The notes beneath the pieces are model-generated. The model ran no database searches. It was given only the letters and a program-made list of their open reading frames with translations, and had not been told where the DNA came from. From Comamonas antarctica (GTDB taxonomy: Bacteria > Pseudomonadota > Gammaproteobacteria > Burkholderiales > Burkholderiaceae_C), in the NCBI RefSeq assembly GCF_013363755.1, contig NZ_CP054840.1:2411501-2475500 (forward strand): DNA of 64,000 bases, in the 5' to 3' direction. Below are positions 1 to 64,000 of the stretch, piece by piece. Numbering within the stretch: the first letter of the stretch is position 1; each line of letters opens with the position of its first letter. A program made the position numbers and the translations under genes.

Positions 1-1097
1 ACGCCGGCCTCGATGCGCGCTGGACGGGACGCTTCAGCAATACGCCGGTGCCCCTCACCGTGACGGCTGGCCTGTCGGTCGATACCGTCAAGGAAGACCG
101 CCAGGGCTATGAGAACTTCGTCGGCAGCCAGCTGGGCGTCAAGGGCGCGCTGCGCCGCGATGAGGACAACAGCGTCACCAGCATCGACCCCTATGTGCAG
201 GCCACCTGGCAACTCGCACCCGCATGGAGCCTGGGCACCGGCCTGCGCTACAGCCATCTCAAGTTCGAGTCGGACGACCGCTACATCCGCGCCGGCAATC
301 CCGACGACTCCGGCAGCGTGACCCACAGCAAGGCCTTGCCGGTGGTGTCGCTGTCGTATCAGCTCACCCCCGAAAAGACCGTCTACGCCAGTGCAGGGCG
401 CGGTTTCGAGACTCCGACCTTTGCCGAACTGTCGTACCGCCCGGGCAGCATCGGCGGCCTGAACTTCGACCTGCAGCCCAGCGTGAGCACGCAGTATGAA
501 GTCGGCTACCGCGAGCGCCTTACCGGCGCCGTCAAGGGCGGCTGGAGCGCGGCCGTGTTCCAGTCGCGTACCAGCGATGAGATCGTCAGCGCCGGCTCCA
601 GCAACGGCCGCACCACTTACCGCAATGCCGGCGACACCCGCCGCCAGGGCCTGGAACTGCAAGCCGACCTGCGCCTGGCGCCGCAGTGGAAGCTGCAGGC
701 TGCCTATACCTACCTCGACGCCAAGTTCCTCCAGGCGTCGGGCACCGCCGCCGCGGGCAACATGCTGCCTGGCCTGGCCAAGCAGCATCTGGCGCTGGGC
801 CTGGACTACGACCTCACTTCCGAGTGGCGCGTTGGGGTGTCGGCCGAGTACATGGGCCAGGTCTACGTGAACGACGCCAACAGCGAATCCGCTCCGTCGT
901 ACACCGTGGCTGCGGCCAGCATCGGCTACCGCAAGGTCATGGGCCCCTGGACGCTGCGTGCGTTTGCACGCGTCGACAACCTGTTCGACCGCAAGTATGT
1001 CGGCTCGGTCATCGTCAACGATGGCAACCAGCGCTACTTCGAAGGCGCCCCGGGCCGGCAGTGGATCACGGGCGTGAGCGCCGCCTACCAGTTCTGA
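1..1097 (+). CDS. TonB-dependent outer-membrane receptor, C-terminal part (5' truncated by window edge)
   Basis: This is the beta-barrel end of a TonB-dependent receptor, an outer-membrane channel for siderophore, haem, cobalamin or a similar ligand. The frame is open from base 3, so the gene begins upstream of the window; the first internal GTG is at 48. Alternating hydrophobic strands run throughout, and the segments VYASAGRGFETPTFAELSYR and FARVDNLFDRKYVGS are typical of the FepA/FhuA-type barrel. It ends in the C-terminal signature AAYQF, with the terminal aromatic residue used for outer-membrane assembly. The plug domain and TonB box lie outside the window, so the ligand cannot be assigned. 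A bidirectional terminator follows at once. Confidence 0.9.
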   Translation, partial: AGLDARWTGRFSNTPVPLTVTAGLSVDTVKEDRQGYENFVGSQLGVKGALRRDEDNSVTSIDPYVQATWQLAPAWSLGTGLRYSHLKFESDDRYIRAGNPDDSGSVTHSKALPVVSLSYQLTPEKTVYASAGRGFETPTFAELSYRPGSIGGLNFDLQPSVSTQYEVGYRERLTGAVKGGWSAAVFQSRTSDEIVSAGSSNGRTTYRNAGDTRRQGLELQADLRLAPQWKLQAAYTYLDAKFLQASGTAAAGNMLPGLAKQHLALGLDYDLTSEWRVGVSAEYMGQVYVNDANSESAPSYTVAAASIGYRKVMGPWTLRAFARVDNLFDRKYVGSVIVNDGNQRYFEGAPGRQWITGVSAAYQF

Positions 1098-1124
1098 GTT
1101 GCGCCGCGAGACGCGCACACCATG

Positions 1125-1150
1125 AAAAAACCGGCCTCTGGCCGGTTTTT
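1125..1150. terminator. Bidirectional intrinsic terminator
   Basis: CCGGCC/GGCCGG stem (1131-1136 with 1140-1145) around a 3-nt loop, with an A-run before and a T-run after. It can end the receptor gene on plus and the FMN reductase on minus. Confidence 0.85.
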
Positions 1151-1169
1151 CTTTGCCTGCAACTGCGCC

Positions 1170-1721
1170 TCAGACGGCGTGCTTCTTCACCCACTCGACA
1201 TAGCGGTGCAGCCAGCCCTGGAGAAACTCGCGGCTGCCTTCGCCAATCGAGCCATCGTCATTGAACAGGCCGTCCTTGGCCTGGATGAACATCTCGGGCT
1301 GGCCGAGCAGCGGCACGTCGAGATAAGCCAGGATATTGCGCAGATGCTGCTGCGCGAGGGCCGTGCCGATGGCACCCACGGAGACGCCGAGCACCGCGCC
1401 CGGCTTGCCGCCCCAGACGCTCTGGCCATAGGGACGCGAGCCCTGGTCCAGCGCATTCTTGAGCACGCCCGAAATCGAGCGGTTGTACTCGGGCGTGACG
1501 AACAGCAGCGCATCGGCGGCGGCGATCTGCGCGCGAAAGCGCTTCACGGCCTCGACCTCATTGCCATCGGCGTCCTGGTTGTACAGCGGCAACGCGTCGA
1601 TGGCGATTTCCTCGAAGCTGAAACCTTCGGGCGCCATGCGTTCGATGGCGTGTGCCAGCTTGCGATTGAACGAATCCTTGCGCAGGCTGCCGACGATCAC
1701 CGCGACCTTGTATTGGCTCAT
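1170..1721 (-). CDS. NADPH-dependent FMN reductase / NAD(P)H quinone-chromate reductase family
   Basis: A 183-residue flavodoxin-fold reductase that passes electrons from NAD(P)H to FMN, quinones or metal oxyanions in the cytoplasm. The FMN phosphate loop GSLRKDSFNRKLA lies near residue 10 and the family motif PEYNRSISGVLKNALD near residue 75. ATG at 1721 is chosen because GAGGAG sits just upstream on the minus strand; the longer open frame to 1934 has no family similarity. It is the last gene after metN-metI-metQ but lies behind a terminator, so co-transcription would need read-through. Reductases of this kind often neighbour sulfonate or methionine uptake genes; a role in sulfur assimilation is inference. 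Confidence 0.88.
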   Translation of the reverse strand: MSQYKVAVIVGSLRKDSFNRKLAHAIERMAPEGFSFEEIAIDALPLYNQDADGNEVEAVKRFRAQIAAADALLFVTPEYNRSISGVLKNALDQGSRPYGQSVWGGKPGAVLGVSVGAIGTALAQQHLRNILAYLDVPLLGQPEMFIQAKDGLFNDDGSIGEGSREFLQGWLHRYVEWVKKHAV

Positions 1722-1738
1722 GAAAACTCCTCGCGTCA

Positions 1739-1770
1739 AAAACAAAAAGGGCTTCCCATTATGGAAGCCC
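1739..1770 (-). terminator. Intrinsic terminator after metQ
   Basis: An 8-bp stem (1749-1756 with 1763-1770), loop CATTAT, followed on the minus strand by an interrupted T-run (1739-1748). It separates metQ from the FMN reductase. Confidence 0.75.
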
Positions 1771-1834
1771 CGGGTGGCAAGGGCCGTGGGTCGCGTCCTA
1801 CACCACAGGATGCATGGCCATGCCGATGCGCGGC

Positions 1835-2656
1835 TTACTGCAGGAACGAGGGCTTGGCATAGCCCTGGAACTTGCTGTCGACCACGGCCTTGTATTCCGC
1901 CGAGCGGTAGGCGGCTTCGAGGTCCTTGGCCCATGCCGTGTCCTTGTCGGCACGCTTGACCGCGACCACGTTCAGGTAATGGTCGGGGGTCTTCTCCAGC
2001 TTCACGGCCTCGGTCAGCTTCAGGCCCGAGGAGATCGCGAAGTTGCCGTTGATGATCGCGTACTCGGTATCACCCAGCGAGCGCGGCAGTTGCGCGGCTT
2101 CCAGCGGGATGAACTTGAGCTGGCGCGGGTTCTCGACCAGGTCCTTTTCCGAAGCGCGCAGCGGATCGATGCCGGGCTTGATCTTCACCAGCTGGTTCTG
2201 CTCGAGCAGCACCAGCGCGCGCGCCAGGTTGCTGGGGTCGTTGGGCAGCGTCACGCGGTCGCCGGTCTTGGCTTCCTCGAGCGTCTTGCGCTTGGTGGAA
2301 TACACGCCCAGCGGCGCGATCGGGCCCTGCACCAGCTCGACGATGTCGAGCTTCTGGTCGGCCGCGAATTTCTGCAGGTAGACGCGGTGCTGGAAGAAGT
2401 TGGCGTTCAGCGAGCCCTGGGCCAGCGCCAGATTGGGCTGCACGTAATCGTTGAACTCGACCAGCTTGACCTTGTAGCCCTTCTTCTCCAGGATCGGCAC
2501 GATGCCTTGCTTGAGCTGGTCGATGTTCGAGCCGGCGGTGCCGCCGATGACCAGTTCCTTCTTGGCCTGGGCCTGCACCGGCGCGGCCAGGCCGACGAGG
2601 GTCACAGCCGCGACCGCGGCAGCCAGCAGGGAACGACGCACTACGGGATTCTTCAT
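1835..2656 (-). CDS. metQ: MetQ/NlpA family substrate-binding protein
   Basis: Periplasmic binding component of a methionine-type ABC importer, 273 residues. It has an N-terminal signal peptide (charged start, long Ala/Val/Leu core, cleavage near VQA-QA). No lipobox cysteine is visible, so it looks soluble rather than a lipoprotein as in many NlpA proteins. Family segments include KVKLVEFNDYVQPNLALA, NANFFQHRVYL and AQLPRSLGDTEYAIINGNFA. ATG at 2656 is preferred over GTG at 2659 because AGAGG lies about 6 nt upstream of it. It follows metI by 89 bp in the same direction, giving metN-metI-metQ. Methionine is the expected ligand by family; a sulfonate or another amino acid cannot be excluded. 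Confidence 0.9.
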   Translation of the reverse strand: MKNPVVRRSLLAAAVAAVTLVGLAAPVQAQAKKELVIGGTAGSNIDQLKQGIVPILEKKGYKVKLVEFNDYVQPNLALAQGSLNANFFQHRVYLQKFAADQKLDIVELVQGPIAPLGVYSTKRKTLEEAKTGDRVTLPNDPSNLARALVLLEQNQLVKIKPGIDPLRASEKDLVENPRQLKFIPLEAAQLPRSLGDTEYAIINGNFAISSGLKLTEAVKLEKTPDHYLNVVAVKRADKDTAWAKDLEAAYRSAEYKAVVDSKFQGYAKPSFLQ

Positions 2657-2745
2657 CACAAACCTCTTTCAGGAGAAATCAACACTGCCAGCAACGGCAG
2701 CACATGGAAAACCTGGGGCGCTCTGCGGCCCCCCCTCTTTGCCTT

Positions 2746-3411
2746 TCAGCCGCGCTTGTCCAGGCGCCGCGCGGTGGCGTTGCCGACAAACTGCAGGATC
2801 TGCACCAGCACCACCAGCACGGTGACGGTGAGCACCATCACGTCGGTCTGGAAGCGGTAATAGCCGTAGCGGATGGCCAGGTCGCCAATGCCGCCGCCGC
2901 CCACGACGCCGGCAATGGCCGAGTACGACAGGAAGCTCACGGCCAGCACCGTCAGCGCCAGCACCAGGCCGGAACGCGCTTCGACCACCAGCACGCGCCA
3001 GACGATCTGCAGCTCCGAGGCACCCATCGCATGCGCGGCCTCGATGACTCCGCGCGGCACTTCGCGCAGGCACTGGTCGACCAGGCGCGCGAAATACGGA
3101 ATCGCGGCAATCGACAGTGGCACCGCGGCGGCCAGCGGGCCAATCGAGGTTCCTGCGATGACGCGTGTGAGCGGGACCAGCGCCACCAGCAGGATGATGA
3201 ACGGGAACGAGCGCACGGTGTTCACGATCCAGTTGAGCACCAGGAAGGCGGGCTTGTTGGCCAGCGATTGTCCGGGGCCCAGCAGGAACAGCAGCACGCC
3301 CAGCGGTCCGCCCAGCACCACGGCGGCGGTGAGGCCGATGCCCAGCATCAGCGCGGTCTGGCCGATGGCCACCCACAGTTCGGGAAGAATGGCAGCGATA
3401 TTTTCAGACAT
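2746..3411 (-). CDS. metI: Methionine ABC transporter permease MetI
   Basis: Inner-membrane permease of 221 residues with about five hydrophobic segments. The BPD_transp_1 EAA loop is visible as REVPRGVIEAAHAMGASELQ, the contact site for MetN; the C-terminal part carries SYSAIAGVVGGGGIGDLAIR, characteristic of D-methionine permeases. ATG at 3411 overlaps the 3' end of metN by 8 bp, a translational-coupling arrangement. The upstream extension of the open frame (to 3582) lies inside metN and has no hydrophobic character, so it is not used. Confidence 0.93.
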   Translation of the reverse strand: MSENIAAILPELWVAIGQTALMLGIGLTAAVVLGGPLGVLLFLLGPGQSLANKPAFLVLNWIVNTVRSFPFIILLVALVPLTRVIAGTSIGPLAAAVPLSIAAIPYFARLVDQCLREVPRGVIEAAHAMGASELQIVWRVLVVEARSGLVLALTVLAVSFLSYSAIAGVVGGGGIGDLAIRYGYYRFQTDVMVLTVTVLVVLVQILQFVGNATARRLDKRG

Positions 3412-4255
3412 GGTGCAGTTCCTGGGCCGCCGCGGCAGCGTTCGATGAAGAGGCCGCACTCCAGCGCGCTTCGCGCTCGGTGCGCTCGCGCAGGGCTTCG
3501 AGTTCCTGGCCCAGCACGGTGCGGCGTTCAACGCGCGGTCCGTGCAGCGAGAACTGCTCGGCGATCCGACCGCCTTCGACAATGGCCACTTCGCTGCACA
3601 GCACTTCGACCACCGACAGTTCGTGCGTCACGATCACGATCGTCACGCCGGTCTTTTGCTGGATGTCGCGCAGCGTCTCCAGCAGTGAGCGCGTGGTTTC
3701 GCTGTCCAGCGCCGAGGTCGGCTCGTCGCACAGCAGCACCTGGGGGCGCGGCGCCAGTGCGCGCGCGATCGCCACGCGCTGCTTTTGGCCACCCGATAGC
3801 TGCGCCGGATAGCTGCCGAGCTTGTCGGACAGTCCCACGAGAGCCAGGCATTCGCGCACCCGTGCATCGATCTGGGCGCGCGACAGGCCGCCATGGATCT
3901 TCAGCGGGAAGGCGACGTTGTCGAACACGCTGGCGTTTTGCAGCAGGTTGAACTGCTGGAAGATCATGCCGATGTTCTGCCGGGCATCGCGCAGTTCACG
4001 CCGGCTCAGCTTCGTGAGCTCGCGCCCGGCGACATGCACTTCACCGGCGTCAGGGCGCTCGAGCAGGTTGATCAGCCGCAGCAGCGTCGATTTGCCCGCG
4101 CCGCTCTTGCCGATCAGGCCGAAGATCTCGCCCTGGCGCACCTCCAGCGTCACCGATTTGACGGCTTCGAACAGGCCGCCGTCGGCCGTGGCGAATTTTT
4201 TCTGCACATCGCGCAGGCGGATGAGCGGCGGTTTGTCGGCAGTGTTCTGGCTCAT
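3404..4255 (-). CDS. metN: Methionine ABC transporter ATP-binding protein MetN, lacking the C-terminal NIL domain
   Basis: Cytoplasmic ATPase of 283 residues. Walker A is GKSGAGKS (49-56), the signature LSGGQ is at 153-157, Walker B VLLCDE at 173-178, and the switch histidine is H211. Canonical MetN is about 340 residues and ends in a NIL (ACT-like) domain that binds methionine and inhibits transport. Here the ABC domain ends near residue 240 and is followed by a short charged and Ala-rich tail, so that regulatory domain is absent. It is the first gene of metN-metI-metQ. A different amino-acid specificity is possible, but MetI and MetQ neighbours support the MetNIQ class. Confidence 0.9.
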   Translation of the reverse strand: MSQNTADKPPLIRLRDVQKKFATADGGLFEAVKSVTLEVRQGEIFGLIGKSGAGKSTLLRLINLLERPDAGEVHVAGRELTKLSRRELRDARQNIGMIFQQFNLLQNASVFDNVAFPLKIHGGLSRAQIDARVRECLALVGLSDKLGSYPAQLSGGQKQRVAIARALAPRPQVLLCDEPTSALDSETTRSLLETLRDIQQKTGVTIVIVTHELSVVEVLCSEVAIVEGGRIAEQFSLHGPRVERRTVLGQELEALRERTEREARWSAASSSNAAAAAQELHHV

Positions 4256-4658
4256 GCAATCACATCATTGGAAACGAAACCCCTGGAGCCCGGGGGCATT
4301 GGCGGCTCATGCCAGTTGCCATGGGTCCGATGCCGGGAGTACGCGGCAGCGCCAGGCGCTGACGCGGAGCGCTGGTAAGGCAGCCGCTTCCGACAGGGGA
4401 AAGACGTGGAGTTTGCCGCCATCCCCGGATTTCATCAACGAATTTAAAGACCCATGCTTATGCATTTTTGCTAATAAAGCGGGGAGCTTCAATGCCTTCA
4501 ATCCCTAGCAAAAGTCGCCACGCCGAAGAATGGTTGACAGGCGTGGGTCACCGCCTGCACACGGCTTGAACAGGCATGAAAAAAGCCGGCCCCGCCGCAT
4601 GCGGAACCGGCTTGTGGCGACGCGCGGCAGGGCCCGCGCCGGCTGCCCTGCGCAGCGC
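4256..4658. other. Leader and promoter region of metNIQ, with the metQ2 terminator
   Basis: About 400 bp between two minus-strand genes. The metQ2 terminator occupies one end. Then comes a more AT-rich stretch (about 4440-4500) that could hold the metN promoter, including AT-rich repeats around TTATTAGCAAAAATGCATAA on minus. Closer to metN is a GC-rich leader with an imperfect 7-bp hairpin just before the gene. A 64-codon minus-strand frame (4307-4501) crosses the leader; I cannot tell whether it is translated. I looked for SAM, SAH and cobalamin riboswitch cores and recognised none. Confidence 0.5.
4579..4611 (-). terminator. Intrinsic terminator after the second metQ
   Basis: GCCGG/CCGGC outer stem (4585-4589 with 4607-4611), partly extended inside by GC pairs, followed on minus by six T (4579-4584). 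Confidence 0.8.
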
Positions 4659-5459
4659 TTAGAACGCGGGCACGACCGCGCCCTTGAACTGCGTTTCAAT
4701 GAACTGGCGCACTTCAGGCGACTGGTAGGCCTTGATCAGCTTGCCCACCCAGGGCTGGGCCTTCTCGGACTCGCGCACCACGAGGATGTTGACATAGGGG
4801 TTCTTGGCGCTTTCCTGCGCAATCGAGTCGGTTTTCGGATTCAGGCCCGCCGAGATCGCGAAGTTGGTGTTGATGGCCGAGGCATCGAGGTCGTCCAGCG
4901 AGCGCGGCAGCTGGGCGGCGTCGAGTTCGACGAAACGCAGCTTCTTTGGATTCGACACCACATCCAGCGGCGTCGCCTTGAGGCCGGCGTTTTCCTTGAG
5001 CTTGATCAGGCCCTGGGCCTGCAGCAGCAGCAGCACGCGGCCGCCATTGGTGGGATCGTTCGGAATGCCGAACTTCGCGCCCTGCGGCAGGTCGGCCAGG
5101 TTCTTGACCTTCTTCGAGTACAGGCCGATGGGGAAGTTGACGGTGTCGGCCACGCGCACCAGCTTGTAGCCGCGGTCCTTGACCTGGGCATCGAGGTAAG
5201 GCAGATGCTGGTAGCTGTTGGCATCGAGGTCGCCTGCCGCCAGTGCCGCGTTCGGCTGGATATAGTCGCCGAACTCGACGATCTGGATCTTCAGGCCCTG
5301 CTTGTCGGCCACGGCCTTGACCTTCTCGAAGATCTGGGCGTGGGGGCCGGCGGTGACACCGATCTTGATCGATGTCTTGTCCTGGGCCACGGCGGCCAGC
5401 GGCGCGGCGAAGGCCAGGCCCAAAGCCAGGGTTGTCTGCAGAAGTTGGCGCTTGTTCAC
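4659..5459 (-). CDS. Second MetQ/NlpA family substrate-binding protein
   Basis: A 266-residue paralogue of the MetQ at 1835-2656. A Sec signal peptide (cleavage near AVA-QD) again lacks a lipobox cysteine. Shared family segments are KIQIVEFGDYIQPNAALA, SYQHLPYL and AQLPRSLDDLDASAINTNFA. The start is GTG at 5459 with AAGG about 6 nt upstream. It has its own terminator and no adjacent permease or ATPase other than metNI 400 bp downstream, so it probably acts as an alternative receptor for the same MetNI complex (inference). The two proteins have clearly diverged, suggesting different ligands. Confidence 0.88.
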   Translation of the reverse strand: MNKRQLLQTTLALGLAFAAPLAAVAQDKTSIKIGVTAGPHAQIFEKVKAVADKQGLKIQIVEFGDYIQPNAALAAGDLDANSYQHLPYLDAQVKDRGYKLVRVADTVNFPIGLYSKKVKNLADLPQGAKFGIPNDPTNGGRVLLLLQAQGLIKLKENAGLKATPLDVVSNPKKLRFVELDAAQLPRSLDDLDASAINTNFAISAGLNPKTDSIAQESAKNPYVNILVVRESEKAQPWVGKLIKAYQSPEVRQFIETQFKGAVVPAF

Positions 5460-5570
5460 GGAATGCCTTGTGTCGAAAAATTCAGATGCAGCACTGTACG
5501 CGCAAATCGCAAGCGCTATTTCGAAGAAAAAATCAGCTGTTTATGCCTGCAGGAAATAATCCGCGCCGCC

Positions 5571-5918
5571 TCACGCGTCGCGGCCCGCCTGCCCGGCCGC
5601 GACCTGGCGTTGCTTGTGCTCCACGTGGTAGGCCGTGAGCACCTGGTGCGCGATGGCATCGAGCGCAGGATGAACGACGCCCTGCTTGTCCGTCCAGACC
5701 TTGGGTGTGATCGGACCGGCGATGGCAATCGCATCGCCCTCGCGCAAGGCCTCGAGCGCGGCGCAGGGCGCGGCATCGAAGGCAATCACATTCACGAACA
5801 GGTTCTCGCCGTCGCCGCATTCGGCGCGCATGCGCGCCACCATGAAGGGCTTGCCGGTCTTGCTGATGCGCTGCTCGGGCGTGCCATACAGGCGCCCTGC
5901 AATCAATCCATCCATCAT
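5571..5918 (-). CDS. SSB-like OB-fold single-stranded DNA-binding protein
   Basis: A small protein of about 115 residues with an SSB-type OB fold: it begins [17 protein letters not shown] and continues [50 protein letters not shown]. This matches the N-terminal half of SSB or PriB-type proteins, but it lacks the acidic C-terminal tip used by SSB to recruit partners. Starts at 5924, 5918, 5915 and 5975 are possible; AAAGG 7 nt before the ATG at 5918 decides. It sits alone downstream of tRNA-Pro and the terminator. It could be a specialised ssDNA-binding protein rather than the essential SSB. Confidence 0.75.
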
Positions 5919-5978
5919 GGCCATACCTTTCGCGTCGCGCGCGACATTGTTGCTGCAGCCGGCCGCGGCCCGCAATGA

Positions 5979-6014
5979 AAAAAGGGCCAGCAGAAAAAAC
6001 TGCTGGCCCTTTTT
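5979..6014. terminator. Strong bidirectional intrinsic terminator
   Basis: A perfect 15-bp inverted repeat (5979-5993 with 6000-6014) around an A6 loop. On minus it ends the tRNA-Pro transcript. Confidence 0.88.
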
Positions 6015-6021
6015 GGGATTT

Positions 6022-6098
6022 TGGTCGGCGAGAAAGGATTCGAACCTTCGACCCCTTGCACCCCATGCAAGTGCGCTACCAGGCTGCGCTACACGCCG
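6022..6098 (-). tRNA. tRNA-Pro (anticodon GGG)
   Basis: A cloverleaf is readable on the minus strand: acceptor CGGCGTG with CTCGCCG (one T-T mismatch), D-arm GCGC...GCGC, anticodon stem CTTGC/GCAAG with loop ATGGGGT (T33, anticodon GGG), T-arm GAAGG-TTCGAAT-CCTTT, discriminator A. The 3' CCA is encoded (complement of TGG at 6022-6024). It reads CCC and CCU proline codons. It lies just downstream of the MerR gene, as is common in this group. Confidence 0.95.
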
Positions 6099-6130
6099 AC
6101 GAGAATTGAATTATATACCGAAAAAATCGC

Positions 6131-6559
6131 TCACAAAGTCAACAGCTCACGAATTTGCAGCAGTTCCTCGCGCATCGCCGATGGAGCCAGCATCAGCGCC
6201 GCCGGCGCCAGCGACGGCGGCGATGCCATCTCGGGCGCCGGGCCCTCCCAGTCCGTGGCCACGAGATCGAACTCCTCGGCTGGAGCCGCGTCGATGCCGC
6301 CCGTCTCACGCAGGCGGTTGCGCGCCCCCTGAATGGTGAAGCCCTGGTCGTAGAGCAGCTCGCGAATGCGGCGGATCATCAGCAGTTCGTGATGCTGGTA
6401 ATAACGCCGGTTGCCGCGGCGCTTCACCGGGCGCAGATGGGTGAACTCCTGCTCCCAGTAGCGCAGCACATGGGGTTTCACGCAACACAGCTGCGCCACC
6501 TCGCCGATCGTGAAGTAGCGTTTGGCCGGAATCGGCGGGAGCGGGGAACCCTGGGACAT
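6131..6559 (-). CDS. MerR-family transcriptional regulator (ihfA-linked)
   Basis: A DNA-binding protein with an N-terminal winged helix-turn-helix: [20 protein letters not shown] then [23 protein letters not shown] within about residues 15-50 and wing [13 protein letters not shown]. The C-terminal part is short, has no cysteine cluster, and so does not look like a metal sensor. The start could be ATG 6574 or 6559; GGAG about 9 nt before 6559 favours the shorter 142-residue form. It follows ihfA on the same strand with a gap of about 100 bp. MerR genes next to ihfA are widespread in proteobacteria, but their target is generally unknown. Confidence 0.85.
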
Positions 6560-6662
6560 CGCTGGCATCTCCATTCATCAACCCGACAAGGCTACCGCAG
6601 GCGGTGCCGCACTGCCATGCGCAATCGCCCTGCTCGGGCCAAGGCGCATGGCAACGGAACGC

Positions 6663-6998
6663 TCAGAGTGCCGACGCCGAAGTCTCGCCGCTCTGGATCT
6701 GTTCCTTGAGCTTGGTACTCGCATGGAACGTTACCACGCGCCGCGCCTGGATCGGGATCAGCTCGCCGGTGCGCGGATTGCGCCCCGGCCGCGGAGCCTT
6801 GGTGCGGATCTGGAAGTTGCCGAAACCCGACAGCTTGACGTCGTCGCCCTCGACCAGGCTCTGCGAGACCAGGTCGAAGAAGGCGTCCACCATCTCCTTG
6901 GACTCGCGCTTGTTCAGGCCGATCTGGTCAAACAGCAGATCGGCAAGCTGCGCCTTGGTCAGCGCCGGGCTGTCCAGGCTTTCAATGGCCAACTCCAT
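6663..6998 (-). CDS. ihfA: Integration host factor subunit alpha
   Basis: A 111-residue DNA-bending protein of the HU/IHF family, which pairs with IhfB and binds the minor groove. The DNA-binding arm [18 protein letters not shown] and the flank [20 protein letters not shown] are unmistakable. The start at ATG 6998 is chosen because AAGGGG lies 6 nt upstream and the product then begins MELAIES, like family members. A longer frame from 7040 would overlap pheT as ATGA, with weaker support. IHF is often required for sigma-54 promoters, one of which is seen at 27819. Confidence 0.95.
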
Positions 6999-7036
6999 GG
7001 CAGACCCCTTGTCTTGGGAAAAGACAGCCATATCCA

Positions 7037-9484
7037 TCATCCGCGCAGGCGTGCGCCGCAGCGCGCGACCAGCTGTTCGACCACGGCCGACATCGCGGCT
7101 TCGATCTCGGCTTCAGTCAGGCTGGCGGTATCGCTGCCCAGCAGCAGGCGCACGGCCAGGCTCTTCTCGTTCGGTGCCAGCGCGCCCGGCGCCGGGGTTT
7201 CACCGGCACGCAGCGGCTTGGCACGGAACACGTCGAACAGCACGGCCGAGCGCAGCACGGTCTGCGCGGCCGCAGCCTCGACGGCAGCCATGATCTCGGC
7301 ATGCGTGACCGATTCCGCGACGACCACGGCGATGTCGCGCTCCACCGACTGGTGCTTGGCGACCGCGCGGAACTGCGGCACCTGGCGCTGCTGCACGGCA
7401 TCGAGCTCGAGCTCGAACATCACTGGCGCCTGCAGCAGTTCCCAGCCCTGGCGCCACTGCGGGTGCAGTTCGCCGACGAAGCCGATGGCCTTGCCGTCCA
7501 GCAGCACGCGCGCGCAGCGGCCCGGGTGCATGGCCGGGTGCTGGGCGGCTTCGAAGGTCGGGCGCAGCGGCGCCAGCAGCGCCTCGACATCGCCCTTGAC
7601 GTCATAGAAGTCCACTGCCTGGTCCTTGCGGCCCCATTGCAGCTGGTCGGCCGGGCCGCAGGCCATGCCGGCCACGCGCATCGGCTGGTCGAAACCCTGC
7701 ACCGTGGTGTCGGTGTTCTGCACGCTGGCATCGCGCAGGAACACGCGGCCCAGCTCGAAAACGCGCACGCGCTGGGCCTTGCGGTCCAGGTTGAACTTCA
7801 CGACCTGCAGCAGCGAGCCCAGCAGCGAACTGCGCATGACGCTCAGCTGGCTGGCGATCGGGTTCAGCAGCTTGATCGGGTTCGGGTTGCCTGCGAGTTC
7901 ATGCTCCCAGCGCTCTTCGACAAAGCTGAAGTTGATGGTTTCCTGGTAACCCAGGGCCGCCAGTTCGCGGCGCACGGCAAAGCTGCTGCGGCGGTTCTCG
8001 GCACGCAGCTTGGGCGTGATCGGCGCCAGCGGCGGCGTGGTCGGCAGCCGGCCGTAGCCCAGCATGCGCGCGACTTCCTCGATCAGGTCCTCTTCCAGCG
8101 CGATGTCGAAGCGGTACGACGGCGGGGTCACCGTCAGCACGCCCGCGCCCTGCTCCACGGCCAGGCCCAGGCCTTGCAGCGCGTCGGCGCACTGCTGCTG
8201 GGTCACGGGCATGCCGATGACCTTGGCGGCGCGCGCCACGCGCAGCTGCACCGGCTGGGGCGTGGGCACGTTGACGATCTGGTCATCGACCGGGCCGCAC
8301 TGGGTTTCAGGCGTGCCGCAGATCTCGAGCACCAGTTCGGTGATGCGCTCGATATGCTCCACCGTGAGGCTTGGATCGACGCCGCGCTCGAAGCGGTGGC
8401 CCGCATCGGTCGAGAAATTGAAGCGGCGCGAACGGCCGGCAATCGCGCGCGGCCACCAGAAAGCGGCTTCGACATAGATGTGCTGCGTATCATCCGACAC
8501 CGCCGTGGCGTCGCCGCCCATGATGCCGGCCAGCGATTCAATGGCCTGGTCGTCGGCAATCACGCCGACCTTGTCATCGACGGTCACGGTATTGCCGTTG
8601 AGCAGCTTGAGCTGCTCGCCGGGACGGCCCCAGCGCACATCGAGGCCGCCATGGATCTTGTCCAGGTCGAAGATGTGCGACGGACGGCCCAGCTCGAACA
8701 TCACGTAGTTCGAAATGTCGACCAGCGGCGCGACGCTGCGCTGGCCGCAGCGCGCCAGGCGGTCGACCATCCAGGCCGGTGTCTTGGCCTGGGTGTTGAC
8801 GTTGCGAATCACGCGGCCCGAGAAACGGCCGCACAGATCGGGCGCGCTGATCTTGACCGGCAGGCGGGCGTCGGTGGCCACGGCCGCGGGCGTGAATGTC
8901 GGGTTCTGCAGCGGCGCGCCGGTCAGCGCGGCGACTTCGCGCGCGATGCCGTACACGCTCAGGCAGTGCGCCAGATTGGGCGTGAGCTTGAGCGTGAACA
9001 GCGTGTCATCCAGGTTCAGGTAGGTGCGGATGTCCTGGCCCAGCGGCGCATCGAGCGGCAGCTCGAGCAGGCCGCCATGGTCGTCGGCCAGCTTCAGCTC
9101 CTTGGCCGAGCACAGCATGCCGTAGCTCTCGACGCCGCGCAGCTTGCCGATCTTGATCAGGAAAGGCTTGCCGTCATCGCCCGGGGGCAGCTCGGCGCCC
9201 ACCATGGCGCAGGGCACGCGGATGCCCACGCGCGCGTTGGGCGCGCCGCAGACGATGGTCAGCTGCTCGGCCTGGCCGACATCGACCTGGCACACGCGCA
9301 GGCGGTCGGCGTTGGGATGCTGCTCGGCCTGCTTGATCTCGCCCACGACGATCTTCGAGAACGGCGGCGCGACGGGCGCCAGCTCCTCGACCTCCAGGCC
9401 GGCCATGGTCAGGGTCTCGGCCAGTTCGGTGGTGCTCAAAGGCGGGTTGCAGAACGCACGCAACCAGGATTCAGGAAATTGCAT
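7037..9484 (-). CDS. pheT: Phenylalanine-tRNA ligase beta subunit
   Basis: An 815-residue cytoplasmic subunit that charges tRNA-Phe as a (alpha-beta)2 enzyme. The N-terminal EMAP-type tRNA-binding domain covers about residues 40-150 ([20 protein letters not shown]). The B3/B4 editing region follows ([20 protein letters not shown]), then B5, and a C-terminal FDX-ACB domain ([20 protein letters not shown]). Length is normal for the family. It is downstream of pheS with a 72-bp gap, and its end abuts ihfA, so pheS-pheT-ihfA is probably one operon as in E. coli. Confidence 0.97.
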
Positions 9485-9556
9485 AGTCAGTCTCTTTGGC
9501 TTCTAACGGGCCTGCGCACCGGGCGCAGGCGCCAACACAGGCGGTGGTTGCGGTGC

Positions 9557-10609
9557 TTACTGGAACTGCGACAGGAAGCGGATGTCGCCGTCGAAGAACA
9601 GGCGCAGGTCGTTGACGCCATAGCGCAGCATCGTCAGGCGGTCGGGGCCCATGCCGAAGGCAAAGCCGATGTACTTCTCGGGATCGAGCCCCATGTTGCG
9701 CACCACGTTCGGGTGCACCTGGCCGGAACCCGCGACCTCGAGCCAACGGCCGGCCAGCGGACCGGTCTGGAACTGGATGTCGATCTCGGCGCTGGGCTCG
9801 GTGAACGGAAAGAAGCTCGGACGGAAGCGCAGCACCAGGTCATCGCTCTCGAAGAAGGTGCGGCAGAAATCGGTGAACACCACCTTCAAGTCCTTGAAGC
9901 TGACGTTCTCGCCGATCCAGATGCCTTCGCACTGGTGGAACATCGGCGAGTGCGTGGCATCGCTGTCCACGCGGTAGGTGCGGCCCGGCGCGATCACGCG
10001 GATCTCGGGCATGCTCTGGCCCGCATCGAGCAGGGCCTGGTATTTCTTCACATGCTGCACGGCATAGCGCACCTGCATCGGGCTGGTGTGCGTGCGCAGC
10101 AGATTGGGAGCGGTCTCGGTGCCGCCTTCGACATAGAAGGTGTCGTGCATCGAGCGCGCGGGATGGTCCTCGGGCGTATTGAGCGCGGTGAAGTTGAACC
10201 AGTCGGACTCGATCTCGGGACCGTCGGCCACGTCGAAGCCCATCGAGCCGAAGATGCCTTCGATGCGCTCGAGCGTCAGCGACACCGGATGCAGGCCGCC
10301 CTGGCCGCGGCGGCGTCCGGGCAGGCTCACGTCCAGCGCCTCGGCCTTGAGTTGGGTTTGCAGCTCGGCATCGGCCAGTGCCTGGCGGCGCGCCGTCAGG
10401 GCCGCTTCGATGGCCTGCTTGGCGACGTTGATCTGCGCGCCGCGCGATTTCTTCTCCTCGACGGAAAGCTGCGCCATGCCCTTCATCAGTTCGGTCACGC
10501 GACCGGACTTGCCCAGGAACTGGGCCTTGGCGTTTTCCAGATCGGCAGGGGTAGCGGCTTGCGCAAACAGCTGCTGCGCGCTTTCAACCAGAGAATCCAA
10601 CTCGTTCAT
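9557..10609 (-). CDS. pheS: Phenylalanine-tRNA ligase alpha subunit
   Basis: A 350-residue catalytic class II aminoacyl-tRNA synthetase subunit. The N-terminal coiled-coil arm (about 1-90) is followed by the catalytic core, with [20 protein letters not shown] (motif 2 region), [16 protein letters not shown], and [20 protein letters not shown] (motif 3). It lies between the rplT terminator/attenuator and pheT. Confidence 0.97.
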
Positions 10610-10620
10610 ATCGACTCTTG

Positions 10621-10663
10621 AAAATAAACAAGGGCTAGTGCCTTTTCAAGCTCTAGCCCTTGT
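10621..10663 (-). terminator. Terminator or attenuator between rplT and pheS
   Basis: An 11-bp perfect stem ACAAGGGCTAG/CTAGCCCTTGT (10628-10638 with 10653-10663) followed on minus by a broken T-run. No Phe-rich leader peptide is seen upstream. It either ends the infC-rpmI-rplT transcript or lets partial read-through into pheST. Confidence 0.75.
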
Positions 10664-10710
10664 TGTTAGTGCGTTAGCAGCTACAGGTCATGCAGCTGCA
10701 GGCCGTGAAC

Positions 10711-11070
10711 TCAAGCAGCCAGCTTGGCCTTGACTTGTTCCACGATGCTGGCGAAAGCAGCCTTGTCGTGCACCGCGATATCGGCCAGCATCTTGCGGTC
10801 GATTTCAATCGATGCCTTCTTCAGGCCGTTGGCGAACACGCTGTAGGTCATGCCCAGTTCACGCGCAGCGGCGTTGATACGGGCAATCCACAGCTGGCGG
10901 AACACGCGCTTCTTGTTACGACGGTCACGGTAGGCATATTGCCCAGCCTTCATTACCGCCTGCTTGGCGATACGGAAGACATTACCGCGGCGACCGCGAA
11001 AACCCTTAGCGAGGGCCAGAACTTTTTTGTGACGGGCACGGGCCGTTACACCACGTTTGACGCGAGGCAT
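10711..11070 (-). CDS. rplT: 50S ribosomal protein L20
   Basis: A 119-residue basic ribosomal protein that binds 23S rRNA and is needed early in 50S assembly. It begins [20 protein letters not shown] and contains [20 protein letters not shown], both diagnostic. Length is the family norm. It follows rpmI by 26 bp. In enterobacteria L20 represses rpmI-rplT translation; no such site was verified here. Confidence 0.97.
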
Positions 11071-11096
11071 GTAAGTACTCCTTGTTCGTCAGTTAA

Positions 11097-11300
11097 TTAC
11101 AAGCCAAAGCCGGGCAGCATTTGTGCGATCGAGCCCATGTTGGTCTCGTGCACAGCAACCGCACCACGCAGGTGACGCTTGTTCTTGGTGGTCTTCTTCG
11201 TCAAGATGTGACGCTTGAAGGCTTGACCGCGCTTGACGGTGCCACCGGGACGAACGCGGAATCGCTTCTTCGCGCTGCTCTTGGTCTTCATTTTGGGCAT
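11097..11300 (-). CDS. rpmI: 50S ribosomal protein L35
   Basis: A 67-residue basic protein beginning [16 protein letters not shown], with the family segment [20 protein letters not shown] and a normal length. It sits in the conserved infC-rpmI-rplT order, separated from infC by an intrinsic terminator-like hairpin. Confidence 0.97.
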
Positions 11301-11456
11301 GTGAATGCTCCTTTAGTTGTGCTCGTGAGGCGTTCGTGCAAACTGCGCGAACTTGTTGGCCCCGAGCCACTTCTTTTTTGGCCCGCCCTTTCAGGCAGGC
11401 CTGGCAACGGACGAATCCGCGGCCTGTGCGGCACGGCCCGAAAGCCATGCCGCGCA

Positions 11457-11485
11457 AAACAAAAGGTGAGCCTTTGGGGCTCACC
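11457..11485 (-). terminator. Intrinsic terminator-like hairpin between infC and rpmI
   Basis: GGTGAGCC/GGCTCACC (11465-11472 with 11478-11485), then on minus an interrupted T-run (11457-11464). It lies inside the infC-rpmI-rplT unit, so it would set L35/L20 expression by partial termination. Confidence 0.7.
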
Positions 11486-11508
11486 TCGCTTGCAGGCAGG
11501 ATTATGCC

Positions 11509-12105
11509 TCAAGCGGCCGGCGCTGTGGGCGCATCTCCCTGCGGCTTGGCGCCCGTGGGCTTTTTCTTGGCCGGCGCGATCATCATGATCATCTGGCGGC
11601 CTTCGAGCTTGGGGAACTGCTCGACGGAAATGCTGTCGGCCAGGTCATCGCGAAGGCGGTTGAGCAAGGCCAGGCCCAGGTTCTGGTGCGTGATTTCACG
11701 GCCGCGGAAACGCAGCGTGATCTTGCACTTGTCACCTTCGGCCAGGAAGCGGCGGATATTGCGCAGCTTGATGTTGTAGTCGCCGTCGTCGGTACCGGGA
11801 CGGAACTTCACTTCCTTGATTTCGATGACCGTCTGCTTGGCCTTGGCTTCCGCAGCGCGCTTTTGTTCCTGGTACTTGAACTTGCCGTAATCCATCAACC
11901 GGCAGACCGGCGGATTTGCCGTCGCGGCAATTTCCACCAGGTCGACATCCAGTTCGCCGGCCATGCGCAATGCTTCCATGATCGGAACAATGCCCAGGGG
12001 CTCGTTGTCTGGGCCGGACAGGCGCACTTCAGGCGCCATGATTTCACGGTTGAGGCGGTGCTTGCGCTCCTCACGGTGACGGCGATCGCGAAATTCAGTA
12101 GCTAT
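11509..12105 (-). CDS. infC: Translation initiation factor IF-3, probable AUA start
   Basis: IF-3 keeps 30S subunits free and proofreads start-codon choice. The N-domain runs from [20 protein letters not shown] through the linker [20 protein letters not shown] to the C-domain ([20 protein letters not shown]). The product conventionally begins [M]-ATEFRDRR; that codon here is ATA at 12105, with AAGGG 8 nt upstream. GTG at 12114 is the nearest ordinary start, but it touches the Shine-Dalgarno with no spacing; ATG at 12159 adds an unconserved leader. Rare start codons are known for infC and let IF-3 repress its own synthesis. An Ala/Pro-rich tail of about 20 residues is lineage-specific. Confidence 0.9.
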
Positions 12106-12147
12106 GGTTTTCACCCTTGATTTGAAATGGCTACAACAGCGTAACCA

Positions 12148-12172
12148 GCTTGCGTGCACTGTGCACGCAAGC
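12148..12172. repeat. 11-bp perfect inverted repeat between thrS and infC
   Basis: GCTTGCGTGCA-CTG-TGCACGCAAGC with no following T-run on either strand, so not a standard terminator. It is placed between the thrS stop (12191) and the infC start; it may stabilise RNA or act as a processing or protein-binding site. Confidence 0.6.
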
Positions 12173-12190
12173 CAAATGCTGACATCTCAG

Positions 12191-14122
12191 TCAGATCTTG
12201 GAGGCAATGTCGTTGGCGACCAGTTCAATGAAGGCGTCGACCGACATCACACCGAGGTCCTTGTTGCCCCGGGCGCGCACTGCTACCGCTCCAGCAGCCT
12301 TTTCCTTGTCGCCTGCAACAAGGATATAAGGCAGCTTCTGCAACGAATGCTCGCGTATTTTATACGTAATCTTTTCGTTGCGCAGGTCAGTGACCACGCG
12401 AAGATCCTGGCCGGGCAAGGCCTTTCGCAGTTTTTCGGCAATTTCACGACAGTAGTCGCCTTGTGCATCGGTGATGTTCAGCACGGCTGCCTGCACCGGT
12501 GCCAGCCAGACCGGCAACGCACCGGCGTACTGCTCGATCAGGATGCCAAGGAAGCGTTCCATGCTGCCGACGATCGCGCGGTGCAGCATGACCGGGCGAT
12601 GGCGGTTGCCGTCTTCGCCGACATATTCGGCGTCCAGGCGCTCGGGCATCGAGAAGTCGACCTGGATGGTGCCGCACTGCCAGTGGCGGCCCAGCGCATC
12701 CTTGAGCGTGTACTCGATCTTCGGGCCGTAGAACGCGCCGTCGCCGGGGGCGATCTCGAATTCGCAGCCCGAGGCGGCCAGGCTGTCCATCAGCGCGGAC
12801 TCGGCCTTGTCCCAGCTTTCCTCCGAGCCGATGCGCGCCGCGGGGCGCGTCGCGACCTTGTAGATGATCTCGGTGAAGCCGAAATCGGCATACACCTTCT
12901 GCAGCAGACGGCTGAAGGCCAGCACCTCGCCCTGGATCTGGTCCTCGGTGCAGAAGATGTGGCCGTCATCCTGCGTGAAGCCGCGCACGCGCATGATGCC
13001 GTGCAGGCCGCCCGTGGGCTCGTTGCGGTGGCACTGGCCGAACTCGCCGTAGCGCAGCGGCAGGTCGCGGTAGCTCTTGATGCCCTGGTTGAAGATGATG
13101 ATGTGGCCCGGGCAGTTCATCGGCTTGAGCGCGTAGTCGCGCTTTTCGCTTTCCGTGACGAACATGTTGTCGCGGTACTTGTCCCAGTGGCCGGTCTTCT
13201 CCCACAGGCCCTTGTCCAGGATCTGCGGCGCCTTGACCTCCTGGTAGCCGTTGTCGCGGTAGACGGCGCGCATGTACTGCTCGACCTGCTGCCACAGCGT
13301 CCAGCCCTTGGGGTGCCAGAACACGGTGCCTGGCGAATGCTCGTCGATGTGGAACAGGTCCAGCTCGCGCCCCAGCTTGCGGTGGTCGCGCTTTTCGGCT
13401 TCTTCCAGCATATGCAGGTACTGCGCCAGCGCTTCCTTGCTGGCCCAGGCCGTGCCGTAGATACGCTGCAGCATCTCGTTGCGGTGGTCGCCGCGCCAGT
13501 AGGCGCCAGCCACCTTCATCAGCTTGAAGAACTTGAGTTTGCCGGTGCTGGGCACGTGCGGGCCGCGGCACAGGTCCTCGAAGTTGCCTTCGCGGTACAG
13601 GCTGACGTCCTCATTGCTCGGGATGCTGGCAATGATCTCGGCCTTGTAGTTCTCGCCCAGGCCCTTGAAATAGGCCACGGCTTCGTCGCGCGGCAGCACG
13701 CGGCGCTGCACGGGCTCGTCCTTGGCGGCGAGTTCGGCCATGCGCTTCTCGATGGCCGCGAGGTCTTCGGGCGTGAACGGGCGCTTGTAGGCAAAGTCGT
13801 AATAGAAGCCGTTCTCGATCACCGGGCCGATCGTGACCTGGGCCTCGGGAAACAGTTCCTTGACGGCGTATGCCAGCAAGTGGGCCGTCGAGTGGCGGAT
13901 CACGTCGAGGCCGTCCGCATCCTTGGCGGTGACGATGGACAACTGGGCGTCCTGGTCGATGAGATAGCTGGTGTCGACGACCTTGGCCGCGTCGCCGCTG
14001 CCGATCTTGCCGGCCAGCGCCGCCTTGGCCAGGCCGGTGCCGATCGAGGCGGCAACGTCGGCGACCGTGACCGGGCCGGGATACTCGCGCTGGGAACCGT
14101 CGGGAAGCGTGATGTGGATCAT
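12191..14122 (-). CDS. thrS: Threonine-tRNA ligase
   Basis: A 643-residue class II synthetase. The N-terminal TGS domain covers about residues 1-60 ([20 protein letters not shown]), followed by the editing domain with [19 protein letters not shown]. The catalytic core has [18 protein letters not shown] with the zinc-ligand cysteine, and the C-terminal anticodon-binding domain starts near residue 540. ATG 14122 has AAGGAA upstream. It heads the thrS-infC-rpmI-rplT cluster; a terminator-like hairpin lies in its leader. Confidence 0.97.
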
Positions 14123-14175
14123 GGGGATTCCTTGTCAAATCTTGTCGGGGGATAGCTGCGCGCCCATGCCGGAAA

Positions 14176-14204
14176 ACAAAAAAGCGCGGAACGGGTCCGC
14201 GCTT
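14176..14204 (-). terminator. Terminator-like hairpin in the thrS leader
   Basis: AAGCGCGGA/TCCGCGCTT (14182-14190 with 14196-14204) around ACGGG, followed on minus by TTTTTTTGTTTT. It is 54 bp before thrS and about 200 bp after the carboxylase gene, so it may be a thrS attenuator or the terminator of the 5-oxoproline operon. A -10-like TAAAAT on minus near 14350 would place it inside a thrS leader. No T-box specifier loop was recognised. Confidence 0.7.
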
Positions 14205-14404
14205 GAGAGGGGAAAAGCAAATCTCGTGCAGGCGCGAACAGCCAGCCTAGCGGCCGGTGGACATCTCCGTGGAGGTAGTTCGCGGTGTCATAACCAGATT
14301 GCCTTTCTCGCCCTTGTATGTTGGAAACAGTGGTGCCGGCGTGCATTTTACCCCGGCTGCACGATCCGTGCGGCCAAGGCGTTGCACACCCGCACCACCC
14401 CTCC

Positions 14405-16141
14405 TCACTCGATGCTGGCGATACTCGCGCCCTGTTGATGGAAGGAGCCGGCTTCGGCCTTGAGCGTGATGCGGCCGGCGCGGTGGGCGGTGACCTGCAT
14501 TTCCATCTTCATGGCTTCCATGACGGCCACCACATCGCCGGCTTGCACCTGGTCGCCATCGGCGACCTGCCACTTGTGCAGCGTGCCGGTGACGGCGGCG
14601 CGCACCGCGCTTTCGTCCACGGGCGCGGCGGCCTGCGGCGCGGCAGCCGACGCCGCGCGCCCTGCGGACAGGCCGGCCAGCCATTCGGCGGGCAGGCCCA
14701 GGCTCACGCGGCGGCCGTCGATCTCCATCACGCTGCGGTGCAGCGCAGTGTCAGGCACCGGTGCCACGCGCGCCGCGGCTTCGAGGTCATTGGCGAAATC
14801 GGTCTCGATCCAGCGCGTGTGGACCTTGAAGTCCTCGGCGGCGTCGGCGCAGAAATCGGCTTGTTCGAGCACCGCGCGGTGGAACGGCAGCACCGAGGCC
14901 ACACCCTCGATCTGGAACTCCTTGAGTGCGCGGCGCGCGCGCACGATGGCTTCGGCGCGCGTCGCTCCGGTGACGATCAGCTTGGCCATCATCGAGTCGA
15001 ACGTGCCCGGAATGACCGAGCCCGAGACCACGCCGGAGTCGACGCGCACGCCCGGGCCCGAGGGCGCGTCGAAGCGCGTGATCGCGCCGGGCGTGGGCAC
15101 GAAACCGCGGCCCACGTCTTCGGCGTTGATGCGGAACTCGAGCGCGTGGCCGCGTGGCGCGGGTGTTTCCAGCACGCGCAGCGGCAGCCCGTCGGCGATG
15201 CGCAGTTGCTCGACCACGAGGTCGATACCGGTGGTTTCCTCGGTCACCGGATGCTCGACCTGCAGCCGCGTGTTGACTTCGAGGAAGGAGATCGCGCCGT
15301 TCTGGCTCAGCAGGAATTCCACCGTGCCCGCGCCCGAATAGCCCGCGGCCGCGCAGATGTCCCTGGCCGACTGGTGGATGCTGGCGCGCTGCGCGTAGCT
15401 CAGGAACGGGGCCGGGGCCTCCTCGACCAGCTTCTGGTTGCGCCGCTGTAGCGAGCAGTCGCGCGTGCCCAGCACCAGCACATTGCCATGCTGGTCGGCC
15501 AGCACCTGCGCCTCGACATGGCGCGGATGGTCGAGGAACTGCTCCAGAAAGCATTCGCCGCGGCCAAACGCCGTCACGGCCTCGCGCACCGCCGAGTCAT
15601 AGAGTTCAGCGACTTCCTCGAGCTTCCACGCGACCTTGATGCCGCGGCCGCCGCCGCCAAACGCGGCCTTGATCGCAATCGGCAGCCCATGCTGTTTGGC
15701 GAAGTCCACGACTTCCTGCGCGTCCTTGACGGGCTCGGCGGTGCCGGCCACCAGCGGCGCGCCGACCTGGATCGCCAGCTTGCGTGCCTGGACCTTGTCG
15801 CCCAGGCGGCTGATGGCTTCGGGCGAAGGGCCGATCCATACCAGGCCGGCGTCGAGCACGGCCTGCGCGAACGCCGCGCTTTCCGACAGGAAGCCATAGC
15901 CCGGGTGCACCGCGTCGGCGCCGCTCTTGCGGGCGACTTCCAGCAGCTTGGCGATGTTCAGATAGGTATCGGCGGGACGCTGGCCGTCGAGGCCGTAGGC
16001 TTCGTCGGCCATGCGCGCATGCAGCGCATCGATATCGGCGTCGGCATAGACCGCGACGGACTTCACGCCGTAGTCGGCGCAGGCGCGCGCGATGCGCACG
16101 GCGATCTCGCCGCGGTTGGCAATCAGGACTTTTTTCATCAT
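14405..16141 (-). CDS. Biotin carboxylase fused to biotin carboxyl carrier domain (5-oxoproline cluster)
   Basis: A 578-residue protein. The N-terminal biotin carboxylase starts [20 protein letters not shown], has the ATP-grasp Gly-rich loop [11 protein letters not shown] and the active-site run [20 protein letters not shown] (about 285-304). The C-terminal BCCP domain has the biotinylated lysine in EAMKMEM (K545). It resembles acyl-CoA carboxylase alpha subunits, yet no carboxyltransferase subunit gene is near. Instead it is the last gene of the PxpA-KipI/KipA operon, 1 bp after pxpBC. KipI/KipA-type domains occur covalently after the carboxylase in urea carboxylase, so a shared reaction with PxpBC is plausible (inference). 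Confidence 0.88.
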
Positions 16142-16142
16142 T

Positions 16143-17771
16143 TCAATGCTTCTCGGTTGTCGGCGGCGCGACGTCGATGACGTCGAAGCCGCGCACCACG
16201 CGCAACTTCACGCGCGCGTTGACGGGGATCTGCGCGGCCAGATCGAGGTGGTAGCTGGCCACGCTGGCGATCACGGGATAGCCGCCGGTCAGCGGATGGT
16301 CGGCCAGGAACAGCACGGGCTGGCCGCTGGCCGGCACCTGGATGGCGCCGCGCGCCGTGCCTTCGCTGGGCAGTTCCCTGGCTTCGGCGCGCGTGAGCGC
16401 CGCTTCGCCCTGAAGGCGGATGCCCACCCGGTTGGACTGGGGCGTCACGGCCCAGGCCTGCGAAGTCAGCAGCGCCAGCGCGTTCGCGTCGAACCAGTCG
16501 GTGCGCGGGCCCAGCACGATATCGAGACAGACCTCCTCGCCCGCACGCGGCATGTCGAATGCCGGCTGCTCGGCGAGCGCAACGGGCGGCAGGCCCGCAG
16601 TGCTGCCGACGGCCAGCGTGTCGCCCGCCGCCAGCGCTGCGGGGCCGACGCGCGCCAGCGTATCGGTGGACACGCTGCCCAGCACCGGCGCTACCTTCCA
16701 GCCGCCGCGTACGCTCACATAGTTGCGCGAGCCGGCTTGCGGAGACTGGATCGACAGGCGGTCGCCTGCATCGAGCGCCAGCGGCGCGTAGGTGGCCGCG
16801 GCGTAACGCCGGCCCTCGGCGGTTTGCACCTCCAGCGGCGCATCGGCACCGGTGACGGCAACGACCGCGGGTTGCAGCGCTTCGAGCGCCAAGCCGCCAT
16901 AGGCAACTTCGAGGCAGGCAGTCTCGGGCGCATTGCCCACCACGCGGTTGGCCGCGCGCAACGCGCTGCGGTCCATGGCACCGGACGCGCCCACGCCCTG
17001 CCCCGCATGGCCGATACGGCCGCCATCCTGGAACAGCGTCTGCAAGCCCGCGGCCTCGACCCGGAACGCCGGCGCATCGGCAGCCGCGCGCTTGCCCTGC
17101 GCCACCGCGCGCTCGCCCGCGCACTGCGCCATCAGCGCCGCCAGCGCTTCGGGCACCAGCGTGGCGATGTCGACGAACTGCACGCGAAACCCCGGCCGCA
17201 GCAGCGAGGGCGCGGCACGCTCCAGATCCCACATCTGCACCGGCGTCGTGCCGATGATCTGCCAGCCGCCCGGGCTGGTCTGCGGGTAGACGCCGCTGAA
17301 GGTGCCGGCCAGGCCGACCGCGCCCGCGGGAATGCGCGTGCGCGGTGTCTTGCGCCGCGGCACGTCGAGGCGCGGATGGCCGCCCGACAGATAGGCAAAG
17401 CCCGGCGCGAACCCCGTGAAGGCCACGGAGTACGCGCTGCCGGAGTGCATGCGCACCACTTCTGCGGGCGTGGTGCCCAGCAGATCCGCCACTTCCTGCA
17501 GGTCCTCGCCGTCGTAATGCACGGGAATGCGCACCAGGTGGCTGGAGCGTTCGACCTGCGCGCCGACATCGCGCGCACCGATCGCGTCGATCAGCTCTGG
17601 CAGCTGCGTCTGCGACGGTTCGAAATACACCAGGATGGTGCGCGCCGCAGGAATCAGCTCCTGCACACCGGGTACCGGCTCGGCCTGCAGCGATTGCAGC
17701 AGAGCCAGGGTCTGCGCCAGGTCGTCGAGTTCGACCAGCACCGCGTTCAGGTTGACAGGCAGGAAACGCAT
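16143..17771 (-). CDS. Fused 5-oxoprolinase subunits B and C (KipI-KipA fusion)
   Basis: A 542-residue fusion. Residues 1-about 225 are the KipI/PxpB domain (allophanate-hydrolase subunit 1 type), with [20 protein letters not shown] and [10 protein letters not shown]. After a short linker, residues about 240-535 are KipA/PxpC (subunit 2 type), with [20 protein letters not shown] and [17 protein letters not shown]. In E. coli PxpA, PxpB and PxpC together hydrolyse 5-oxoproline to glutamate with ATP. The start at ATG 17771 lies 7 bp after the pxpA stop; the longer frame to 17915 overlaps pxpA and is not family-like. The fusion fixes the B:C stoichiometry. Confidence 0.9.
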
Positions 17772-17778
17772 TGCCGGC

Positions 17779-18552
17779 TCAGCTCCCACTGCGCGCGGCA
17801 AACGGCGCGATCTCGACCCCTTCGGCCTGCAGGCGCGCGCGCACCGCACGCGCCATCCCGACGGCGCCGGGGCTGTCGCCATGCACGCAGATCGAGTCGG
17901 CCTCGATGCGCACATCGCTGCCGTTCACGGCGGCGACCATGCCCTCGCGCACCAGGCGCAGCATGCGCGCCGCGACTTCGTCGGCATCGTGCAGCACCGC
18001 GCCCTTCTCGCGCCGCGAGACCAGGCTGCCGTCAGGCATGTAGCCGCGGTCGGCAAAGGCTTCGGCAACCGTTTTCAGGCCGGCGTCGCGCGCCCAGCCG
18101 ATCAGCGGCGAGCCCGCCAGGCAGACCAGCACCAGGCTGGCATCGATGGCCAGCAGCGCGTTGATCACATCGCGTGCCTGGCGCGCGTCGTGCGCAATCA
18201 TGTTGTAGAGCGCGCCATGCGGCTTGACGTAGCGCACCTCGGTGCCGGCGGCCCTGGCCAGGCCCTGCAGGGCGCCGATCTGGTAGATGACGTCGGCCAC
18301 CAGGTCCTCGCTCGCCACATCCATGTTGCGGCGGCCGAAGCCGACCAGGTCGCGGTAGGCGACATGCGCGCCCACCGTGACGCCGTTGGCCTTGGCTTCG
18401 CGCAGCGTCTGCAGGATGCCGGCGGTATCGCCCGCATGGAAGCCGCAGGCGACGTTGGCGCTGCTGACGATCTTCAGCATGGCCGCGTCGTCGCCCATGC
18501 GCCATGCGCCCAGGCTTTCGCCCAGGTCGCTGTTCAAATCCATTTTCAACAT
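17779..18552 (-). CDS. pxpA: 5-oxoprolinase subunit A (LamB/YcsF family)
   Basis: A 257-residue LamB/YcsF protein, beginning [20 protein letters not shown] with the conserved NSDLGE block, then [17 protein letters not shown] and [14 protein letters not shown]. It is the catalytic subunit of ATP-dependent 5-oxoprolinase, acting with the PxpBC fusion encoded next. ATG 18552 has GAAGGAA at good spacing; the longer frame to 18759 lies inside pcp. The gap to pcp is 13 bp. Confidence 0.93.
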
Positions 18553-18565
18553 CGTGTATTCCTTC

Positions 18566-19234
18566 TCAATGCAGCTTGCCGCCAGTTTCGCGCACATCGG
18601 CCTGCACGCTGAGCGCGGTGCGCAGCAATTGCTGTATGCCTTCGACCTGGGTGGCCAGCGCCATGCTGGGCGCGCCCGGCAGGCGCGCGGCCTGCTCGGG
18701 CAGCAAGGGCAGATGCACGAAGCCGCCACGCGCCCGGTTGCCCTGCTGCGCCAGCGCATGCATCAGCGCGTAAAAGATATGGTTGCAGACAAAGCTGCCC
18801 GCCGTGTTCGAGACCGATGCCGGAACGCCGGCCGCGCGCAGGTCGCGCACGATGGCCTTGATCGGCAAGGTGGACCAGTAGGCCACAGGACCTTCGGCAG
18901 CAATCGGCTCGTCGATGGGTTGTCCGCCGGCATTGTCGGGAATGCGCGCATCGTCGACATTGATGGCCACGCGCTCGGGCGTGATCTCGGTGCGCGTGCC
19001 GGCCAGGCCCAGGCAGACGACCAGCTGCGGTGCATGCTGCGCGATGGCGGCGCGCAGCGCGGTGGCCGAAGCGCCGAAGACGCAGGGCAGCTGCAGCGCC
19101 TGCACGGTGGCCATGCGGCCCTCGAACGCAAATGTCCACCCGTCCAGCGCGCGCGCCACCTCCCACGACGCGTTGACGGTGTCGCGCTCGAAGGGCTCGA
19201 AGCCCGTGAGCAGGATGTTCAGGGCTTCACTCAT
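18566..19234 (-). CDS. pcp: Pyroglutamyl-peptidase I (pyrrolidone-carboxylate peptidase)
   Basis: A 222-residue C15 cysteine peptidase that removes N-terminal pyroglutamate from peptides in the cytoplasm. It begins [20 protein letters not shown]; the catalytic residues appear as E87 ([12 protein letters not shown]), C150 ([14 protein letters not shown]) and H174 ([11 protein letters not shown]). It is in the middle of the 5-oxoproline operon and supplies free pyroglutamate to PxpABC. Confidence 0.95.
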
Positions 19235-19247
19235 CGCATTTCTCCCA

Positions 19248-20204
19248 TCAACGGAACATCAGGAAATACAGCAGGAAGATGTTTGCCACCAGCAGCGCCA
19301 GCGCCGTCGGTGCCTGCGCCTTGATCACCGCGTTCTTGTCCGGCAGCTCCAGCAGCGCCGCGGGCACGATGTTGAAGTTCGCGGCCATCGGCGTCAGCAG
19401 CGTGCCGCAGTAGCCCGAGAACATGCCGATGGCCGCCATCACGGCCGGATCGCCACCATACACGCCCACCAGGATGGGCACGCCCACGCCGCCGGTCATG
19501 ACCGGGAAGGCAGCAAAGCCATTGCCCATGATGATGGTGAACAGCGCCATGCCCAGCACGTACACGGCCACGGCCACGAGGCGGATGTCCATGTTGATGT
19601 AGCTCGTGGTCACATAGGCCACGGCCTTGCCCACGCCGGCGTCGGAGAACACCAGGCCCAGCATGCCCAGCAGCTGCGGCAGCACCACGGCCCAGCCGAG
19701 CGCGTCGGTCAGGCGGCGCGATTCACGCATGCCCTGCACCGGTGTCTCACGCGTGAGCCAGCAGGCCAGGCCCAGCGCCACGATGCAGCCCAGGCCCAGG
19801 CTCACCAGCGTGGTGTTCTTCGGGTCGAGCAGCAGCGCATCGCCGATCTTCACGTTGTGCAGCAGCACGGTGCCGATCACGGTGACCGCAGGAATGGCCA
19901 GCGTCGGCACGAACAGCTTGTTGCCCAGGCGCTTGGCGCTGGCGAAGTATTGCGCGTCGGTGCGCGGCTTGTGCTTGCCGAAGCCCACGCCGCCGAAGCC
20001 TGCAATCAGCGCCATGACGATCACGCCCACGCCCACCCATTCGGGCGGCAGCCGTTCGCCCACCAGGAAGACCAGGGAGTACAGACCCCAGAAGGCGGCG
20101 CTGGTGTAGCGGCGCGTGTGGCCCTTGTCGGCCAGCGTCATCAGCGCGGTGATCGCGAGGATGATGCCGACGAGATAGTAAAGATGTTGGATCGACAGAA
20201 TCAT
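19248..20204 (-). CDS. DUF979 family membrane protein, putative 5-oxoproline transporter subunit
   Basis: A 318-residue polytopic membrane protein with about nine or ten hydrophobic segments, beginning MILSIQHLYYLVGIILAITA and ending in VANIFLLYFLMFR. Family-like segments are GNGFAAFPVMTGGVGVPILV and GYCGTLLTPMAANFNIVPAA. DUF979 and DUF969 proteins occur as adjacent pairs beside pcp and pxp genes and are thought to form a 5-oxoproline permease; direct evidence for that role is limited. The gap to the DUF969 gene is 2 bp. Confidence 0.87.
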   Translation of the reverse strand: MILSIQHLYYLVGIILAITALMTLADKGHTRRYTSAAFWGLYSLVFLVGERLPPEWVGVGVIVMALIAGFGGVGFGKHKPRTDAQYFASAKRLGNKLFVPTLAIPAVTVIGTVLLHNVKIGDALLLDPKNTTLVSLGLGCIVALGLACWLTRETPVQGMRESRRLTDALGWAVVLPQLLGMLGLVFSDAGVGKAVAYVTTSYINMDIRLVAVAVYVLGMALFTIIMGNGFAAFPVMTGGVGVPILVGVYGGDPAVMAAIGMFSGYCGTLLTPMAANFNIVPAALLELPDKNAVIKAQAPTALALLVANIFLLYFLMFR

Positions 20205-20206
20205 GA

Positions 20207-20959
20207 TCAGCGCGCCTCCACGCTCTTCGCGGCAGTCGCTTGTTCAGCGGCAACTTCCTCGGCGGCGCGGCCGCCGCCCAGTTCCTTTTCCAGCATCCGG
20301 TCGACGCGGTGCATGCGCCAGCCGTGGATGATGAAGGCACAGATGGCCGTGGGAATGCCCCACAGCGCGACGTGGATGGGTTCGACCTCGATGCCGGCTT
20401 CACGCAGGAAGGTGACCATCAGCACGATGGCGCCGAACGCGACAAAGATGTCTTCGCCGAAGAACAGGCCGACGTTGTCGGTGGCCGCCGAATAGGCGCG
20501 CAGCTTGTGGCGCACGCGCTGCGGCAGTGCGCCGTACTTGGTCTCGGCCGCACCTTCGGCCATGGGGGCGAGCAGCGGGCGCACCATCTGCGGGTGGCCG
20601 CCCAGGCTGGTCAGGCCCACGGCCGCCGTGAGTTCACGCGCCGCCAGGTACACGACCAGCAGACGGCCGGTGGTGGCCGACTTGATCGAGCTGATCCAGT
20701 TCTGCGCATGCTGGCGCAGCCCATGGCGCTCGAGCAGGCCGATCACGGCCAGCGGCAGCAGGATGATCAAGGGCAGGTTGCGCGTCTTGATGAAGCCGGC
20801 GCCGATCACGGCCAGGATCTTTTCCGGCCCGAAACCCGCGGCAAAGGCCGTGGCGATCGCGGTGACGATCACCACCAGCATCGGATTGAAGCGCAGGATG
20901 AAGCCCGCAATGATGACGCCGACCCCGATCAGGGGCCAAAGGCTGACGTCTGCAATCAT
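20207..20959 (-). CDS. DUF969 family membrane protein, putative 5-oxoproline transporter subunit
   Basis: A 250-residue membrane protein with about six hydrophobic segments, including SLWPLIGVGVIIAGFILRF and NLPLIILLPLAVIGLLERHG. A conserved-looking loop SLGGHPQMVRPLLAPMAEGA and a charged C-terminal tail follow. ATG 20959 has AAGG 8 nt upstream. It is the first gene of the six-gene operon and the pair partner of the DUF979 protein. The leader in front of it carries a strong hairpin and the divergent GntR gene. Confidence 0.87.
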   Translation of the reverse strand: MIADVSLWPLIGVGVIIAGFILRFNPMLVVIVTAIATAFAAGFGPEKILAVIGAGFIKTRNLPLIILLPLAVIGLLERHGLRQHAQNWISSIKSATTGRLLVVYLAARELTAAVGLTSLGGHPQMVRPLLAPMAEGAAETKYGALPQRVRHKLRAYSAATDNVGLFFGEDIFVAFGAIVLMVTFLREAGIEVEPIHVALWGIPTAICAFIIHGWRMHRVDRMLEKELGGGRAAEEVAAEQATAAKSVEAR

Positions 20960-21025
20960 TTGGTAAACCTTTTATTCCGCCCCGGCTCCCGGCGCCAGGG
21001 CGCCGGCATTGGGAAGGAGAACGGC

Positions 21026-21055
21026 GCAAGGGCTGGTTTGCTGACCAGCCCTTGC
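21026..21055. repeat. Leader hairpin of the 5-oxoproline operon
   Basis: An 11-bp perfect inverted repeat GCAAGGGCTGG/CCAGCCCTTGC around an 8-nt loop, between the candidate operator and the DUF969 start. The T-run lies only on the plus side, so it is not a minus-strand terminator. Confidence 0.65.
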
Positions 21056-21058
21056 ATT

Positions 21059-21069
21059 TTGTTGAACAA
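21059..21069. promoter_or_regulatory. Candidate operator in the divergent GntR / 5-oxoproline promoter region
   Basis: A perfect 11-bp palindrome TTGTTGAACAA in the AT-rich 21057-21130 segment between the divergent genes. GntR/FadR proteins bind short palindromes of this size. Binding by the neighbouring regulator is inferred from position only. Confidence 0.45.
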
Positions 21070-21256
21070 TTAACTTGGAAGGTTGAGCATTCAAAAGACA
21101 ATGAATGAACAATGCCTAGATTGTGCAAGCCAATGCAGGCCCTGATAAGTCAGTAATTACCCTAAGCAGAGCCGTTGCCCAAGCCGGTCTTATAGAAGAT
21201 AGGCGGCACAATGGACGCCCGCCCTCTTTCCCTCCAGCGCCCGCTTCCTGCCCCCC

Positions 21257-21934
21257 ATGACCTTTGACGCCGAACTCGCCACCACCAGCACCAGCCTCAA
21301 CGAACGCGTCGCGGAAATGATCCGCCAGCGCATCGTGCAGGGAGAATTCGTGCCGGGACAGAAGCTGTCCGAAGCGGCCTTGAGCGAAAACCTGGAGATT
21401 TCACGCAACACCTTGCGCGAGGTGTTCCGTACCTTGACCAAGGAAGGGTTGCTGCGGCACGCGCCCAACCGCGGCGTGTTCGTGGCCACCCCCAGCATTG
21501 CCTCGATCATCGACATCTACCGCGTGCGCCGCATGATCGAATGCCAGGCTCTGGCCCAGGCCTACCCCTACCACCCGGCGAAAAAACGCATGCGCCAGGC
21601 CGTGGACAAGGCCCATGCCTGCCGCGCCAGCGGCGACTGGCAGGGCGTGGGCACGGCCAATATGGATTTCCACATGGCGCTGGTGGAGATGGCCGACAGC
21701 GAGCGCCTGAACAGTTTCTTCGCGCATCTGCTGGTTGAGTTGCGGCTGGCGTTCGGCCTGCTCAACGACCCCGAATTCCTGCACGCGCCTTATGTCAGCA
21801 TGAACCTGCAACTGATGGAATTGGTGGAATCCGGCCAGATGGCGCAGGCGGCCGCGTCACTCAATGACTACCTGGTGCATTCGGAACGCATCGTGCTGGC
21901 GGTTTATGCCCGGCAGATTGCAAAACAGGATTAG
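21257..21934 (+). CDS. GntR-family (FadR/FCD-type) transcriptional regulator
   Basis: A 225-residue repressor or activator. The N-terminal winged helix has LNERVAEMIRQRIVQGEFVP, then KLSEAALSENLEISRNTLRE and GLLRHAPNRGVFVATPS. The C-terminal all-alpha FCD ligand domain (about 90-215) keeps metal-site candidates in ANMDFHMALVEMADSERLNSF. It is transcribed away from the 5-oxoproline operon across a 297-bp intergenic region, the classic layout for a local regulator; 5-oxoproline or glutamate as inducer is inference. Confidence 0.9.
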   Translation: MTFDAELATTSTSLNERVAEMIRQRIVQGEFVPGQKLSEAALSENLEISRNTLREVFRTLTKEGLLRHAPNRGVFVATPSIASIIDIYRVRRMIECQALAQAYPYHPAKKRMRQAVDKAHACRASGDWQGVGTANMDFHMALVEMADSERLNSFFAHLLVELRLAFGLLNDPEFLHAPYVSMNLQLMELVESGQMAQAAASLNDYLVHSERIVLAVYARQIAKQD

Positions 21935-22097
21935 AGCTGACGTCGAGCCATGGGCATGGTGGTTAAAACACCCATCGACTTGCTTAGTGCCGCGCTGCTT
22001 GCGTGAAAACCCTGAGCTTGCGAAATAGACTCGTTAATACAAAAAAACAGATTACACCATCGGTTACATTTCACTGCCTATAAAGAGAGGGGTGGCA

Positions 22098-22601
22098 GTG
22101 ATTAAAAATATTTCGATGTTGGCGGTGACGCTGGCGTGTACGGGTTGTGCTTCCGTGATGAATGACTCCATGCATCCGGTGAAAGTAGAGACAAAGACCC
22201 AGACCGGTCAGCTGGTCACCGGTGCAGAATGCAAGATGACCAACGATTACGGGACTTTCACCGTCAAGTCCGGTGACACGACCCAGGTCAGGCGTTCCAG
22301 CAAGGATCTGGACATCGTCTGCAGGGATCCGCAAAACCCCGACGCAAATGCACGCGCCATATCCCGGGCCAACAGCGGCATGTGGGGCAATATCATCATC
22401 GGTGGTGGAATTGGCGCGATCATCGACCACAACAAAGGCACCGCCTATACCTATCCCACCTGGATCCAGCTGGTTTTCGGCCAGACGCTGATTTTCGACC
22501 GCACGGCCGAAAAGGAAGGCCAGCCGACCATTGGTGCCCAGCCTGCCGATTCCACTCCGGCGGCCAATAGCGCCGCCGGTCAGGTGGTCAGCGCCAAATA
22601 A
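22098..22601 (+). CDS. Small probable lipoprotein of unknown function
   Basis: About 167 residues. A short signal sequence ends LAVTLACTGCASV, close to a lipobox with the TGC cysteine as likely lipid site, although position -3 is Cys rather than Leu. A mid-protein hydrophobic stretch (GNIIIGGGIGAIIDHNKGTA) and TYPTWIQLVFGQTLIFDR resemble small periplasmic lipoproteins of Burkholderiales. The GTG at 22098 fits the AGAGAGG Shine-Dalgarno better than GTG 22092. No partner gene; it ends before a bidirectional terminator. Confidence 0.75.
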   Translation: MIKNISMLAVTLACTGCASVMNDSMHPVKVETKTQTGQLVTGAECKMTNDYGTFTVKSGDTTQVRRSSKDLDIVCRDPQNPDANARAISRANSGMWGNIIIGGGIGAIIDHNKGTAYTYPTWIQLVFGQTLIFDRTAEKEGQPTIGAQPADSTPAANSAAGQVVSAK

Positions 22602-22654
22602 CGCACTTCGGCGGCTGCATCCAGATGCGGCCCTTGGAGAAATGGTTGAAGCAG

Positions 22655-22696
22655 AAAAAAACCAGCAATGCATTTCACTGCGTTGCTGGTTTTTTT
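22655..22696. terminator. Bidirectional intrinsic terminator
   Basis: A-run, then CCAGCAA/TTGCTGG (22662-22668 with 22683-22689), then a T-run. It is shared by the converging lipoprotein and isocitrate lyase genes. Confidence 0.82.
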
Positions 22697-22801
22697 ACTG
22701 CGGCATCGGCCCATGCGACCGAGTCGTTCAGCGGCCCGAGCCGCTGCGCGTGCCGCGCGCGAACCTGTCGCCTCTGTCGGCAGCGCAGGCTTTCGCCAGG
22801 A

Positions 22802-24133
22802 TCAGTGGAACTGCTCTTCCTCGGTCGAGCCGGTCAGCGCCTTCACGCTGGACGAACCGCCCTGGATCACCGTGGTCACGTCGTCGAAGTAGCCCACGCC
22901 GACTTCCTGCTGGTGGGACACGAAGGTGTAGCCCTTGTCGCGCGCCGCGAACTCCGGCTCCTGGACCATGTTCACGTAGTGCTTCATGCCTTCGCCGTTG
23001 GCATAGGCATGGGCGAACTGGAAGGTGTTGAACCAGTTGATGTGGATACCGGCCAGGGTGATGAACTGGTACTTGTAGCCCAGCGCCGAGAGTTCTTCCT
23101 GGAACGAGGCAATGGTCTTGTCGTCAAGGTTCTTCTTCCAGTTGAACGAGGGCGAGCAGTTGTAGCTCAGGAGCTTGCCCGGGCAGGCAGCATGCACGGC
23201 CTGGGCGAATTCGCGGGCGAAGCCCAGGTCGGGCGTGCCGGTTTCGCACCACACCAGGTCGGCGTAGGGCGCATACGCCACGCCGCGGCTGATGGCCTGC
23301 TCGATGCCGTTCTTCACCCGGTAGAACCCCTCCTGGGTCCGCTCGCCGGTCAGGAACGGCTTGTCGTTGGCGTCGTGGTCGGAAGTGATCAGGTTGGCGG
23401 CTTCGGCGTCGGTGCGGGCCAGGATCAGCGTGGGCACGCCCATCACGTCGGCGGCAAAGCGCGCCGACTTGAGCTTTTCAATCGCTTCCTGGGTCGGCAC
23501 CAGGACCTTGCCGCCCATGTGGCCGCACTTCTTCACGGCGGCCAGCTGGTCTTCGAAGTGCACGCCCGCAGCGCCTGCGGCAATCATGTTCTTCATCAAC
23601 TCGAACGCGTTGAGCACACCGCCGAAGCCGGCTTCGGCATCGGCCACGATGGGCAGGAAGTAGTCGATATAGCCTTCGTCGCCCGGGTTCAGGCCGCGGC
23701 CCCACTGGATTTCATCGGCGCGCTTGAAGGTGTTGTTGATGCGGCGCACCATGGTCGGCACCGAGTCGTAGGCATACAGCGACTGGTCGGGGTACATGTT
23801 CTCCGAGGTATTGCCATCGGCGGCCACCTGCCAGCCCGACAGGTAGACGGCTTCGAGGCCGGCCTTGGCTTGCTGCATGGCCTGGCCCGCGGAAATCGCG
23901 CCAAAGGAGTTCACATAGCCCTTCTTGGCGCCGCCGTTGACCTTCTCCCAGAGCTTTTCGGCGCCGCGCTGCGCATAGGTGTTCTCGGGCTGCAGGCTGC
24001 CGCGCAGGCGCACCACGTCGGCCGCCGAATAGCCACGCTTGACACCCTTCCAACGTGGGTTCTGCGCCCAGTCCTTTTCAAGGGCGGCGATTTGCTGTTC
24101 ACGGCTCAGTTGCTGCGTCAGGGATTGGGGCAT
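22802..24133 (-). CDS. aceA: Isocitrate lyase
   Basis: A 443-residue glyoxylate-cycle enzyme that splits isocitrate to succinate and glyoxylate. The active-site block is present as [14 protein letters not shown] with its catalytic cysteine; further matches are [29 protein letters not shown] and [17 protein letters not shown] 24133 has GGAGA 8 nt upstream; the longer frame to 24220 is not conserved. No malate synthase gene is adjacent. Its upstream region holds two overlapping palindromes, fitting control by acetate or fatty-acid availability. Confidence 0.96.
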
Positions 24134-24562
24134 TTTGCTTCTCCAAGGTTGATGAAATCGGGGGGCGATCCGTACCGCCCTTGGAAACCAATGTACGTTC
24201 TCCTGCGCAAAAAACCCCAAGTCTTATGTCTTATATAAGAGATATTCTTATTATATAAATCAACAACTTACGACAATTTTTTATAATGCGAAATCAGATT
24301 TCTCTTATCGATATTTATTTGTGCGCTGCAGCATTGCGCTTTTCCACATTATAAAAAGGTCATTTCAGCAGGCAAAAAATCGGCGGATCTGCCGACGGGT
24401 TCTCGCCCGCAGCTGTACCCAAGGGCAGGCGCTGCAGCGCAAGATCTGCAGGCCGCATCAGGTGAGGTGACCGTGCCTCTGGCCTGGAAGCAGGAGGCAG
24501 CGAACCGAGCACGGGCGTCAACGGGCTGCCCTGAATTCAGCCGTGCCCGCGACCCAGCGCGA
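24134..24562. other. aceA upstream region
   Basis: About 430 bp between aceA and the L,D-transpeptidase gene. The half next to aceA (24200-24360) is strongly AT-rich against the surrounding DNA and contains the palindromes at 24229-24251 and several -10-like motifs. The other half is GC-rich, with no convincing gene. Confidence 0.6.
24229..24251. promoter_or_regulatory. Overlapping palindromes upstream of aceA, candidate operator
   Basis: TCTTATATAAGA (24229-24240) overlaps ATAAGA-GATAT-TCTTAT (24235-24251), so the same half-site occurs three times. It lies about 100 bp upstream of the aceA start, a suitable place for a regulator of the glyoxylate cycle. Which protein binds is unknown. Confidence 0.55.
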
Positions 24563-26008
24563 TCAGCCGCGGACTTCTTCCGAAAACACTTCCCAGCGTC
24601 CGCCGCTCTTGCGCCAGTACTGGCGCAGCGGCAGGCTCTTGCCGGCCCTGGCGCTGCCGATCTGCATGTCGACGATGCGGATATCGCCCTGCGCGTCTTT
24701 CCAGGAGTAGACCGACAGCTGCTGCATGCCGATGTCGGCGAAGCGAAAGAACTCGGTGAGCCGGGCCCTGGGGAAACGGTCAGCAGCGGGCGCGCCGACA
24801 TACATCTTGGCGAGCTGCTGCTGGTCGGCGCCCTTCCAGGCCTGCTGCCAGCGGTCGAGCACGCGGCCAAAGCCGTCGTCGGCCTGGCCCTGCACGCGCT
24901 CGCCCGCGCCGGCCCACTGCAGCTTGTCGCGGATCAGCACCGGGGTCTGGCGGTCCAGGGTCTTCATCAGCAGGATCAGGTCGGGATTCGACAGCACGAT
25001 GCACCCGTCGCTCGCCTCGGGAAGCCGCGCGAACTGGTCCGGCGGGGCGCCATGCAGCCAGATGCCGTCGCCCGAACGGTCGACGGCCCGATCCCAGTCA
25101 TTGGGGTAATTGAGGGTCAGCGCGCCCTTGCCATAGAACTCGGGCAGGCGCGGGCCCGGAATCTGCCGGCCGATGAAATACACGCCCTGCGGCGTACGCT
25201 GGTCGCCCTCGGCAGTCTTGCCCATGCCGAACTTGCCGATCGAGACGTAGAAATCGCGGATCAGGCGCAGCTTGCCCTTTTCATGGCCAAACAGATAAAG
25301 ACGCGACTTGCTGGCATCGATCGCCACCGCATGGCGCACCGAGACGTCGAGCTGCTGGAACTCGCGCGGCACGCTGCCGGCCGCGGGCAGCACGCCATAG
25401 GCATGAACGCGGCGCTGAAGCTCTTTTTGCAGCCCATGCGCCTGCTCCTGCCATTCCTGCGCGGGCGCCAGCGCGGCCTGGTCGAGCACGGCATTGCGGG
25501 TCAGCAACTCGGTGACCTCCGCGGCCGGCGCATTGACCCATCCCGTGGCGCGGCCTGTCTTGAAGCGCAGCAGATCGGCATAGACCAACTGGGCCGCGCG
25601 GAAATTCGGCACGTCGGACGTGAGCTCGCCGGCGGCGCGCAGCGCGGCATCGAGTTCCTGGCGCTTGACCAGCTCGATGACGTTCAGCAGGCGCGCTTCG
25701 GCGGTGTTGGGCACGGGCGGTTTTGGCACCGTAGCCGCGGCGGCCGTAGCCGCGGCGGCCGTAGCCGCGGCGGCCGTCGCCGCCACAACAACGCCGGCGC
25801 CGGCGGCGCCCGCCACGGCCGCGGTGCGGGCGTGTTTTGCCATCTTCGGCGTGGCAGCGACGGCGCGCTTGCCCGCCTTGGTCTGCCTGGCTTCGGCGGT
25901 CGACCTTTGCGACGGCGCTTGCGCGTGGACCTGCGGCTGGAATGCCACGCCGCTGGCGATCAGGTACAGCGGCAGCAGCGCGCGGCGGAGCGGCCTTTTA
26001 AACAACAT
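24563..26008 (-). CDS. L,D-transpeptidase (YkuD) with C-terminal NTF2-like domain
   Basis: A 481-residue exported protein. The N-terminal signal sequence ends near residue 29. An Ala/Thr-rich linker (about 65-95) contains a DNA-level 15-bp tandem repeat. A helical region follows, then the YkuD domain (about 226-355) with H319 (IWLHGAPPDQF) and the catalytic cysteine C336 in ASDGCIVLS. YkuD enzymes form 3-3 peptidoglycan cross-links or attach proteins to peptidoglycan. The C-terminal about 110 residues (RVLDRWQQAWKGADQQQLAK onward) look like the Cds6/NTF2-type domain that also ends the upstream TPR protein. Confidence 0.88.
   Translation of the reverse strand: MLFKRPLRRALLPLYLIASGVAFQPQVHAQAPSQRSTAEARQTKAGKRAVAATPKMAKHARTAAVAGAAGAGVVVAATAAAATAAAATAAAATVPKPPVPNTAEARLLNVIELVKRQELDAALRAAGELTSDVPNFRAAQLVYADLLRFKTGRATGWVNAPAAEVTELLTRNAVLDQAALAPAQEWQEQAHGLQKELQRRVHAYGVLPAAGSVPREFQQLDVSVRHAVAIDASKSRLYLFGHEKGKLRLIRDFYVSIGKFGMGKTAEGDQRTPQGVYFIGRQIPGPRLPEFYGKGALTLNYPNDWDRAVDRSGDGIWLHGAPPDQFARLPEASDGCIVLSNPDLILLMKTLDRQTPVLIRDKLQWAGAGERVQGQADDGFGRVLDRWQQAWKGADQQQLAKMYVGAPAADRFPRARLTEFFRFADIGMQQLSVYSWKDAQGDIRIVDMQIGSARAGKSLPLRQYWRKSGGRWEVFSEEVRG
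25731..25775. repeat. Three tandem copies of a 15-bp repeat inside the transpeptidase linker
   Basis: Unit GTAGCCGCGGCGGCC, three perfect copies followed by a degenerate fourth. It encodes the repeated TAAAA segment in the linker. Being in-frame, copy changes alter linker length without breaking the protein. Confidence 0.85.
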
Positions 26009-26069
26009 TCCCGGTCATCTTCTTCAACTGGCAATCTGGCAAGGGCAAGCAGGCCGCGGCAACGCGGCT

Positions 26070-27416
26070 TCAACCCCCGGTGGTTTCACGCACGATGCGC
26101 CAATGCCCGCCCTCGTGGCGCAGCGACAGCGTCTTGCGGGTGGTGGTGTTGAGGCTGCCGGCCACATAGTTCTGGCGGAACTTCGCCGTGGCCTGGTCGC
26201 CATCGACCGCCACCTGGATGTTCTGCAACTTGATGGAGATATCGCTCTTGCCGACGATGCGCACGCGGCGCGCTTCCTTCCATTGGGCCAGGCTCACGCG
26301 GTTGGCCGGCTCGAAACGCTCGCTGTAGGCCGCAAGATAGCGCGGCATGTCCTGTTTCTCCCACGCATCGGCCCAATCCTTGACCGCGGATTCGATTTCG
26401 GCCACGGCCGGCGCTGCTGCGGGCTTTGGTTCGGGCGCGGCCGTGGCGGCTTTTGCCACCGGCGCGGGTGCGGCCACCACGGGTTTGGGCTGCACGCCGG
26501 GCTCGGCCGACCTGGCCGCGGGCGCGGCGGCCACGGGTGCCGGCGCCGGCGCAGGCGCAGCCGGGCTGGGAGCCGGGGCCGCGGGGGCGGAGACCGGAGC
26601 CGGTGCCGGAGTCGCTGCGGGGGCAGGCGGTGGCGCCGCGACGGGCGCAGCCGCCACGGTGACCGGCGCGCTCCTGGCGGCAGGTTTGGCGTCCACGGGC
26701 GGCACGGGTTTGGGTTCGACCGCTACGGGTTTCTTTTCGACCTTGGGCTCGACCTTGGGCTCGGCGGGCTTGGCAGGCGCTGGCGTCGGCGCCGCGGCGG
26801 CAGGCGCGCCCGTGGCGGCCTGCGCGGCCAACACGGTCTTGGCTGCGGCCTGCTGGCTGGGCACGAGCTGCGTGATCAGCGCCAGCTTGGCGGGAATGGC
26901 CTGGCGCGAACCGTCAAGCTGCAAGGCTTTGGTATAGGCCTCGCTGGCCATGCGCGCATACAAGTCGCCCAGATTCTCGTGGGCGGTCGTGTAGCTGGGG
27001 TTGGTGCGGATCGCCTGCTCCAATGCCTCGGCCGCCTTGCGCTCCTGCCCTTGCGCCGCATAGAGCACGGCAAGGTTGTTGTAAGGCTCGGGCATGCCGG
27101 GATGCTCGCGCACCAGTGCCGAAAAGATCTTGACCGCCTGGGCGTTGTCTTTCTGTTCGGTGGCAATCACGCCGCGCAGGAAACGCATTTCCACATCGGA
27201 GGGGTTCTGCTTGAGATAGATGTCGGCCTGCTTTGCCGCCTGGCGCGTATTGCCCTGGTCGAGCAGTTGACTCACTTCATCCACTGCGCGTGCCGCATGC
27301 GCCGGCAGGCCGCCCAGGCTCAAGCCCCAACCGAGAAGCACGGCCAACATGGGCCGGGAAAAGCGCGATGGCGCAGCGCTGCGCTGGCGCGACGAAACTC
27401 CGGAGGCAATCTGCAT
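26070..27416 (-). CDS. Exported TPR protein with Pro/Ala linker and C-terminal NTF2-like domain
   Basis: 448 residues. A signal sequence or anchor lies near residues 22-41. TPR-type helices follow at about 44-165 (NPSDVEMRFLRGVIATEQKD, EPYNNLAVLYAAQGQERKAA, HENLGDLYARMASEAYTKAL). Then comes a very long Pro/Ala/Lys linker (about 190-335). The C-terminal about 110 residues (VKDWADAWEKQDMPRYLAAY, HEGGHWRIVRE) form an NTF2-like domain similar in placement to that of the downstream L,D-transpeptidase. The gap between the two genes is 61 bp, so they are probably co-transcribed and act together at the cell wall (inference). Confidence 0.8.
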   Translation of the reverse strand: MQIASGVSSRQRSAAPSRFSRPMLAVLLGWGLSLGGLPAHAARAVDEVSQLLDQGNTRQAAKQADIYLKQNPSDVEMRFLRGVIATEQKDNAQAVKIFSALVREHPGMPEPYNNLAVLYAAQGQERKAAEALEQAIRTNPSYTTAHENLGDLYARMASEAYTKALQLDGSRQAIPAKLALITQLVPSQQAAAKTVLAAQAATGAPAAAAPTPAPAKPAEPKVEPKVEKKPVAVEPKPVPPVDAKPAARSAPVTVAAAPVAAPPPAPAATPAPAPVSAPAAPAPSPAAPAPAPAPVAAAPAARSAEPGVQPKPVVAAPAPVAKAATAAPEPKPAAAPAVAEIESAVKDWADAWEKQDMPRYLAAYSERFEPANRVSLAQWKEARRVRIVGKSDISIKLQNIQVAVDGDQATAKFRQNYVAGSLNTTTRKTLSLRHEGGHWRIVRETTGG

Positions 27417-27670
27417 ATGGCGCTTTTCTCTCTATGCGATGGATGGGAGGGGAAGTGACACAGGGCTGGCACACCGGCCCTCTCGTTGCCCGGCCGGGAA
27501 CGGATGGGAGCGCGCAGCAAAACCTCTGGATTGTATATCGGCCTCGGCGCGCACGTGCCCGACCAGGGCCCGGGCGCCCGCCCCGCAGTCGACAGCCCGC
27601 GCGGTTGCCGTATCCGCGCGCACGCGCTGCGGCAAGGACGTCGAAAAACGATACGGAACAAACGGCACAC

Positions 27671-27692
27671 GTTACGGAACATGGGCCGTAAC
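27671..27692. promoter_or_regulatory. Candidate upstream activator site for the sigma-54 promoter
   Basis: A perfect inverted repeat GTTACGG-N8-CCGTAAC, centred about 140 bp upstream of the -24/-12 element. That spacing suits an enhancer-binding protein. A partial copy (TACGGAACA) lies 21 bp upstream. The protein that binds it is not known. Confidence 0.5.
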
Positions 27693-27818
27693 ACCTGGCG
27701 CACAGGGTGGTCCGCACGCTCGCCGGCATCCCGGGAATCCGTGACGAAAACCAAAAATCCCCAATGAATTCAACGCATTGCAGAACCTCGCTGCGTTTTC
27801 TCAAGCGCTTGCCGGCAC

Positions 27819-27833
27819 TGGCACACATATTGC
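27819..27833 (+). promoter_or_regulatory. Sigma-54 (RpoN) -24/-12 promoter
   Basis: TGGCACACATATTGC: the -24 element TGGCAC and -12 element TTGC have the exact GG-N10-GC spacing. Expected transcription start is near 27845, about 65 nt before the start codon of the repeat protein. A sigma-54 activator gene lies at 51730 and ihfA at 6663. Confidence 0.8.
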
Positions 27834-27911
27834 GGAAAGAGGTCCAGACAAGCGTTGCGGAGCGTCCGCCGCGCTTCACCGATGTAACGATCAACCTACT
27901 GGAAAGAGCAT

Positions 27912-30900
27912 ATGACGACCTCTGCATCCCAACCCTCCAGCACCGTCATCGCACAGCTGAATGTTGCCCAGCCGCAGACCTTCAGCGCGCCTTCCGCCGC
28001 CGCCGCGCCCACGCCGGTGACGACAGGTCCTGCCGTGCTTTCCCAGGCATCGCCCGGCGTGCAGATCGTGCGCGACGGCCAGACGATGGCCGCGCAGCCA
28101 GGCAGCCGGCTGCAACTCGGCGACACTGTGCGTGTGCCCGCAGATGGCAGCGCGCAGGCGCTGTTCTCCGGCAGCGGCGGCCAGCAGTTGGTCGGCACCT
28201 TTTCCGGCGGCACCGAAGCCACGCTGAACTTCCGCGGCACCGAGGAGGGCACGGGCGTGATGTCGCTGGACCTGGCATCGGGCGACGTCGACGTCTCACC
28301 CGTCAGCGCCTCCGACGCCGTGGGCCTGGTCGTGACCAAGGAATCCACCGAGGCCGGCGGCTCGGTGCTGGGCGACTTCCTGCTCGCAGGCCTGGCCGGC
28401 CTGGGCGCAGGCGCGCTGATCGCATCGAACAACAACGATGACGATGAGAACCCGGTCCCTGTGCAGCCGACCAATCCAACCGACACGACCAATCCAACGG
28501 ATACCACTAACCCAACGGACACAACCAACCCGACGGATACAACCAATCCGACGGACACCACCAATCCGACGGATACGACCAACCCAACGGATACGACCAA
28601 TCCGACGGACACCACCAACCCAACGGACACCACCAACCCAACGGACACCACCAACCCGACGGATACGACCAATCCAACGGACACCACCAACCCGACGGAT
28701 ACCACCAACCCAACGGACACCACCAACCCGACGGATACCACCAATCCGACGGATACGACCAACCCAACGGATACCACCAATCCAACGGATACGACCAATC
28801 CAACAGATACCACCAACCCGACGGATACGACCAATCCAACGGATACCACCAATCCAACGGACACGACCAACCCGACGGATACCACCAATCCAACGGACCC
28901 GACCAACCCGACGGATACCACCAATCCAACGGATACGACCAATCCAACGGATACCACCAATCCGACGGACACCACCAATCCGACGGACACCACCAATCCG
29001 ACGGACACCACCAATCCAACGGATACCACCAACCCGACGGACACCACCAACCCGACGGACACGACCAATCCAACGGATACCACCAACCCGACGGATACCA
29101 CCAACCCGACGGATACCACCAATCCGACGGATACGACCAACCCGACGGACACCACCAATCCAACGGATACGACCAATCCAACGGATACGACCAATCCAAC
29201 GGATACGACCAATCCAACGGATACAACCAATCCAACGGATACGACCAACCCGACGGATACCACCGATCCAACGGATACCACCAACCCGACGGATACCACC
29301 GATCCAACGGATACCACCAACCCGACGGATACAACCGATCCGACCAACCCCACCGATGGCACGGACGGCGGTCCCGGCCTGGTCACCACCGTGCAGGATG
29401 TGGTCGACAACCTGTTGACGGGCACCGTGGCGGCACCGGTCGTTGACCTGATCAATTCGCTGGTGGCGCCCGAAGGCAGCACCCTGAGCACGGTCACCAG
29501 CCTGCTGGAGGAGCTGACCAATACCGAGGGCGGGCTGGGCGCATTGACGCAACTGGCCAACGGCCTGGCGAATACCGACAACCAGGGCCTGACGCCGCTG
29601 GTGTCCACGCTCAATGGCCTGGTGTCCGGCCTGGCCGACCCTTCGGGCGGTGGCGGTGTGCAGAACGTGGTCAACAACGTGGTCGGCGGACTGTTGGGCA
29701 GCGGCGGGCTGGGCGGTTTGCTGGGTGGCCTGCTCACGGGCGGCAGCGGCGGCGGAACGGGCGGCACGGACGGCGCCGGCGTGGTCACTGCGACGCAAAA
29801 TGTGGTCGACAACCTCGCGGACGGCACCGTGGCGGCGCCTGTGGCCGAACTGATCAATGCGCTGACGCATCCCGATGACGGCACGCTGTCGGCCGTGACC
29901 AATGCGCTGGAAAGCCTCACCGGTGCCGAAGGCGGCCCGCTGGGCGTGCTGACCGAGCTGGTCAATGAACTGGCCACGATTCCGGGTGAAAACCTCGAGC
30001 CGCTGATCGACACGCTCAACGGCCTGGTCGGCGAGCTCGCCAGCGCGGGCAACGGTGCGGGCGCACTGCAGGAGGCGGTGGAAAACCTGCTGGGCGAGAA
30101 CGGCGCGCTGGGCGGCCTGCTCGCCGATGGCGGCCCTCTCGCGGGCGTGGGCAGCCTGCTGGGCAATCTGTCCGGCGGCCTTGGTGGAGGTACCGGCGGC
30201 GAAGGCCCGGGCCTGGTCACCGCGGCGCAGGATGTGGTCGACAACCTGCTCGGCGGCACCGTGGCCGCTCCCGTGGCCGACCTGCTCAACGCCTTGACCC
30301 ATCCCGATGAGGGCACGCTCGCGGATGTCACCAACGCGCTCGAAGGCTTGACCAGCGCCGAAGGCGGCCCGCTGGGCGTGGTCACCGAACTGGTCAATGG
30401 ACTCACAAACATTCCCGGCGAAGGGCTCGAGCCCCTGGTCGACACGCTCAATGGCCTGGTCGCGGGCCTGGGCGACGCGGGTGGCGGCGCCGCTTCGCTG
30501 CAGGAGGTCGTGCAAAACCTGCTGGGCGAGAACGGCGCGCTGGGCGGCCTGCTCGCCGATGGCGGCCCTCTCGCGGGCGTGGGCAGCCTGCTGGGCAATC
30601 TGTCCGGTGGCCTCGGTGGCGGCACCGGCGGCGAAGGCCCGGGCCTGGTCACCGCGGCGCAGGATGTGGTCGACAACCTGCTCGGCGGCACCGTGGCCGC
30701 ACCCGTGGCCGACCTGCTCAACGCCTTGACCCATCCCGATGACGGCACGCTCGCGGATGTCACCAATGCGCTGGAAGACCTGACGGGCGCGGAAGGCGGC
30801 CCCCTGGGCGTGGTCACCGAGCTGGTCAATGGGCTCACAAACATTCCCGGCGAAGGGCTCGAGCCCCTGGTCGACACGCTCAATGGCCTGGTCGCGGGCC

Positions 30901-31994
30901 TGGGCGACGCCGACGGCAGCGCCGGCTCGCTGCAAGACGTGGTGCAGAACCTGCTGGGCGACAACGGCGCGCTGGGCGGTTTGCTGGCTGATGGCGGCCC
31001 GCTCGCGGGCGTCGGCGATCTGCTGGGCAATCTGTCCGGCGGCCTCGGTGGCGGCACCGGCGGCGAAGGCCCGGGCCTGATCACCTCGGCGCAGGATGTG
31101 GTCGACAACCTGCTGGGCGGCACCGTGGCCGCTCCCGTGACCAGCCTGCTTGACGCGCTGGTCTCGCCCGACGACGGCACGCTGTCCCAGGTGACCGGTG
31201 CGCTCGAGGACCTCACGGGCGCCGACGGCGGCCCGCTGAATGTGCTGACCGAGCTGGTGGACGGCTTGACGCAGGTCCCGGGCGAAGGCCTGGAGCCGGT
31301 CATCGGCGTGCTCAACGACCTGATCACCGGCATCTCGGACAACGGCACGTTGGGCGGCCTGGACGGCGTGATCCAGCAGGTGCTGGGCGACAACGGCCTG
31401 CTCGGCGGACTGCTGGGCGGTGAAGCCGGCCCGCTGTCCGGCCTGACCGGCGATCAGGGTCTGCTGGGCGGCGTGCTGGGCAATGAAGGCGGCTTGCTGG
31501 CCGGCGTCACCGGCGAGGAAGGCGTGCTGAACAGCCTGCTGGGCAGCGAGGGCGGCCTGCTGTCCGGTGTGACCGGCAACGAGGGCGTGCTGGGCGGCTT
31601 GCTGGGCGGCGAAGGCGGCTTGCTGTCGGGCGTGACCGGCGATCAAGGCTTGCTGGGCGGCCTGCTCGGCAACGAGGGCGGCTTGCTGTCGGGCGTGACC
31701 GGCGATCAGGGCTTGCTGGGCAGCCTGGGTACGGAAGGCGGCGTGCTGTCCGCAGTCACGGGCCCGCAGGGCCTGGTCGGCGGCTTGTTGGGCCAGACCA
31801 CCGGCGGCCTGCTGGGCGGCGGCAGCGGCGGCCTGCTCGGAGGCCTGCTCGGCCAGAGCAGCGTGCAGGCGACGGTCAGCGTCGCGCCGGCAGAGCAAGA
31901 CGCGATTGCAGTGTCCATCAGCAGTCAGGCGGATGCGGGCAGCGACGCCGCCTCCATCCTGACCCAGCCGCTGCAGCACAACCTGCTGGCTTGA
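27912..31994 (+). CDS. Giant repetitive surface protein (NPTDTT repeats, Gly/Leu repeats), putative type I secretion substrate
   Basis: 1360 residues with no Sec signal peptide. Residues about 45-140 resemble the retention-type N-terminal module of LapA/BapA adhesins (QIVRDGQTMAAQPGSRLQLG, then DTVRVPADGSAQALFSGSGG). A Gly/Ala/Leu stretch (about 150-175) and a short acidic NNNDDDE run follow. Then come 48 hexapeptides NPTDTT (about 188-475), five homologous repeats of 134-144 residues (from about 487) and five 21-residue repeats (GDQGLLGGLLGNEGGLLSGV type). The C-terminus has no RTX GGxGxD motifs. ATG 27912 follows a GGAAAGAG-type RBS and a sigma-54 promoter. Adjacent OmpA lipoprotein and T1SS genes suggest surface display; adhesin or matrix function is inference. 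Confidence 0.85.
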   Translation: MTTSASQPSSTVIAQLNVAQPQTFSAPSAAAAPTPVTTGPAVLSQASPGVQIVRDGQTMAAQPGSRLQLGDTVRVPADGSAQALFSGSGGQQLVGTFSGGTEATLNFRGTEEGTGVMSLDLASGDVDVSPVSASDAVGLVVTKESTEAGGSVLGDFLLAGLAGLGAGALIASNNNDDDENPVPVQPTNPTDTTNPTDTTNPTDTTNPTDTTNPTDTTNPTDTTNPTDTTNPTDTTNPTDTTNPTDTTNPTDTTNPTDTTNPTDTTNPTDTTNPTDTTNPTDTTNPTDTTNPTDTTNPTDTTNPTDTTNPTDTTNPTDTTNPTDTTNPTDPTNPTDTTNPTDTTNPTDTTNPTDTTNPTDTTNPTDTTNPTDTTNPTDTTNPTDTTNPTDTTNPTDTTNPTDTTNPTDTTNPTDTTNPTDTTNPTDTTNPTDTTNPTDTTNPTDTTNPTDTTDPTDTTNPTDTTDPTDTTNPTDTTDPTNPTDGTDGGPGLVTTVQDVVDNLLTGTVAAPVVDLINSLVAPEGSTLSTVTSLLEELTNTEGGLGALTQLANGLANTDNQGLTPLVSTLNGLVSGLADPSGGGGVQNVVNNVVGGLLGSGGLGGLLGGLLTGGSGGGTGGTDGAGVVTATQNVVDNLADGTVAAPVAELINALTHPDDGTLSAVTNALESLTGAEGGPLGVLTELVNELATIPGENLEPLIDTLNGLVGELASAGNGAGALQEAVENLLGENGALGGLLADGGPLAGVGSLLGNLSGGLGGGTGGEGPGLVTAAQDVVDNLLGGTVAAPVADLLNALTHPDEGTLADVTNALEGLTSAEGGPLGVVTELVNGLTNIPGEGLEPLVDTLNGLVAGLGDAGGGAASLQEVVQNLLGENGALGGLLADGGPLAGVGSLLGNLSGGLGGGTGGEGPGLVTAAQDVVDNLLGGTVAAPVADLLNALTHPDDGTLADVTNALEDLTGAEGGPLGVVTELVNGLTNIPGEGLEPLVDTLNGLVAGLGDADGSAGSLQDVVQNLLGDNGALGGLLADGGPLAGVGDLLGNLSGGLGGGTGGEGPGLITSAQDVVDNLLGGTVAAPVTSLLDALVSPDDGTLSQVTGALEDLTGADGGPLNVLTELVDGLTQVPGEGLEPVIGVLNDLITGISDNGTLGGLDGVIQQVLGDNGLLGGLLGGEAGPLSGLTGDQGLLGGVLGNEGGLLAGVTGEEGVLNSLLGSEGGLLSGVTGNEGVLGGLLGGEGGLLSGVTGDQGLLGGLLGNEGGLLSGVTGDQGLLGSLGTEGGVLSAVTGPQGLVGGLLGQTTGGLLGGGSGGLLGGLLGQSSVQATVSVAPAEQDAIAVSISSQADAGSDAASILTQPLQHNLLA
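28473..29336 (+). repeat. 48 tandem 18-bp units encoding NPTDTT
   Basis: 864 bp divide exactly into 48 in-frame units, followed by a degenerate DPTNPTDGTDGG end. Codons vary freely (AAT/AAC, CCA/CCG, GAT/GAC, ACA/ACC/ACG) while residues barely do: unit 24 is NPTDPT and units 45 and 47 begin with Asp. The alternation N-D-N-D at the 3' end implies duplication of a 36-bp pair. Confidence 0.95.
29370..31448 (+). repeat. Five ~134-144-residue tandem repeats in the surface protein
   Basis: Units begin at 29370, 29772, 30204, 30636 and 31068 (402 bp, then 432 bp apart), each opening with G(P/A)G(L/V)(V/I)T..Q(D/N)VVDN and containing GTVAAPV. The third and fourth units are nearly identical at DNA level. 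The fifth runs into the 21-residue repeats. Confidence 0.9.
31449..31760 (+). repeat. Five 21-residue (63-bp) Gly/Leu repeats in the surface protein
   Basis: Units of the form G(D/E/N)(Q/E)G(L/V)LGG(L/V)LG.EGGLL(S/A)GVT, the last one residue shorter. Similar Gly-rich segments are sometimes labelled collagen-like, but they lack a strict Gly-X-Y period. Confidence 0.85.
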
Positions 31995-32076
31995 TGATCG
32001 ACCGCGGCCGCAAAGCCGCGACAACGCCCCTGCCACTGCGCCTGCGAGGCCGCGGCAGGGGCATGCAAGGAGTCCC

Positions 32077-32610
32077 ATGAAGCACCACCATATCCACACC
32101 ACGCTGCTGCTGGCCTGTTTCCTCGCCGCCTGCAGTTCCACCCCCGGCTCCAGTTCGCAACGCAGCGAGCAGCACTACGCATTCGGCAAACCGCCCGCGC
32201 CAATGCCTGCGCCCATCAGCGACAACGCGCGCGTCGCGCCCGTGGTGGCGCAGCCGCAGCAAGGCCGCAAGGGACCGGAGAACGTGGCGCATATCGTCTA
32301 TTTCGATTTCGATTCCTACGCCGTGAAGGCATCGGATCGCGCCATCCTCGAAAGCCATGCGCGCTGGCTGCGCGACCATCCGCAGCGCTCGCTGGTGCTG
32401 CAGGGCCACACCGACTCCCGCGGCGGCATCGAATACAACCTGGCGCTGGGCCACAAGCGCGCCCAGGCCGTGCGCTCCGACCTGCAGCTGCTGGGCGTGC
32501 CCCAGGAGCGCATGGAGGCAGTGAGCTATGGCAAGGAACAGCTGGCCGATCCCGGCACGAGCGAATCCGCGCACCAGCGCAACCGCCGCGTGGAATTCGA
32601 ATACCGCTGA
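32077..32610 (+). CDS. OmpA-family peptidoglycan-binding lipoprotein (Pal-like)
   Basis: 177 residues. The lipoprotein signal has lipobox LAAC near residue 19. An unstructured linker follows, then a C-terminal OmpA domain (about 70-177): AHIVYFDFDSYAVKASDRAI, LVLQGHTDSRGGIEYNLALG and KRAQAVRSDLQLLG, including the Asp and Arg used to bind diaminopimelate. AAGGAG precedes ATG 32077. It lies 82 bp after the repeat protein gene behind a 9-bp hairpin (32026-32034 with 32054-32062), so it is probably co-transcribed and could help hold the surface protein or its exporter at the cell wall. Confidence 0.9.
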   Translation: MKHHHIHTTLLLACFLAACSSTPGSSSQRSEQHYAFGKPPAPMPAPISDNARVAPVVAQPQQGRKGPENVAHIVYFDFDSYAVKASDRAILESHARWLRDHPQRSLVLQGHTDSRGGIEYNLALGHKRAQAVRSDLQLLGVPQERMEAVSYGKEQLADPGTSESAHQRNRRVEFEYR

Positions 32611-32651
32611 GCGCAACAGGCCGCGCCGCCGCCCGACTGCCAGGGACTGCC

Positions 32652-33626
32652 TTGATCCGCAAGAGCCCCCACCCCCCTGCCGGACCCGCCCTGCAGTCGC
32701 AGGAGCCCCGGATCACCCTCTCCCAGCAGCTCAGCGCCAGCCTGCGCCACCTGAAGCAGCGCATCACGCTGCTGCCCGAGCCCTATGCCTGCTGCATGCT
32801 GTTTTTCACGGTGGCCGCGCAAGGCTCGCCGGACAGCGTGTTTTTCGTGCGCCGCACCACGCTCGAAGCGGCGTGGCGCGAGGGCTCGACGCGCGTGCGC
32901 CAGTGGGCCTGGATGCGGCAGCTTGCCGCGGTCGAGTTGCGCATCGACTGGCCCGATGAGATCCTGGTGATCGGCAACCGCCTTCCCGGGCTTCTTCCAT
33001 GGGGCGCGGCTTCCGCGTGGGCGCTGGCGGATGACGACCTCGAACACGCCGAATTCCTGCCGCCGACGGCACTGCCCGGCGCCAGCCACGCCGCCACGGG
33101 CGGGCAAGGCGGGACCGACGCCTGCGCGCCGCCGCTGCGCGGTCTGGCCGAGGTGAATCTGCTGCTGCGGCTACAAGGCCTGCATGTGGACCGCAATGGG
33201 TTGCAGACCCCGCTGCCGACCGCGCCGGCGCCGCAGCGCGCCCCCGCGTCGTCCCCACCGCGCCCGCCGGCACCCTTGCATCTGCAGCCCGATCAGCACC
33301 GGCACGGCGCGGGCTGTGACCGGCGCTGCGTGCCCGAGGCATTGCTGCTTGCCCAGCGGCAGGCCGCCAACCCGGCTCTGGCACTTGCAGAAATGCTCGA
33401 GGCCATCGAACGCGCGCTGGCGTGCCTTGAGCAGCATATGCATGGCCGGCAAGGCCCCCCCGACCCAGCCGATGTCGAGCAGGCAATGGGCTTGCTGGTA
33501 TTCACGCGCCATATCGCCGGACGGAATGCGGATGTTCCGCTGGCCGCACTGCTCAGCAGGATGGAGCGCCTGACCACGCATCTGGCGGTATACGCCAAAG
33601 GCGAGATTTCCGGCACGCGGACATAA
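32652..33626 (+). CDS. Uncharacterised protein between the OmpA lipoprotein and the secretion operon
   Basis: 324 residues from TTG 32652 (AGGGA upstream). I do not recognise the family. No signal peptide. Residues about 20-130 form a folded-looking region (LSASLRHLKQRITLLPEPYA, DSVFFVRRTTLEAAWREGST). The middle (about 185-225) is Pro/Ala-rich, and the C-terminal 100 residues are helical (EMLEAIERALACLEQHMHGR, RNADVPLAALLSRMERLTTH). Composition matches the host genome. Position suggests a role with the surface protein or T1SS, but nothing in the sequence proves it. Confidence 0.6.
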   Translation: MIRKSPHPPAGPALQSQEPRITLSQQLSASLRHLKQRITLLPEPYACCMLFFTVAAQGSPDSVFFVRRTTLEAAWREGSTRVRQWAWMRQLAAVELRIDWPDEILVIGNRLPGLLPWGAASAWALADDDLEHAEFLPPTALPGASHAATGGQGGTDACAPPLRGLAEVNLLLRLQGLHVDRNGLQTPLPTAPAPQRAPASSPPRPPAPLHLQPDQHRHGAGCDRRCVPEALLLAQRQAANPALALAEMLEAIERALACLEQHMHGRQGPPDPADVEQAMGLLVFTRHIAGRNADVPLAALLSRMERLTTHLAVYAKGEISGTRT

Positions 33627-33756
33627 AGCGCGCGAATGCCCACCCGCGCACCTGGACGCGGCGCCGCCGCCATAGCAATTTTTCTTACATCGATATATTC
33701 GACGTGACATGAATGGCTTGAATGGGCATTAATTTCTCATCGCACCTATTTGGTGC

Positions 33757-34089
33757 TCATGTAAGAACCATCCTACTTCCTATCGCATATAACCAGGGTT
33801 TTCCATTACCTTGCTGTCGCAGCGCGATTCTCCAATAGCCATCCAGATACTCCACCCGGCAGCATGGACTTTGAGATGAAGTGTCGCCTTGGGAACAGTT
33901 GAGACGGTAACCGCGCATATCCACGATAAGCGGAAGACAGCGCAAACGGCGATGGGCTGCTTCTCCAAGCAAGAATAGCCAAATCTGCATTTCGCGCACA
34001 TGCGCGCAGAAACGAGTGTTTCTGCATTGATATATTTGCCAAACGAACCAAAGCGAAAGCAAACCCACCGCGTAACTGAATCGAACCAA
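33757..34089 (-). CDS. Possible small membrane protein, unknown
   Basis: A 110-residue frame starting at TTG, with one hydrophobic N-terminal stretch (YAVGLLSLWFVWQIY) and a C-terminal part with protein-like content (CRVEYLDGYWRIALRQQGNG). The layout slightly recalls small inner-membrane proteins of the YgfX type, but I cannot confirm it. No clear Shine-Dalgarno; another minus frame (33806-34237) overlaps it. It may be a gene remnant. Confidence 0.3.
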   Translation of the reverse strand: MVRFSYAVGLLSLWFVWQIYQCRNTRFCAHVREMQIWLFLLGEAAHRRLRCLPLIVDMRGYRLNCSQGDTSSQSPCCRVEYLDGYWRIALRQQGNGKPWLYAIGSRMVLT

Positions 34090-34221
34090 GAAAAACTTGG
34101 TGCGAAAATGTCGCTAAAGCAACATTCGTAGCAGCGCTGGTATAAGCATCATGTAGGACGAGTTCGCCAAGGAACCCCAAGAGACGCACCAAATACAACA
34201 ATTCCGATTGCCTGGCAATGG

Positions 34222-34236
34222 TGAGAACGATTCTCA
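34222..34236. promoter_or_regulatory. Fur-box-like palindrome
   Basis: TGAGAACGATTCTCA fits the 7-1-7 Fur core TGA.AA.-N-.TT.TCA, with A/T-rich flanks. It is about 230 bp upstream of the T1SS ABC gene and within the AT-rich island. Confidence 0.5.
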
Positions 34237-34468
34237 TTTTTAAACCTAAAAACCCAGTCGAGATAAGGTTTGAAAAACAACTAATTACTGAATTACACTA
34301 ATCCGAACATTGATTAACGTCAGGAAATCCTCGTTGATTTACAAATCAAGAAACGAGCAATTAACAAAAGCTATCGAAATTTATATTTAATAGTATTCAC
34401 AGGTATTGCAGCCATTTTTCCATGGCGACATAACGCCCGCCCTCCATTTCCCGAGACAGACAGCCGAC

Positions 34469-36295
34469 ATGCTCCAATACCTGCTACCTCGCCAGTTACT
34501 GAATGCCGTCGAGCAAGACGCGCAATCCGGCGCGGCCGCAGGATATGGCGCGGCCATCCGCGAATCATTCGACCGCGCTTCGGTTCATTTGCGCCGCGCA
34601 GCATGGCTTTCACTGCCGATCAGCCTGCTGGGACTGCTGCCCTCGATTTTCATCTTGCAGGTCTATAACCGGGTGATTGCACGCGGCGGGCTGGCCACGC
34701 TCACGGCCATGGTGGCCGGCGTGCTGTGTTTTCTCGGACTGGAGCTCTGGCTGCGCCGGCGGCGCGCGCTCGCGCTCAGAGAAGCCGGTGCCACCATCGA
34801 CCGCGAAGTCTCGCAGTCGCTGATGAACTGCATGCTGCGCCATCCGCTGCTGACGCTCGAGGGGCGCCCGTCGAGCCAATGGCTGCAGCTGTTCCGCGAT
34901 ATCGGCGCCATGCGCTCCTGCGTCTCCGGCGGGCTGGCCGCTTCGGTCCTCGATCTGCCCATGGCCCTGCTGGCGCTGGTGGTCATCGGCATCATTGCCT
35001 GGCCGGTGCTGCCGGTGATCCTGGTGGCCATGCTGATCCTGGGCGTGCTGGCCTGGTGGTGGGCCGACGAGGTGCGCAGTGCGCGCGTCGAGGAAATCGA
35101 GCAGGCACGCCAGCTGGACCGGGGCACGGCCGAGATCTGCAATGCGCGCTCGACGCTCAAGGTGCTGGGATACGACGCGGCGGCCAAGCAGTCATGGCAG
35201 GCCGGCTACGACCGCTGGCTGGGCGAGAGCTTCCGCAAGAACGGCGAGATGGAGAATGCGCGCGAGACCAGCCATGTGCTGCTGACCTTTTTTTCCGTGG
35301 CCGTTATCACCGTCGGCGCGATCGCCATCAATGCGCAGTGGATGAGCATCGGCAGCCTGATGGCCGTCAATCTGCTGTCCGGCAAGGCGCTCGGACCCAT
35401 CGCCCAGCTGGCCAGCAACTGGCGCTCGCTGGCGCGCGCCAACGAGTCGACGGCACGCCTGCAGGCGGTGCTGCGCGAGCCGCTCGAACCCGCGGCGCAA
35501 AGCGTCGAGCCGCCCCGCCCGCGCGGCGGCTTCCGGCTCGACAACGTCAGCTTCCACTACCCTTCGGGCCATGTCGCGCTGGACCAGGTCTCGCTGCAGA
35601 TCGGCCCGGGCGGCATCCATGCCATCCTGGGGCGCAACGGCGCCGGCAAGTCGACGCTGGCCAAGCTGCTCGCCGGGCTCTACCAGCCCACGCAGGGCAG
35701 CCTGTTCATCGATGAATACGACATGGCGCAGTTCTCGCGCGCCGACCTGGGACGCTGGGTCGGCTGCCTGCCGCAGCAGTCCTACTGGTTCGGCGGACCG
35801 ATCATCGACACGCTGCGCATGGTCAGCCCCGAGGCCGACAGCCACCGCATCTTCATCGCCTGCCGGCTTTCGGGCGCGCACGACTTCATCAGCCGCCTGC
35901 CCAACGGCTACCAGACGGTGCTGGGCGAAGGCGGCGCGGGGCTGTCGGCGGGCGAGCTGCGCAAGCTGGGCCTCGCCCAGCTGTACCTGCGCAATCCGTC
36001 CGTGCTGATTCTCGACGAGCCCAGCAACGACCTCGATTTCGAGAGCGAGACCGCGCTGCTGCATACGCTCAGGCAGATCTCGCTCAAGCACACCATCGTG
36101 GTCGTGACGCATTCGCTGCGCGTGGCCTCGCTGGCCCAGCATGTCTACCACGTGCGCGGCGACGGCCATGTCGACCACGGCACGCCCGACCAGATGCTGC
36201 CCGCGCTGTTTGGCGTGGCGCGTGCCGGCGCGGCCCCGGCCGCGGGCGCCGCGCCGGACGTCGCACCTTCCGAAACCGCGCCGGTGATGGTGTGA
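34469..36295 (+). CDS. Type I secretion ABC transporter (permease-ATPase)
   Basis: 608 residues. The N-terminal membrane domain (about 45-330) has about six hydrophobic segments, for example LSLPISLLGLLPSIFILQVY and VLPVILVAMLILGVLAWWWA. The C-terminal nucleotide-binding domain has Walker A GRNGAGKS (near 388), Walker B VLILDEPS with its Glu (near 511) and the switch His (VVTHSL). The signature is LSAGE instead of LSGGQ. No C39 peptidase domain, so the substrate is not cut at a double glycine. ATG 34469 is chosen over TTG 34406; its RBS is weak. First gene of ABC-HlyD-TolC; the repeat protein upstream is the likely cargo. Confidence 0.88.
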   Translation: MLQYLLPRQLLNAVEQDAQSGAAAGYGAAIRESFDRASVHLRRAAWLSLPISLLGLLPSIFILQVYNRVIARGGLATLTAMVAGVLCFLGLELWLRRRRALALREAGATIDREVSQSLMNCMLRHPLLTLEGRPSSQWLQLFRDIGAMRSCVSGGLAASVLDLPMALLALVVIGIIAWPVLPVILVAMLILGVLAWWWADEVRSARVEEIEQARQLDRGTAEICNARSTLKVLGYDAAAKQSWQAGYDRWLGESFRKNGEMENARETSHVLLTFFSVAVITVGAIAINAQWMSIGSLMAVNLLSGKALGPIAQLASNWRSLARANESTARLQAVLREPLEPAAQSVEPPRPRGGFRLDNVSFHYPSGHVALDQVSLQIGPGGIHAILGRNGAGKSTLAKLLAGLYQPTQGSLFIDEYDMAQFSRADLGRWVGCLPQQSYWFGGPIIDTLRMVSPEADSHRIFIACRLSGAHDFISRLPNGYQTVLGEGGAGLSAGELRKLGLAQLYLRNPSVLILDEPSNDLDFESETALLHTLRQISLKHTIVVVTHSLRVASLAQHVYHVRGDGHVDHGTPDQMLPALFGVARAGAAPAAGAAPDVAPSETAPVMV

Positions 36296-36297
36296 CC

Positions 36298-37653
36298 ATG
36301 GGCAAGCTGCACCAAGACCTTCCCGAAGTGCTGCGCAATGCGCAGGCGGATGCCGCGCCCGCGGAAAGCGCGGCCGAGGGCACGCCCTTCAGCAAGGGGC
36401 CGTCGCTGCTCACGCGGCAGCGGTTGATCACGGGCGCGCTGGCCGGGCTGGTGCTGGTCGGGCTGTTCTATCCCGTGGAGAACGTGGTCGTGGCCAGCGG
36501 CCAGGTGATTCCGTCCGACCGCGTGCAGAGCGTGCAGCATCTTGAAGGCGGCATCGTCACCGCCGTGCATGTCAAGGAAGGCCAGTCCGTGGGCAAGGGC
36601 CAGCCGATTCTCGAGATCGACCTGGGCGGAAGCAGCCTCAACCTCGAGCAGCTGACCGCGCGCAGCGCAACAGCCCAGGCCGTGAGGACGCGCCTGGCGG
36701 CCGAAAGCCAGGGCCGGCAGCTCGATGCCGCGCAATTCCCCAAGGAAGTCGATGCGCGCATCGTGCGCTCCGAGCTGGGTGCGTTCAGCGCGCGCGCGCT
36801 GGAGCACCGCGGCAGCCTGGCATCGTCCGAGGCGCTGCTGGCGCAGGCGCGCGGCGATGTGGCGCAGACCCAGGCGCGCATCAAGGGGCTTGAAACCAGC
36901 CTGCGCCTGTATGAACAGGAAGCCGCCATAGCCAACCAGCTGGCGGCCGAGCAGCTGATCGGCCAGCTCGAAGTCATCGACAAGCAGCGCGCGCTGGAGG
37001 CGGTGCGTACCGACCTGTCCGCGGCGCGCCAGAACCTGGTGAGCGGCCAGGCCAAGGTGGACCAGGCCCAGGCCAAGCTGATGGAGACGCAGGGCGCGTT
37101 CCGCCGGCGCGCCTCCGAGGAACTGGCGCAGACCGAGCGCGAGCTGATGAGCCTGTCGGAGGATGTGGCGCGCGCGCAGAGCCAGCGTGGCCGCACCGTC
37201 GTGCTGGCGCCCACCGATGGCATCGTCAAGGGCTTGCGCAGCTCGGGTGCGGGCTGGGTGGTCAAACCGGGCGAGCCGATTCTCGAGATCGTGCCGGACA
37301 AGGACGAGATCGTGGTCGAGGCGCGGCTCAACCCCTCGGACCGCGGCTACGTGCATGTCGGCCAGGCCACCAAGGCCAAGATCACCGCCTACGACTACCT
37401 GCGCTATGGCTTCGTGCAGGGCCAGGTGCGGCTGGTGTCGGCCGATGCCGACCATGATCCGAACCGGCCCGAAGCGCCCTCCTACTTCCGCATCCAGGCC
37501 AGCCTGCAGCAGCCCTGGGTGGGCCGCACCGACAACCGCATCACCACCGGCATGCAGGCCGAACTGGACCTGCTGGTCGGTCATGAACCCTTCATCTGGT
37601 ACCTGCTGCGGCCCGTGCTGCACATCCAGAGCCAAGCCTTCCGGGAGCCATGA
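36298..37653 (+). CDS. HlyD-family periplasmic adaptor of the type I secretion system
   Basis: 451 residues with one N-terminal transmembrane helix (LITGALAGLVLVGLFYPVEN). A split lipoyl-like domain shows QHLEGGIVTAVHVKEGQSVG and APTDGIVKGL. A long coiled coil (about 125-300) lies between, and the C-terminal beta-barrel has DRGYVHVGQATKAKI. It links the ABC exporter to TolC. ATG 36298 follows the ABC stop by 2 bp; its 3' end overlaps the TolC gene as ATGA. Confidence 0.92.
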   Translation: MGKLHQDLPEVLRNAQADAAPAESAAEGTPFSKGPSLLTRQRLITGALAGLVLVGLFYPVENVVVASGQVIPSDRVQSVQHLEGGIVTAVHVKEGQSVGKGQPILEIDLGGSSLNLEQLTARSATAQAVRTRLAAESQGRQLDAAQFPKEVDARIVRSELGAFSARALEHRGSLASSEALLAQARGDVAQTQARIKGLETSLRLYEQEAAIANQLAAEQLIGQLEVIDKQRALEAVRTDLSAARQNLVSGQAKVDQAQAKLMETQGAFRRRASEELAQTERELMSLSEDVARAQSQRGRTVVLAPTDGIVKGLRSSGAGWVVKPGEPILEIVPDKDEIVVEARLNPSDRGYVHVGQATKAKITAYDYLRYGFVQGQVRLVSADADHDPNRPEAPSYFRIQASLQQPWVGRTDNRITTGMQAELDLLVGHEPFIWYLLRPVLHIQSQAFREP

Positions 37654-39224
37654 TGCGCACGGCCGGCCTGCTCACCCGCACCCACCGCCGCGCGTTGCGC
37701 GCCGCCGGACTGCTGGGCTCGATGCTGGCCCTGGCGCTGCCGGCCGGCGCGCAGCCGGCGCAGCCGCCCGCGCTGCAGCTGTCGCCGCAGCTCGCACCCG
37801 GCTCGCTGGCCACGAACCAGTCGCAAAGGCAGCTGCTGGGCGCGCTGTACGAGATGCTCAATGCGCATCCGGACGTGCTCAAGGCGCGTTCCGCGCTCGA
37901 GTCCGCGGGCCATGACGTGAGTTCGGCCAAGGGCGCGCGCTGGCCCAGCTTCAAGGTCGGCACCTCCTCGGGCACGGCCTCGATTGGCCAGGGCCAGCGG
38001 CGCGAGTCGTACACCGCGATCACCGCCGAAGTGCGCATGAACCTGCTCGATGGCGGCGCGATCGGCGCCGGCATCCGATCCGCAGAGGAAATGGAGGCCG
38101 CCCAGGACAGCGTGCTCTACAGCACGCGCCAGAACGTGTTGCTCGAAGCCCTCACGGCCCTGCTGGAGCTGCACCGGTTCGAGCTCAAGGCTCAGGTCGC
38201 GGCCGAATCGGCGGCGACCATCGGCCAGCTCGCGCATGTCGAGCAGCGCCGCGCCGAACTGGGCGCCGTGGGCCGCAACGACCTGCGCCGCGCGGCCTCG
38301 CGCCAGGCCAGCGCGCTGGCCGAGCAGCAAGGGCTGCAGTCGCAGCGCCTGGACGCGCTGGCGCGCTTCACGCGCTATTTCAACTACGCGCCCACGGGCA
38401 GCGCCCTGCCCGACCTGCAGGTGCCGGCGCAATGGCTGCCGGCCAGCGAGCAGGCCGCGCTGCAAGCCGCGGAGAACCACAGCTCCGAGCTGCGCGAGTC
38501 GCGCCACATGATCGAGCGCGCGACCGCCGAGGTCAACCGCAGCAAGGCGCAGCGCTTTCCCACGCTGGCCGGCGTGGTGGCGCAGACGCACGACCCCAAG
38601 GGAGTGCTCTACAACGAGGGCACGCGCTACGGCGTCGAGCTCAACTGGAATTTCGGCAATGGCTTCGAACTGCGCGACCGCATCCTCAAGGCGATCAACG
38701 AATTGCAGGCCCAGGAGGCGCAGCAGGAAGCCGTGCGCCGCCAGGTGCAGGAAACCGCCTCGGCCGCCTGGGGCCGCTGGCAGGCCGGACGCGAGCGCGA
38801 GGCCCAGCTCACGGATGCGGTGCGCGAAGCGCGCACCGCGTTTGAAGGCTACCGCCGGCTGCTTGAAGTCGGCCGCGGCAGCCTGTCCCAGGTGCTGGAC
38901 TCGCAGCTCGAGATGCAGCGCCTGATGCTCGAGGAGGCCGATGCGCGCTACGACCAGCGCATCAACGGCCTGCGGCTGATCCGCACCACCGGCCAGCTGC
39001 TGCCGCCGCAACTGCCCAATCAATGGCTAGACCGGCTGTTCGACCAGCCGCCGGCCGAACGCCCCGCATTTGCCACCGCCCGCGCTCCGATGCCGGGCGC
39101 CGCGCCCGACACCACTCCCACTGCGCCGGCCCAGCCCTTGCAGTTGCGGCTTGAAACCCGACTCGATCCGGCGCTCGCAACGGCGCCGCAGAACCCGACA
39201 ACCCACCACGCCTTGCGATGGTGA
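37650..39224 (+). CDS. TolC-family outer-membrane channel of the type I secretion system
   Basis: 524 residues. A signal peptide (cleavage near AGAQPA) is followed by two long alpha-helical repeats typical of TolC: LYEMLNAHPDVLKARSALES, RMNLLDGGAIGAGIRSAEEM, then LNWNFGNGFELRDRILKAIN and FEGYRRLLEVGRGSLSQVLD. The C-terminal about 60 residues form a Pro/Ala-rich tail. It completes the ABC-HlyD-TolC exporter, with translational coupling to HlyD. Confidence 0.93.
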   Translation: MMRTAGLLTRTHRRALRAAGLLGSMLALALPAGAQPAQPPALQLSPQLAPGSLATNQSQRQLLGALYEMLNAHPDVLKARSALESAGHDVSSAKGARWPSFKVGTSSGTASIGQGQRRESYTAITAEVRMNLLDGGAIGAGIRSAEEMEAAQDSVLYSTRQNVLLEALTALLELHRFELKAQVAAESAATIGQLAHVEQRRAELGAVGRNDLRRAASRQASALAEQQGLQSQRLDALARFTRYFNYAPTGSALPDLQVPAQWLPASEQAALQAAENHSSELRESRHMIERATAEVNRSKAQRFPTLAGVVAQTHDPKGVLYNEGTRYGVELNWNFGNGFELRDRILKAINELQAQEAQQEAVRRQVQETASAAWGRWQAGREREAQLTDAVREARTAFEGYRRLLEVGRGSLSQVLDSQLEMQRLMLEEADARYDQRINGLRLIRTTGQLLPPQLPNQWLDRLFDQPPAERPAFATARAPMPGAAPDTTPTAPAQPLQLRLETRLDPALATAPQNPTTHHALRW

Positions 39225-39314
39225 TCCCCTGAGTTTCCACCCGCGGCAGCGAGCGCTAGCCCATCGCCCGCCAACCGCTTTGTTTCATGGGCTGCACTTT
39301 TGAATGGAATCAAA

Positions 39315-39506
39315 ATGACCAAACTCATCCAACGCTTCTGGAATGACGAAGAAGGTGCAACGGCTATCGAATACGGACTGATTGCGGGTTTGATTGCCGT
39401 GGCAATCCTCGGGACGGTGAGCACATTGGGTGGTCAACTCAACGTCATTTTCCAGAAGATCTCCACCATCCTTACGGGCGCCGGCACTCCAACGCCCTCG
39501 AACTAA
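39315..39506 (+). CDS. flp: Flp-type major pilin
   Basis: 63 residues. A short leader MTKLIQRFWNDEEG is followed by the Flp motif ATAIEYGLIAGLIAVAILG, with the Gly at -1 and the Glu-Tyr pair at +5/+6 after cleavage. It is processed by the neighbouring TadV peptidase and polymerised by TadA-TadB-TadC into adhesive pili. The start at ATG 39315 replaces the longer TTG 39300 frame. First gene of the tad locus, 90 bp after the TolC gene. Confidence 0.93.
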   Translation: MTKLIQRFWNDEEGATAIEYGLIAGLIAVAILGTVSTLGGQLNVIFQKISTILTGAGTPTPSN

Positions 39507-39534
39507 GTCTGAAGCCCGCAAGGCAGTCCTGCTG

Positions 39535-40098
39535 ATGCCGTGGTCGAACTTTCTGGTCCCCCTGTGCCTGCTCTGGCTCATTGCCATAGTGGTCATGGAC
39601 CTGCGTATCCGCAAGGTACGCAACTGGATGGTGCTGCTGGGGCTGGGCATGGGCGCCATCGCGCTGGCTGCGGGCATCCAGCCCTTCCAGGTCCCGGCCT
39701 GGAAGGCGCTGCTGGGCATGCTGGTGGCGTTTTCCGCCTTGCTGCCCTTCTACGCATTGCGCTGGATGGGCGCGGGCGACGTGAAGTTTGCCGCCGTCAT
39801 CGGGCTGTGGCTGGGGCTGTCGCCCGCGCTGCTGGGCATCTGGCTGGGCGGCAGCCTGCTGGCCGGCGTGCATGGCGTGCTGGTGCTGGCCTGGCGCCGC
39901 GCGCAGGCCTCGGCCAGCGCCCAATGGCTGCAGGCCCGCCTGCCGCTGCGCATGGTGGCGCTGGTGACGCCGCCCGACACGCCGCCCGTGGCGGCCGACG
40001 GCCAGCGTGTGATCGTGCGCAGCATCCCCTATGCCGGCTATATGGCGCTGGCCGCCATCTGGCTGTTGTTCGTGGACCGGTCCGTGTTGGCCGCCTAG
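39535..40098 (+). CDS. tadV: TadV/CpaA prepilin peptidase
   Basis: A 187-residue A24 aspartic peptidase of the inner membrane, with about five to six hydrophobic segments and both catalytic Asp motifs: VVMDLRIRKVRNW and RWMGAGDVKFAAV. It lacks the N-terminal methylase domain of PilD, as is usual for Tad systems. It cleaves the Flp leader and probably TadE/TadF. ATG 39535 is the start; 28 bp after flp. Confidence 0.92.
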   Translation: MPWSNFLVPLCLLWLIAIVVMDLRIRKVRNWMVLLGLGMGAIALAAGIQPFQVPAWKALLGMLVAFSALLPFYALRWMGAGDVKFAAVIGLWLGLSPALLGIWLGGSLLAGVHGVLVLAWRRAQASASAQWLQARLPLRMVALVTPPDTPPVAADGQRVIVRSIPYAGYMALAAIWLLFVDRSVLAA

Positions 40099-40216
40099 AA
40101 AGGAACGTCATGAAGCCATCCTCCGCACCAGGTAGTTTTGCCTTCGAGGCCGGCTTGCCGCGCGCCAGCACCGAAAGCAAAGCTTCCCTGTCTTGCGCAG
40201 CCAGGAGATCCACGCC

Positions 40217-41236
40217 ATGAATCTCACCAAGATCCTTGCCGGCCTGCTGCTGGCCCTGGCCCTGCTGCTGGCCATTGGCGCCTGGATGCTGGGCCGCCCG
40301 TCCAGCGCCCCGGCAAGCACCGCTCCCGCGGCAGCGCCCGTGGCACCGGCGCAGCAGCACGATGTCGTGGTCGCCGCGAAGGCCATTGCCGCAGGCCAGC
40401 GCCTCGTCGCCGAAGACCTCAAGGTGGTGCGGATGCCCGCGGCGGTGCCGCATGGCTTCGGCAACCCGGCCGCGCTGCTGGGCCGCACCACGGGCACCCA
40501 CATCCACGCCGATGCGCCGCTGTTCGAGCAGCAATTGCTCAACGGCCTGGCGCTGCAGCTTGAAAGCGGCCAGCGCGCGGTGTCGGTGGCTGTCAAGGAA
40601 GCGATGGCCGCGGGCCATCATGTGCGTCCTGGCGATTTCGTCGATGTCTTCTTCACCCTGGATGGCAAATCCGACCAGGCCCAGGTCGATACGCAGACCC
40701 GGCTGCTGCTCGCGCGCAGCCGCGTGCTGGCCTATGGCGCGGCCAGTGTCGAGAACCCGCCGCCCACGGCAGCCCAGCGCCAGGAACAGGAACAGCAGGA
40801 CAACAGCACCGGGGTGCGCCGCGCGAGCGCGCGCGAGAATGCCGGCGGCCGGCCCGACAATGCGAATACCGCGGTGCTGGCGGTGGCACTTGACGACGTG
40901 CAGCGGCTGACGCTGGCTGAACGATACGGCCAGCTGACGCTGGCGCTGCGCCATCCGGATGATCTCAGCATGCCTGACCCGGCGCTGTTCGCGGCGCTGC
41001 CCACGGCGCTGCAACCGGTCGCAGGCCGGCCGGCCAAGGGGCAGGAGCTCGGAGCTTCCGACCGCGCCTATGCCGGCCTGCGCTTCAAGGACCTGGCGGC
41101 GGGCGCGCCCGCGAAAAGCCCGCCGCGCCCGCCCGCCGCGCTGCAGGCCGCGGCCGCGCCGCGCACGCCCGCGCCACCGCGCCCGCAGACCGTCGAGGTG
41201 TACCAGGGAGGCACGGTCCAGACCGTGGCCTACTGA
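40217..41236 (+). CDS. cpaB: CpaB/RcpC Flp pilus assembly protein
   Basis: 339 residues. An N-terminal transmembrane helix (ILAGLLLALALLLAIGAWML) precedes a SAF domain (VVVAAKAIAAGQRLVAEDLK) and the RcpC/CpaB core (AVSVAVKEAMAAGHHVRPGD, FVDVFFTLDG). The C-terminal part is Pro/Ala-rich. It likely stabilises the secretin. AGGAG lies 9 nt before ATG 40217. Confidence 0.9.
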   Translation: MNLTKILAGLLLALALLLAIGAWMLGRPSSAPASTAPAAAPVAPAQQHDVVVAAKAIAAGQRLVAEDLKVVRMPAAVPHGFGNPAALLGRTTGTHIHADAPLFEQQLLNGLALQLESGQRAVSVAVKEAMAAGHHVRPGDFVDVFFTLDGKSDQAQVDTQTRLLLARSRVLAYGAASVENPPPTAAQRQEQEQQDNSTGVRRASARENAGGRPDNANTAVLAVALDDVQRLTLAERYGQLTLALRHPDDLSMPDPALFAALPTALQPVAGRPAKGQELGASDRAYAGLRFKDLAAGAPAKSPPRPPAALQAAAAPRTPAPPRPQTVEVYQGGTVQTVAY

Positions 41237-41264
41237 CGGCGCGCCGGCAACACAGGTAGAGACC

Positions 41265-42680
41265 ATGAGAACCGCCTCCCCTTCGCCACTCACGCTCCCC
41301 GGCCTGCTGGCTTGCGCCGCGCTGTCGGGCTACCCGTTTTCGGCCTTGGCCCAGCAAGCGCCCGGCGCCGCGCCCCAGCCCGCCGAAGCGATCGGCGCGC
41401 TGCCCGTTCTGGACCTGACCGTGGGACAGCAGCATCTGCTGCAGGAGCCCGCTGCCGTGGCGCGCATTGCCATCGGCGACCCGAACCTGCTCGACGTGAA
41501 GCTGCTGCGCGACCTGGCTGCGGGCACGGCGCGCGCGGCCGGTACACCAAAGGCGGCGCAGCTGCTGCTCACGCCCAAGGCCGCGGGCCGCACCACGCTG
41601 GTCATCTGGCCCGCCAATGGCGCGCCGCAGACGCGCGAAGTGCGCGTTGCGCTGCCGCGGCTGCTGCTCGAGCGGCGCCTGGGTTCGGTGCAGCAGCACG
41701 CCCAGGCCCTGGCCGAAATGCGCGTGACCGCGCCACGCGAGGCGCTGCTGCTCGACCGTTCCGAGATCCAGGTGGCCAGCAATACCGTGCAGGTCGATGT
41801 GCAGGTGGTGGAGTTCAAGAAATCCGCGCTGCGCCGCGCCGGCATGAACCTGGCGAGCGGCGGCCCCAACGACCACGGCTTCCAGTTCGGCGTCTATACG
41901 CCCGGCACCAGCGCCGGCGCCAGCGGCGGTGGCTCCTCCGGCTCGGGCTCCGGCTCGGGGTCGGGCAACGGCATGTCGGCCATCACCAGCGCCATGAATC
42001 TGGTGCTGGGTTTCGGCAAGGCGTTCAGCGGCCAGGGCATCACCGCGCAACTGGGCTTTCTCGAAGGCAACGGACTCGCGCGCGTGCTGGCCAAGCCGAC
42101 GCTGGTGGCGCATACCGGCCAGAGCGCGAGCTTTCTGGCGGGCGGTGAGATCCCGATTCCCGTGCCGGGGCGCGATGGCAACGTCGCCATCGAATACAAG
42201 GAGTTCGGGGTCAAGCTGCAGCTGACGCCCACCATCCTGTCCGACGTGCGCATCGCGCTGAAGGTGGCGCCCGAAGCCAGCGACCTCGATTACACCCAGG
42301 GCGTGACCATCAGCGGCGTCTCGGTGCCGGCGGTGCGCACGCGCCGTGCCGACACCATGGTCGAGCTGGCCGATGGCGAGAGCTTCATCATCGGCGGCCT
42401 GGTCAATCGCGCGACGCTCTCCAGCGTCAACAAGGTGCCGCTGCTGGGCGACCTGCCGGTGCTGGGCAACTTCTTCAAGAACCTGAACTATTCGCAGGAG
42501 GAGACCGAGCTGGTGATCATCGTCACGCCGCGGTTGGTGCAGCCGCTGCCGGCCAACATCCGGCTCGAGGCGATGCTGCCCGGCGCGCTGTCGGAGCACC
42601 AGGGCGCGGCCCAGGTCTGGGCGCCCTATGTCATCGGCGCGCCGTACGCCAACTCGGCCTTGCCGGGCTTCTCGAACTGA
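41265..42680 (+). CDS. rcpA: CpaC/RcpA type II/IV-like secretin of the Flp pilus
   Basis: 471 residues. A signal peptide (cleavage near ALAQQ) is followed by an N-terminal BON/N0-like region with VGQQHLLQEPAAVARIAIGD. The C-terminal secretin domain (about 235-440) has FLAGGEIPIPVPGRDGNVAI, VKLQLTPTILSDVRIALKVA and GESFIIGGLVNRATLSSVNK then VPLLGDLPVLGNFFK. A Ser/Gly-rich insertion sits near residue 220. It forms the outer-membrane pore for Flp pili. Confidence 0.93.
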   Translation: MRTASPSPLTLPGLLACAALSGYPFSALAQQAPGAAPQPAEAIGALPVLDLTVGQQHLLQEPAAVARIAIGDPNLLDVKLLRDLAAGTARAAGTPKAAQLLLTPKAAGRTTLVIWPANGAPQTREVRVALPRLLLERRLGSVQQHAQALAEMRVTAPREALLLDRSEIQVASNTVQVDVQVVEFKKSALRRAGMNLASGGPNDHGFQFGVYTPGTSAGASGGGSSGSGSGSGSGNGMSAITSAMNLVLGFGKAFSGQGITAQLGFLEGNGLARVLAKPTLVAHTGQSASFLAGGEIPIPVPGRDGNVAIEYKEFGVKLQLTPTILSDVRIALKVAPEASDLDYTQGVTISGVSVPAVRTRRADTMVELADGESFIIGGLVNRATLSSVNKVPLLGDLPVLGNFFKNLNYSQEETELVIIVTPRLVQPLPANIRLEAMLPGALSEHQGAAQVWAPYVIGAPYANSALPGFSN

Positions 42681-42684
42681 TGCC

Positions 42685-44175
42685 ATGAGCAAAGAGCCTT
42701 TTTTCCCGCCCTCGCCCGGCAACCCCGCGCCCACGCCGTCGCTCGATGAGTTGCTGGGCGCGCATGCCCGCGCGCGCGCTCCGGCCGGGACCGAGGCGCC
42801 TCAGCCGGGGGCGCCTCAGCCGGCCGCGCCTAAGCCGGCCGCGCCTCAGCCCGTCGACTTCGCCGAACCCGCGCCCCCACCCGTTCAGCACCTGCCGGCG
42901 CAAGCGGCGGCGCTGACTGCCGAGGCACGCGTGCCGCTGCTTCTGGTGCATGCCGGGTTCTCGGAAGGCGCGCTGATCCAGACCTGGATGCAGCATGTGA
43001 TGAAAGGCGCGTCGCTGTACCTCGCGCGCTTCCAGGAAGGCGTGATCGACCTGGTGCTGGACAACCAGCCCAACGCCGTGCTGATCCAGTTCGACCCTTG
43101 CTGCATCGATGCGGCCGTGGCCCTGTCGGCCCAGCTGCAGGCCAGCTATCCGCAGATCCCGCGGCTGGCGATCGGGCGCACGCGCCATGCGCAGTGCATG
43201 CTGGCCGCGCTGCGCACCGGGGTGCAGGACTTCATCGACATCGACGGTTCGGTCGACAATGCGCAGCAGGTGGTGCACCAGCTGCTCGATGCGCCACCCG
43301 CGGGCGGCGTGCAGCTGTCGCGCGCACCGCAGACCGCCCTGGTCTCGGCGCGCGCCGGCCTGGGCTGCAGCCTGCTGGCCGCGCACCTGAGCGCGCATTT
43401 GCAAGCCCGGCTGCAGTGGCCGCAGCCCGCGCCCGCCCCATCGGCTGCCGCCAGCAGCACCGACGAAGCGCTGTCCAGCCTGCTGATCGAGCTGGGCCAT
43501 CCCGGCGGCGACTGCGCCATCTACCTCAACACGCCGGGCGAGTTCGGCTTTGCCGATGCCGTCCACCAGCAGCATCGCCTGGACCGCCGCATGGCGCAAA
43601 GCGCGATTGCGCGCCACGCCAGCGGGCTGCGCCTGCTCACGCTCGCGCAGCAGCCGCAGGTCCTGGCGTCGGGCGATGTGCAGGCCTTGCTCAACCGCCT
43701 GGGCCACTATTTCCGGCATGTGGTTCTCGACCTGGGCGCCTGCGATTCGCCGCAACTGCTCAAGGACGTGCTGCCCGGCGCCAGCGAGGTGTGGGTGCTG
43801 TGCGATCAGAGCGTGGCCAGCGTGGTGGGCACGGCGCAGCTGCTGCGCCAGCTGGAGATGCTGCAGGTGCCGCGCGAGCGGCTGCGCCTGATCGTCGGCC
43901 GCCACGACAAGCGCCTGGAGCTGAGCGCGGAGCAGATCGCGCGGCAGCTGCAGCTGCCGCTGCTGGCGCAGCTGCCCGAACGCCGCCGCGAGCTGTCCCG
44001 GGTCGTCGACCAGGGCCGCCTGTTCACGCCGCAGCAGCGGCGCGAGCCCTATGTGCAGGCCGTCGCGCAGCTGGTGCGGCGGCTCCTGGCCGATCACCAT
44101 CCGGAGATGGCGCTGCCCGACTCCGCCGCCGCCCACCCGCTGACCCGACTGCTGCAACGCCTGCGCAGGAACTGA
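42685..44175 (+). CDS. tadZ: TadZ/CpaE-like ParA-family pilus localisation protein with degenerate P-loop
   Basis: 496 residues. A Pro/Ala-rich N-terminus (about 1-75) is followed by a receiver-like domain (LLLVHAGFSEGALIQTWMQH, VLIQFDPCCIDAAVALSAQL) and a MinD/ParA-type domain (about 215-450). Where ParA proteins have KGGxGKT, this has SARAGLGCSLLA, with no P-loop lysine, so ATP hydrolysis is doubtful. TadZ proteins mark the pole for Tad assembly, and divergent forms are known. ATG 42685 follows rcpA by 4 bp. Confidence 0.85.
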   Translation: MSKEPFFPPSPGNPAPTPSLDELLGAHARARAPAGTEAPQPGAPQPAAPKPAAPQPVDFAEPAPPPVQHLPAQAAALTAEARVPLLLVHAGFSEGALIQTWMQHVMKGASLYLARFQEGVIDLVLDNQPNAVLIQFDPCCIDAAVALSAQLQASYPQIPRLAIGRTRHAQCMLAALRTGVQDFIDIDGSVDNAQQVVHQLLDAPPAGGVQLSRAPQTALVSARAGLGCSLLAAHLSAHLQARLQWPQPAPAPSAAASSTDEALSSLLIELGHPGGDCAIYLNTPGEFGFADAVHQQHRLDRRMAQSAIARHASGLRLLTLAQQPQVLASGDVQALLNRLGHYFRHVVLDLGACDSPQLLKDVLPGASEVWVLCDQSVASVVGTAQLLRQLEMLQVPRERLRLIVGRHDKRLELSAEQIARQLQLPLLAQLPERRRELSRVVDQGRLFTPQQRREPYVQAVAQLVRRLLADHHPEMALPDSAAAHPLTRLLQRLRRN

Positions 44176-44182
44176 ACGCACC

Positions 44183-45505
44183 ATGATGACCACGGCCTAC
44201 CCCACTCCTGCGCATGCCAGCCTTGCCGAGTTCGAGAACAGCGCGCTGTTTGCCGACCTCAAGAACAAGGCCTATGAACATCTGCTGAGCCGCATCGAGG
44301 AGCTGGGCGCGGAGTTCGGGCGCTGGTCGCGCGCCGCGATCGCGCAGTTCGTCGCCCTCGAACTCGACAGCTACATCCGGCTGCATCCGGTGCCGGTCAA
44401 CGAAGAGGAAGCCCACCTGGTCGCCAGCGCCCTCACGCGCGAACTCACCGGGCTCGGGCCGCTGCAGACGCTGCTGGACGATCCGGCCGTCGAGGACATC
44501 CTGATCAACGGCCACCAGGAGATCTACGTCTCGCGCGGCGGCATGCTCACGCGCGAGACCTCGCACTTCAAGGACGACGAGCATGTGCTGCGCATCGTGC
44601 GCCGCATCCTCGCGCCGCTGGGCCGGCGCCTGGACGAGTCCAGCCCGATGGTGGACGCGCGCCTGCCCGACGGCGGACGCATCAACGTGATCATCGCGCC
44701 GCTGTCCATCGACGGCCCCTCGGTCTCGATCCGCAAGTTCCGCAAGGACCCGCTGACGCCGCAGGAACTGGTCGGACTGGGCACCTTCAACGCCGACATC
44801 TGCCGCATCCTGGAAATGGCGGTGCAGGCGCGCTGCAACATTCTGGTCAGCGGCGGCACGAGCTCGGGCAAGACCTCGCTGCTGAACGCGCTGGCGACCT
44901 TCATCCCCAGCCGCGAGCGCATCGTGAGCATCGAAGACACGGCCGAGCTGTCGCTCAACCACAGCCATGTGGTGCGGCTCGAGAGCCGGCCCGGCAGCTT
45001 CGACGGCAGCGGCCACGTGAGCATCCGCGACCTGCTGATCAACAGCCTGCGCATGCGCCCCGACCGCATCATCGTCGGCGAGGTGCGCAGCGGCGAGGTG
45101 CTCGAGCTGCTGCAGGCCATGAACACCGGCCATGACGGCTCGATGGGCACCATCCACGCAAGCTCGCCGCGCGAGTGCCTGTACCGCGCCGAGATGCTCG
45201 CCGGCTTCGCGGGTTTCCAGGGCAGCGAATCGAGCCTGCGCCGGCAGATCGCCAATGCCGTGGACTTCATCGTGCAGATCGGCCGCCTGTCCAACGGCCG
45301 CCGCCGCGTGCTGTCGCTGACCGAAGTCACGGGCATGTCGGACAACGTGATCTCCATGCAGGAGCTCTACCGTTATGAACCGCAGATCGGCGCCGACGGG
45401 CAGGAGGCCGACCATTGGGTGTCGATGGGCATCTCGCCGCATTCGCCCAAGCTGCTGAGCTGGTGGCGCGCACAGCAGCAATCCGGCCAGGGCGGCATGC
45501 GATGA
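44183..45505 (+). CDS. tadA: TadA/CpaF secretion ATPase of the Flp pilus
   Basis: A 440-residue hexameric ATPase that powers pilus assembly. The N-domain is followed by DDPAVEDILINGHQEIYVSR, Walker A GGTSSGKTSLL (about 229-239), the Asp box SIEDTAEL, Walker B RIIVGEVRSGEVLELLQAMN and the His box GHDGSMGTIHA. Length and motifs are typical for CpaF. Its end overlaps tadB as ATGA. Confidence 0.95.
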   Translation: MMTTAYPTPAHASLAEFENSALFADLKNKAYEHLLSRIEELGAEFGRWSRAAIAQFVALELDSYIRLHPVPVNEEEAHLVASALTRELTGLGPLQTLLDDPAVEDILINGHQEIYVSRGGMLTRETSHFKDDEHVLRIVRRILAPLGRRLDESSPMVDARLPDGGRINVIIAPLSIDGPSVSIRKFRKDPLTPQELVGLGTFNADICRILEMAVQARCNILVSGGTSSGKTSLLNALATFIPSRERIVSIEDTAELSLNHSHVVRLESRPGSFDGSGHVSIRDLLINSLRMRPDRIIVGEVRSGEVLELLQAMNTGHDGSMGTIHASSPRECLYRAEMLAGFAGFQGSESSLRRQIANAVDFIVQIGRLSNGRRRVLSLTEVTGMSDNVISMQELYRYEPQIGADGQEADHWVSMGISPHSPKLLSWWRAQQQSGQGGMR

Positions 45506-46467
45506 CTTCCCACCTGCCAGCCATCCTCGTGCTGTGCTCACTGGCCTGCGTGCTGCTGGCGCTGGCGCTGTGGCTGTGGTCCAGCGCGCGGCGCCAGCAG
45601 GCCAGGCAGGCGGTCCAGAGCACGCTCGAGCGCAGCCTGGAGATCCGGCGCGAGCAGCACGCAGGCGAGCCGCTGCACCTGTCCCACCCGATGGCACCCG
45701 CGCTGGCGCGGCCGGCGCAGCCCGGCCCGCAAGGCCTGCGCCGGCTCAAGCAACTGCTGCGCTACCGCGCCTGGGGCGTGGCGCCGCGCACGCTCGCGCT
45801 GCTGGCGGCGGCGGCGCTGGCGCTGGCGTTGCTCGCCGCGCTGCAAGGCGGTGCGCTGCTGGGCCTGATGCTGCTGGCGCTGTGCCTGCTGCTGGGCGCG
45901 TTCGGCATCTGGCTGCGCGTGAGCCGGCGCCGCGCGAAGATGCTTTTGCAACTGCCCGCCTTCCTCGACAACCTGGTGCGGCTGCTGTCCATCGGCAACT
46001 CGCTGCACGCGGCCTTCCAGTTCGCGGGCAGCAATGTGCCGCAGCCGCTCGGGGGCGCGCTGGCCGAGGTGTCGGCCGGGCTCAATGTCTCGCCCGACCT
46101 CGGCCAGGCGATGGCGCAGCTCGAGCGCACCTGGGGCCTGCCCGAGTTCGGCCTGCTGGCCGCGGTGTTCCGCATGAGCACGCGCTACGGCGGGCGCGCG
46201 GACATGGTGCTCGAGCGCGTCTCGAGCTACATCCGCGACCGCCAGTCGGCCGAGCGCGAACTGCGTGCGATGTCGGCGGAGGTCCGCATGTCGGCCTGGA
46301 TCCTGGCGCTGCTGCCCATCGTGGTCGGCGGCATGATCATGCTGCTCAACCAGGGCTACTTCCTGCGCATGTGGAACGACGCCATGGGCCAGAAGCTGGT
46401 TTTCGCTGCGGCCGGCCTGCAGGTCTTCGGCTCGCTGCTCATGTACCGCCTGGCCCGCCTGCGCTAG
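45502..46467 (+). CDS. tadB: TadB inner-membrane platform protein
   Basis: 321 residues, type II secretion F domain. Hydrophobic helices lie near the N-terminus (AILVLCSLACVLLALALWLW), in the middle, and at the C-terminus (WILALLPIVVGGMIMLLNQG). The cytoplasmic GspF-type segment is LPAFLDNLVRLLSIGNSLHA followed by ERTWGLPEFGLLAAVFRMST. ATG 45502 overlaps the tadA stop. Confidence 0.92.
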   Translation: MTSHLPAILVLCSLACVLLALALWLWSSARRQQARQAVQSTLERSLEIRREQHAGEPLHLSHPMAPALARPAQPGPQGLRRLKQLLRYRAWGVAPRTLALLAAAALALALLAALQGGALLGLMLLALCLLLGAFGIWLRVSRRRAKMLLQLPAFLDNLVRLLSIGNSLHAAFQFAGSNVPQPLGGALAEVSAGLNVSPDLGQAMAQLERTWGLPEFGLLAAVFRMSTRYGGRADMVLERVSSYIRDRQSAERELRAMSAEVRMSAWILALLPIVVGGMIMLLNQGYFLRMWNDAMGQKLVFAAAGLQVFGSLLMYRLARLR

Positions 46468-46527
46468 CACCGCCATGCCCATGAACCCCGTTCCCCCCCA
46501 CCGCTGCGCCCCGCGCCAGGAGCTGCC

Positions 46528-47538
46528 ATGACCGCGCAGCAGCTGTGGACCCTGAGCCTGGGACTGGCCGCGCTGGGCGCGCTGCTGCTGGCCATGGCGC
46601 TGGCCTGGCAGCTGCGCCGCTCGGCACGCGCCGCAGCGCGCATGGGCGAAGTGCTGCAGGCGCGCGAAAGCCATGCCGCGCCGGCGGGCACCCCGTTCCT
46701 CGCGCCGTTTCCCATGCCGGGCGGCCAGCCGCTGCCCGGCACGCCGGGCGGCGACCGGAGCGAGGACGCGGCGGCGCAGTCGGTGGCCGACCGTCTCAAG
46801 CCGCCGCCGTGGCTGCAGTCGGGGCTGTCCAAGGCGCTGTTTGCCGATGAGGACCGCAAGCTGATGGAACTGGCCGGCCTGGAGATCGCGCGCGGCGGCC
46901 TGTGGTACGTAATTGCGCGCGCCGTGCTGGCGCTGCTGCTGCCGATGCTCGTGCTGCTGGTGCTGCAGCCGCAGGGCCAGAAGGCGCTGATGTACGGCTT
47001 CCTTGCCCTGGGCACTGGCGTCATGCTGCCGAAATGGCTGCTGCGCGCCAAGGCCAAGGAGCGGCGCCGGCAGGTCGTCGAGGAGCTGCCGCTGTTTGTC
47101 GACATGCTGCGGCTGCTGCAGGGCGTGGGCCTGAGCATCGACCAGAGCATGCAGGTGCTGGCCACCGAGTTCACCAGCGTGCTGCCCGTGATCAGCTCGG
47201 AACTGGCGCTGGCCAACCGGCTGCACAGCAGCGGCCGCACGCGCGAGCAGTCGCTGCAACGACTGGCCCAGCTCGGCGCCGACGACGACCTGAGCGCCGT
47301 CGTCAATCTGCTGGTGCAGGTCGACCGCCATGGCGGCGCCGTGCAGGACCCGCTCAAGGAATTCAGCCTGCGCCTGCGCGAGAAGCGCCAGGCGAACTTC
47401 AAGCAACGCATCGGCGTGATCACCGTCAAGATGACCGGCGTCATGGTGCTGACCCTGCTGCCCGCGCTGCTGGTCATCACCGCCGGCCCGGGCTTCACCG
47501 CCGTGATCCGTTCGCTGTCTTCGATCGGAGGGAAATAG
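46528..47538 (+). CDS. tadC: TadC inner-membrane platform protein
   Basis: 336 residues, the second GspF-type platform subunit, partner of TadB. The membrane segment AVLALLLPMLVLLVLQPQGQ, the cytoplasmic block LPLFVDMLRLLQGVGLSIDQ and the C-terminal helix MTGVMVLTLLPALLVITAGP are clear. The gap after tadB is 60 bp. Pro/Gly-rich residues about 45-85 form a linker. Confidence 0.92.
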   Translation: MTAQQLWTLSLGLAALGALLLAMALAWQLRRSARAAARMGEVLQARESHAAPAGTPFLAPFPMPGGQPLPGTPGGDRSEDAAAQSVADRLKPPPWLQSGLSKALFADEDRKLMELAGLEIARGGLWYVIARAVLALLLPMLVLLVLQPQGQKALMYGFLALGTGVMLPKWLLRAKAKERRRQVVEELPLFVDMLRLLQGVGLSIDQSMQVLATEFTSVLPVISSELALANRLHSSGRTREQSLQRLAQLGADDDLSAVVNLLVQVDRHGGAVQDPLKEFSLRLREKRQANFKQRIGVITVKMTGVMVLTLLPALLVITAGPGFTAVIRSLSSIGGK

Positions 47539-47541
47539 ACC

Positions 47542-48399
47542 ATGACCGCCACCGCATCTCCCCTGCCGCTGCGCCGCCTGGGCACGCTGGCGCTGGCCGC
47601 CGGCGCGCTGCTGCTGGCCGGCTGCGCGGCCAAGCCGGTCCAAGGCTATGGCGCGGCCGTCGACCCGAGCCTGGCGCAACAGGCGCAGCAGCAATTGGAA
47701 AAAGCCGAGCAGCTGACGCAGATCGACCCGCAGCAGACCTATCTGAACCTGATCGCGCAGATGCAGCAGGCGCGGCAGTGGTACGCGTCGCTGGCGCACA
47801 CCGAGGCTTTCGAGCGCCAGTACGGCAGCAACGCGCAGATCCGCCTCAAGCGCGCCGACGCGCTGCGCAACACCGGCCAGGCGTTGCCCGCCGAGCAGGC
47901 CTACCAGGCGCTGCTGGGCGAGGCCGACAGCCAGGTGCAGGCGCGCGCCCACCGCGGCCTGGGGCTGCTCTATGCCAGCCAGCAGCGCTATGCGCCGGCC
48001 GTGGCCCAGCTCGAGCGCGCGCGCCAGCTCAATCCCATCGATGCCGACCTGCTGGCCGACCTGGCCTACACCCACATGCTCGACGGCCGGCTCGACGCCG
48101 CCGCGCTGCCCATGCTGCAGGCCGCGCAGCTCGCGCCCGCCAATGCACGCGTGCAACTGAACCTGGCGCTGTACTGGCTTGCCAGCGGCGCGCGCGACCA
48201 GGCCGGCCTGCTGCTGCAGCGCCTGCGCCAGCCGGCGTCGCCCAACGCCGCGCCGCTGATCGACGACACCTCGCTGCAGACCTTGCAAACGCAATTGGCC
48301 AGCATCGAGCAGGCGGTGCGCACGCGCGCGGACCCTCGCGCACCCCTGGTGCTGGGCAGCGCGCCCCTCCCATCCCCCCGCCTCCAGGAGCTTCAATGA
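47542..48399 (+). CDS. tadD: TadD tetratricopeptide lipoprotein
   Basis: 285 residues. The lipoprotein signal has lipobox LAGC (near residue 28). TPR helices cover about 80-225 (ADALRNTGQALPAEQAYQAL, AHRGLGLLYASQQRYAPAVA, IDADLLADLAYTHMLDGRLD). TadD acts as a pilotin or chaperone for pilus outer-membrane parts. Its stop overlaps the next start as ATGA. Confidence 0.9.
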   Translation: MTATASPLPLRRLGTLALAAGALLLAGCAAKPVQGYGAAVDPSLAQQAQQQLEKAEQLTQIDPQQTYLNLIAQMQQARQWYASLAHTEAFERQYGSNAQIRLKRADALRNTGQALPAEQAYQALLGEADSQVQARAHRGLGLLYASQQRYAPAVAQLERARQLNPIDADLLADLAYTHMLDGRLDAAALPMLQAAQLAPANARVQLNLALYWLASGARDQAGLLLQRLRQPASPNAAPLIDDTSLQTLQTQLASIEQAVRTRADPRAPLVLGSAPLPSPRLQELQ

Positions 48400-48755
48400 T
48401 GCGGCTTTCCCTCCCACGCCCACTGGGGCCGCGCCTTGCCGCGCTGCTGCTGGGCCTGGCCGCCGGCACGGCGGCGCTGGCCGACGGCGCAACGCCGGTT
48501 GCGGACAACGCCGTGGTCAGCGTCGAGCTGGCGCCAGCACAACCCTATGGCAGCGCCAGCGCGCCCGCGTCTGGCGGCAACGCGATCGGCAGCGCCACCG
48601 AGGGCCTGCTGGCCATGCAGCGCAATGCCATCGGCGCGCGGCCGCGGCCGATCGATGGCGAGCAGGCCAGCCGCAGCTACCAGCGCTACCTCAAGAGCTT
48701 TGAAACCAGCATTCCGGAGCACTACGGCACCGGGCTGGACCTGAAGAAGCGCTAG
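48396..48755 (+). CDS. Small exported tad-locus protein (DUF3613-like)
   Basis: 119 residues with a signal peptide (cleavage near ALADG), a low-complexity Ala/Gly middle, and a C-terminal block EQASRSYQRYLKSFETSIPE that matches the DUF3613 proteins found between tadD and tadE in Burkholderiales. Function unknown; translationally coupled to tadD. The DUF assignment is from memory of the motif, not a search. Confidence 0.7.
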   Translation: MMRLSLPRPLGPRLAALLLGLAAGTAALADGATPVADNAVVSVELAPAQPYGSASAPASGGNAIGSATEGLLAMQRNAIGARPRPIDGEQASRSYQRYLKSFETSIPEHYGTGLDLKKR

Positions 48756-48769
48756 CCAGGACCTGCTCC

Positions 48770-49294
48770 ATGCGCCCGTGCCACACCCCTGCCCCGCCAC
48801 GCCGCCAGCGCGGCGTGTACGCGCTCGAGTGGGCCATCATCTTTCCGGTGTTCTTCCTGCTGGTCTACGCCATCCTTTGCTACGGCCTCAGCTTCCTCGT
48901 GCGCGCGTCGATGCAGCACGCGGTCGAGGAAGGCGCGCGCGCCGCGCTGCGTTATCCGGTGGGCAAAAGCGCCTCGGACTGGAACGACCGCAAGCTGCTC
49001 GCGCTGCAGGCCGTCAAGGACAGCCTCGACTGGCTGCCGCCCGCGATCCGGCCCACGGACGCCGATATCCGCTTCACCGTGTGCCGCGTGGGCGATGCCG
49101 GCTGCAACGCGGACAGCGCACTGGTTGCCGACCTGGGCTGCGATGCCAAGACGCCCTGCCTGATCCTGGTGTCCTATGCGATCCAGGATTACCAGTCCAG
49201 CGCCATCGCGCCGGCGATTCCCGGATTCGGCCTGGTGCTGCCGTCGACGCTGCAGGCCACGGCCAGCATCCTGATGGACAGGGAGCTGCTGTGA
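48770..49294 (+). CDS. tadE: TadE minor pseudopilin
   Basis: 174 residues. The N-terminal TadE motif RQRGVYALEWAIIFPVFFLL has the Glu after the cleavage site and a single hydrophobic helix. The periplasmic part has several cysteines that could form disulfides (FTVCRVGDAGC, GCDAKTPC). Its stop overlaps tadF. Confidence 0.9.
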   Translation: MRPCHTPAPPRRQRGVYALEWAIIFPVFFLLVYAILCYGLSFLVRASMQHAVEEGARAALRYPVGKSASDWNDRKLLALQAVKDSLDWLPPAIRPTDADIRFTVCRVGDAGCNADSALVADLGCDAKTPCLILVSYAIQDYQSSAIAPAIPGFGLVLPSTLQATASILMDRELL

Positions 49295-49776
49295 ACCCGC
49301 CGCTCGCCAACACCGGTATGCGCCGCTGCCGCCAGCAGGGCACGGCGGCCGTCGAGCTGGCGCTGATTGCGACGCTGATGGTCGTCCTGCTGCTGGGCCT
49401 GCTGGTGTGGTGGCGCTACTTCCAGGCCAGCCAGATACTCGCCAAGGCCGCGGGCGACGGCGCACGCGCGGCGCATACGCTGGTCATCACGGGCACCCTG
49501 CCGTGCGTGGTGGCCAATGCCCAGGCCAACAAGGCCGCGATCGAAGCCCGCGTCGAGAACGTGATCCGGGAGCAGCTGGTGCATGGCGGCCTTCCCGCCA
49601 GCGGGTTCAGCCTCACCGACAAGGCCTGGGCCTGCTCCGGCACCGCGGCCGAGCGTTTCAGCTTCAACGTCAGCTACCGGCTGCCGGCGCTGCTGGGCGG
49701 CAGCGACTGGCTTGCCGAGCCGACCACGCTGAGCATCCGCGACCGCATCGTCGTCCACTTTCCTTCCCGGACCTGA
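49291..49776 (+). CDS. tadF: TadF minor pseudopilin
   Basis: 161 residues from GTG 49291, overlapping the tadE stop by 4 bp. The pseudopilin motif is QQGTAAVELALIATLMVVLL, followed by a periplasmic domain with two cysteines (LPCVVANAQ, KAWACSG). Similar in layout to TadE. The naming follows gene order. Confidence 0.87.
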   Translation: MNPPLANTGMRRCRQQGTAAVELALIATLMVVLLLGLLVWWRYFQASQILAKAAGDGARAAHTLVITGTLPCVVANAQANKAAIEARVENVIREQLVHGGLPASGFSLTDKAWACSGTAAERFSFNVSYRLPALLGGSDWLAEPTTLSIRDRIVVHFPSRT

Positions 49777-49788
49777 AGGACAGCCGCC

Positions 49789-51687
49789 ATGCAGCAGCCA
49801 CGCTTTCGCCCCCCACGCGCGCAACAGGGCTCGGTCCTGGTCCAGTTCGCCTTTGTCGCGCTGGTGCTGCTGGCCATGCTGGGCACGGTGCAGGTGGGCT
49901 ATATGTATTCCGCCAAGCGCGACCTGCAACGCATTGCCGATATTGCCGCGCTCGAGTCCTCCAACGCCATCCAGCTCGCCACCAGCTGCAGCGAGGCCAC
50001 GGCGGCCGCCAGAACCAGCATCGACGCGCAATGGCCGCTGGGCGTGAACCGCGGCAGCGACAGCGGCATGCGGATCGAATGCGGCCATTGGACGCGCATG
50101 AACGGGTTCGACGCGACCAGCCCGTTCAATGCCACCCGCGTCACGCTGGCCGGAGACAGCCTGCAACTGTTGCCGTTCAGCGGCAGCAGAACCATCATGG
50201 CGACGTCCACCGCGGCCATTGCGGGCAACCCCATTGGCGCATTCACCGCGGGCTCGGGTGTCGCCCGCCTCAATGATGGCGCGCTCAACAGCCTGCTGGG
50301 CATGCTGCTGGGCACCACCCTCAATCTGAGCCTGGCCGACTACGAAGGCCTGGCCAGCACCAACGTCAACCTGCTGGGCATCATGGACGCGCTGCAGCTC
50401 GACGCCGGCAACTACTCGGAGCTGCTGGATACCGAGATCAGCCTGCGCGAACTGATCAACGCCAGCATCCAGGTCGCGCAGAACCTGCCCGACCAGGCCA
50501 CCGCCAACATCGCCATTGCCGCGCTGCGCAACATGCTGGCGCTGCCGGCCCGCGTCGATCTCGCCAACACCTTCATCCACCTGCTCAAAGGCGCGAGCGG
50601 CAACGGCCTGCTCGATGTGGGCATCCACCAGGACAACCCGGCCACCGCGCTGAATGCCGACGCCAGCGTGCTGAGCCTGGTGAAAACCGCCTTGCAGGTG
50701 GCCAACGCCGATTCGGCCGCGGCCCTGCAGACCTCGCTCGACCTCGGCCTGCTGGCCAAGGCCACGGTGGCCGCCAAGGTGATCGAGCCGCCGGTCATTG
50801 CCGTGGGCCCGGCAGGCACGGATGGCAGCGGCAGATACATGACAACGGCGCATACCGGCCAGGTGCGCCTGAACCTGAACCTGCAGGTGGTGAATTCGCT
50901 GAGCGCCACTGGCAATCTGCTGGACCTCAACCTGCTGCTGCTGCGCCTGCGGGTCTCGCTGCCGACCAACCGGTCCGCCATCAACCTGCCCGTCTATCTG
51001 GAGGTGGCTTCGGGCGATGCGCGCCTCAAGGAGATTGCCTGCCACCAGTACGGCAGCAACGTGCACAAGGCAAGCATCGATGCCAAACCCGGCGTTGCCA
51101 GCCTGCTTCTGGGCCAGGCGCCCGATGCCATGACGAACACCGGCGCGCCCTGGACCAGCCTGTCCAAGGATTTCTTCCATCTTCTCGACCTGAACGTCAA
51201 AGCCACCTTGCTGGGCGACCTGATCACCGTCGTCGAGGCCCCGGTCAAGCTGATGGCGCGGCTCGACCTGGACACCACCGACACCCAGAACGCGGCGGCG
51301 TACCAGCAGCTCGATTTCCGCTATTCGACCGAGACCGCGCGCTCGGCGCAGGATCTGGTCAAGACCGCCGGCACCCGCAACCAGCTGGGCTCCTATCTCG
51401 GCAATGCCTTCAACCAGAACCTGCTGCAGTTCCGCCTCGATACCAGCGGCCTCACGCTGCTGGGCCTGCGGCTCGATTACCTGTCTTCGATAGTGGACGG
51501 CCTGGTCAACAGCCTGTCGGCCATTGTCTCGGCGCTCACGCCCCTGCTGTCCGCGCTGCTCACGCCGGTGTTTGCATTGCTCGATTCGCTGCTGGGCCCG
51601 TTGCTCAGCGCACTCGGCCTGCAGGTCGGCTATGCCGATGTCGAACTGCTCTGGGCCGACTGCAACCCGGCGCAACTGGTCCATTGA
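49789..51687 (+). CDS. tadG: TadG-like pilus protein
   Basis: 632 residues. The N-terminal helix AQQGSVLVQFAFVALVLLAM (pseudopilin-like) is followed by the TadG segment YSAKRDLQRIADIAALESSN. The large periplasmic part is Leu/Asn-rich and ends in amphipathic helices (LVNSLSAIVSALTPLLSALL). It has no von Willebrand A domain, which many TadG proteins carry. Last structural gene of the tad locus. Confidence 0.88.
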   Translation: MQQPRFRPPRAQQGSVLVQFAFVALVLLAMLGTVQVGYMYSAKRDLQRIADIAALESSNAIQLATSCSEATAAARTSIDAQWPLGVNRGSDSGMRIECGHWTRMNGFDATSPFNATRVTLAGDSLQLLPFSGSRTIMATSTAAIAGNPIGAFTAGSGVARLNDGALNSLLGMLLGTTLNLSLADYEGLASTNVNLLGIMDALQLDAGNYSELLDTEISLRELINASIQVAQNLPDQATANIAIAALRNMLALPARVDLANTFIHLLKGASGNGLLDVGIHQDNPATALNADASVLSLVKTALQVANADSAAALQTSLDLGLLAKATVAAKVIEPPVIAVGPAGTDGSGRYMTTAHTGQVRLNLNLQVVNSLSATGNLLDLNLLLLRLRVSLPTNRSAINLPVYLEVASGDARLKEIACHQYGSNVHKASIDAKPGVASLLLGQAPDAMTNTGAPWTSLSKDFFHLLDLNVKATLLGDLITVVEAPVKLMARLDLDTTDTQNAAAYQQLDFRYSTETARSAQDLVKTAGTRNQLGSYLGNAFNQNLLQFRLDTSGLTLLGLRLDYLSSIVDGLVNSLSAIVSALTPLLSALLTPVFALLDSLLGPLLSALGLQVGYADVELLWADCNPAQLVH

Positions 51688-51729
51688 GCGCATGCATGGG
51701 CAACCCATCGAATTACAAGGAACGCCACA

Positions 51730-53166
51730 GTGAATCAGAGTGATTTGGTCATCTACGTCTGGGAGGGCCAAGCCGATATTGCCGAGCGCGTGGAACGCTG
51801 CATGCTCAGCATGGACGTCGAAGTCGTGCGCGCCGACGGCCTCAACGCGCCGCCGCTGGCCGCGTCGAGCCAGAACGCGATCTCCATCGTGAGCGTGTCC
51901 GTGCTCGAAGGCGCGCGCTTCAGCCGCCAGCATATCGAGGGCACGTTCGGCGGCATGCCGGTGCTGTGGGTCAGCTCCAACCTGCGCGGCGCCACCGCCG
52001 GCAGCTATGCCAACGAGTATTCGCATGTGCTGCCCTTCGACTTCACAGGCGCCGAACTGCGCGCAATGCTGGCGCGCATCCTGCAGCGCCTGCAAAGCTC
52101 GCACCACCAGCCGCAGCGCTCGGACGACATCATTGCCGTGGCCGACTGCATGCTGGGCCTGCTCAACGACGTCGACACCTTTGCCGATTGCGAACACAGC
52201 GTGCTGATCAGCGGCGAGACCGGCACCGGCAAGGAGCGCATCGCCGAGCGCCTGCATGTGCGCAACACGCATTACGGCCAGGGCCCGTTTGTCGTCGTCA
52301 ACTGCGGCGCGATCCCCGACGGGCTGTTCGAGTCGCTGTTCTTCGGCCATGCCAAGGGCTCGTTCACCGGCGCCGTCACCGCGCACAAGGGCTTTTTCGA
52401 GCAGGCCAGCGGCGGCACGCTGTTTCTCGACGAGATCGCCGACCTGCCGCTGTACCAGCAGGTCAAGCTGCTGCGCGTGCTCGAGGAGCGCACCGTGACC
52501 CGGCTGGGCTCGGCCACGCCGGTGCGGCTCGACTTCCGCCTCGTTGCCGCGACCAACAAGCCCCTGCGCGACCAGGTGCATGCGGGACGCTTTCGCGCCG
52601 ACCTGTTCTTCCGGCTGGCCGTGGTGGAGCTGCAGATGCCCAGCCTCGAAGAGCGCGGCGAGGCCGACAAGCTCGCGATCTTCGCCAGCATCCTGCACAA
52701 GGTGGTCGGCGAGGAGCTGATGGCCGAGCTCGGCGAGCCGCCGTTCTTCATTCTCGATGCGGTCGCGCAGATGTACTTTCCAGGCAATGTGCGCGAGCTG
52801 CGCAACCTGGCCGAGCGCATCGGCGTGGCCGCGCGCCAGACGCGCAACTGGCTCGCGGGCGGCGCGACCGAGCGCATCCTGCAGCAGGCGCAGAACCTGT
52901 CGGCCCTGACCCTTCCGCCACCGCCCGCGGGCGCGAGCGAGCCGCCGCCGGCCAGCCGCGCGAACTGGGATCTGGAGGAGCGCAACCGCATCATTGCCGC
53001 GCTCGGCGCCAACGACTGGAAACGGCAGAACACCGCCCAGCAGCTGGGCATCAGCCGCAAGGTGCTCTGGGAGAAAATGCGCAAATACCAGATCAGCGAT
53101 GGCGAGCCCGAGGTTCCCGTGTCCACCAGCAGCGCGCCAGAGATCGAGGACGAAATCGACCGATGA
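51730..53166 (+). CDS. Sigma-54-dependent enhancer-binding transcriptional activator
   Basis: 478 residues. Residues 1-120 form a divergent receiver-like domain with no obvious phospho-acceptor Asp, so it resembles FleQ-type regulators. The AAA+ domain (about 130-370) has Walker A GETGTGKE (162-169), the sigma-54 loop GSFTGA (210-215; consensus GAFTGA) and Walker B TLFLDE (230-235). The C-terminal Fis-type helix-turn-helix has [20 protein letters not shown] then [14 protein letters not shown] 51730 has AAGGA upstream. Its place directly after tadG suggests control of the pilus locus and of the sigma-54 promoter at 27819 (inference). Confidence 0.9.
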
Positions 53167-53228
53167 CGCGGCCCGCGCCCGTCCCCTTGCCTGCCCATTC
53201 GCGCGGCGCTGCCGCCGTGCCCTGACCC

Positions 53229-54491
53229 ATGCAAAAACCCCTGATCGTTTTCGTCGGCGCCGTCTATCCCAGCCAGTACAGCCTGCTGTGCAGCCACCTG
53301 CGCGCCACCGGCATGGCCGACAGCTGGTTCATGACCACGCCCGGCCACAAGGCCAACCATGAGAAGGACTGCGACCACCTGCTGTCCTTCCAGCCCGACG
53401 GCAAGATCGTCGGCCCGCAAAGCTACTACTACTCGAGCAAGGTCGAACGCTCGGCGCGCATCTGCCGCGGCGTGCTCAAGGCGCTCAAGGACTTCGAGCA
53501 GGCCCAGGGCCGGCGCATCGATGTCGTGGTCGCGCATTCGCTGTGGGGCGCGCCCAACTGGCTTTACGACGAACTCGATGCGGCCATCGTCAGCTACATC
53601 GAATTCCCCAGCTACCGCGCGCATGGCAACGACGCGGCCTACCCGCCCGACGAAGCCCAGCGCCTGGCGGACCGCAATACCGAGATGCTGCATTTCCACC
53701 AGGTGCTGTGCAGCGACCTGACCATCGTGCCCAGCGCGCATGCGCGCGCGATGTTTCCCGCCGCGCTGCAGGACCGCATCGCGGTGCAGTTCGAGGGTTT
53801 CGACATCCAGGCGCCGCTGCGCGAGCGCCCCGCATCACCGGAAGAAACGCAGCCGTTCACGGTGGCGTTTTCCGCGCGCGACCTGTCCAGCGCCAAGGGC
53901 TTCGAGACCTATATGCGCCTGGTCGACCGGCTGGTGCGCGAAGGCGACGCCGAAGGCACGCGTTTCATTGCCATTGGCGACCCGACCGCGGCCACCTACG
54001 GCTACGAGCAGCAATGGGTCGAGCGGCGCTACGGCGGCAAGGTGGCAAGCTTTCGCGACCACCTGCTGCAGGTCTATCCCGGCGCCCGGGTGGTCGAGTT
54101 CCCGGGCCGCCTGCCCTATGCGGAATTCGCCGCGATGCTGGCCGGCGTGGATCTGTTTCTCTATCCCCTGCGCTACGGCGTGGCGAACTGGGGGTTGATG
54201 GAGATCCTGGCGCGCGGCGGCTGCATCATCGGCTCGAACTGGGGCTTCACTCCCGAGCTGGTGCAGCACGATGTCAACGGCCTGCTGCTGCCCGACAACG
54301 ACGATGCCTGGATCGACGCGATCCGCGCGCTGCGCGCCGACCCCGCGCGCCGCGCGCGCTACAGCCAGGCGGCGCGTGAAACCGGCCGCCGATACCACAT
54401 CTCCAGCGTGGCGCCGCGCTTCATGGCGCTGTTCCAGCGCGCCATGGCGCAGCGGCAGGCGCCGCTGACCCTGCCCGCCGCCGCGCCCTGA
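53229..54491 (+). CDS. Glycosyltransferase family 4-like protein
   Basis: 420 residues, GT-B fold. The N-domain begins KPLIVFVGAVYPSQYSLLCS. The C-terminal donor domain has FTVAFSARDLSSAKGFETYM, VVEFPGRLPYAEFAAMLAGV and YGVANWGLMEILARGGCIIG, the last resembling the E-x7-E nucleotide-sugar site. No signal peptide, so cytoplasmic. It lies 62 bp after the activator gene. It could glycosylate a pilin or surface protein, or make a polysaccharide; the sugar is unknown. Confidence 0.85.
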   Translation: MQKPLIVFVGAVYPSQYSLLCSHLRATGMADSWFMTTPGHKANHEKDCDHLLSFQPDGKIVGPQSYYYSSKVERSARICRGVLKALKDFEQAQGRRIDVVVAHSLWGAPNWLYDELDAAIVSYIEFPSYRAHGNDAAYPPDEAQRLADRNTEMLHFHQVLCSDLTIVPSAHARAMFPAALQDRIAVQFEGFDIQAPLRERPASPEETQPFTVAFSARDLSSAKGFETYMRLVDRLVREGDAEGTRFIAIGDPTAATYGYEQQWVERRYGGKVASFRDHLLQVYPGARVVEFPGRLPYAEFAAMLAGVDLFLYPLRYGVANWGLMEILARGGCIIGSNWGFTPELVQHDVNGLLLPDNDDAWIDAIRALRADPARRARYSQAARETGRRYHISSVAPRFMALFQRAMAQRQAPLTLPAAAP

Positions 54492-54562
54492 GCCCAACAG
54501 ACCGGTGTGGCGGCCGCGCCGCAGTGCGCGAAATGTGCGCCGCGGCACGAAGTGCCTGGCTA

Positions 54563-54579
54563 TGATACGTTTTGTATCA
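54563..54579. promoter_or_regulatory. Inverted repeat over a -10-like element upstream of the CHASE2 gene
   Basis: TGATAC-GTTTT-GTATCA, perfect 6-bp arms, overlapping TATGAT (54561-54566). Candidate operator for the CHASE2 transcript. Confidence 0.45.
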
Positions 54580-54586
54580 ACTTGCG

Positions 54587-54609
54587 CCAGCGAGACGGTA
54601 TCTCGCTGG
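54587..54609. repeat. 9-bp stem-loop in the CHASE2 leader
   Basis: CCAGCGAGA-CGGTA-TCTCGCTGG, a perfect stem with a 5-nt loop just downstream of the candidate operator and about 75 bp before the start codon. No T-run follows. Confidence 0.6.
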
Positions 54610-54682
54610 CGGGCTGCGCTGCACGCCCGGGCCGCCGCAGCATGCCATCCCGCGTCCCGCTCAGCCCGTCCTCTCCCGCTCC

Positions 54683-56281
54683 ATGTCCCGTCCGAAAGTC
54701 CATACCCTGCGCCAGCGCGTGGACGCCCTGCTGCGCGATGCCCTGTACCTTGGCGGTGCGGGCGAGGGCTGGCGGTGTCCCGGCCCGCTGGCATTGCTGC
54801 TCGGCTTCATGCTGCTGGCCGCGGTCTCGTTCGGCATGCTCTGGCTGGGTGACCGGATCAATGCGCAGGGCATGGCCGTCACGCGCTTCATGGCCAAGGC
54901 GCAGGCACCCGTCAGCGCCCAGCTGGCCTATCCCGCCAAGGGCCGCGATGCCATCACCGTGGTGCTGTACGACCAGCCCTTTCTCGACGGGCTGGGCACG
55001 GCGTGGCCCATTTCCTACCAGGAACATGCCGACTGGCTGGGCCGCCTCGTGGATCTGCCCGGCGCCCCGCCCAAGGCGGTCATGGTCGACATCACCTTTG
55101 GCCAGGAGCGGCCCGACCCGAGCTGGGCCGCGCTCGAGCAACAGCTATGCGCGATGCACGCGCGCGGCATCGCGGTATTTCTCGCGGCACTGCCCGACGC
55201 GGCCACCGGCCGGCTTGCGGTGCGGCGCGAACTGATGGACGCGAGCAGCCGCTGCTTCGCGTTGGTGGGCGTCGACTATGTGCCCGACCCGCTCGATGCC
55301 GTGGCCTGGACCTATCAGATGCAGCGCCATTTCAATGGCACCGCCTGGGTCGAGGGCCCGTCGCCCGACCCCCAGGCGCAGCCGGCCTATCGCAGCGCGG
55401 CGCTGGCCATGGCCGAGGACGTGGCCGGCATCGCGCGCGGCGCGCATCCCCAACCCATGGCCCTGGTCTGGGGGCACAACTCGGCGCCCGCGGCCGCGGG
55501 CACGGCGCGCCACTGCGCGCCTGGCGAGCGCCGCTGGAGCAGCCTGGTGCCAGGCCTCGTGCGCCAGCTCTGGGAAGACGCGCCGACGCAGGCGCTGTGC
55601 CCGTACCACCGAACGCTGACGTTCAGCGACATCGCGGGACTCGACGAAGCGGCCCTGGCGCAGCACGTCTCGGGCAAGTACCTGTTTGTCGGCGCCCAGG
55701 TCGCGGGCTACAACGACTATGCGCAGTCGCCGGTGCACGGCCGGGTTGCGGGCGTGCACATGCATGCGATGGCGCTGGACAACTTCCTGACCTATGGCAA
55801 CGACTACAAGCAAAGCGCCGAATGGACGCTGCCGCCGCCGCGCGCACTGCTGCTGCCGGGACTGAGCGCCATTGCCGCGGTGTTCCTCGTGCACCTGGTC
55901 TGGAATTTCCTGCGCGCGCGGCTGCGCCGGCGCGGGTCGGCGCTGCGTGACGCGGCGCTGCGGCGCTGGCCCGGACTGCCGCGGCCGCTGTCGCCCGACG
56001 CGCCCTCGCGCCTGCGCACGCGCCTGGCCTGGTGCGCGCTGGCCGCGGCCGGCTGGATAGCCGCCATCACGCTCAAGGCAATTGCCGCCATGGCGCTGAT
56101 TGCCGCGTTCCAGCATTTTTCGCGCATCGGCATGCTGCCCGTCGTCGAGCTGGTCGGCATGACGCTGGTGGCCGAAGGCCTGGGCTATCTCGCGCGCCTG
56201 CGCTGGTTGCTGCTCGGGCCCGATCCCGAGCCGGCGGCGCGGCCATCCCCATCCCCTCGAACTCCTGGAGACCGTGAATGA
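54683..56281 (+). CDS. CHASE2-domain membrane protein without output domain
   Basis: 532 residues. An N-terminal transmembrane helix (LALLLGFMLLAAVSFGMLWL) is followed by an extracytoplasmic CHASE2 sensor (about 85-375): ITVVLYDQPFLDGLGTAWPI, PKAVMVDITFGQERPDPSWA and GKYLFVGAQVAGYNDYAQSP, ending GVHMHAMALDNFL. Three or so further hydrophobic segments lie towards the C-terminus. CHASE2 usually precedes a kinase or cyclase; none is present here. ATG 54683 is inferred, as no good RBS is visible. It overlaps the next gene by 4 bp. Confidence 0.85.
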   Translation: MSRPKVHTLRQRVDALLRDALYLGGAGEGWRCPGPLALLLGFMLLAAVSFGMLWLGDRINAQGMAVTRFMAKAQAPVSAQLAYPAKGRDAITVVLYDQPFLDGLGTAWPISYQEHADWLGRLVDLPGAPPKAVMVDITFGQERPDPSWAALEQQLCAMHARGIAVFLAALPDAATGRLAVRRELMDASSRCFALVGVDYVPDPLDAVAWTYQMQRHFNGTAWVEGPSPDPQAQPAYRSAALAMAEDVAGIARGAHPQPMALVWGHNSAPAAAGTARHCAPGERRWSSLVPGLVRQLWEDAPTQALCPYHRTLTFSDIAGLDEAALAQHVSGKYLFVGAQVAGYNDYAQSPVHGRVAGVHMHAMALDNFLTYGNDYKQSAEWTLPPPRALLLPGLSAIAAVFLVHLVWNFLRARLRRRGSALRDAALRRWPGLPRPLSPDAPSRLRTRLAWCALAAAGWIAAITLKAIAAMALIAAFQHFSRIGMLPVVELVGMTLVAEGLGYLARLRWLLLGPDPEPAARPSPSPRTPGDRE

Positions 56282-56631
56282 AAACCGCTTTCTTCCTTGC
56301 TGCCTGCCTGGCCGCGGCCGCGTGCACCGCACAGGCGCAGGACCGCATCGTTGCCGCCAGCCCCAGCAGCAGGACCACGGTGGACCTGTTCGCGTCCGCG
56401 GGCGCGGCGGCTGCGGCGCGCCAGGCGCCGGTGGCGGAACTGGGGCTGCCGCTGACCATCGAGGAATCGAAGTCCAGCTTCCATCGCGTGCGCATCGCCG
56501 GCCAGGACTACTGGATCAAGGGAGTGCACGTGCGCATCCTGCGCGGCGCCGAGGGCGGCTGCGCCACCCAGCGCGTCGACAGCCAGCCGACCATCGCCAC
56601 GCCCGGAGCAGGACCCAATGCCTGCAAGTGA
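56278..56631 (+). CDS. Small secreted protein, possibly SH3-like
   Basis: 117 residues. Signal peptide MKTAFFLAACLAAAACTAQA; the cysteine in AAAC might act as a lipid site. The mature part has ELGLPLTIEESKSSFHRVRI and QDYWIKGVHVRILRG, resembling a bacterial SH3 fold with an ending YWIKGVHV. It overlaps both neighbours (CHASE2 before, M48 after), so the three are translated from one message. Function unknown. Confidence 0.75.
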   Translation: MKTAFFLAACLAAAACTAQAQDRIVAASPSSRTTVDLFASAGAAAAARQAPVAELGLPLTIEESKSSFHRVRIAGQDYWIKGVHVRILRGAEGGCATQRVDSQPTIATPGAGPNACK

Positions 56632-58273
56632 GGCCCGCCGCGGGGTTGCCCGCCACGGGATCGCCCGCCGCGGCCTCTGGCCACTGGCGCTGCTGTGCGC
56701 GCTGCTGGCCGGCTGCGAGACCATGCCGCAGGCGTTGAACCAGCTGCCGGGCATGTCCAGCCTGGCACAGAAGCCCGCCAGCCCGCTCGAGGCGCTGCCG
56801 GCGCCCGAAGCGCGCGCCTGGCCCGATCCGCAGCAGGACGTGATCAACCAGCGCGCACGCGGTTTCGGCCTGGTGCATGCGCCCGAAGCCCAGCGCTATC
56901 TCAACGGCTTGCTGGCACGCATCAAGGCCGCGGCGCTGGTGCCCGACTGGCCCGGCGACGTGTATCTGCTGGCTCAGTCCTCGCTCAGCGCCTATGCGAC
57001 CGCTGCGGGCAACATCTATGTCTCGCTGCCCTGGCTGCAATCGGTCCAGAGCGAGGACGAACTGGTGGCGCTGCTGGCCCATGAGTTCGGGCATATCTAC
57101 CTGCACTACCACAGCCTCGAAGGCGCGATTGCCGGCGCCGACACGGCCGCCGGCTTTGCCTCGCTGGGCCTGGGCATCGCGTACAAGACCGCACAGGCCA
57201 CCGGGTGGAACCAGGTCGACACGCTGCAGGCCTCCTATGCGCTGGGCAAGACGCTGACCACGGCGCTGTATGGCCAGACCCAGGAAGGCGCGGCCGACCG
57301 CTTTGCGCTGCATGTCACGCACCGCCTGGGCTACAGCTATGAGCATGGAGCCAAGGCCTTTCTCGAGCGCCAGGCGGGATGGGAGCAGCAAAACGAAACC
57401 CTGGAGCTGCAAAAGCAGGAGGCACTGAAGCAGGCACTGCAGGCCAGTACCATCGAACGCGCCAGGCGCACGGCACCCCAGAGCAACAACGCGGTGTCCA
57501 CCGCGCTCAACGATGCCTCGGCCAATCTGCAGGCCGGAATCAATGGCGGCCTGAACCAGGCCAGCTTCGATTTGTCGCGCTGGATCGGCAAGCTCACCAG
57601 CGCGCATCCCGAAACCGTCAAGCGCCAGGACAGCCTGGCCGAGATCGCCGAACGCTACCCCGAGGTTGCCGAGGACCGCGCGCCCACGCAGGCGCCGCTG
57701 CAGGCGGCGCTGGCGCAAAAGCGCACCCAGCTCATCCTGAAGAACTACCAGGCCGCATACAAGGCCATGGAAGCGCCGCAGTCGCCCGGCGCCGTGGCGC
57801 TCGCCCGCCAGGCCGCGTCGGGCCCGACCGCGACGCACGCCGTGCCCTTGTTCGCCCTGTACAGCGCCGCCAGCGCGCAGCCGGGCGCGGTGCGCGGCCT
57901 GCCGCGCGACCTGGGCAGCCTGTTCGAGGCCAACTTCAATTCGGAGACCGATCGGGCCTGGGCGCTCTACACCGAGCGCAGCACGCGCCTGAAGGAAAGC
58001 GGGCAGCGCGACGCATCGAAAAAGCTGCTCGAGCGCGGCCTGCAGCACTTCGCCGTGGCCGAGGAGACCATGCCCTACGCGGTCAGGTTCTACGGCGAGG
58101 TCGATGGCTGGGAGCGCGCAAAGCAGCAGGCCCAGCAATGCCGCCAGCGCTTTCCGCGCGTTGCGGGACGCTGCGACAGCGCGGCGCGCAGCCCGCAGGA
58201 AGTGGCCGAGATCGACCGGCGCACCGAAAAGAAGGCCAGCGAGATCACCGACCGCTGGCTGAAGAAGAAGTAG
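56618..58273 (+). CDS. M48-family zinc metallopeptidase lipoprotein
   Basis: 551 residues. Lipoprotein signal with lipobox LAGC (near residue 33). The peptidase domain (about 85-260) carries the zinc motif HEFGH in LLAHEFGHIYLHYHSLEG, and the third ligand is probably in GAADRFALHVTH. The C-terminal half is helical and TPR-like. Related proteins (BepA/LoiP group) act in outer-membrane quality control. Co-expressed with the CHASE2 and SH3-like genes. Confidence 0.88.
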   Translation: MPASEARRGVARHGIARRGLWPLALLCALLAGCETMPQALNQLPGMSSLAQKPASPLEALPAPEARAWPDPQQDVINQRARGFGLVHAPEAQRYLNGLLARIKAAALVPDWPGDVYLLAQSSLSAYATAAGNIYVSLPWLQSVQSEDELVALLAHEFGHIYLHYHSLEGAIAGADTAAGFASLGLGIAYKTAQATGWNQVDTLQASYALGKTLTTALYGQTQEGAADRFALHVTHRLGYSYEHGAKAFLERQAGWEQQNETLELQKQEALKQALQASTIERARRTAPQSNNAVSTALNDASANLQAGINGGLNQASFDLSRWIGKLTSAHPETVKRQDSLAEIAERYPEVAEDRAPTQAPLQAALAQKRTQLILKNYQAAYKAMEAPQSPGAVALARQAASGPTATHAVPLFALYSAASAQPGAVRGLPRDLGSLFEANFNSETDRAWALYTERSTRLKESGQRDASKKLLERGLQHFAVAEETMPYAVRFYGEVDGWERAKQQAQQCRQRFPRVAGRCDSAARSPQEVAEIDRRTEKKASEITDRWLKKK

Positions 58274-58287
58274 CCGGGCGCGCCCGC

Positions 58288-58818
58288 TCAGCCGGGAATG
58301 ACGCCGCAGGCCATGCGCGCGCCGCCACCGCCCAGCGGCGCGGGATGGTCGGAATGGTTGTCGCCGCCGACATGCACCATGAGCGCGCGCTGGCTGACGT
58401 CCGCCAGCTTCAGGCGCGGCGCCAGCACCGGCGAGGTGGCGGTGCCGTCGGCAGCCACATAGAGTGCTGGCAGATCGCCCAGATGGCCGTCGCCCCAGGG
58501 CTCGCCATGCTTGCCGCTGCCCTTGGGATCGTAGTGGCCGCCGGCGGCGCCCGCGGGCGTCTTCACGCCATCCTTTTCGGTCGGTGCGCACGAGCCTTTC
58601 TCATGCACATGGAAGCCATGCTGGCCGGCGGTCAGCCCCTTGAGGTCGGGATAGAACGCCAGGCCGTAGGAGGTCTCGACGATGCGCACCGTGCCCACGG
58701 CCGGGCCTTCGCCATTGGCGGTGGCCGTGTTCAGCGTGACGGTGCGTTCCGCGGCGCCCGCGGACAGCGCGGCAAACGACATCAACAGGCCGCAGGACAG
58801 AAGGGAAATCTGCTTCAT
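58288..58818 (-). CDS. sodC: Cu/Zn superoxide dismutase, periplasmic
   Basis: 176 residues with a Sec signal peptide (cleavage near AGAAE). Copper and zinc ligands are visible in [32 protein letters not shown] and [13 protein letters not shown]; the C-terminal CGVIPG closes the conserved disulfide. It converts periplasmic superoxide. ATG 58818 has AAGGAA 8 nt upstream. Converges on the M48 gene with a 14-bp gap. Confidence 0.95.
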
Positions 58819-58900
58819 TCGGTGGTTCCTTGGTGGTTGGACACGGGAAGAACCACTATATGCGAGCCCCCGGCCTCGGACAACGCCTGCGGCCGCAAAT

Positions 58901-58928
58901 GCAAAAAGGACCCGAAGGTCCTTTTTGC
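58901..58928. terminator. Bidirectional intrinsic terminator between tRNA-His and sodC
   Basis: GCAAAAAGGACC/GGTCCTTTTTGC, a perfect 12-bp repeat with a CGAA tetraloop; on minus it ends the tRNA-His transcript. Confidence 0.85.
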
Positions 58929-58951
58929 TGCTGACGAATTCAGCGGTGTTC

Positions 58952-59027
58952 TGGGGTGGCTGATGGGGCTCGAACCCACGACAACAGGAATCACAATCCT
59001 GGACTCTACCAACTGAGCTACAGCCAC
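58952..59027 (-). tRNA. tRNA-His (anticodon GTG)
   Basis: A cloverleaf on minus: acceptor GTGGCTG/CAGCCAC, D-arm with GCTCAGTTGGTAGAG, anticodon stem CAGGA/TCCTG with loop TTGTGAT (anticodon GTG), T-arm with GGGTTCGAGCCCC, discriminator C, encoded CCA (58952-58954). The base before position 1 (59028) is G, supplying the G-1 of tRNA-His. Confidence 0.95.
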
Positions 59028-59234
59028 CGTATTCACGAATTATAGCGTGGTTTTTTGACCTGTCGAAGCAAGTGGCAGGAATGTGCATCAGCCCGCCACG
59101 GTATGCGTGCGCCGCATATCCATGCGCCAAAAACTCACTTGGCGGCCGCGGCACGCGCTTCTACATTCAGTTGCAAGTGCTGGCCGCGGAGGCTGGCGCG
59201 AATCCCTCCGTCTCCCAACCCATCAAGGATCACC

Positions 59235-60191
59235 ATGACAACGACAGCTTTCGCCCCCGGCCTGCGCGCCCTTGCCACGGTCTTGCTGGCCAGCGTGGCC
59301 GGCGCGGCACTCGCCAATACCCCACCGGCCGCCGCGGCAGCCGCGGGCCCGCTGGTCACCACCGAATGGCTGGCGCAGAACCTCAACCGCTCCGACCTGC
59401 GCGTGATCGAAGTCAGCGTCAATCCCGGCGTCTACGAGCGCGCGCACATTCCGGGCGCGGTGAACTTCTCCTGGCACACCGACCTCAACGACAAGCTGCG
59501 CCGCGACATCGTCGGCAAGCAGGACTTCGAGAAGCTGCTGTCCAAGGCCGGCGTGAAGGACGACACCACGGTGGTGCTCTACGGCGACACCAACAACTGG
59601 TTTGCCGCCTGGGGCGCATGGGTGTTCGACATCTATGGCGTGAAGAACGTCAAGCTGCTCGATGGCGGCCGCAGGAAGTGGGAGGCCGAAAGCCGCGCGC
59701 TGAACAACCGCGCGCCCGACTACGCCGCCACCAGCTACCGCGTCGGCAAGGTCAACCTGGACCTGCGTGCGCGCCTGAGCGATGCGCTGGCCGTGGCCGA
59801 AGGCAAGTCGCAGGCCAAGCTGATCGATATCCGCTCGGGCGACGAATACCAGGGCAAGATCTTTGCCCCGGCCGGCGTGCCCGAACTCGCGATCCGCGCC
59901 GGCCACATTCCCGGCGCGGTGAACGTGCCCTGGGGCCAGGCGGTGCAGGAGGACGGCACCTTCAAGCCCAAGGAAGAGCTGCGCAAGCTCTACGCCGGCG
60001 TGGGCATCGACGGCAGCAGGTCGGTCATCACCTACTGCCGCATCGGCGAGCGCTCCAGCCACACCTGGTTCGCGCTGTCGAAGATCCTGGGCTACGACGT
60101 GAAGAACTACGACGGCTCCTGGACCGAATACGGCAACGCCGTGGGCGTGCCCATCACCAACCCGGCCGGCACCGTCTGGGCGGCGAAGTAA
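59235..60191 (+). CDS. Exported thiosulfate sulfurtransferase (tandem rhodanese)
   Basis: 318 residues. Signal peptide to about residue 26 (cleavage near ALANT). Two rhodanese domains: an inactive first one (DLRVIEVSVNPGVYERAHIP, VVLYGDTNNWFAAWGAW) and a catalytic second one with KLIDIRSGDEYQG and the active-site loop TYCRIGERSSH. It transfers sulfane sulfur in the periplasm. AAGGA precedes ATG 59235. Followed by a YeeE/YedE sulfur transporter. Confidence 0.92.
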   Translation: MTTTAFAPGLRALATVLLASVAGAALANTPPAAAAAAGPLVTTEWLAQNLNRSDLRVIEVSVNPGVYERAHIPGAVNFSWHTDLNDKLRRDIVGKQDFEKLLSKAGVKDDTTVVLYGDTNNWFAAWGAWVFDIYGVKNVKLLDGGRRKWEAESRALNNRAPDYAATSYRVGKVNLDLRARLSDALAVAEGKSQAKLIDIRSGDEYQGKIFAPAGVPELAIRAGHIPGAVNVPWGQAVQEDGTFKPKEELRKLYAGVGIDGSRSVITYCRIGERSSHTWFALSKILGYDVKNYDGSWTEYGNAVGVPITNPAGTVWAAK

Positions 60192-60245
60192 GCAAGACGT
60201 TCATGGCGGGCCAACCACACCGTTTGAGGTCAGCCTGCCGCTTCA

Positions 60246-60277
60246 CCGTCCGTCCTGAGCCTGTCGAAGGATGAACG
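60246..60277. repeat. REP-like intergenic repeat
   Basis: On minus it contains TTCGACAGGCTCAGGACG, the core of a repetitive extragenic element common in many proteobacteria. It lies in the rhodanese-YedE gap and contains the upstream ATG (60271) that would otherwise be a tempting start codon. Confidence 0.75.
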
Positions 60278-60297
60278 TCCTGCTCTCGAGAACAAGC

Positions 60298-61536
60298 ATG
60301 TCCGTTGTAGAAATACCCACCCAAAGCCCGCCCGCCCCCACGGCCTGGCAACCCTGGGCCGCAGCTGCGCTCCTGGTCCTGCTGGGATGGTTCTCCACCC
60401 AGCTGCAGACCTGGACCGGCGGCCGCACCCTGGTCTTCGCCCTTTCCATCGGCATGGCACTGGGCGTGGTGCTGCAACGCACACGCTTTTGCTTCTACTG
60501 CCACGCGCGCGACTGGCTGCAGCGGGGCGACCCGCGCGGCATCCTGGCCATCGTGCTGGCATGGGCCGTGGGCGTGGCGGGCATGACGGTCGTGCAGGGC
60601 AGCTGGGTGGCCCATCCGCAAGCCGGGCAGCTCCCTCCCGAGATGCATATCGGCCCGGTGAGCTGGGTGCTGGTGCTGGCCGGGCTGGCCTTCGGCGCGG
60701 GCATGGCGGTGTCGGGCTCGCGCATCAGCGCGCACTGGTACCGGTTGGCCGAAGGCTCGGCCGTGGCGCCCTTTGCGCTGATCGGCACCGGCCTGGGCTT
60801 CGCGCTGGGCTTCCACAGCTGGAACCCGTTGTACAGCGCGGCCGTGGCCGATGCCCCCGTGGTCTGGCTGCCCCGGTATCTGGGCTATGGCGGCGCGCTG
60901 GCCGTGCAGCTCGGCGCGCTGGGGCTCTCGGCGGCCTGGATCTGGCACCGCCATCTGCAGCGCCAGGCCGGCAAGCCGCGCGCCAGCGCCGCGTCCGCGC
61001 CGCAGGATCTGCGCAGCCTGTGGCAGTCGCTGTGGACCGGCCGCTGGAACTATGCGCTGGGCGGGCTGCTGGTCGGGCTGATCAGCGTGGCCGCCATCGT
61101 GCGCATGCGGCCGCTGGGCGTCACGGCCACGCTGGGCAGCCAGGTGCGCGGCGCGCTGCAGCAGCACGGCTGGGTGCCGGCTCGGCTCGATGGACTCGAT
61201 GGCTTTGCCGGCTGCGCCACGCTGCCGCAGGAAAGCTGGGCCACCCCCAATGCGCTGGTGCTGGTGGGACTGATCGGCGGTGCCTTCGTCGCCGCGCTCG
61301 CGAGCCGGCAATTCGCGCCAAGGCTTCCAACCGCCAGGGATGCGCTGCGCGGCATTGCGGGCGGCACGTTACTGGGCTGGGGCGCCATGACGGGATTGGG
61401 CTGCACCATCGGCACGCTGCTCTCCGGCGGCATGGCCGGCGCGCTGAGCGCCTGGGTATTTGGCGCCGCCATGCTCGCAGCGCTGTGGCTGGTATTCCGC
61501 TGGCAGGATTGGCTGGCAGCGCGCCGCGCCGCCTGA
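60298..61536 (+). CDS. YeeE/YedE-family (TsuA-like) sulfur compound transporter
   Basis: 412 residues with about nine hydrophobic segments (VFALSIGMALGVVLQRTRFC, GPVSWVLVLAGLAFGAGMAV, AWVFGAAMLAALWLVFRW). Conserved cysteines appear in RTRFCFYCHARD and in GLGCTIGTLLSGG; in TsuA such cysteines relay thiosulfate. Together with the preceding rhodanese this suggests uptake and use of thiosulfate. ATG 60298 is chosen, since ATG 60271 falls in a REP-like repeat and lacks an RBS. Confidence 0.88.
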   Translation: MSVVEIPTQSPPAPTAWQPWAAAALLVLLGWFSTQLQTWTGGRTLVFALSIGMALGVVLQRTRFCFYCHARDWLQRGDPRGILAIVLAWAVGVAGMTVVQGSWVAHPQAGQLPPEMHIGPVSWVLVLAGLAFGAGMAVSGSRISAHWYRLAEGSAVAPFALIGTGLGFALGFHSWNPLYSAAVADAPVVWLPRYLGYGGALAVQLGALGLSAAWIWHRHLQRQAGKPRASAASAPQDLRSLWQSLWTGRWNYALGGLLVGLISVAAIVRMRPLGVTATLGSQVRGALQQHGWVPARLDGLDGFAGCATLPQESWATPNALVLVGLIGGAFVAALASRQFAPRLPTARDALRGIAGGTLLGWGAMTGLGCTIGTLLSGGMAGALSAWVFGAAMLAALWLVFRWQDWLAARRAA

Positions 61537-61543
61537 GACCGGC

Positions 61544-62881
61544 TTACTTCGCCGGCGCCACGCGCCACAGGGTGTTGCCGACATCATCGGCCACCAGCAG
61601 CGCGCCCTTGCCGTCGAGCGCCACGCCCGCGGGCCGGCCGTAGGCCTTGCCTTCGTCGTTCAGGAAGCCGCCCAGGAACTGCACCGGTGCGCCCGAAGGG
61701 CGGCCCGATGCGAACGGCACGAACACCACGTTGTAGCCGACCAGTTCCTTGCGGTTCCACGAGCCGTGCTGGCCGATGAACACGCCGTTGGCATAGGGCG
61801 CAGGCATGCGCGCATCGGAAAACGCCATGCCCAGCGGCGCCACATGCGCGCCCAGGCCGTAATCCGGCGCAATCGCCTTGGCCACCATGTCCGGGTTGGC
61901 GGGCTTCACGCGTTCGTCGACATGCTGGCCCCAGTAGCTCCAGGGCCAGCCGTAGAACGCGCCGTCCTTGACCGAGGTGAGGTAATCGGGCACCAGGTCG
62001 TTGCCGAGTTCATCGCGCTCGTTGACCACGGTCCAAAGCGTCTTGGACTGCGGCTCCCATCCCAGGCCGTTGGGATTGCGCAGGCCGCTCGCGAACAAGC
62101 GCTTGTTGCCGCTTGCCACGTCGACTTCCCAGATCGCGGCGCGGCCCTCTTCCGCGGCCATGCCGTTGTCGCCGATATTGCTGTTCGAGCCCACGGTCGC
62201 ATACAGCTTGCTGCCGTCGGCGCTGGCCAGAATGTTCTTGGTCCAGTGGTGGTTGGCGCCTGCGGGCAGGTCGGTGAGCTTGACCGGCGTGGCCGAGATC
62301 GAGGTCTGCCCGGTCTCGTAGGGCACCTTGACGATGGCATTCGCGTTGGCGATGTAGAGCTCTTTGCCGACCAGTGCCATGCCGTAGGGCGACACCAGGT
62401 TCTGCAGGAAGACGCTGCGGGTCTCGGCCACGCCGTCGCCGTCGGCATCGCGCAGCAGCGTGATGCGATTGGCGCTGGGCGTGCCCGCGCCCGCGCGCTT
62501 TTGCACCATGCCCATGGCCTTGCCGCGCAGGCCGTCGGCATGCACGTTCTTCGCGCCCGCTTCGGGTTCGGGCTTGTTGCTCTCGGCCACCAGCACGTCG
62601 CCATTGGGCAGCACATAGACCCAGCGTGGATGGTCCAGTCCCGCGGCCAGCGCCGTGACCCGGAAGCCTTCGGGCGCCTGCGGCATGCGCCCTTCGGCCC
62701 AGCCCAGCGCCGGGGCGATGTTGACCGTGGGCAGCAACCCGCCCTTGTCGGGCGCGGGCAGATGCGGGTTCACGCCCATGCCGGGCGCGGCCAGTTGCTG
62801 GGCAGAGGCGCCGGCCATGCTGCCGGCCAGCGCCAGCAGCGAAAACCAGCGCAGGGAATGGGAAGGAGCGGGCTTGTTCAT
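61544..62881 (-). CDS. PQQ-dependent sugar dehydrogenase-like (sorbosone dehydrogenase family), exported
   Basis: 445 residues. A signal peptide (cleavage near GASAQ) is followed by a six-bladed beta-propeller of the soluble glucose/L-sorbosone dehydrogenase type: [60 protein letters not shown] and [13 protein letters not shown]. Oxidises aldoses in the periplasm with PQQ. No PQQ biosynthesis gene is in the window. ATG 62881 selected; the upstream frame overlaps the next gene. Confidence 0.88.
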
Positions 62882-62979
62882 GCGCCGAGTATGGTTGGGC
62901 GCCTTGGCGCTCCCCTGTAGTCCGGTGCCGCAAGCTCCGGCAGGTACGGCATCAGCCGCCCCCGCCGGCCCCCACCCTC

Positions 62980-64000
62980 TCAAGGCTGGGCTTGCGGGCC
63001 CAGGTACGACCTGGTGCTGTAGAGCGCGGCGTCAAGCGGGCGCAACAACGGCAGTCCGCTCACCGGATCCTTGGCCTGCTTGTCGATATAGGCCTGGAAC
63101 ACATCGGCGTCCAGCACGCCGATATCGAGACGGCGCGCGGCCGGCACGGCCTTCAGCGTGTCATAGCCGTCGCCGCCATTGGCATTGAAGCTCAGCACGA
63201 ACAGCTTGTAGGTCCTGGCCATGTCGAGCACGCCCCACAGCCCCGTGGCCGCGTCGCGCACCTCGACATTGGCCACGCGGCTGCCGCGCGCAAGCCCCGC
63301 GTTCACGTCGAAGCGCAAGCCGCCGGTGTAAGGGTACGAACCGGTGGAGTTGCCGCCATACACGGCCTGCAGGCCGTCTTCCAGCATGCTCTTGACTTCC
63401 TGGCCCGTGACTTCGAGGCGCATCAGCATATTGCCGAATGGCAGCACCTCGATGACATTGGCCGCCGTCACATTGCCCTTCAGCGGCACGCGCACGCCCC
63501 CGCCGCTTTGCAGCGAGATGTCGGCGCCGCCATAGCTGGCGTTGGCCACATCCACATAGGCCTGGGCCACCAGTTGCTGGATGTCGCCGCCGCGCAGGCT
63601 CACCTGGCCCAGCGCATTGCAGTCCGCGCCGGAACGGCTGTAATCGACGCTGCCGACACCCCCGGGCACGCGGCGCGAGCACAATTCCTGCGGCGCCGTC
63701 GCGACCTGGCTCTTGCTGAACACGTCGACCTTGTCCTTGAACGGCTGCAGCGTGGCGGTGGCGGCGGCGCTGGGCGCGGTCACGCGCAGGAAGCCGCTGG
63801 CGTTCACATCGGCCAGGATGCTGGCTTTCTGCGCCTCGGTGGCGGCCGCCTTGGCCACCGTGAAGCCGTCGCCGATCAAGACGTGCGGCGTGCCCACGCA
63901 TTGGGTCACGTCGCCATTGGCATCGAACGACACCTTGAGTTCACCGACCACCTGGCTGTATTCCCAGGCATGCACCAGGCACACCGGCTTGCCGTCCTTG
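62980..64000 (-). CDS. 5'-nucleotidase / metallophosphoesterase, C-terminal part (truncated by window edge)
   Basis: The visible 340 residues are the C-terminal substrate-binding domain of the UshA/5'-nucleotidase family: [49 protein letters not shown] and [17 protein letters not shown]. The metallophosphatase domain lies beyond 64000; the frame is open to the window end. An exported enzyme that hydrolyses nucleotides is expected. Confidence 0.9.

Follow-up and report, generated by a model that had tools for sequence, protein, structure and literature searches.

The gene at 27912–31994 (+) of the window, the 64,000-nucleotide stretch of the Comamonas antarctica genome analysed here, encodes a long repetitive protein. 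We consider it likely that this protein is exported by a type 1 secretion system (T1SS), retained at the outer membrane and raised from the surface on a stalk, most likely as an adhesin or a cell-cell aggregation factor. It is a new version of the retention-module T1SS adhesin in which the hook is kept and the stalk sequences are very different among relatives.

Layout of the gene and its repeats

The reading frame begins with ATG and is open throughout its 1360 codons, and a single 1360-aa protein carries all the modules that a first-pass annotation of the DNA had assigned to one gene, including the stalk, the five long repeats and the Gly/Leu array (Table 1). By eye, GGAAAGAG lies immediately 5′ of the ATG. 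We detected no RNA family in 27300–28000 up to an E-value of 1, and counted 2 promoter-like sites (1.1 ± 1.0 in shuffled sequences) and 4 terminator-like sites (7.7 ± 2.6 in shuffled sequences). Cys and Trp are absent from the protein, and Lys and Arg together make up 0.4% of it. As annotated, it has neither a Sec-like signal, the N-terminus not being hydrophobic (best mean hydropathy 0.66 among 19-residue windows starting before residue 30), nor RTX motifs (no match to GGxGxD-x-hydrophobic in the whole protein).

Table 1. Modules of the adhesin gene and neighbouring genes, in window coordinates
Feature	Position	Strand	Basis
L,D-transpeptidase-type protein (YkuD), beyond the TPR gene	24563..26008	-	Pfam
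TPR/Cds6_C protein, divergent neighbour	26070..27416	-	Kept in relatives; also beside the empty site
N-terminal beta domain, predicted retention-module-like fold (aa ~40-135)	28029..28316	+	Fold match
Gly-rich hydrophobic segment (aa 151-172), then Asn/Asp-rich aa 173-180	28362..28427	+	Hydropathy, alignment
Stalk, 49 hexapeptide units (aa 188-481)	28473..29354	+	TRF, unit count, dN/dS
Long repeat 1, 134 aa	29376..29777	+	
Long repeat 2, 144 aa	29778..30209	+	
Long repeat 3, 144 aa	30210..30641	+	Helices predicted, low confidence
Long repeat 4, 144 aa; its 96-aa core shares 94% identity with the repeat 3 core	30642..31073	+	
Long repeat 5, core, runs into Gly/Leu array	31074..31394	+	
Gly/Leu array, 63-nt (21-aa) period, 6.4 copies	31395..31793	+	TRF
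Last 45 residues, candidate T1SS signal; conserved among close relatives	31857..31991	+	Alignment A3
OmpA/Pal-like lipoprotein, probably peptidoglycan-binding	32077..32610	+	PF00691 3.2e-21; Pal_lipo 121 bits (cut-off 125)
Uncharacterised protein (front domain)	32652..33626	+	No Pfam/NCBIfam match; 40% over 294 aa to N-part of the G023 gene
T1SS ABC transporter	34406..36295	+	TIGR03375 358 bits, PrtD 307 bits, both below cut-offs; PF00005, PF00664
HlyD-type T1SS adaptor	36292..37653	+	TIGR01843 310 bits (cut-off 209)
TolC-type outer membrane channel	37650..39224	+	PF02321 2.6e-47; TIGR01844 126 bits (cut-off 225)

The five long repeats of ~140 residues were found as annotated, starting at aa 489, 623, 767, 911 and 1055, whereas the five Gly/Leu 21-mers described with them turned out to be an array of more than six copies. 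Alignment of 22 long-repeat units gave a mean column identity of 69%. A structure model of low confidence (mean pLDDT 43.6) is made up entirely of helices, and we regard the repeats as probably helical. Scans of curated families (Pfam, NCBIfam) gave no convincing family for any module, which agrees with the earlier statement that the long repeats match no known adhesin repeat family. Against single repeats, pAdhesive_17 (PF20609) matched 4 of 22 units (best E 0.0037), and a search with the C-terminal part of the adhesin did not list it up to an E-value of 1; DUF7553 (PF24430) matched three of the 22 (best E 0.0052) and Collagen_mid one (E 0.011). DUF7553, the only family found when the whole protein was scanned with Pfam, reached 39–42 bits there (cut-off 27) by summing over the repeats; we read this, like the matches to CheW and Baculo_PEP_C, as an effect of repetition or composition. 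A PDB search with the repeat profile returned PPR/alpha-solenoid proteins down to E 1.7e-13. Because no stretch passes alone in any of the six rows, we read these matches as a repeat effect; they fit a helical repeat and prove no relation.

Repeats of the long-repeat family, at 38–40% identity, are present in four or five copies in four other proteins (P0001–P0004, of which P0001 and P0003 are from Zavarzinia; L144–L146 are grouped with them as Zavarzinia-type). These proteins have no stalk, and in P0001, P0002 and P0004 the repeats come, by eye, after a Sec-like signal and a region resembling a barrel. Among 398 genomes of the phylum the long repeat matched in only four, including the genome studied here and one congener. 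One genome, G386, matches it 12 times. Repeat types A and B were compared with hhalign (E 0.0021, probability 13.5%). The C-terminal 45 residues are conserved among 10 proteins (alignment A3), and in a search of a small ORF set their profile also matched G247 and G139, which are outside that alignment (E 0.024 and 2.9e-6, respectively); it had no match in the distant rows of the 29-row family comparison described below.

The N-terminal module and retention

In a fold search with the AF2 model of the N-terminal module, the clear top PDB match, well ahead of the rest, was 5ix9 (PDB ‘Antifreeze protein’, ‘Cell surface anchoring domain’), which we take to be region I of MpAFP, the T1SS-exported RTX adhesin of Marinomonas primoryensis. 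The fold also matched two phage FecR models. No solved retention module besides 5ix9 was listed by this search, which is not evidence against others. Retention modules (alignment A6) match 5ix9 by sequence (E 2.6e-9), and comparison of their profile with that of the N-module gave weak support (E 3.5e-4, probability 37.5%); sequence searches of the PDB with the N-module had no match better than E 0.9. On its predicted structure, we assign the N-terminal domain a retention-module-like fold, in line with the ‘retention-like’ module of the first-pass annotation. The same result weakens the suggestion made there of an undescribed class of stalked surface protein: since a known adhesin has an anchoring domain of the fold predicted for the N-module, one module does match a characterised adhesin family and the protein is not wholly outside known kinds. 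The adhesin here differs from MpAFP/MpIBP in having no AAG site and no RTX pattern, and in having a hexapeptide array as its stalk in place of Ca-dependent Ig-like repeats, as these are described in an excerpt of PMC4083281.

The beta domain is followed by the hydrophobic segment, whose mean hydropathy of 1.89 is the highest among 19-residue windows starting at aa 1–489. Conserved residues in alignment A1 are A148, G149, G150, L153, D155, L157, A159, L161, G163 and G165, with D176 and D177 beyond the segment. A protein-database search with the window's N-module found nothing at E 0.001 among 7993 candidates; because ~60% identical modules exist in whole genomes, the database seems to lack its relatives. 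With the N-module of a relative as query the database yielded 14 proteins, which were used for the alignment. The N-module of Acidovorax sp. CCYZU-2555 (L056) is 72% identical to that of the window. A match in G052 (L074) was discarded as chance, being located in an ABC-F-like protein. The N-module also occurs alone in short proteins of ~120–195 aa in some congeners (L070, L071, L072, L075).

These data bear on how the protein is held. It is unlikely that the same T1SS exports it without retention, as a secreted biofilm matrix protein or coating polymer. The LapA-type retention model (retention_LapA, NF033682) has no match in the adhesin, its sole match in the genome being another gene, and retention of the stalked protein is something we infer; however, the N-module fold matches an adhesin anchoring domain and is strongly conserved together with the hydrophobic segment.

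Very unlikely, in our judgement, is a LapA-type switched adhesin that would be retained by the module and freed by the genome's LapG when c-di-GMP falls. The genome does have a LapG match, the N-module shares the fold, and one relative (L064) has AAAG at residue 154, a fitting place between the beta domain and the hydrophobic segment. The LapG site [TAP]AAG, however, is absent from the whole protein and occurs within the first 220 residues of only two of 12 same-genus relatives, L064 and L077 (at residue 29), whereas AAG is present in all 11 retention modules aligned, which were taken from 16 over the cut-off. The only LapG match of the genome is not linked to the adhesin gene, from which it lies ~121 kb away. 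It is ~16 kb from a 5374-aa open frame that carries a true LapA-type retention module with TAAG, the one matched by retention_LapA; match and frame belong to the region G000:C1:2564198-2581016, outside the window (L055, L078). As the protein has no LapG site, its retention is probably not switched by the genome's LapG.

We therefore favour a retained protein set apart from the LapA type. It has in common with LapA and its partners LapG and LapD the adjoining T1SS genes, a retention-like N-module and a long repetitive chain, and would work like a retention-module adhesin, but it fails the LapA-type model and has no cleavage site, no RTX pattern and no linked LapG, the latter being near another adhesin.

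The exporter genes and their co-inheritance

The three T1SS genes lie on the same strand downstream of the adhesin gene, behind the OmpA/Pal-like gene and the 32652-type gene (Table 1). This adjacency, together with their co-inheritance, upholds the T1SS-adhesin architecture proposed earlier, and the adhesin is probably the substrate of this T1SS. The gene order was kept in nine same-genus stretches that span the cluster, except that the 32652-type gene is missing in G019 and the OmpA gene in G008. The exporter is followed at 39430–42680 (+) by Tad-pilus-like genes (prepilin peptidase by Pfam; others presumably CpaB/CpaC), whose position is kept in relatives. In one relative (L065, G002) the ABC gene is spread over two frames. 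On the other side, the YkuD-type gene was present in the fetched stretch of six of 12 same-genus relatives, the other stretches possibly ending short of it.

The pairing of an adhesin gene with an OmpA-type gene resembles AtaA/TpgA, in which a trimeric autotransporter is paired with an OmpA-like partner. The OmpA-type gene scored 32.6 bits against the TpgA model (cut-off 350). The adhesin differs from AtaA in having T1SS rather than type V genes and no YadA-type anchor: Pfam gave no match to YadA-type anchor or head domains in the protein, and YadA-like proteins appeared among the weaker homologue matches at 9–24% query coverage.

Among 36 same-genus genomes, 12 had both the protein and the exporter, one the protein only, none the exporter only and 23 neither. 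We counted full-type N-modules with E-values of 2.5e-29 or better (13 genomes) and scored co-inheritance by the ABC gene at 1e-100 or better (12 genomes); G009 and G032, which contain only short single-module proteins (E 1e-13 to 1e-15), were counted as adhesin-less. The genome with adhesin and no exporter (G025) is 59% complete, and its adhesin gene reaches the contig end. The Fisher p of 1.0e-8 overstates the case, since related genomes are treated as independent. In one of 24 same-order genomes, G039, a relative of the exporter (44%) lies on one contig and a short relative of the N-module on another. More widely, the N-module was found at E 1e-40 or better in 22 of 53 genomes of the genus, its own included, with short relatives only in two more, and in 22 of 299 family genomes (15 of 141 genera; several matches weak).

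One congener (G010) appears to preserve the empty site. There ~2 kb separates the TPR gene from the next gene conserved downstream, and the 16-kb stretch has no adhesin, OmpA or exporter match, which suggests that the gene set is acquired or lost as a single block. Nine of 13 adhesin-less genomes of the genus gave a match to the downstream secretin-like gene, which stands beside the TPR gene only in G010; the empty site was not seen in the other 12.

It is very unlikely that the Gly-rich segment is a transmembrane anchor of the protein and that the neighbouring T1SS serves something else. In favour of this reading are the hydrophobicity of aa 151–172 and five family members from one genus with no T1SS nearby. 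Against these stand the near-perfect co-occurrence with the exporter and the kept gene order, and a casual look at the genes scanned around it turned up no other candidate substrate.

A selected and possibly exchangeable stalk

The earlier description of the stalk as 48 NPTDTT hexapeptides was right about the regular array and needed correction in number: we counted 49 units, 45 of which are exactly NPTDTT, with two DPTDTT, one NPTDPT and one DPTNPT, and a length of 294 rather than 288 residues. None of these units contains Gly, and collagen-like Gly-X-Y triplets are absent from the stalk. Tandem arrays with 18-nt and 432-nt periods had TRF scores of 1135 and 2074, exceeding chance. The 49 units are encoded by 22 distinct 18-mers, and their 92 base differences from the consensus comprise 84 synonymous and 8 non-synonymous changes; when 92 differences were placed at random, ~68 were non-synonymous, with a minimum of 50 in 2000 trials. 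For the first 48 units, mean pairwise dN was 0.010 and dS 0.84 (956 informative pairs; identical pairs and pairs without dS left out), so that dN/dS is ~0.012. This excess of synonymous changes indicates that the + frame is the coding one and that the hexapeptide itself is selected as protein. Long antisense frames over the repeats (27896–31393 (-), 1165 aa; 28296–32141 (-), 1281 aa) are by-products of GC-rich repeats, since variation falls almost entirely at third positions of the + frame. A low-complexity artefact or functionless repeat expansion, for which these antisense frames and the ease with which simple repeats expand might speak, is contradicted by the synonymous excess and by the conservation of the ends and repeats in relatives, and we dismiss it as exceedingly improbable.

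Six-frame scans of fetched stretches gave 29 N-module rows from 27 genomes, the studied one included, all with the same layout. Left out were G307 (match in a LysM/FecR-like protein), the weak G122, G124, G129 and G233, further paralogues in multi-copy genomes and extra same-genus genomes. The position of the stalk is fixed across these 29 members and its chemistry varies: 17 stalks are PT-based (NPTDTT, NPT, PTDPTDG, GPT and others), eight are AD or SD repeats, three are proline-rich and one is TSTNTG. An ABC relative of at least 48% identity was present in the stretch of 20 rows. Four rows meet the contig end before an exporter (G036 and G026 have one on another contig), and for the remaining five, all from one genus, the stretch contains no T1SS. 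An OmpA-like gene accompanies 19 of the 20 ABC-bearing rows, on the opposite strand in G141; none was found for G008.

In one genus with genomes of 2.8–3.3 Mb (L133, L138, L143; G305, G228, G114), each genome contains three to eight matches to the N-module, in open frames of ~200–720 aa. The stalks of those fetched are proline-rich, PT or TSTNTG, and their stretches lack a T1SS.

In 9 of 22 loci examined, and weakly in G207, a MurF-like ligase forms the end of the gene that lies between OmpA and ABC (L061:8827-11982, L131, L135, L065, L076, L134, L139–L141; TIGR01143 84 bits, cut-off 289; Mur_ligase_C 30.1 bits, cut-off 28.4). The window copy is the front domain alone, with no MurF-like ligase. 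By title and abstract, none of the papers listed in searches of open-licence PMC describes the adhesin or joins a Mur ligase, a T1SS and an adhesin.

A low-complexity stalk that carries a head off the cell is familiar from MSCRAMM SD-repeat surface proteins such as SdrG (according to an excerpt of PMC7616799). The likeness is one of architecture, and two relatives (G082, G182) have SD-repeat stalks; export here would be by a Gram-negative T1SS and there is no LPXTG anchor.

For the retained, stalked protein that we favour, we propose the following mechanism. The ABC transporter would recognise the conserved C-terminus, which would be the first part of the chain to leave. The N-terminal beta domain, folding in the periplasm and unable to pass the TolC-type channel, would plug it; within or behind the channel would lie the hydrophobic segment and the beginning of the stalk. 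At 3.1 Å per residue, the fully extended stalk could reach up to ~90 nm and would lift the repeat head beyond the LPS or capsule layer, where the repeats and the Gly/Leu array may serve in adhesion or self-association. A tether between the assembly and peptidoglycan may be provided by the OmpA/Pal-like lipoprotein. Export is read here from neighbourhood and co-occurrence and retention from the fold; the rest, including surface display and adhesion, we infer.

More broadly, we tentatively entertain the possibility that T1SS fibres of this kind form a class, seen to date chiefly in one Burkholderiales family, in which the retention-module fold is uncoupled from LapG in most members and stalk chemistry (NPTDTT, NPT, PTDPTDG, GPT, SD, AD, proline-rich, TSTNTG) is exchanged between lineages while hook, exporter and OmpA/Pal-like partner stay constant; where family members have a MurF-like ligase in the cluster, it might act on the fibre or its peptidoglycan anchor. 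The retention-module-like fold seems to be uncoupled from LapG switching here, and the genome has the switched type as well; one repeat family is common to T1SS-linked proteins and to Zavarzinia proteins with a Sec-like signal. The genes surrounding the cluster in some relatives raise the unexpected possibility that an adhesin exporter and a Mur-ligase-like enzyme are connected. If the proposal is true, the adhesin stalk would be an exchangeable slot, in which related anchors and exporters carry chemically unrelated low-complexity stalks, and the family would offer a natural series in which to ask what a stalk requires in length, stiffness, charge and protease resistance.
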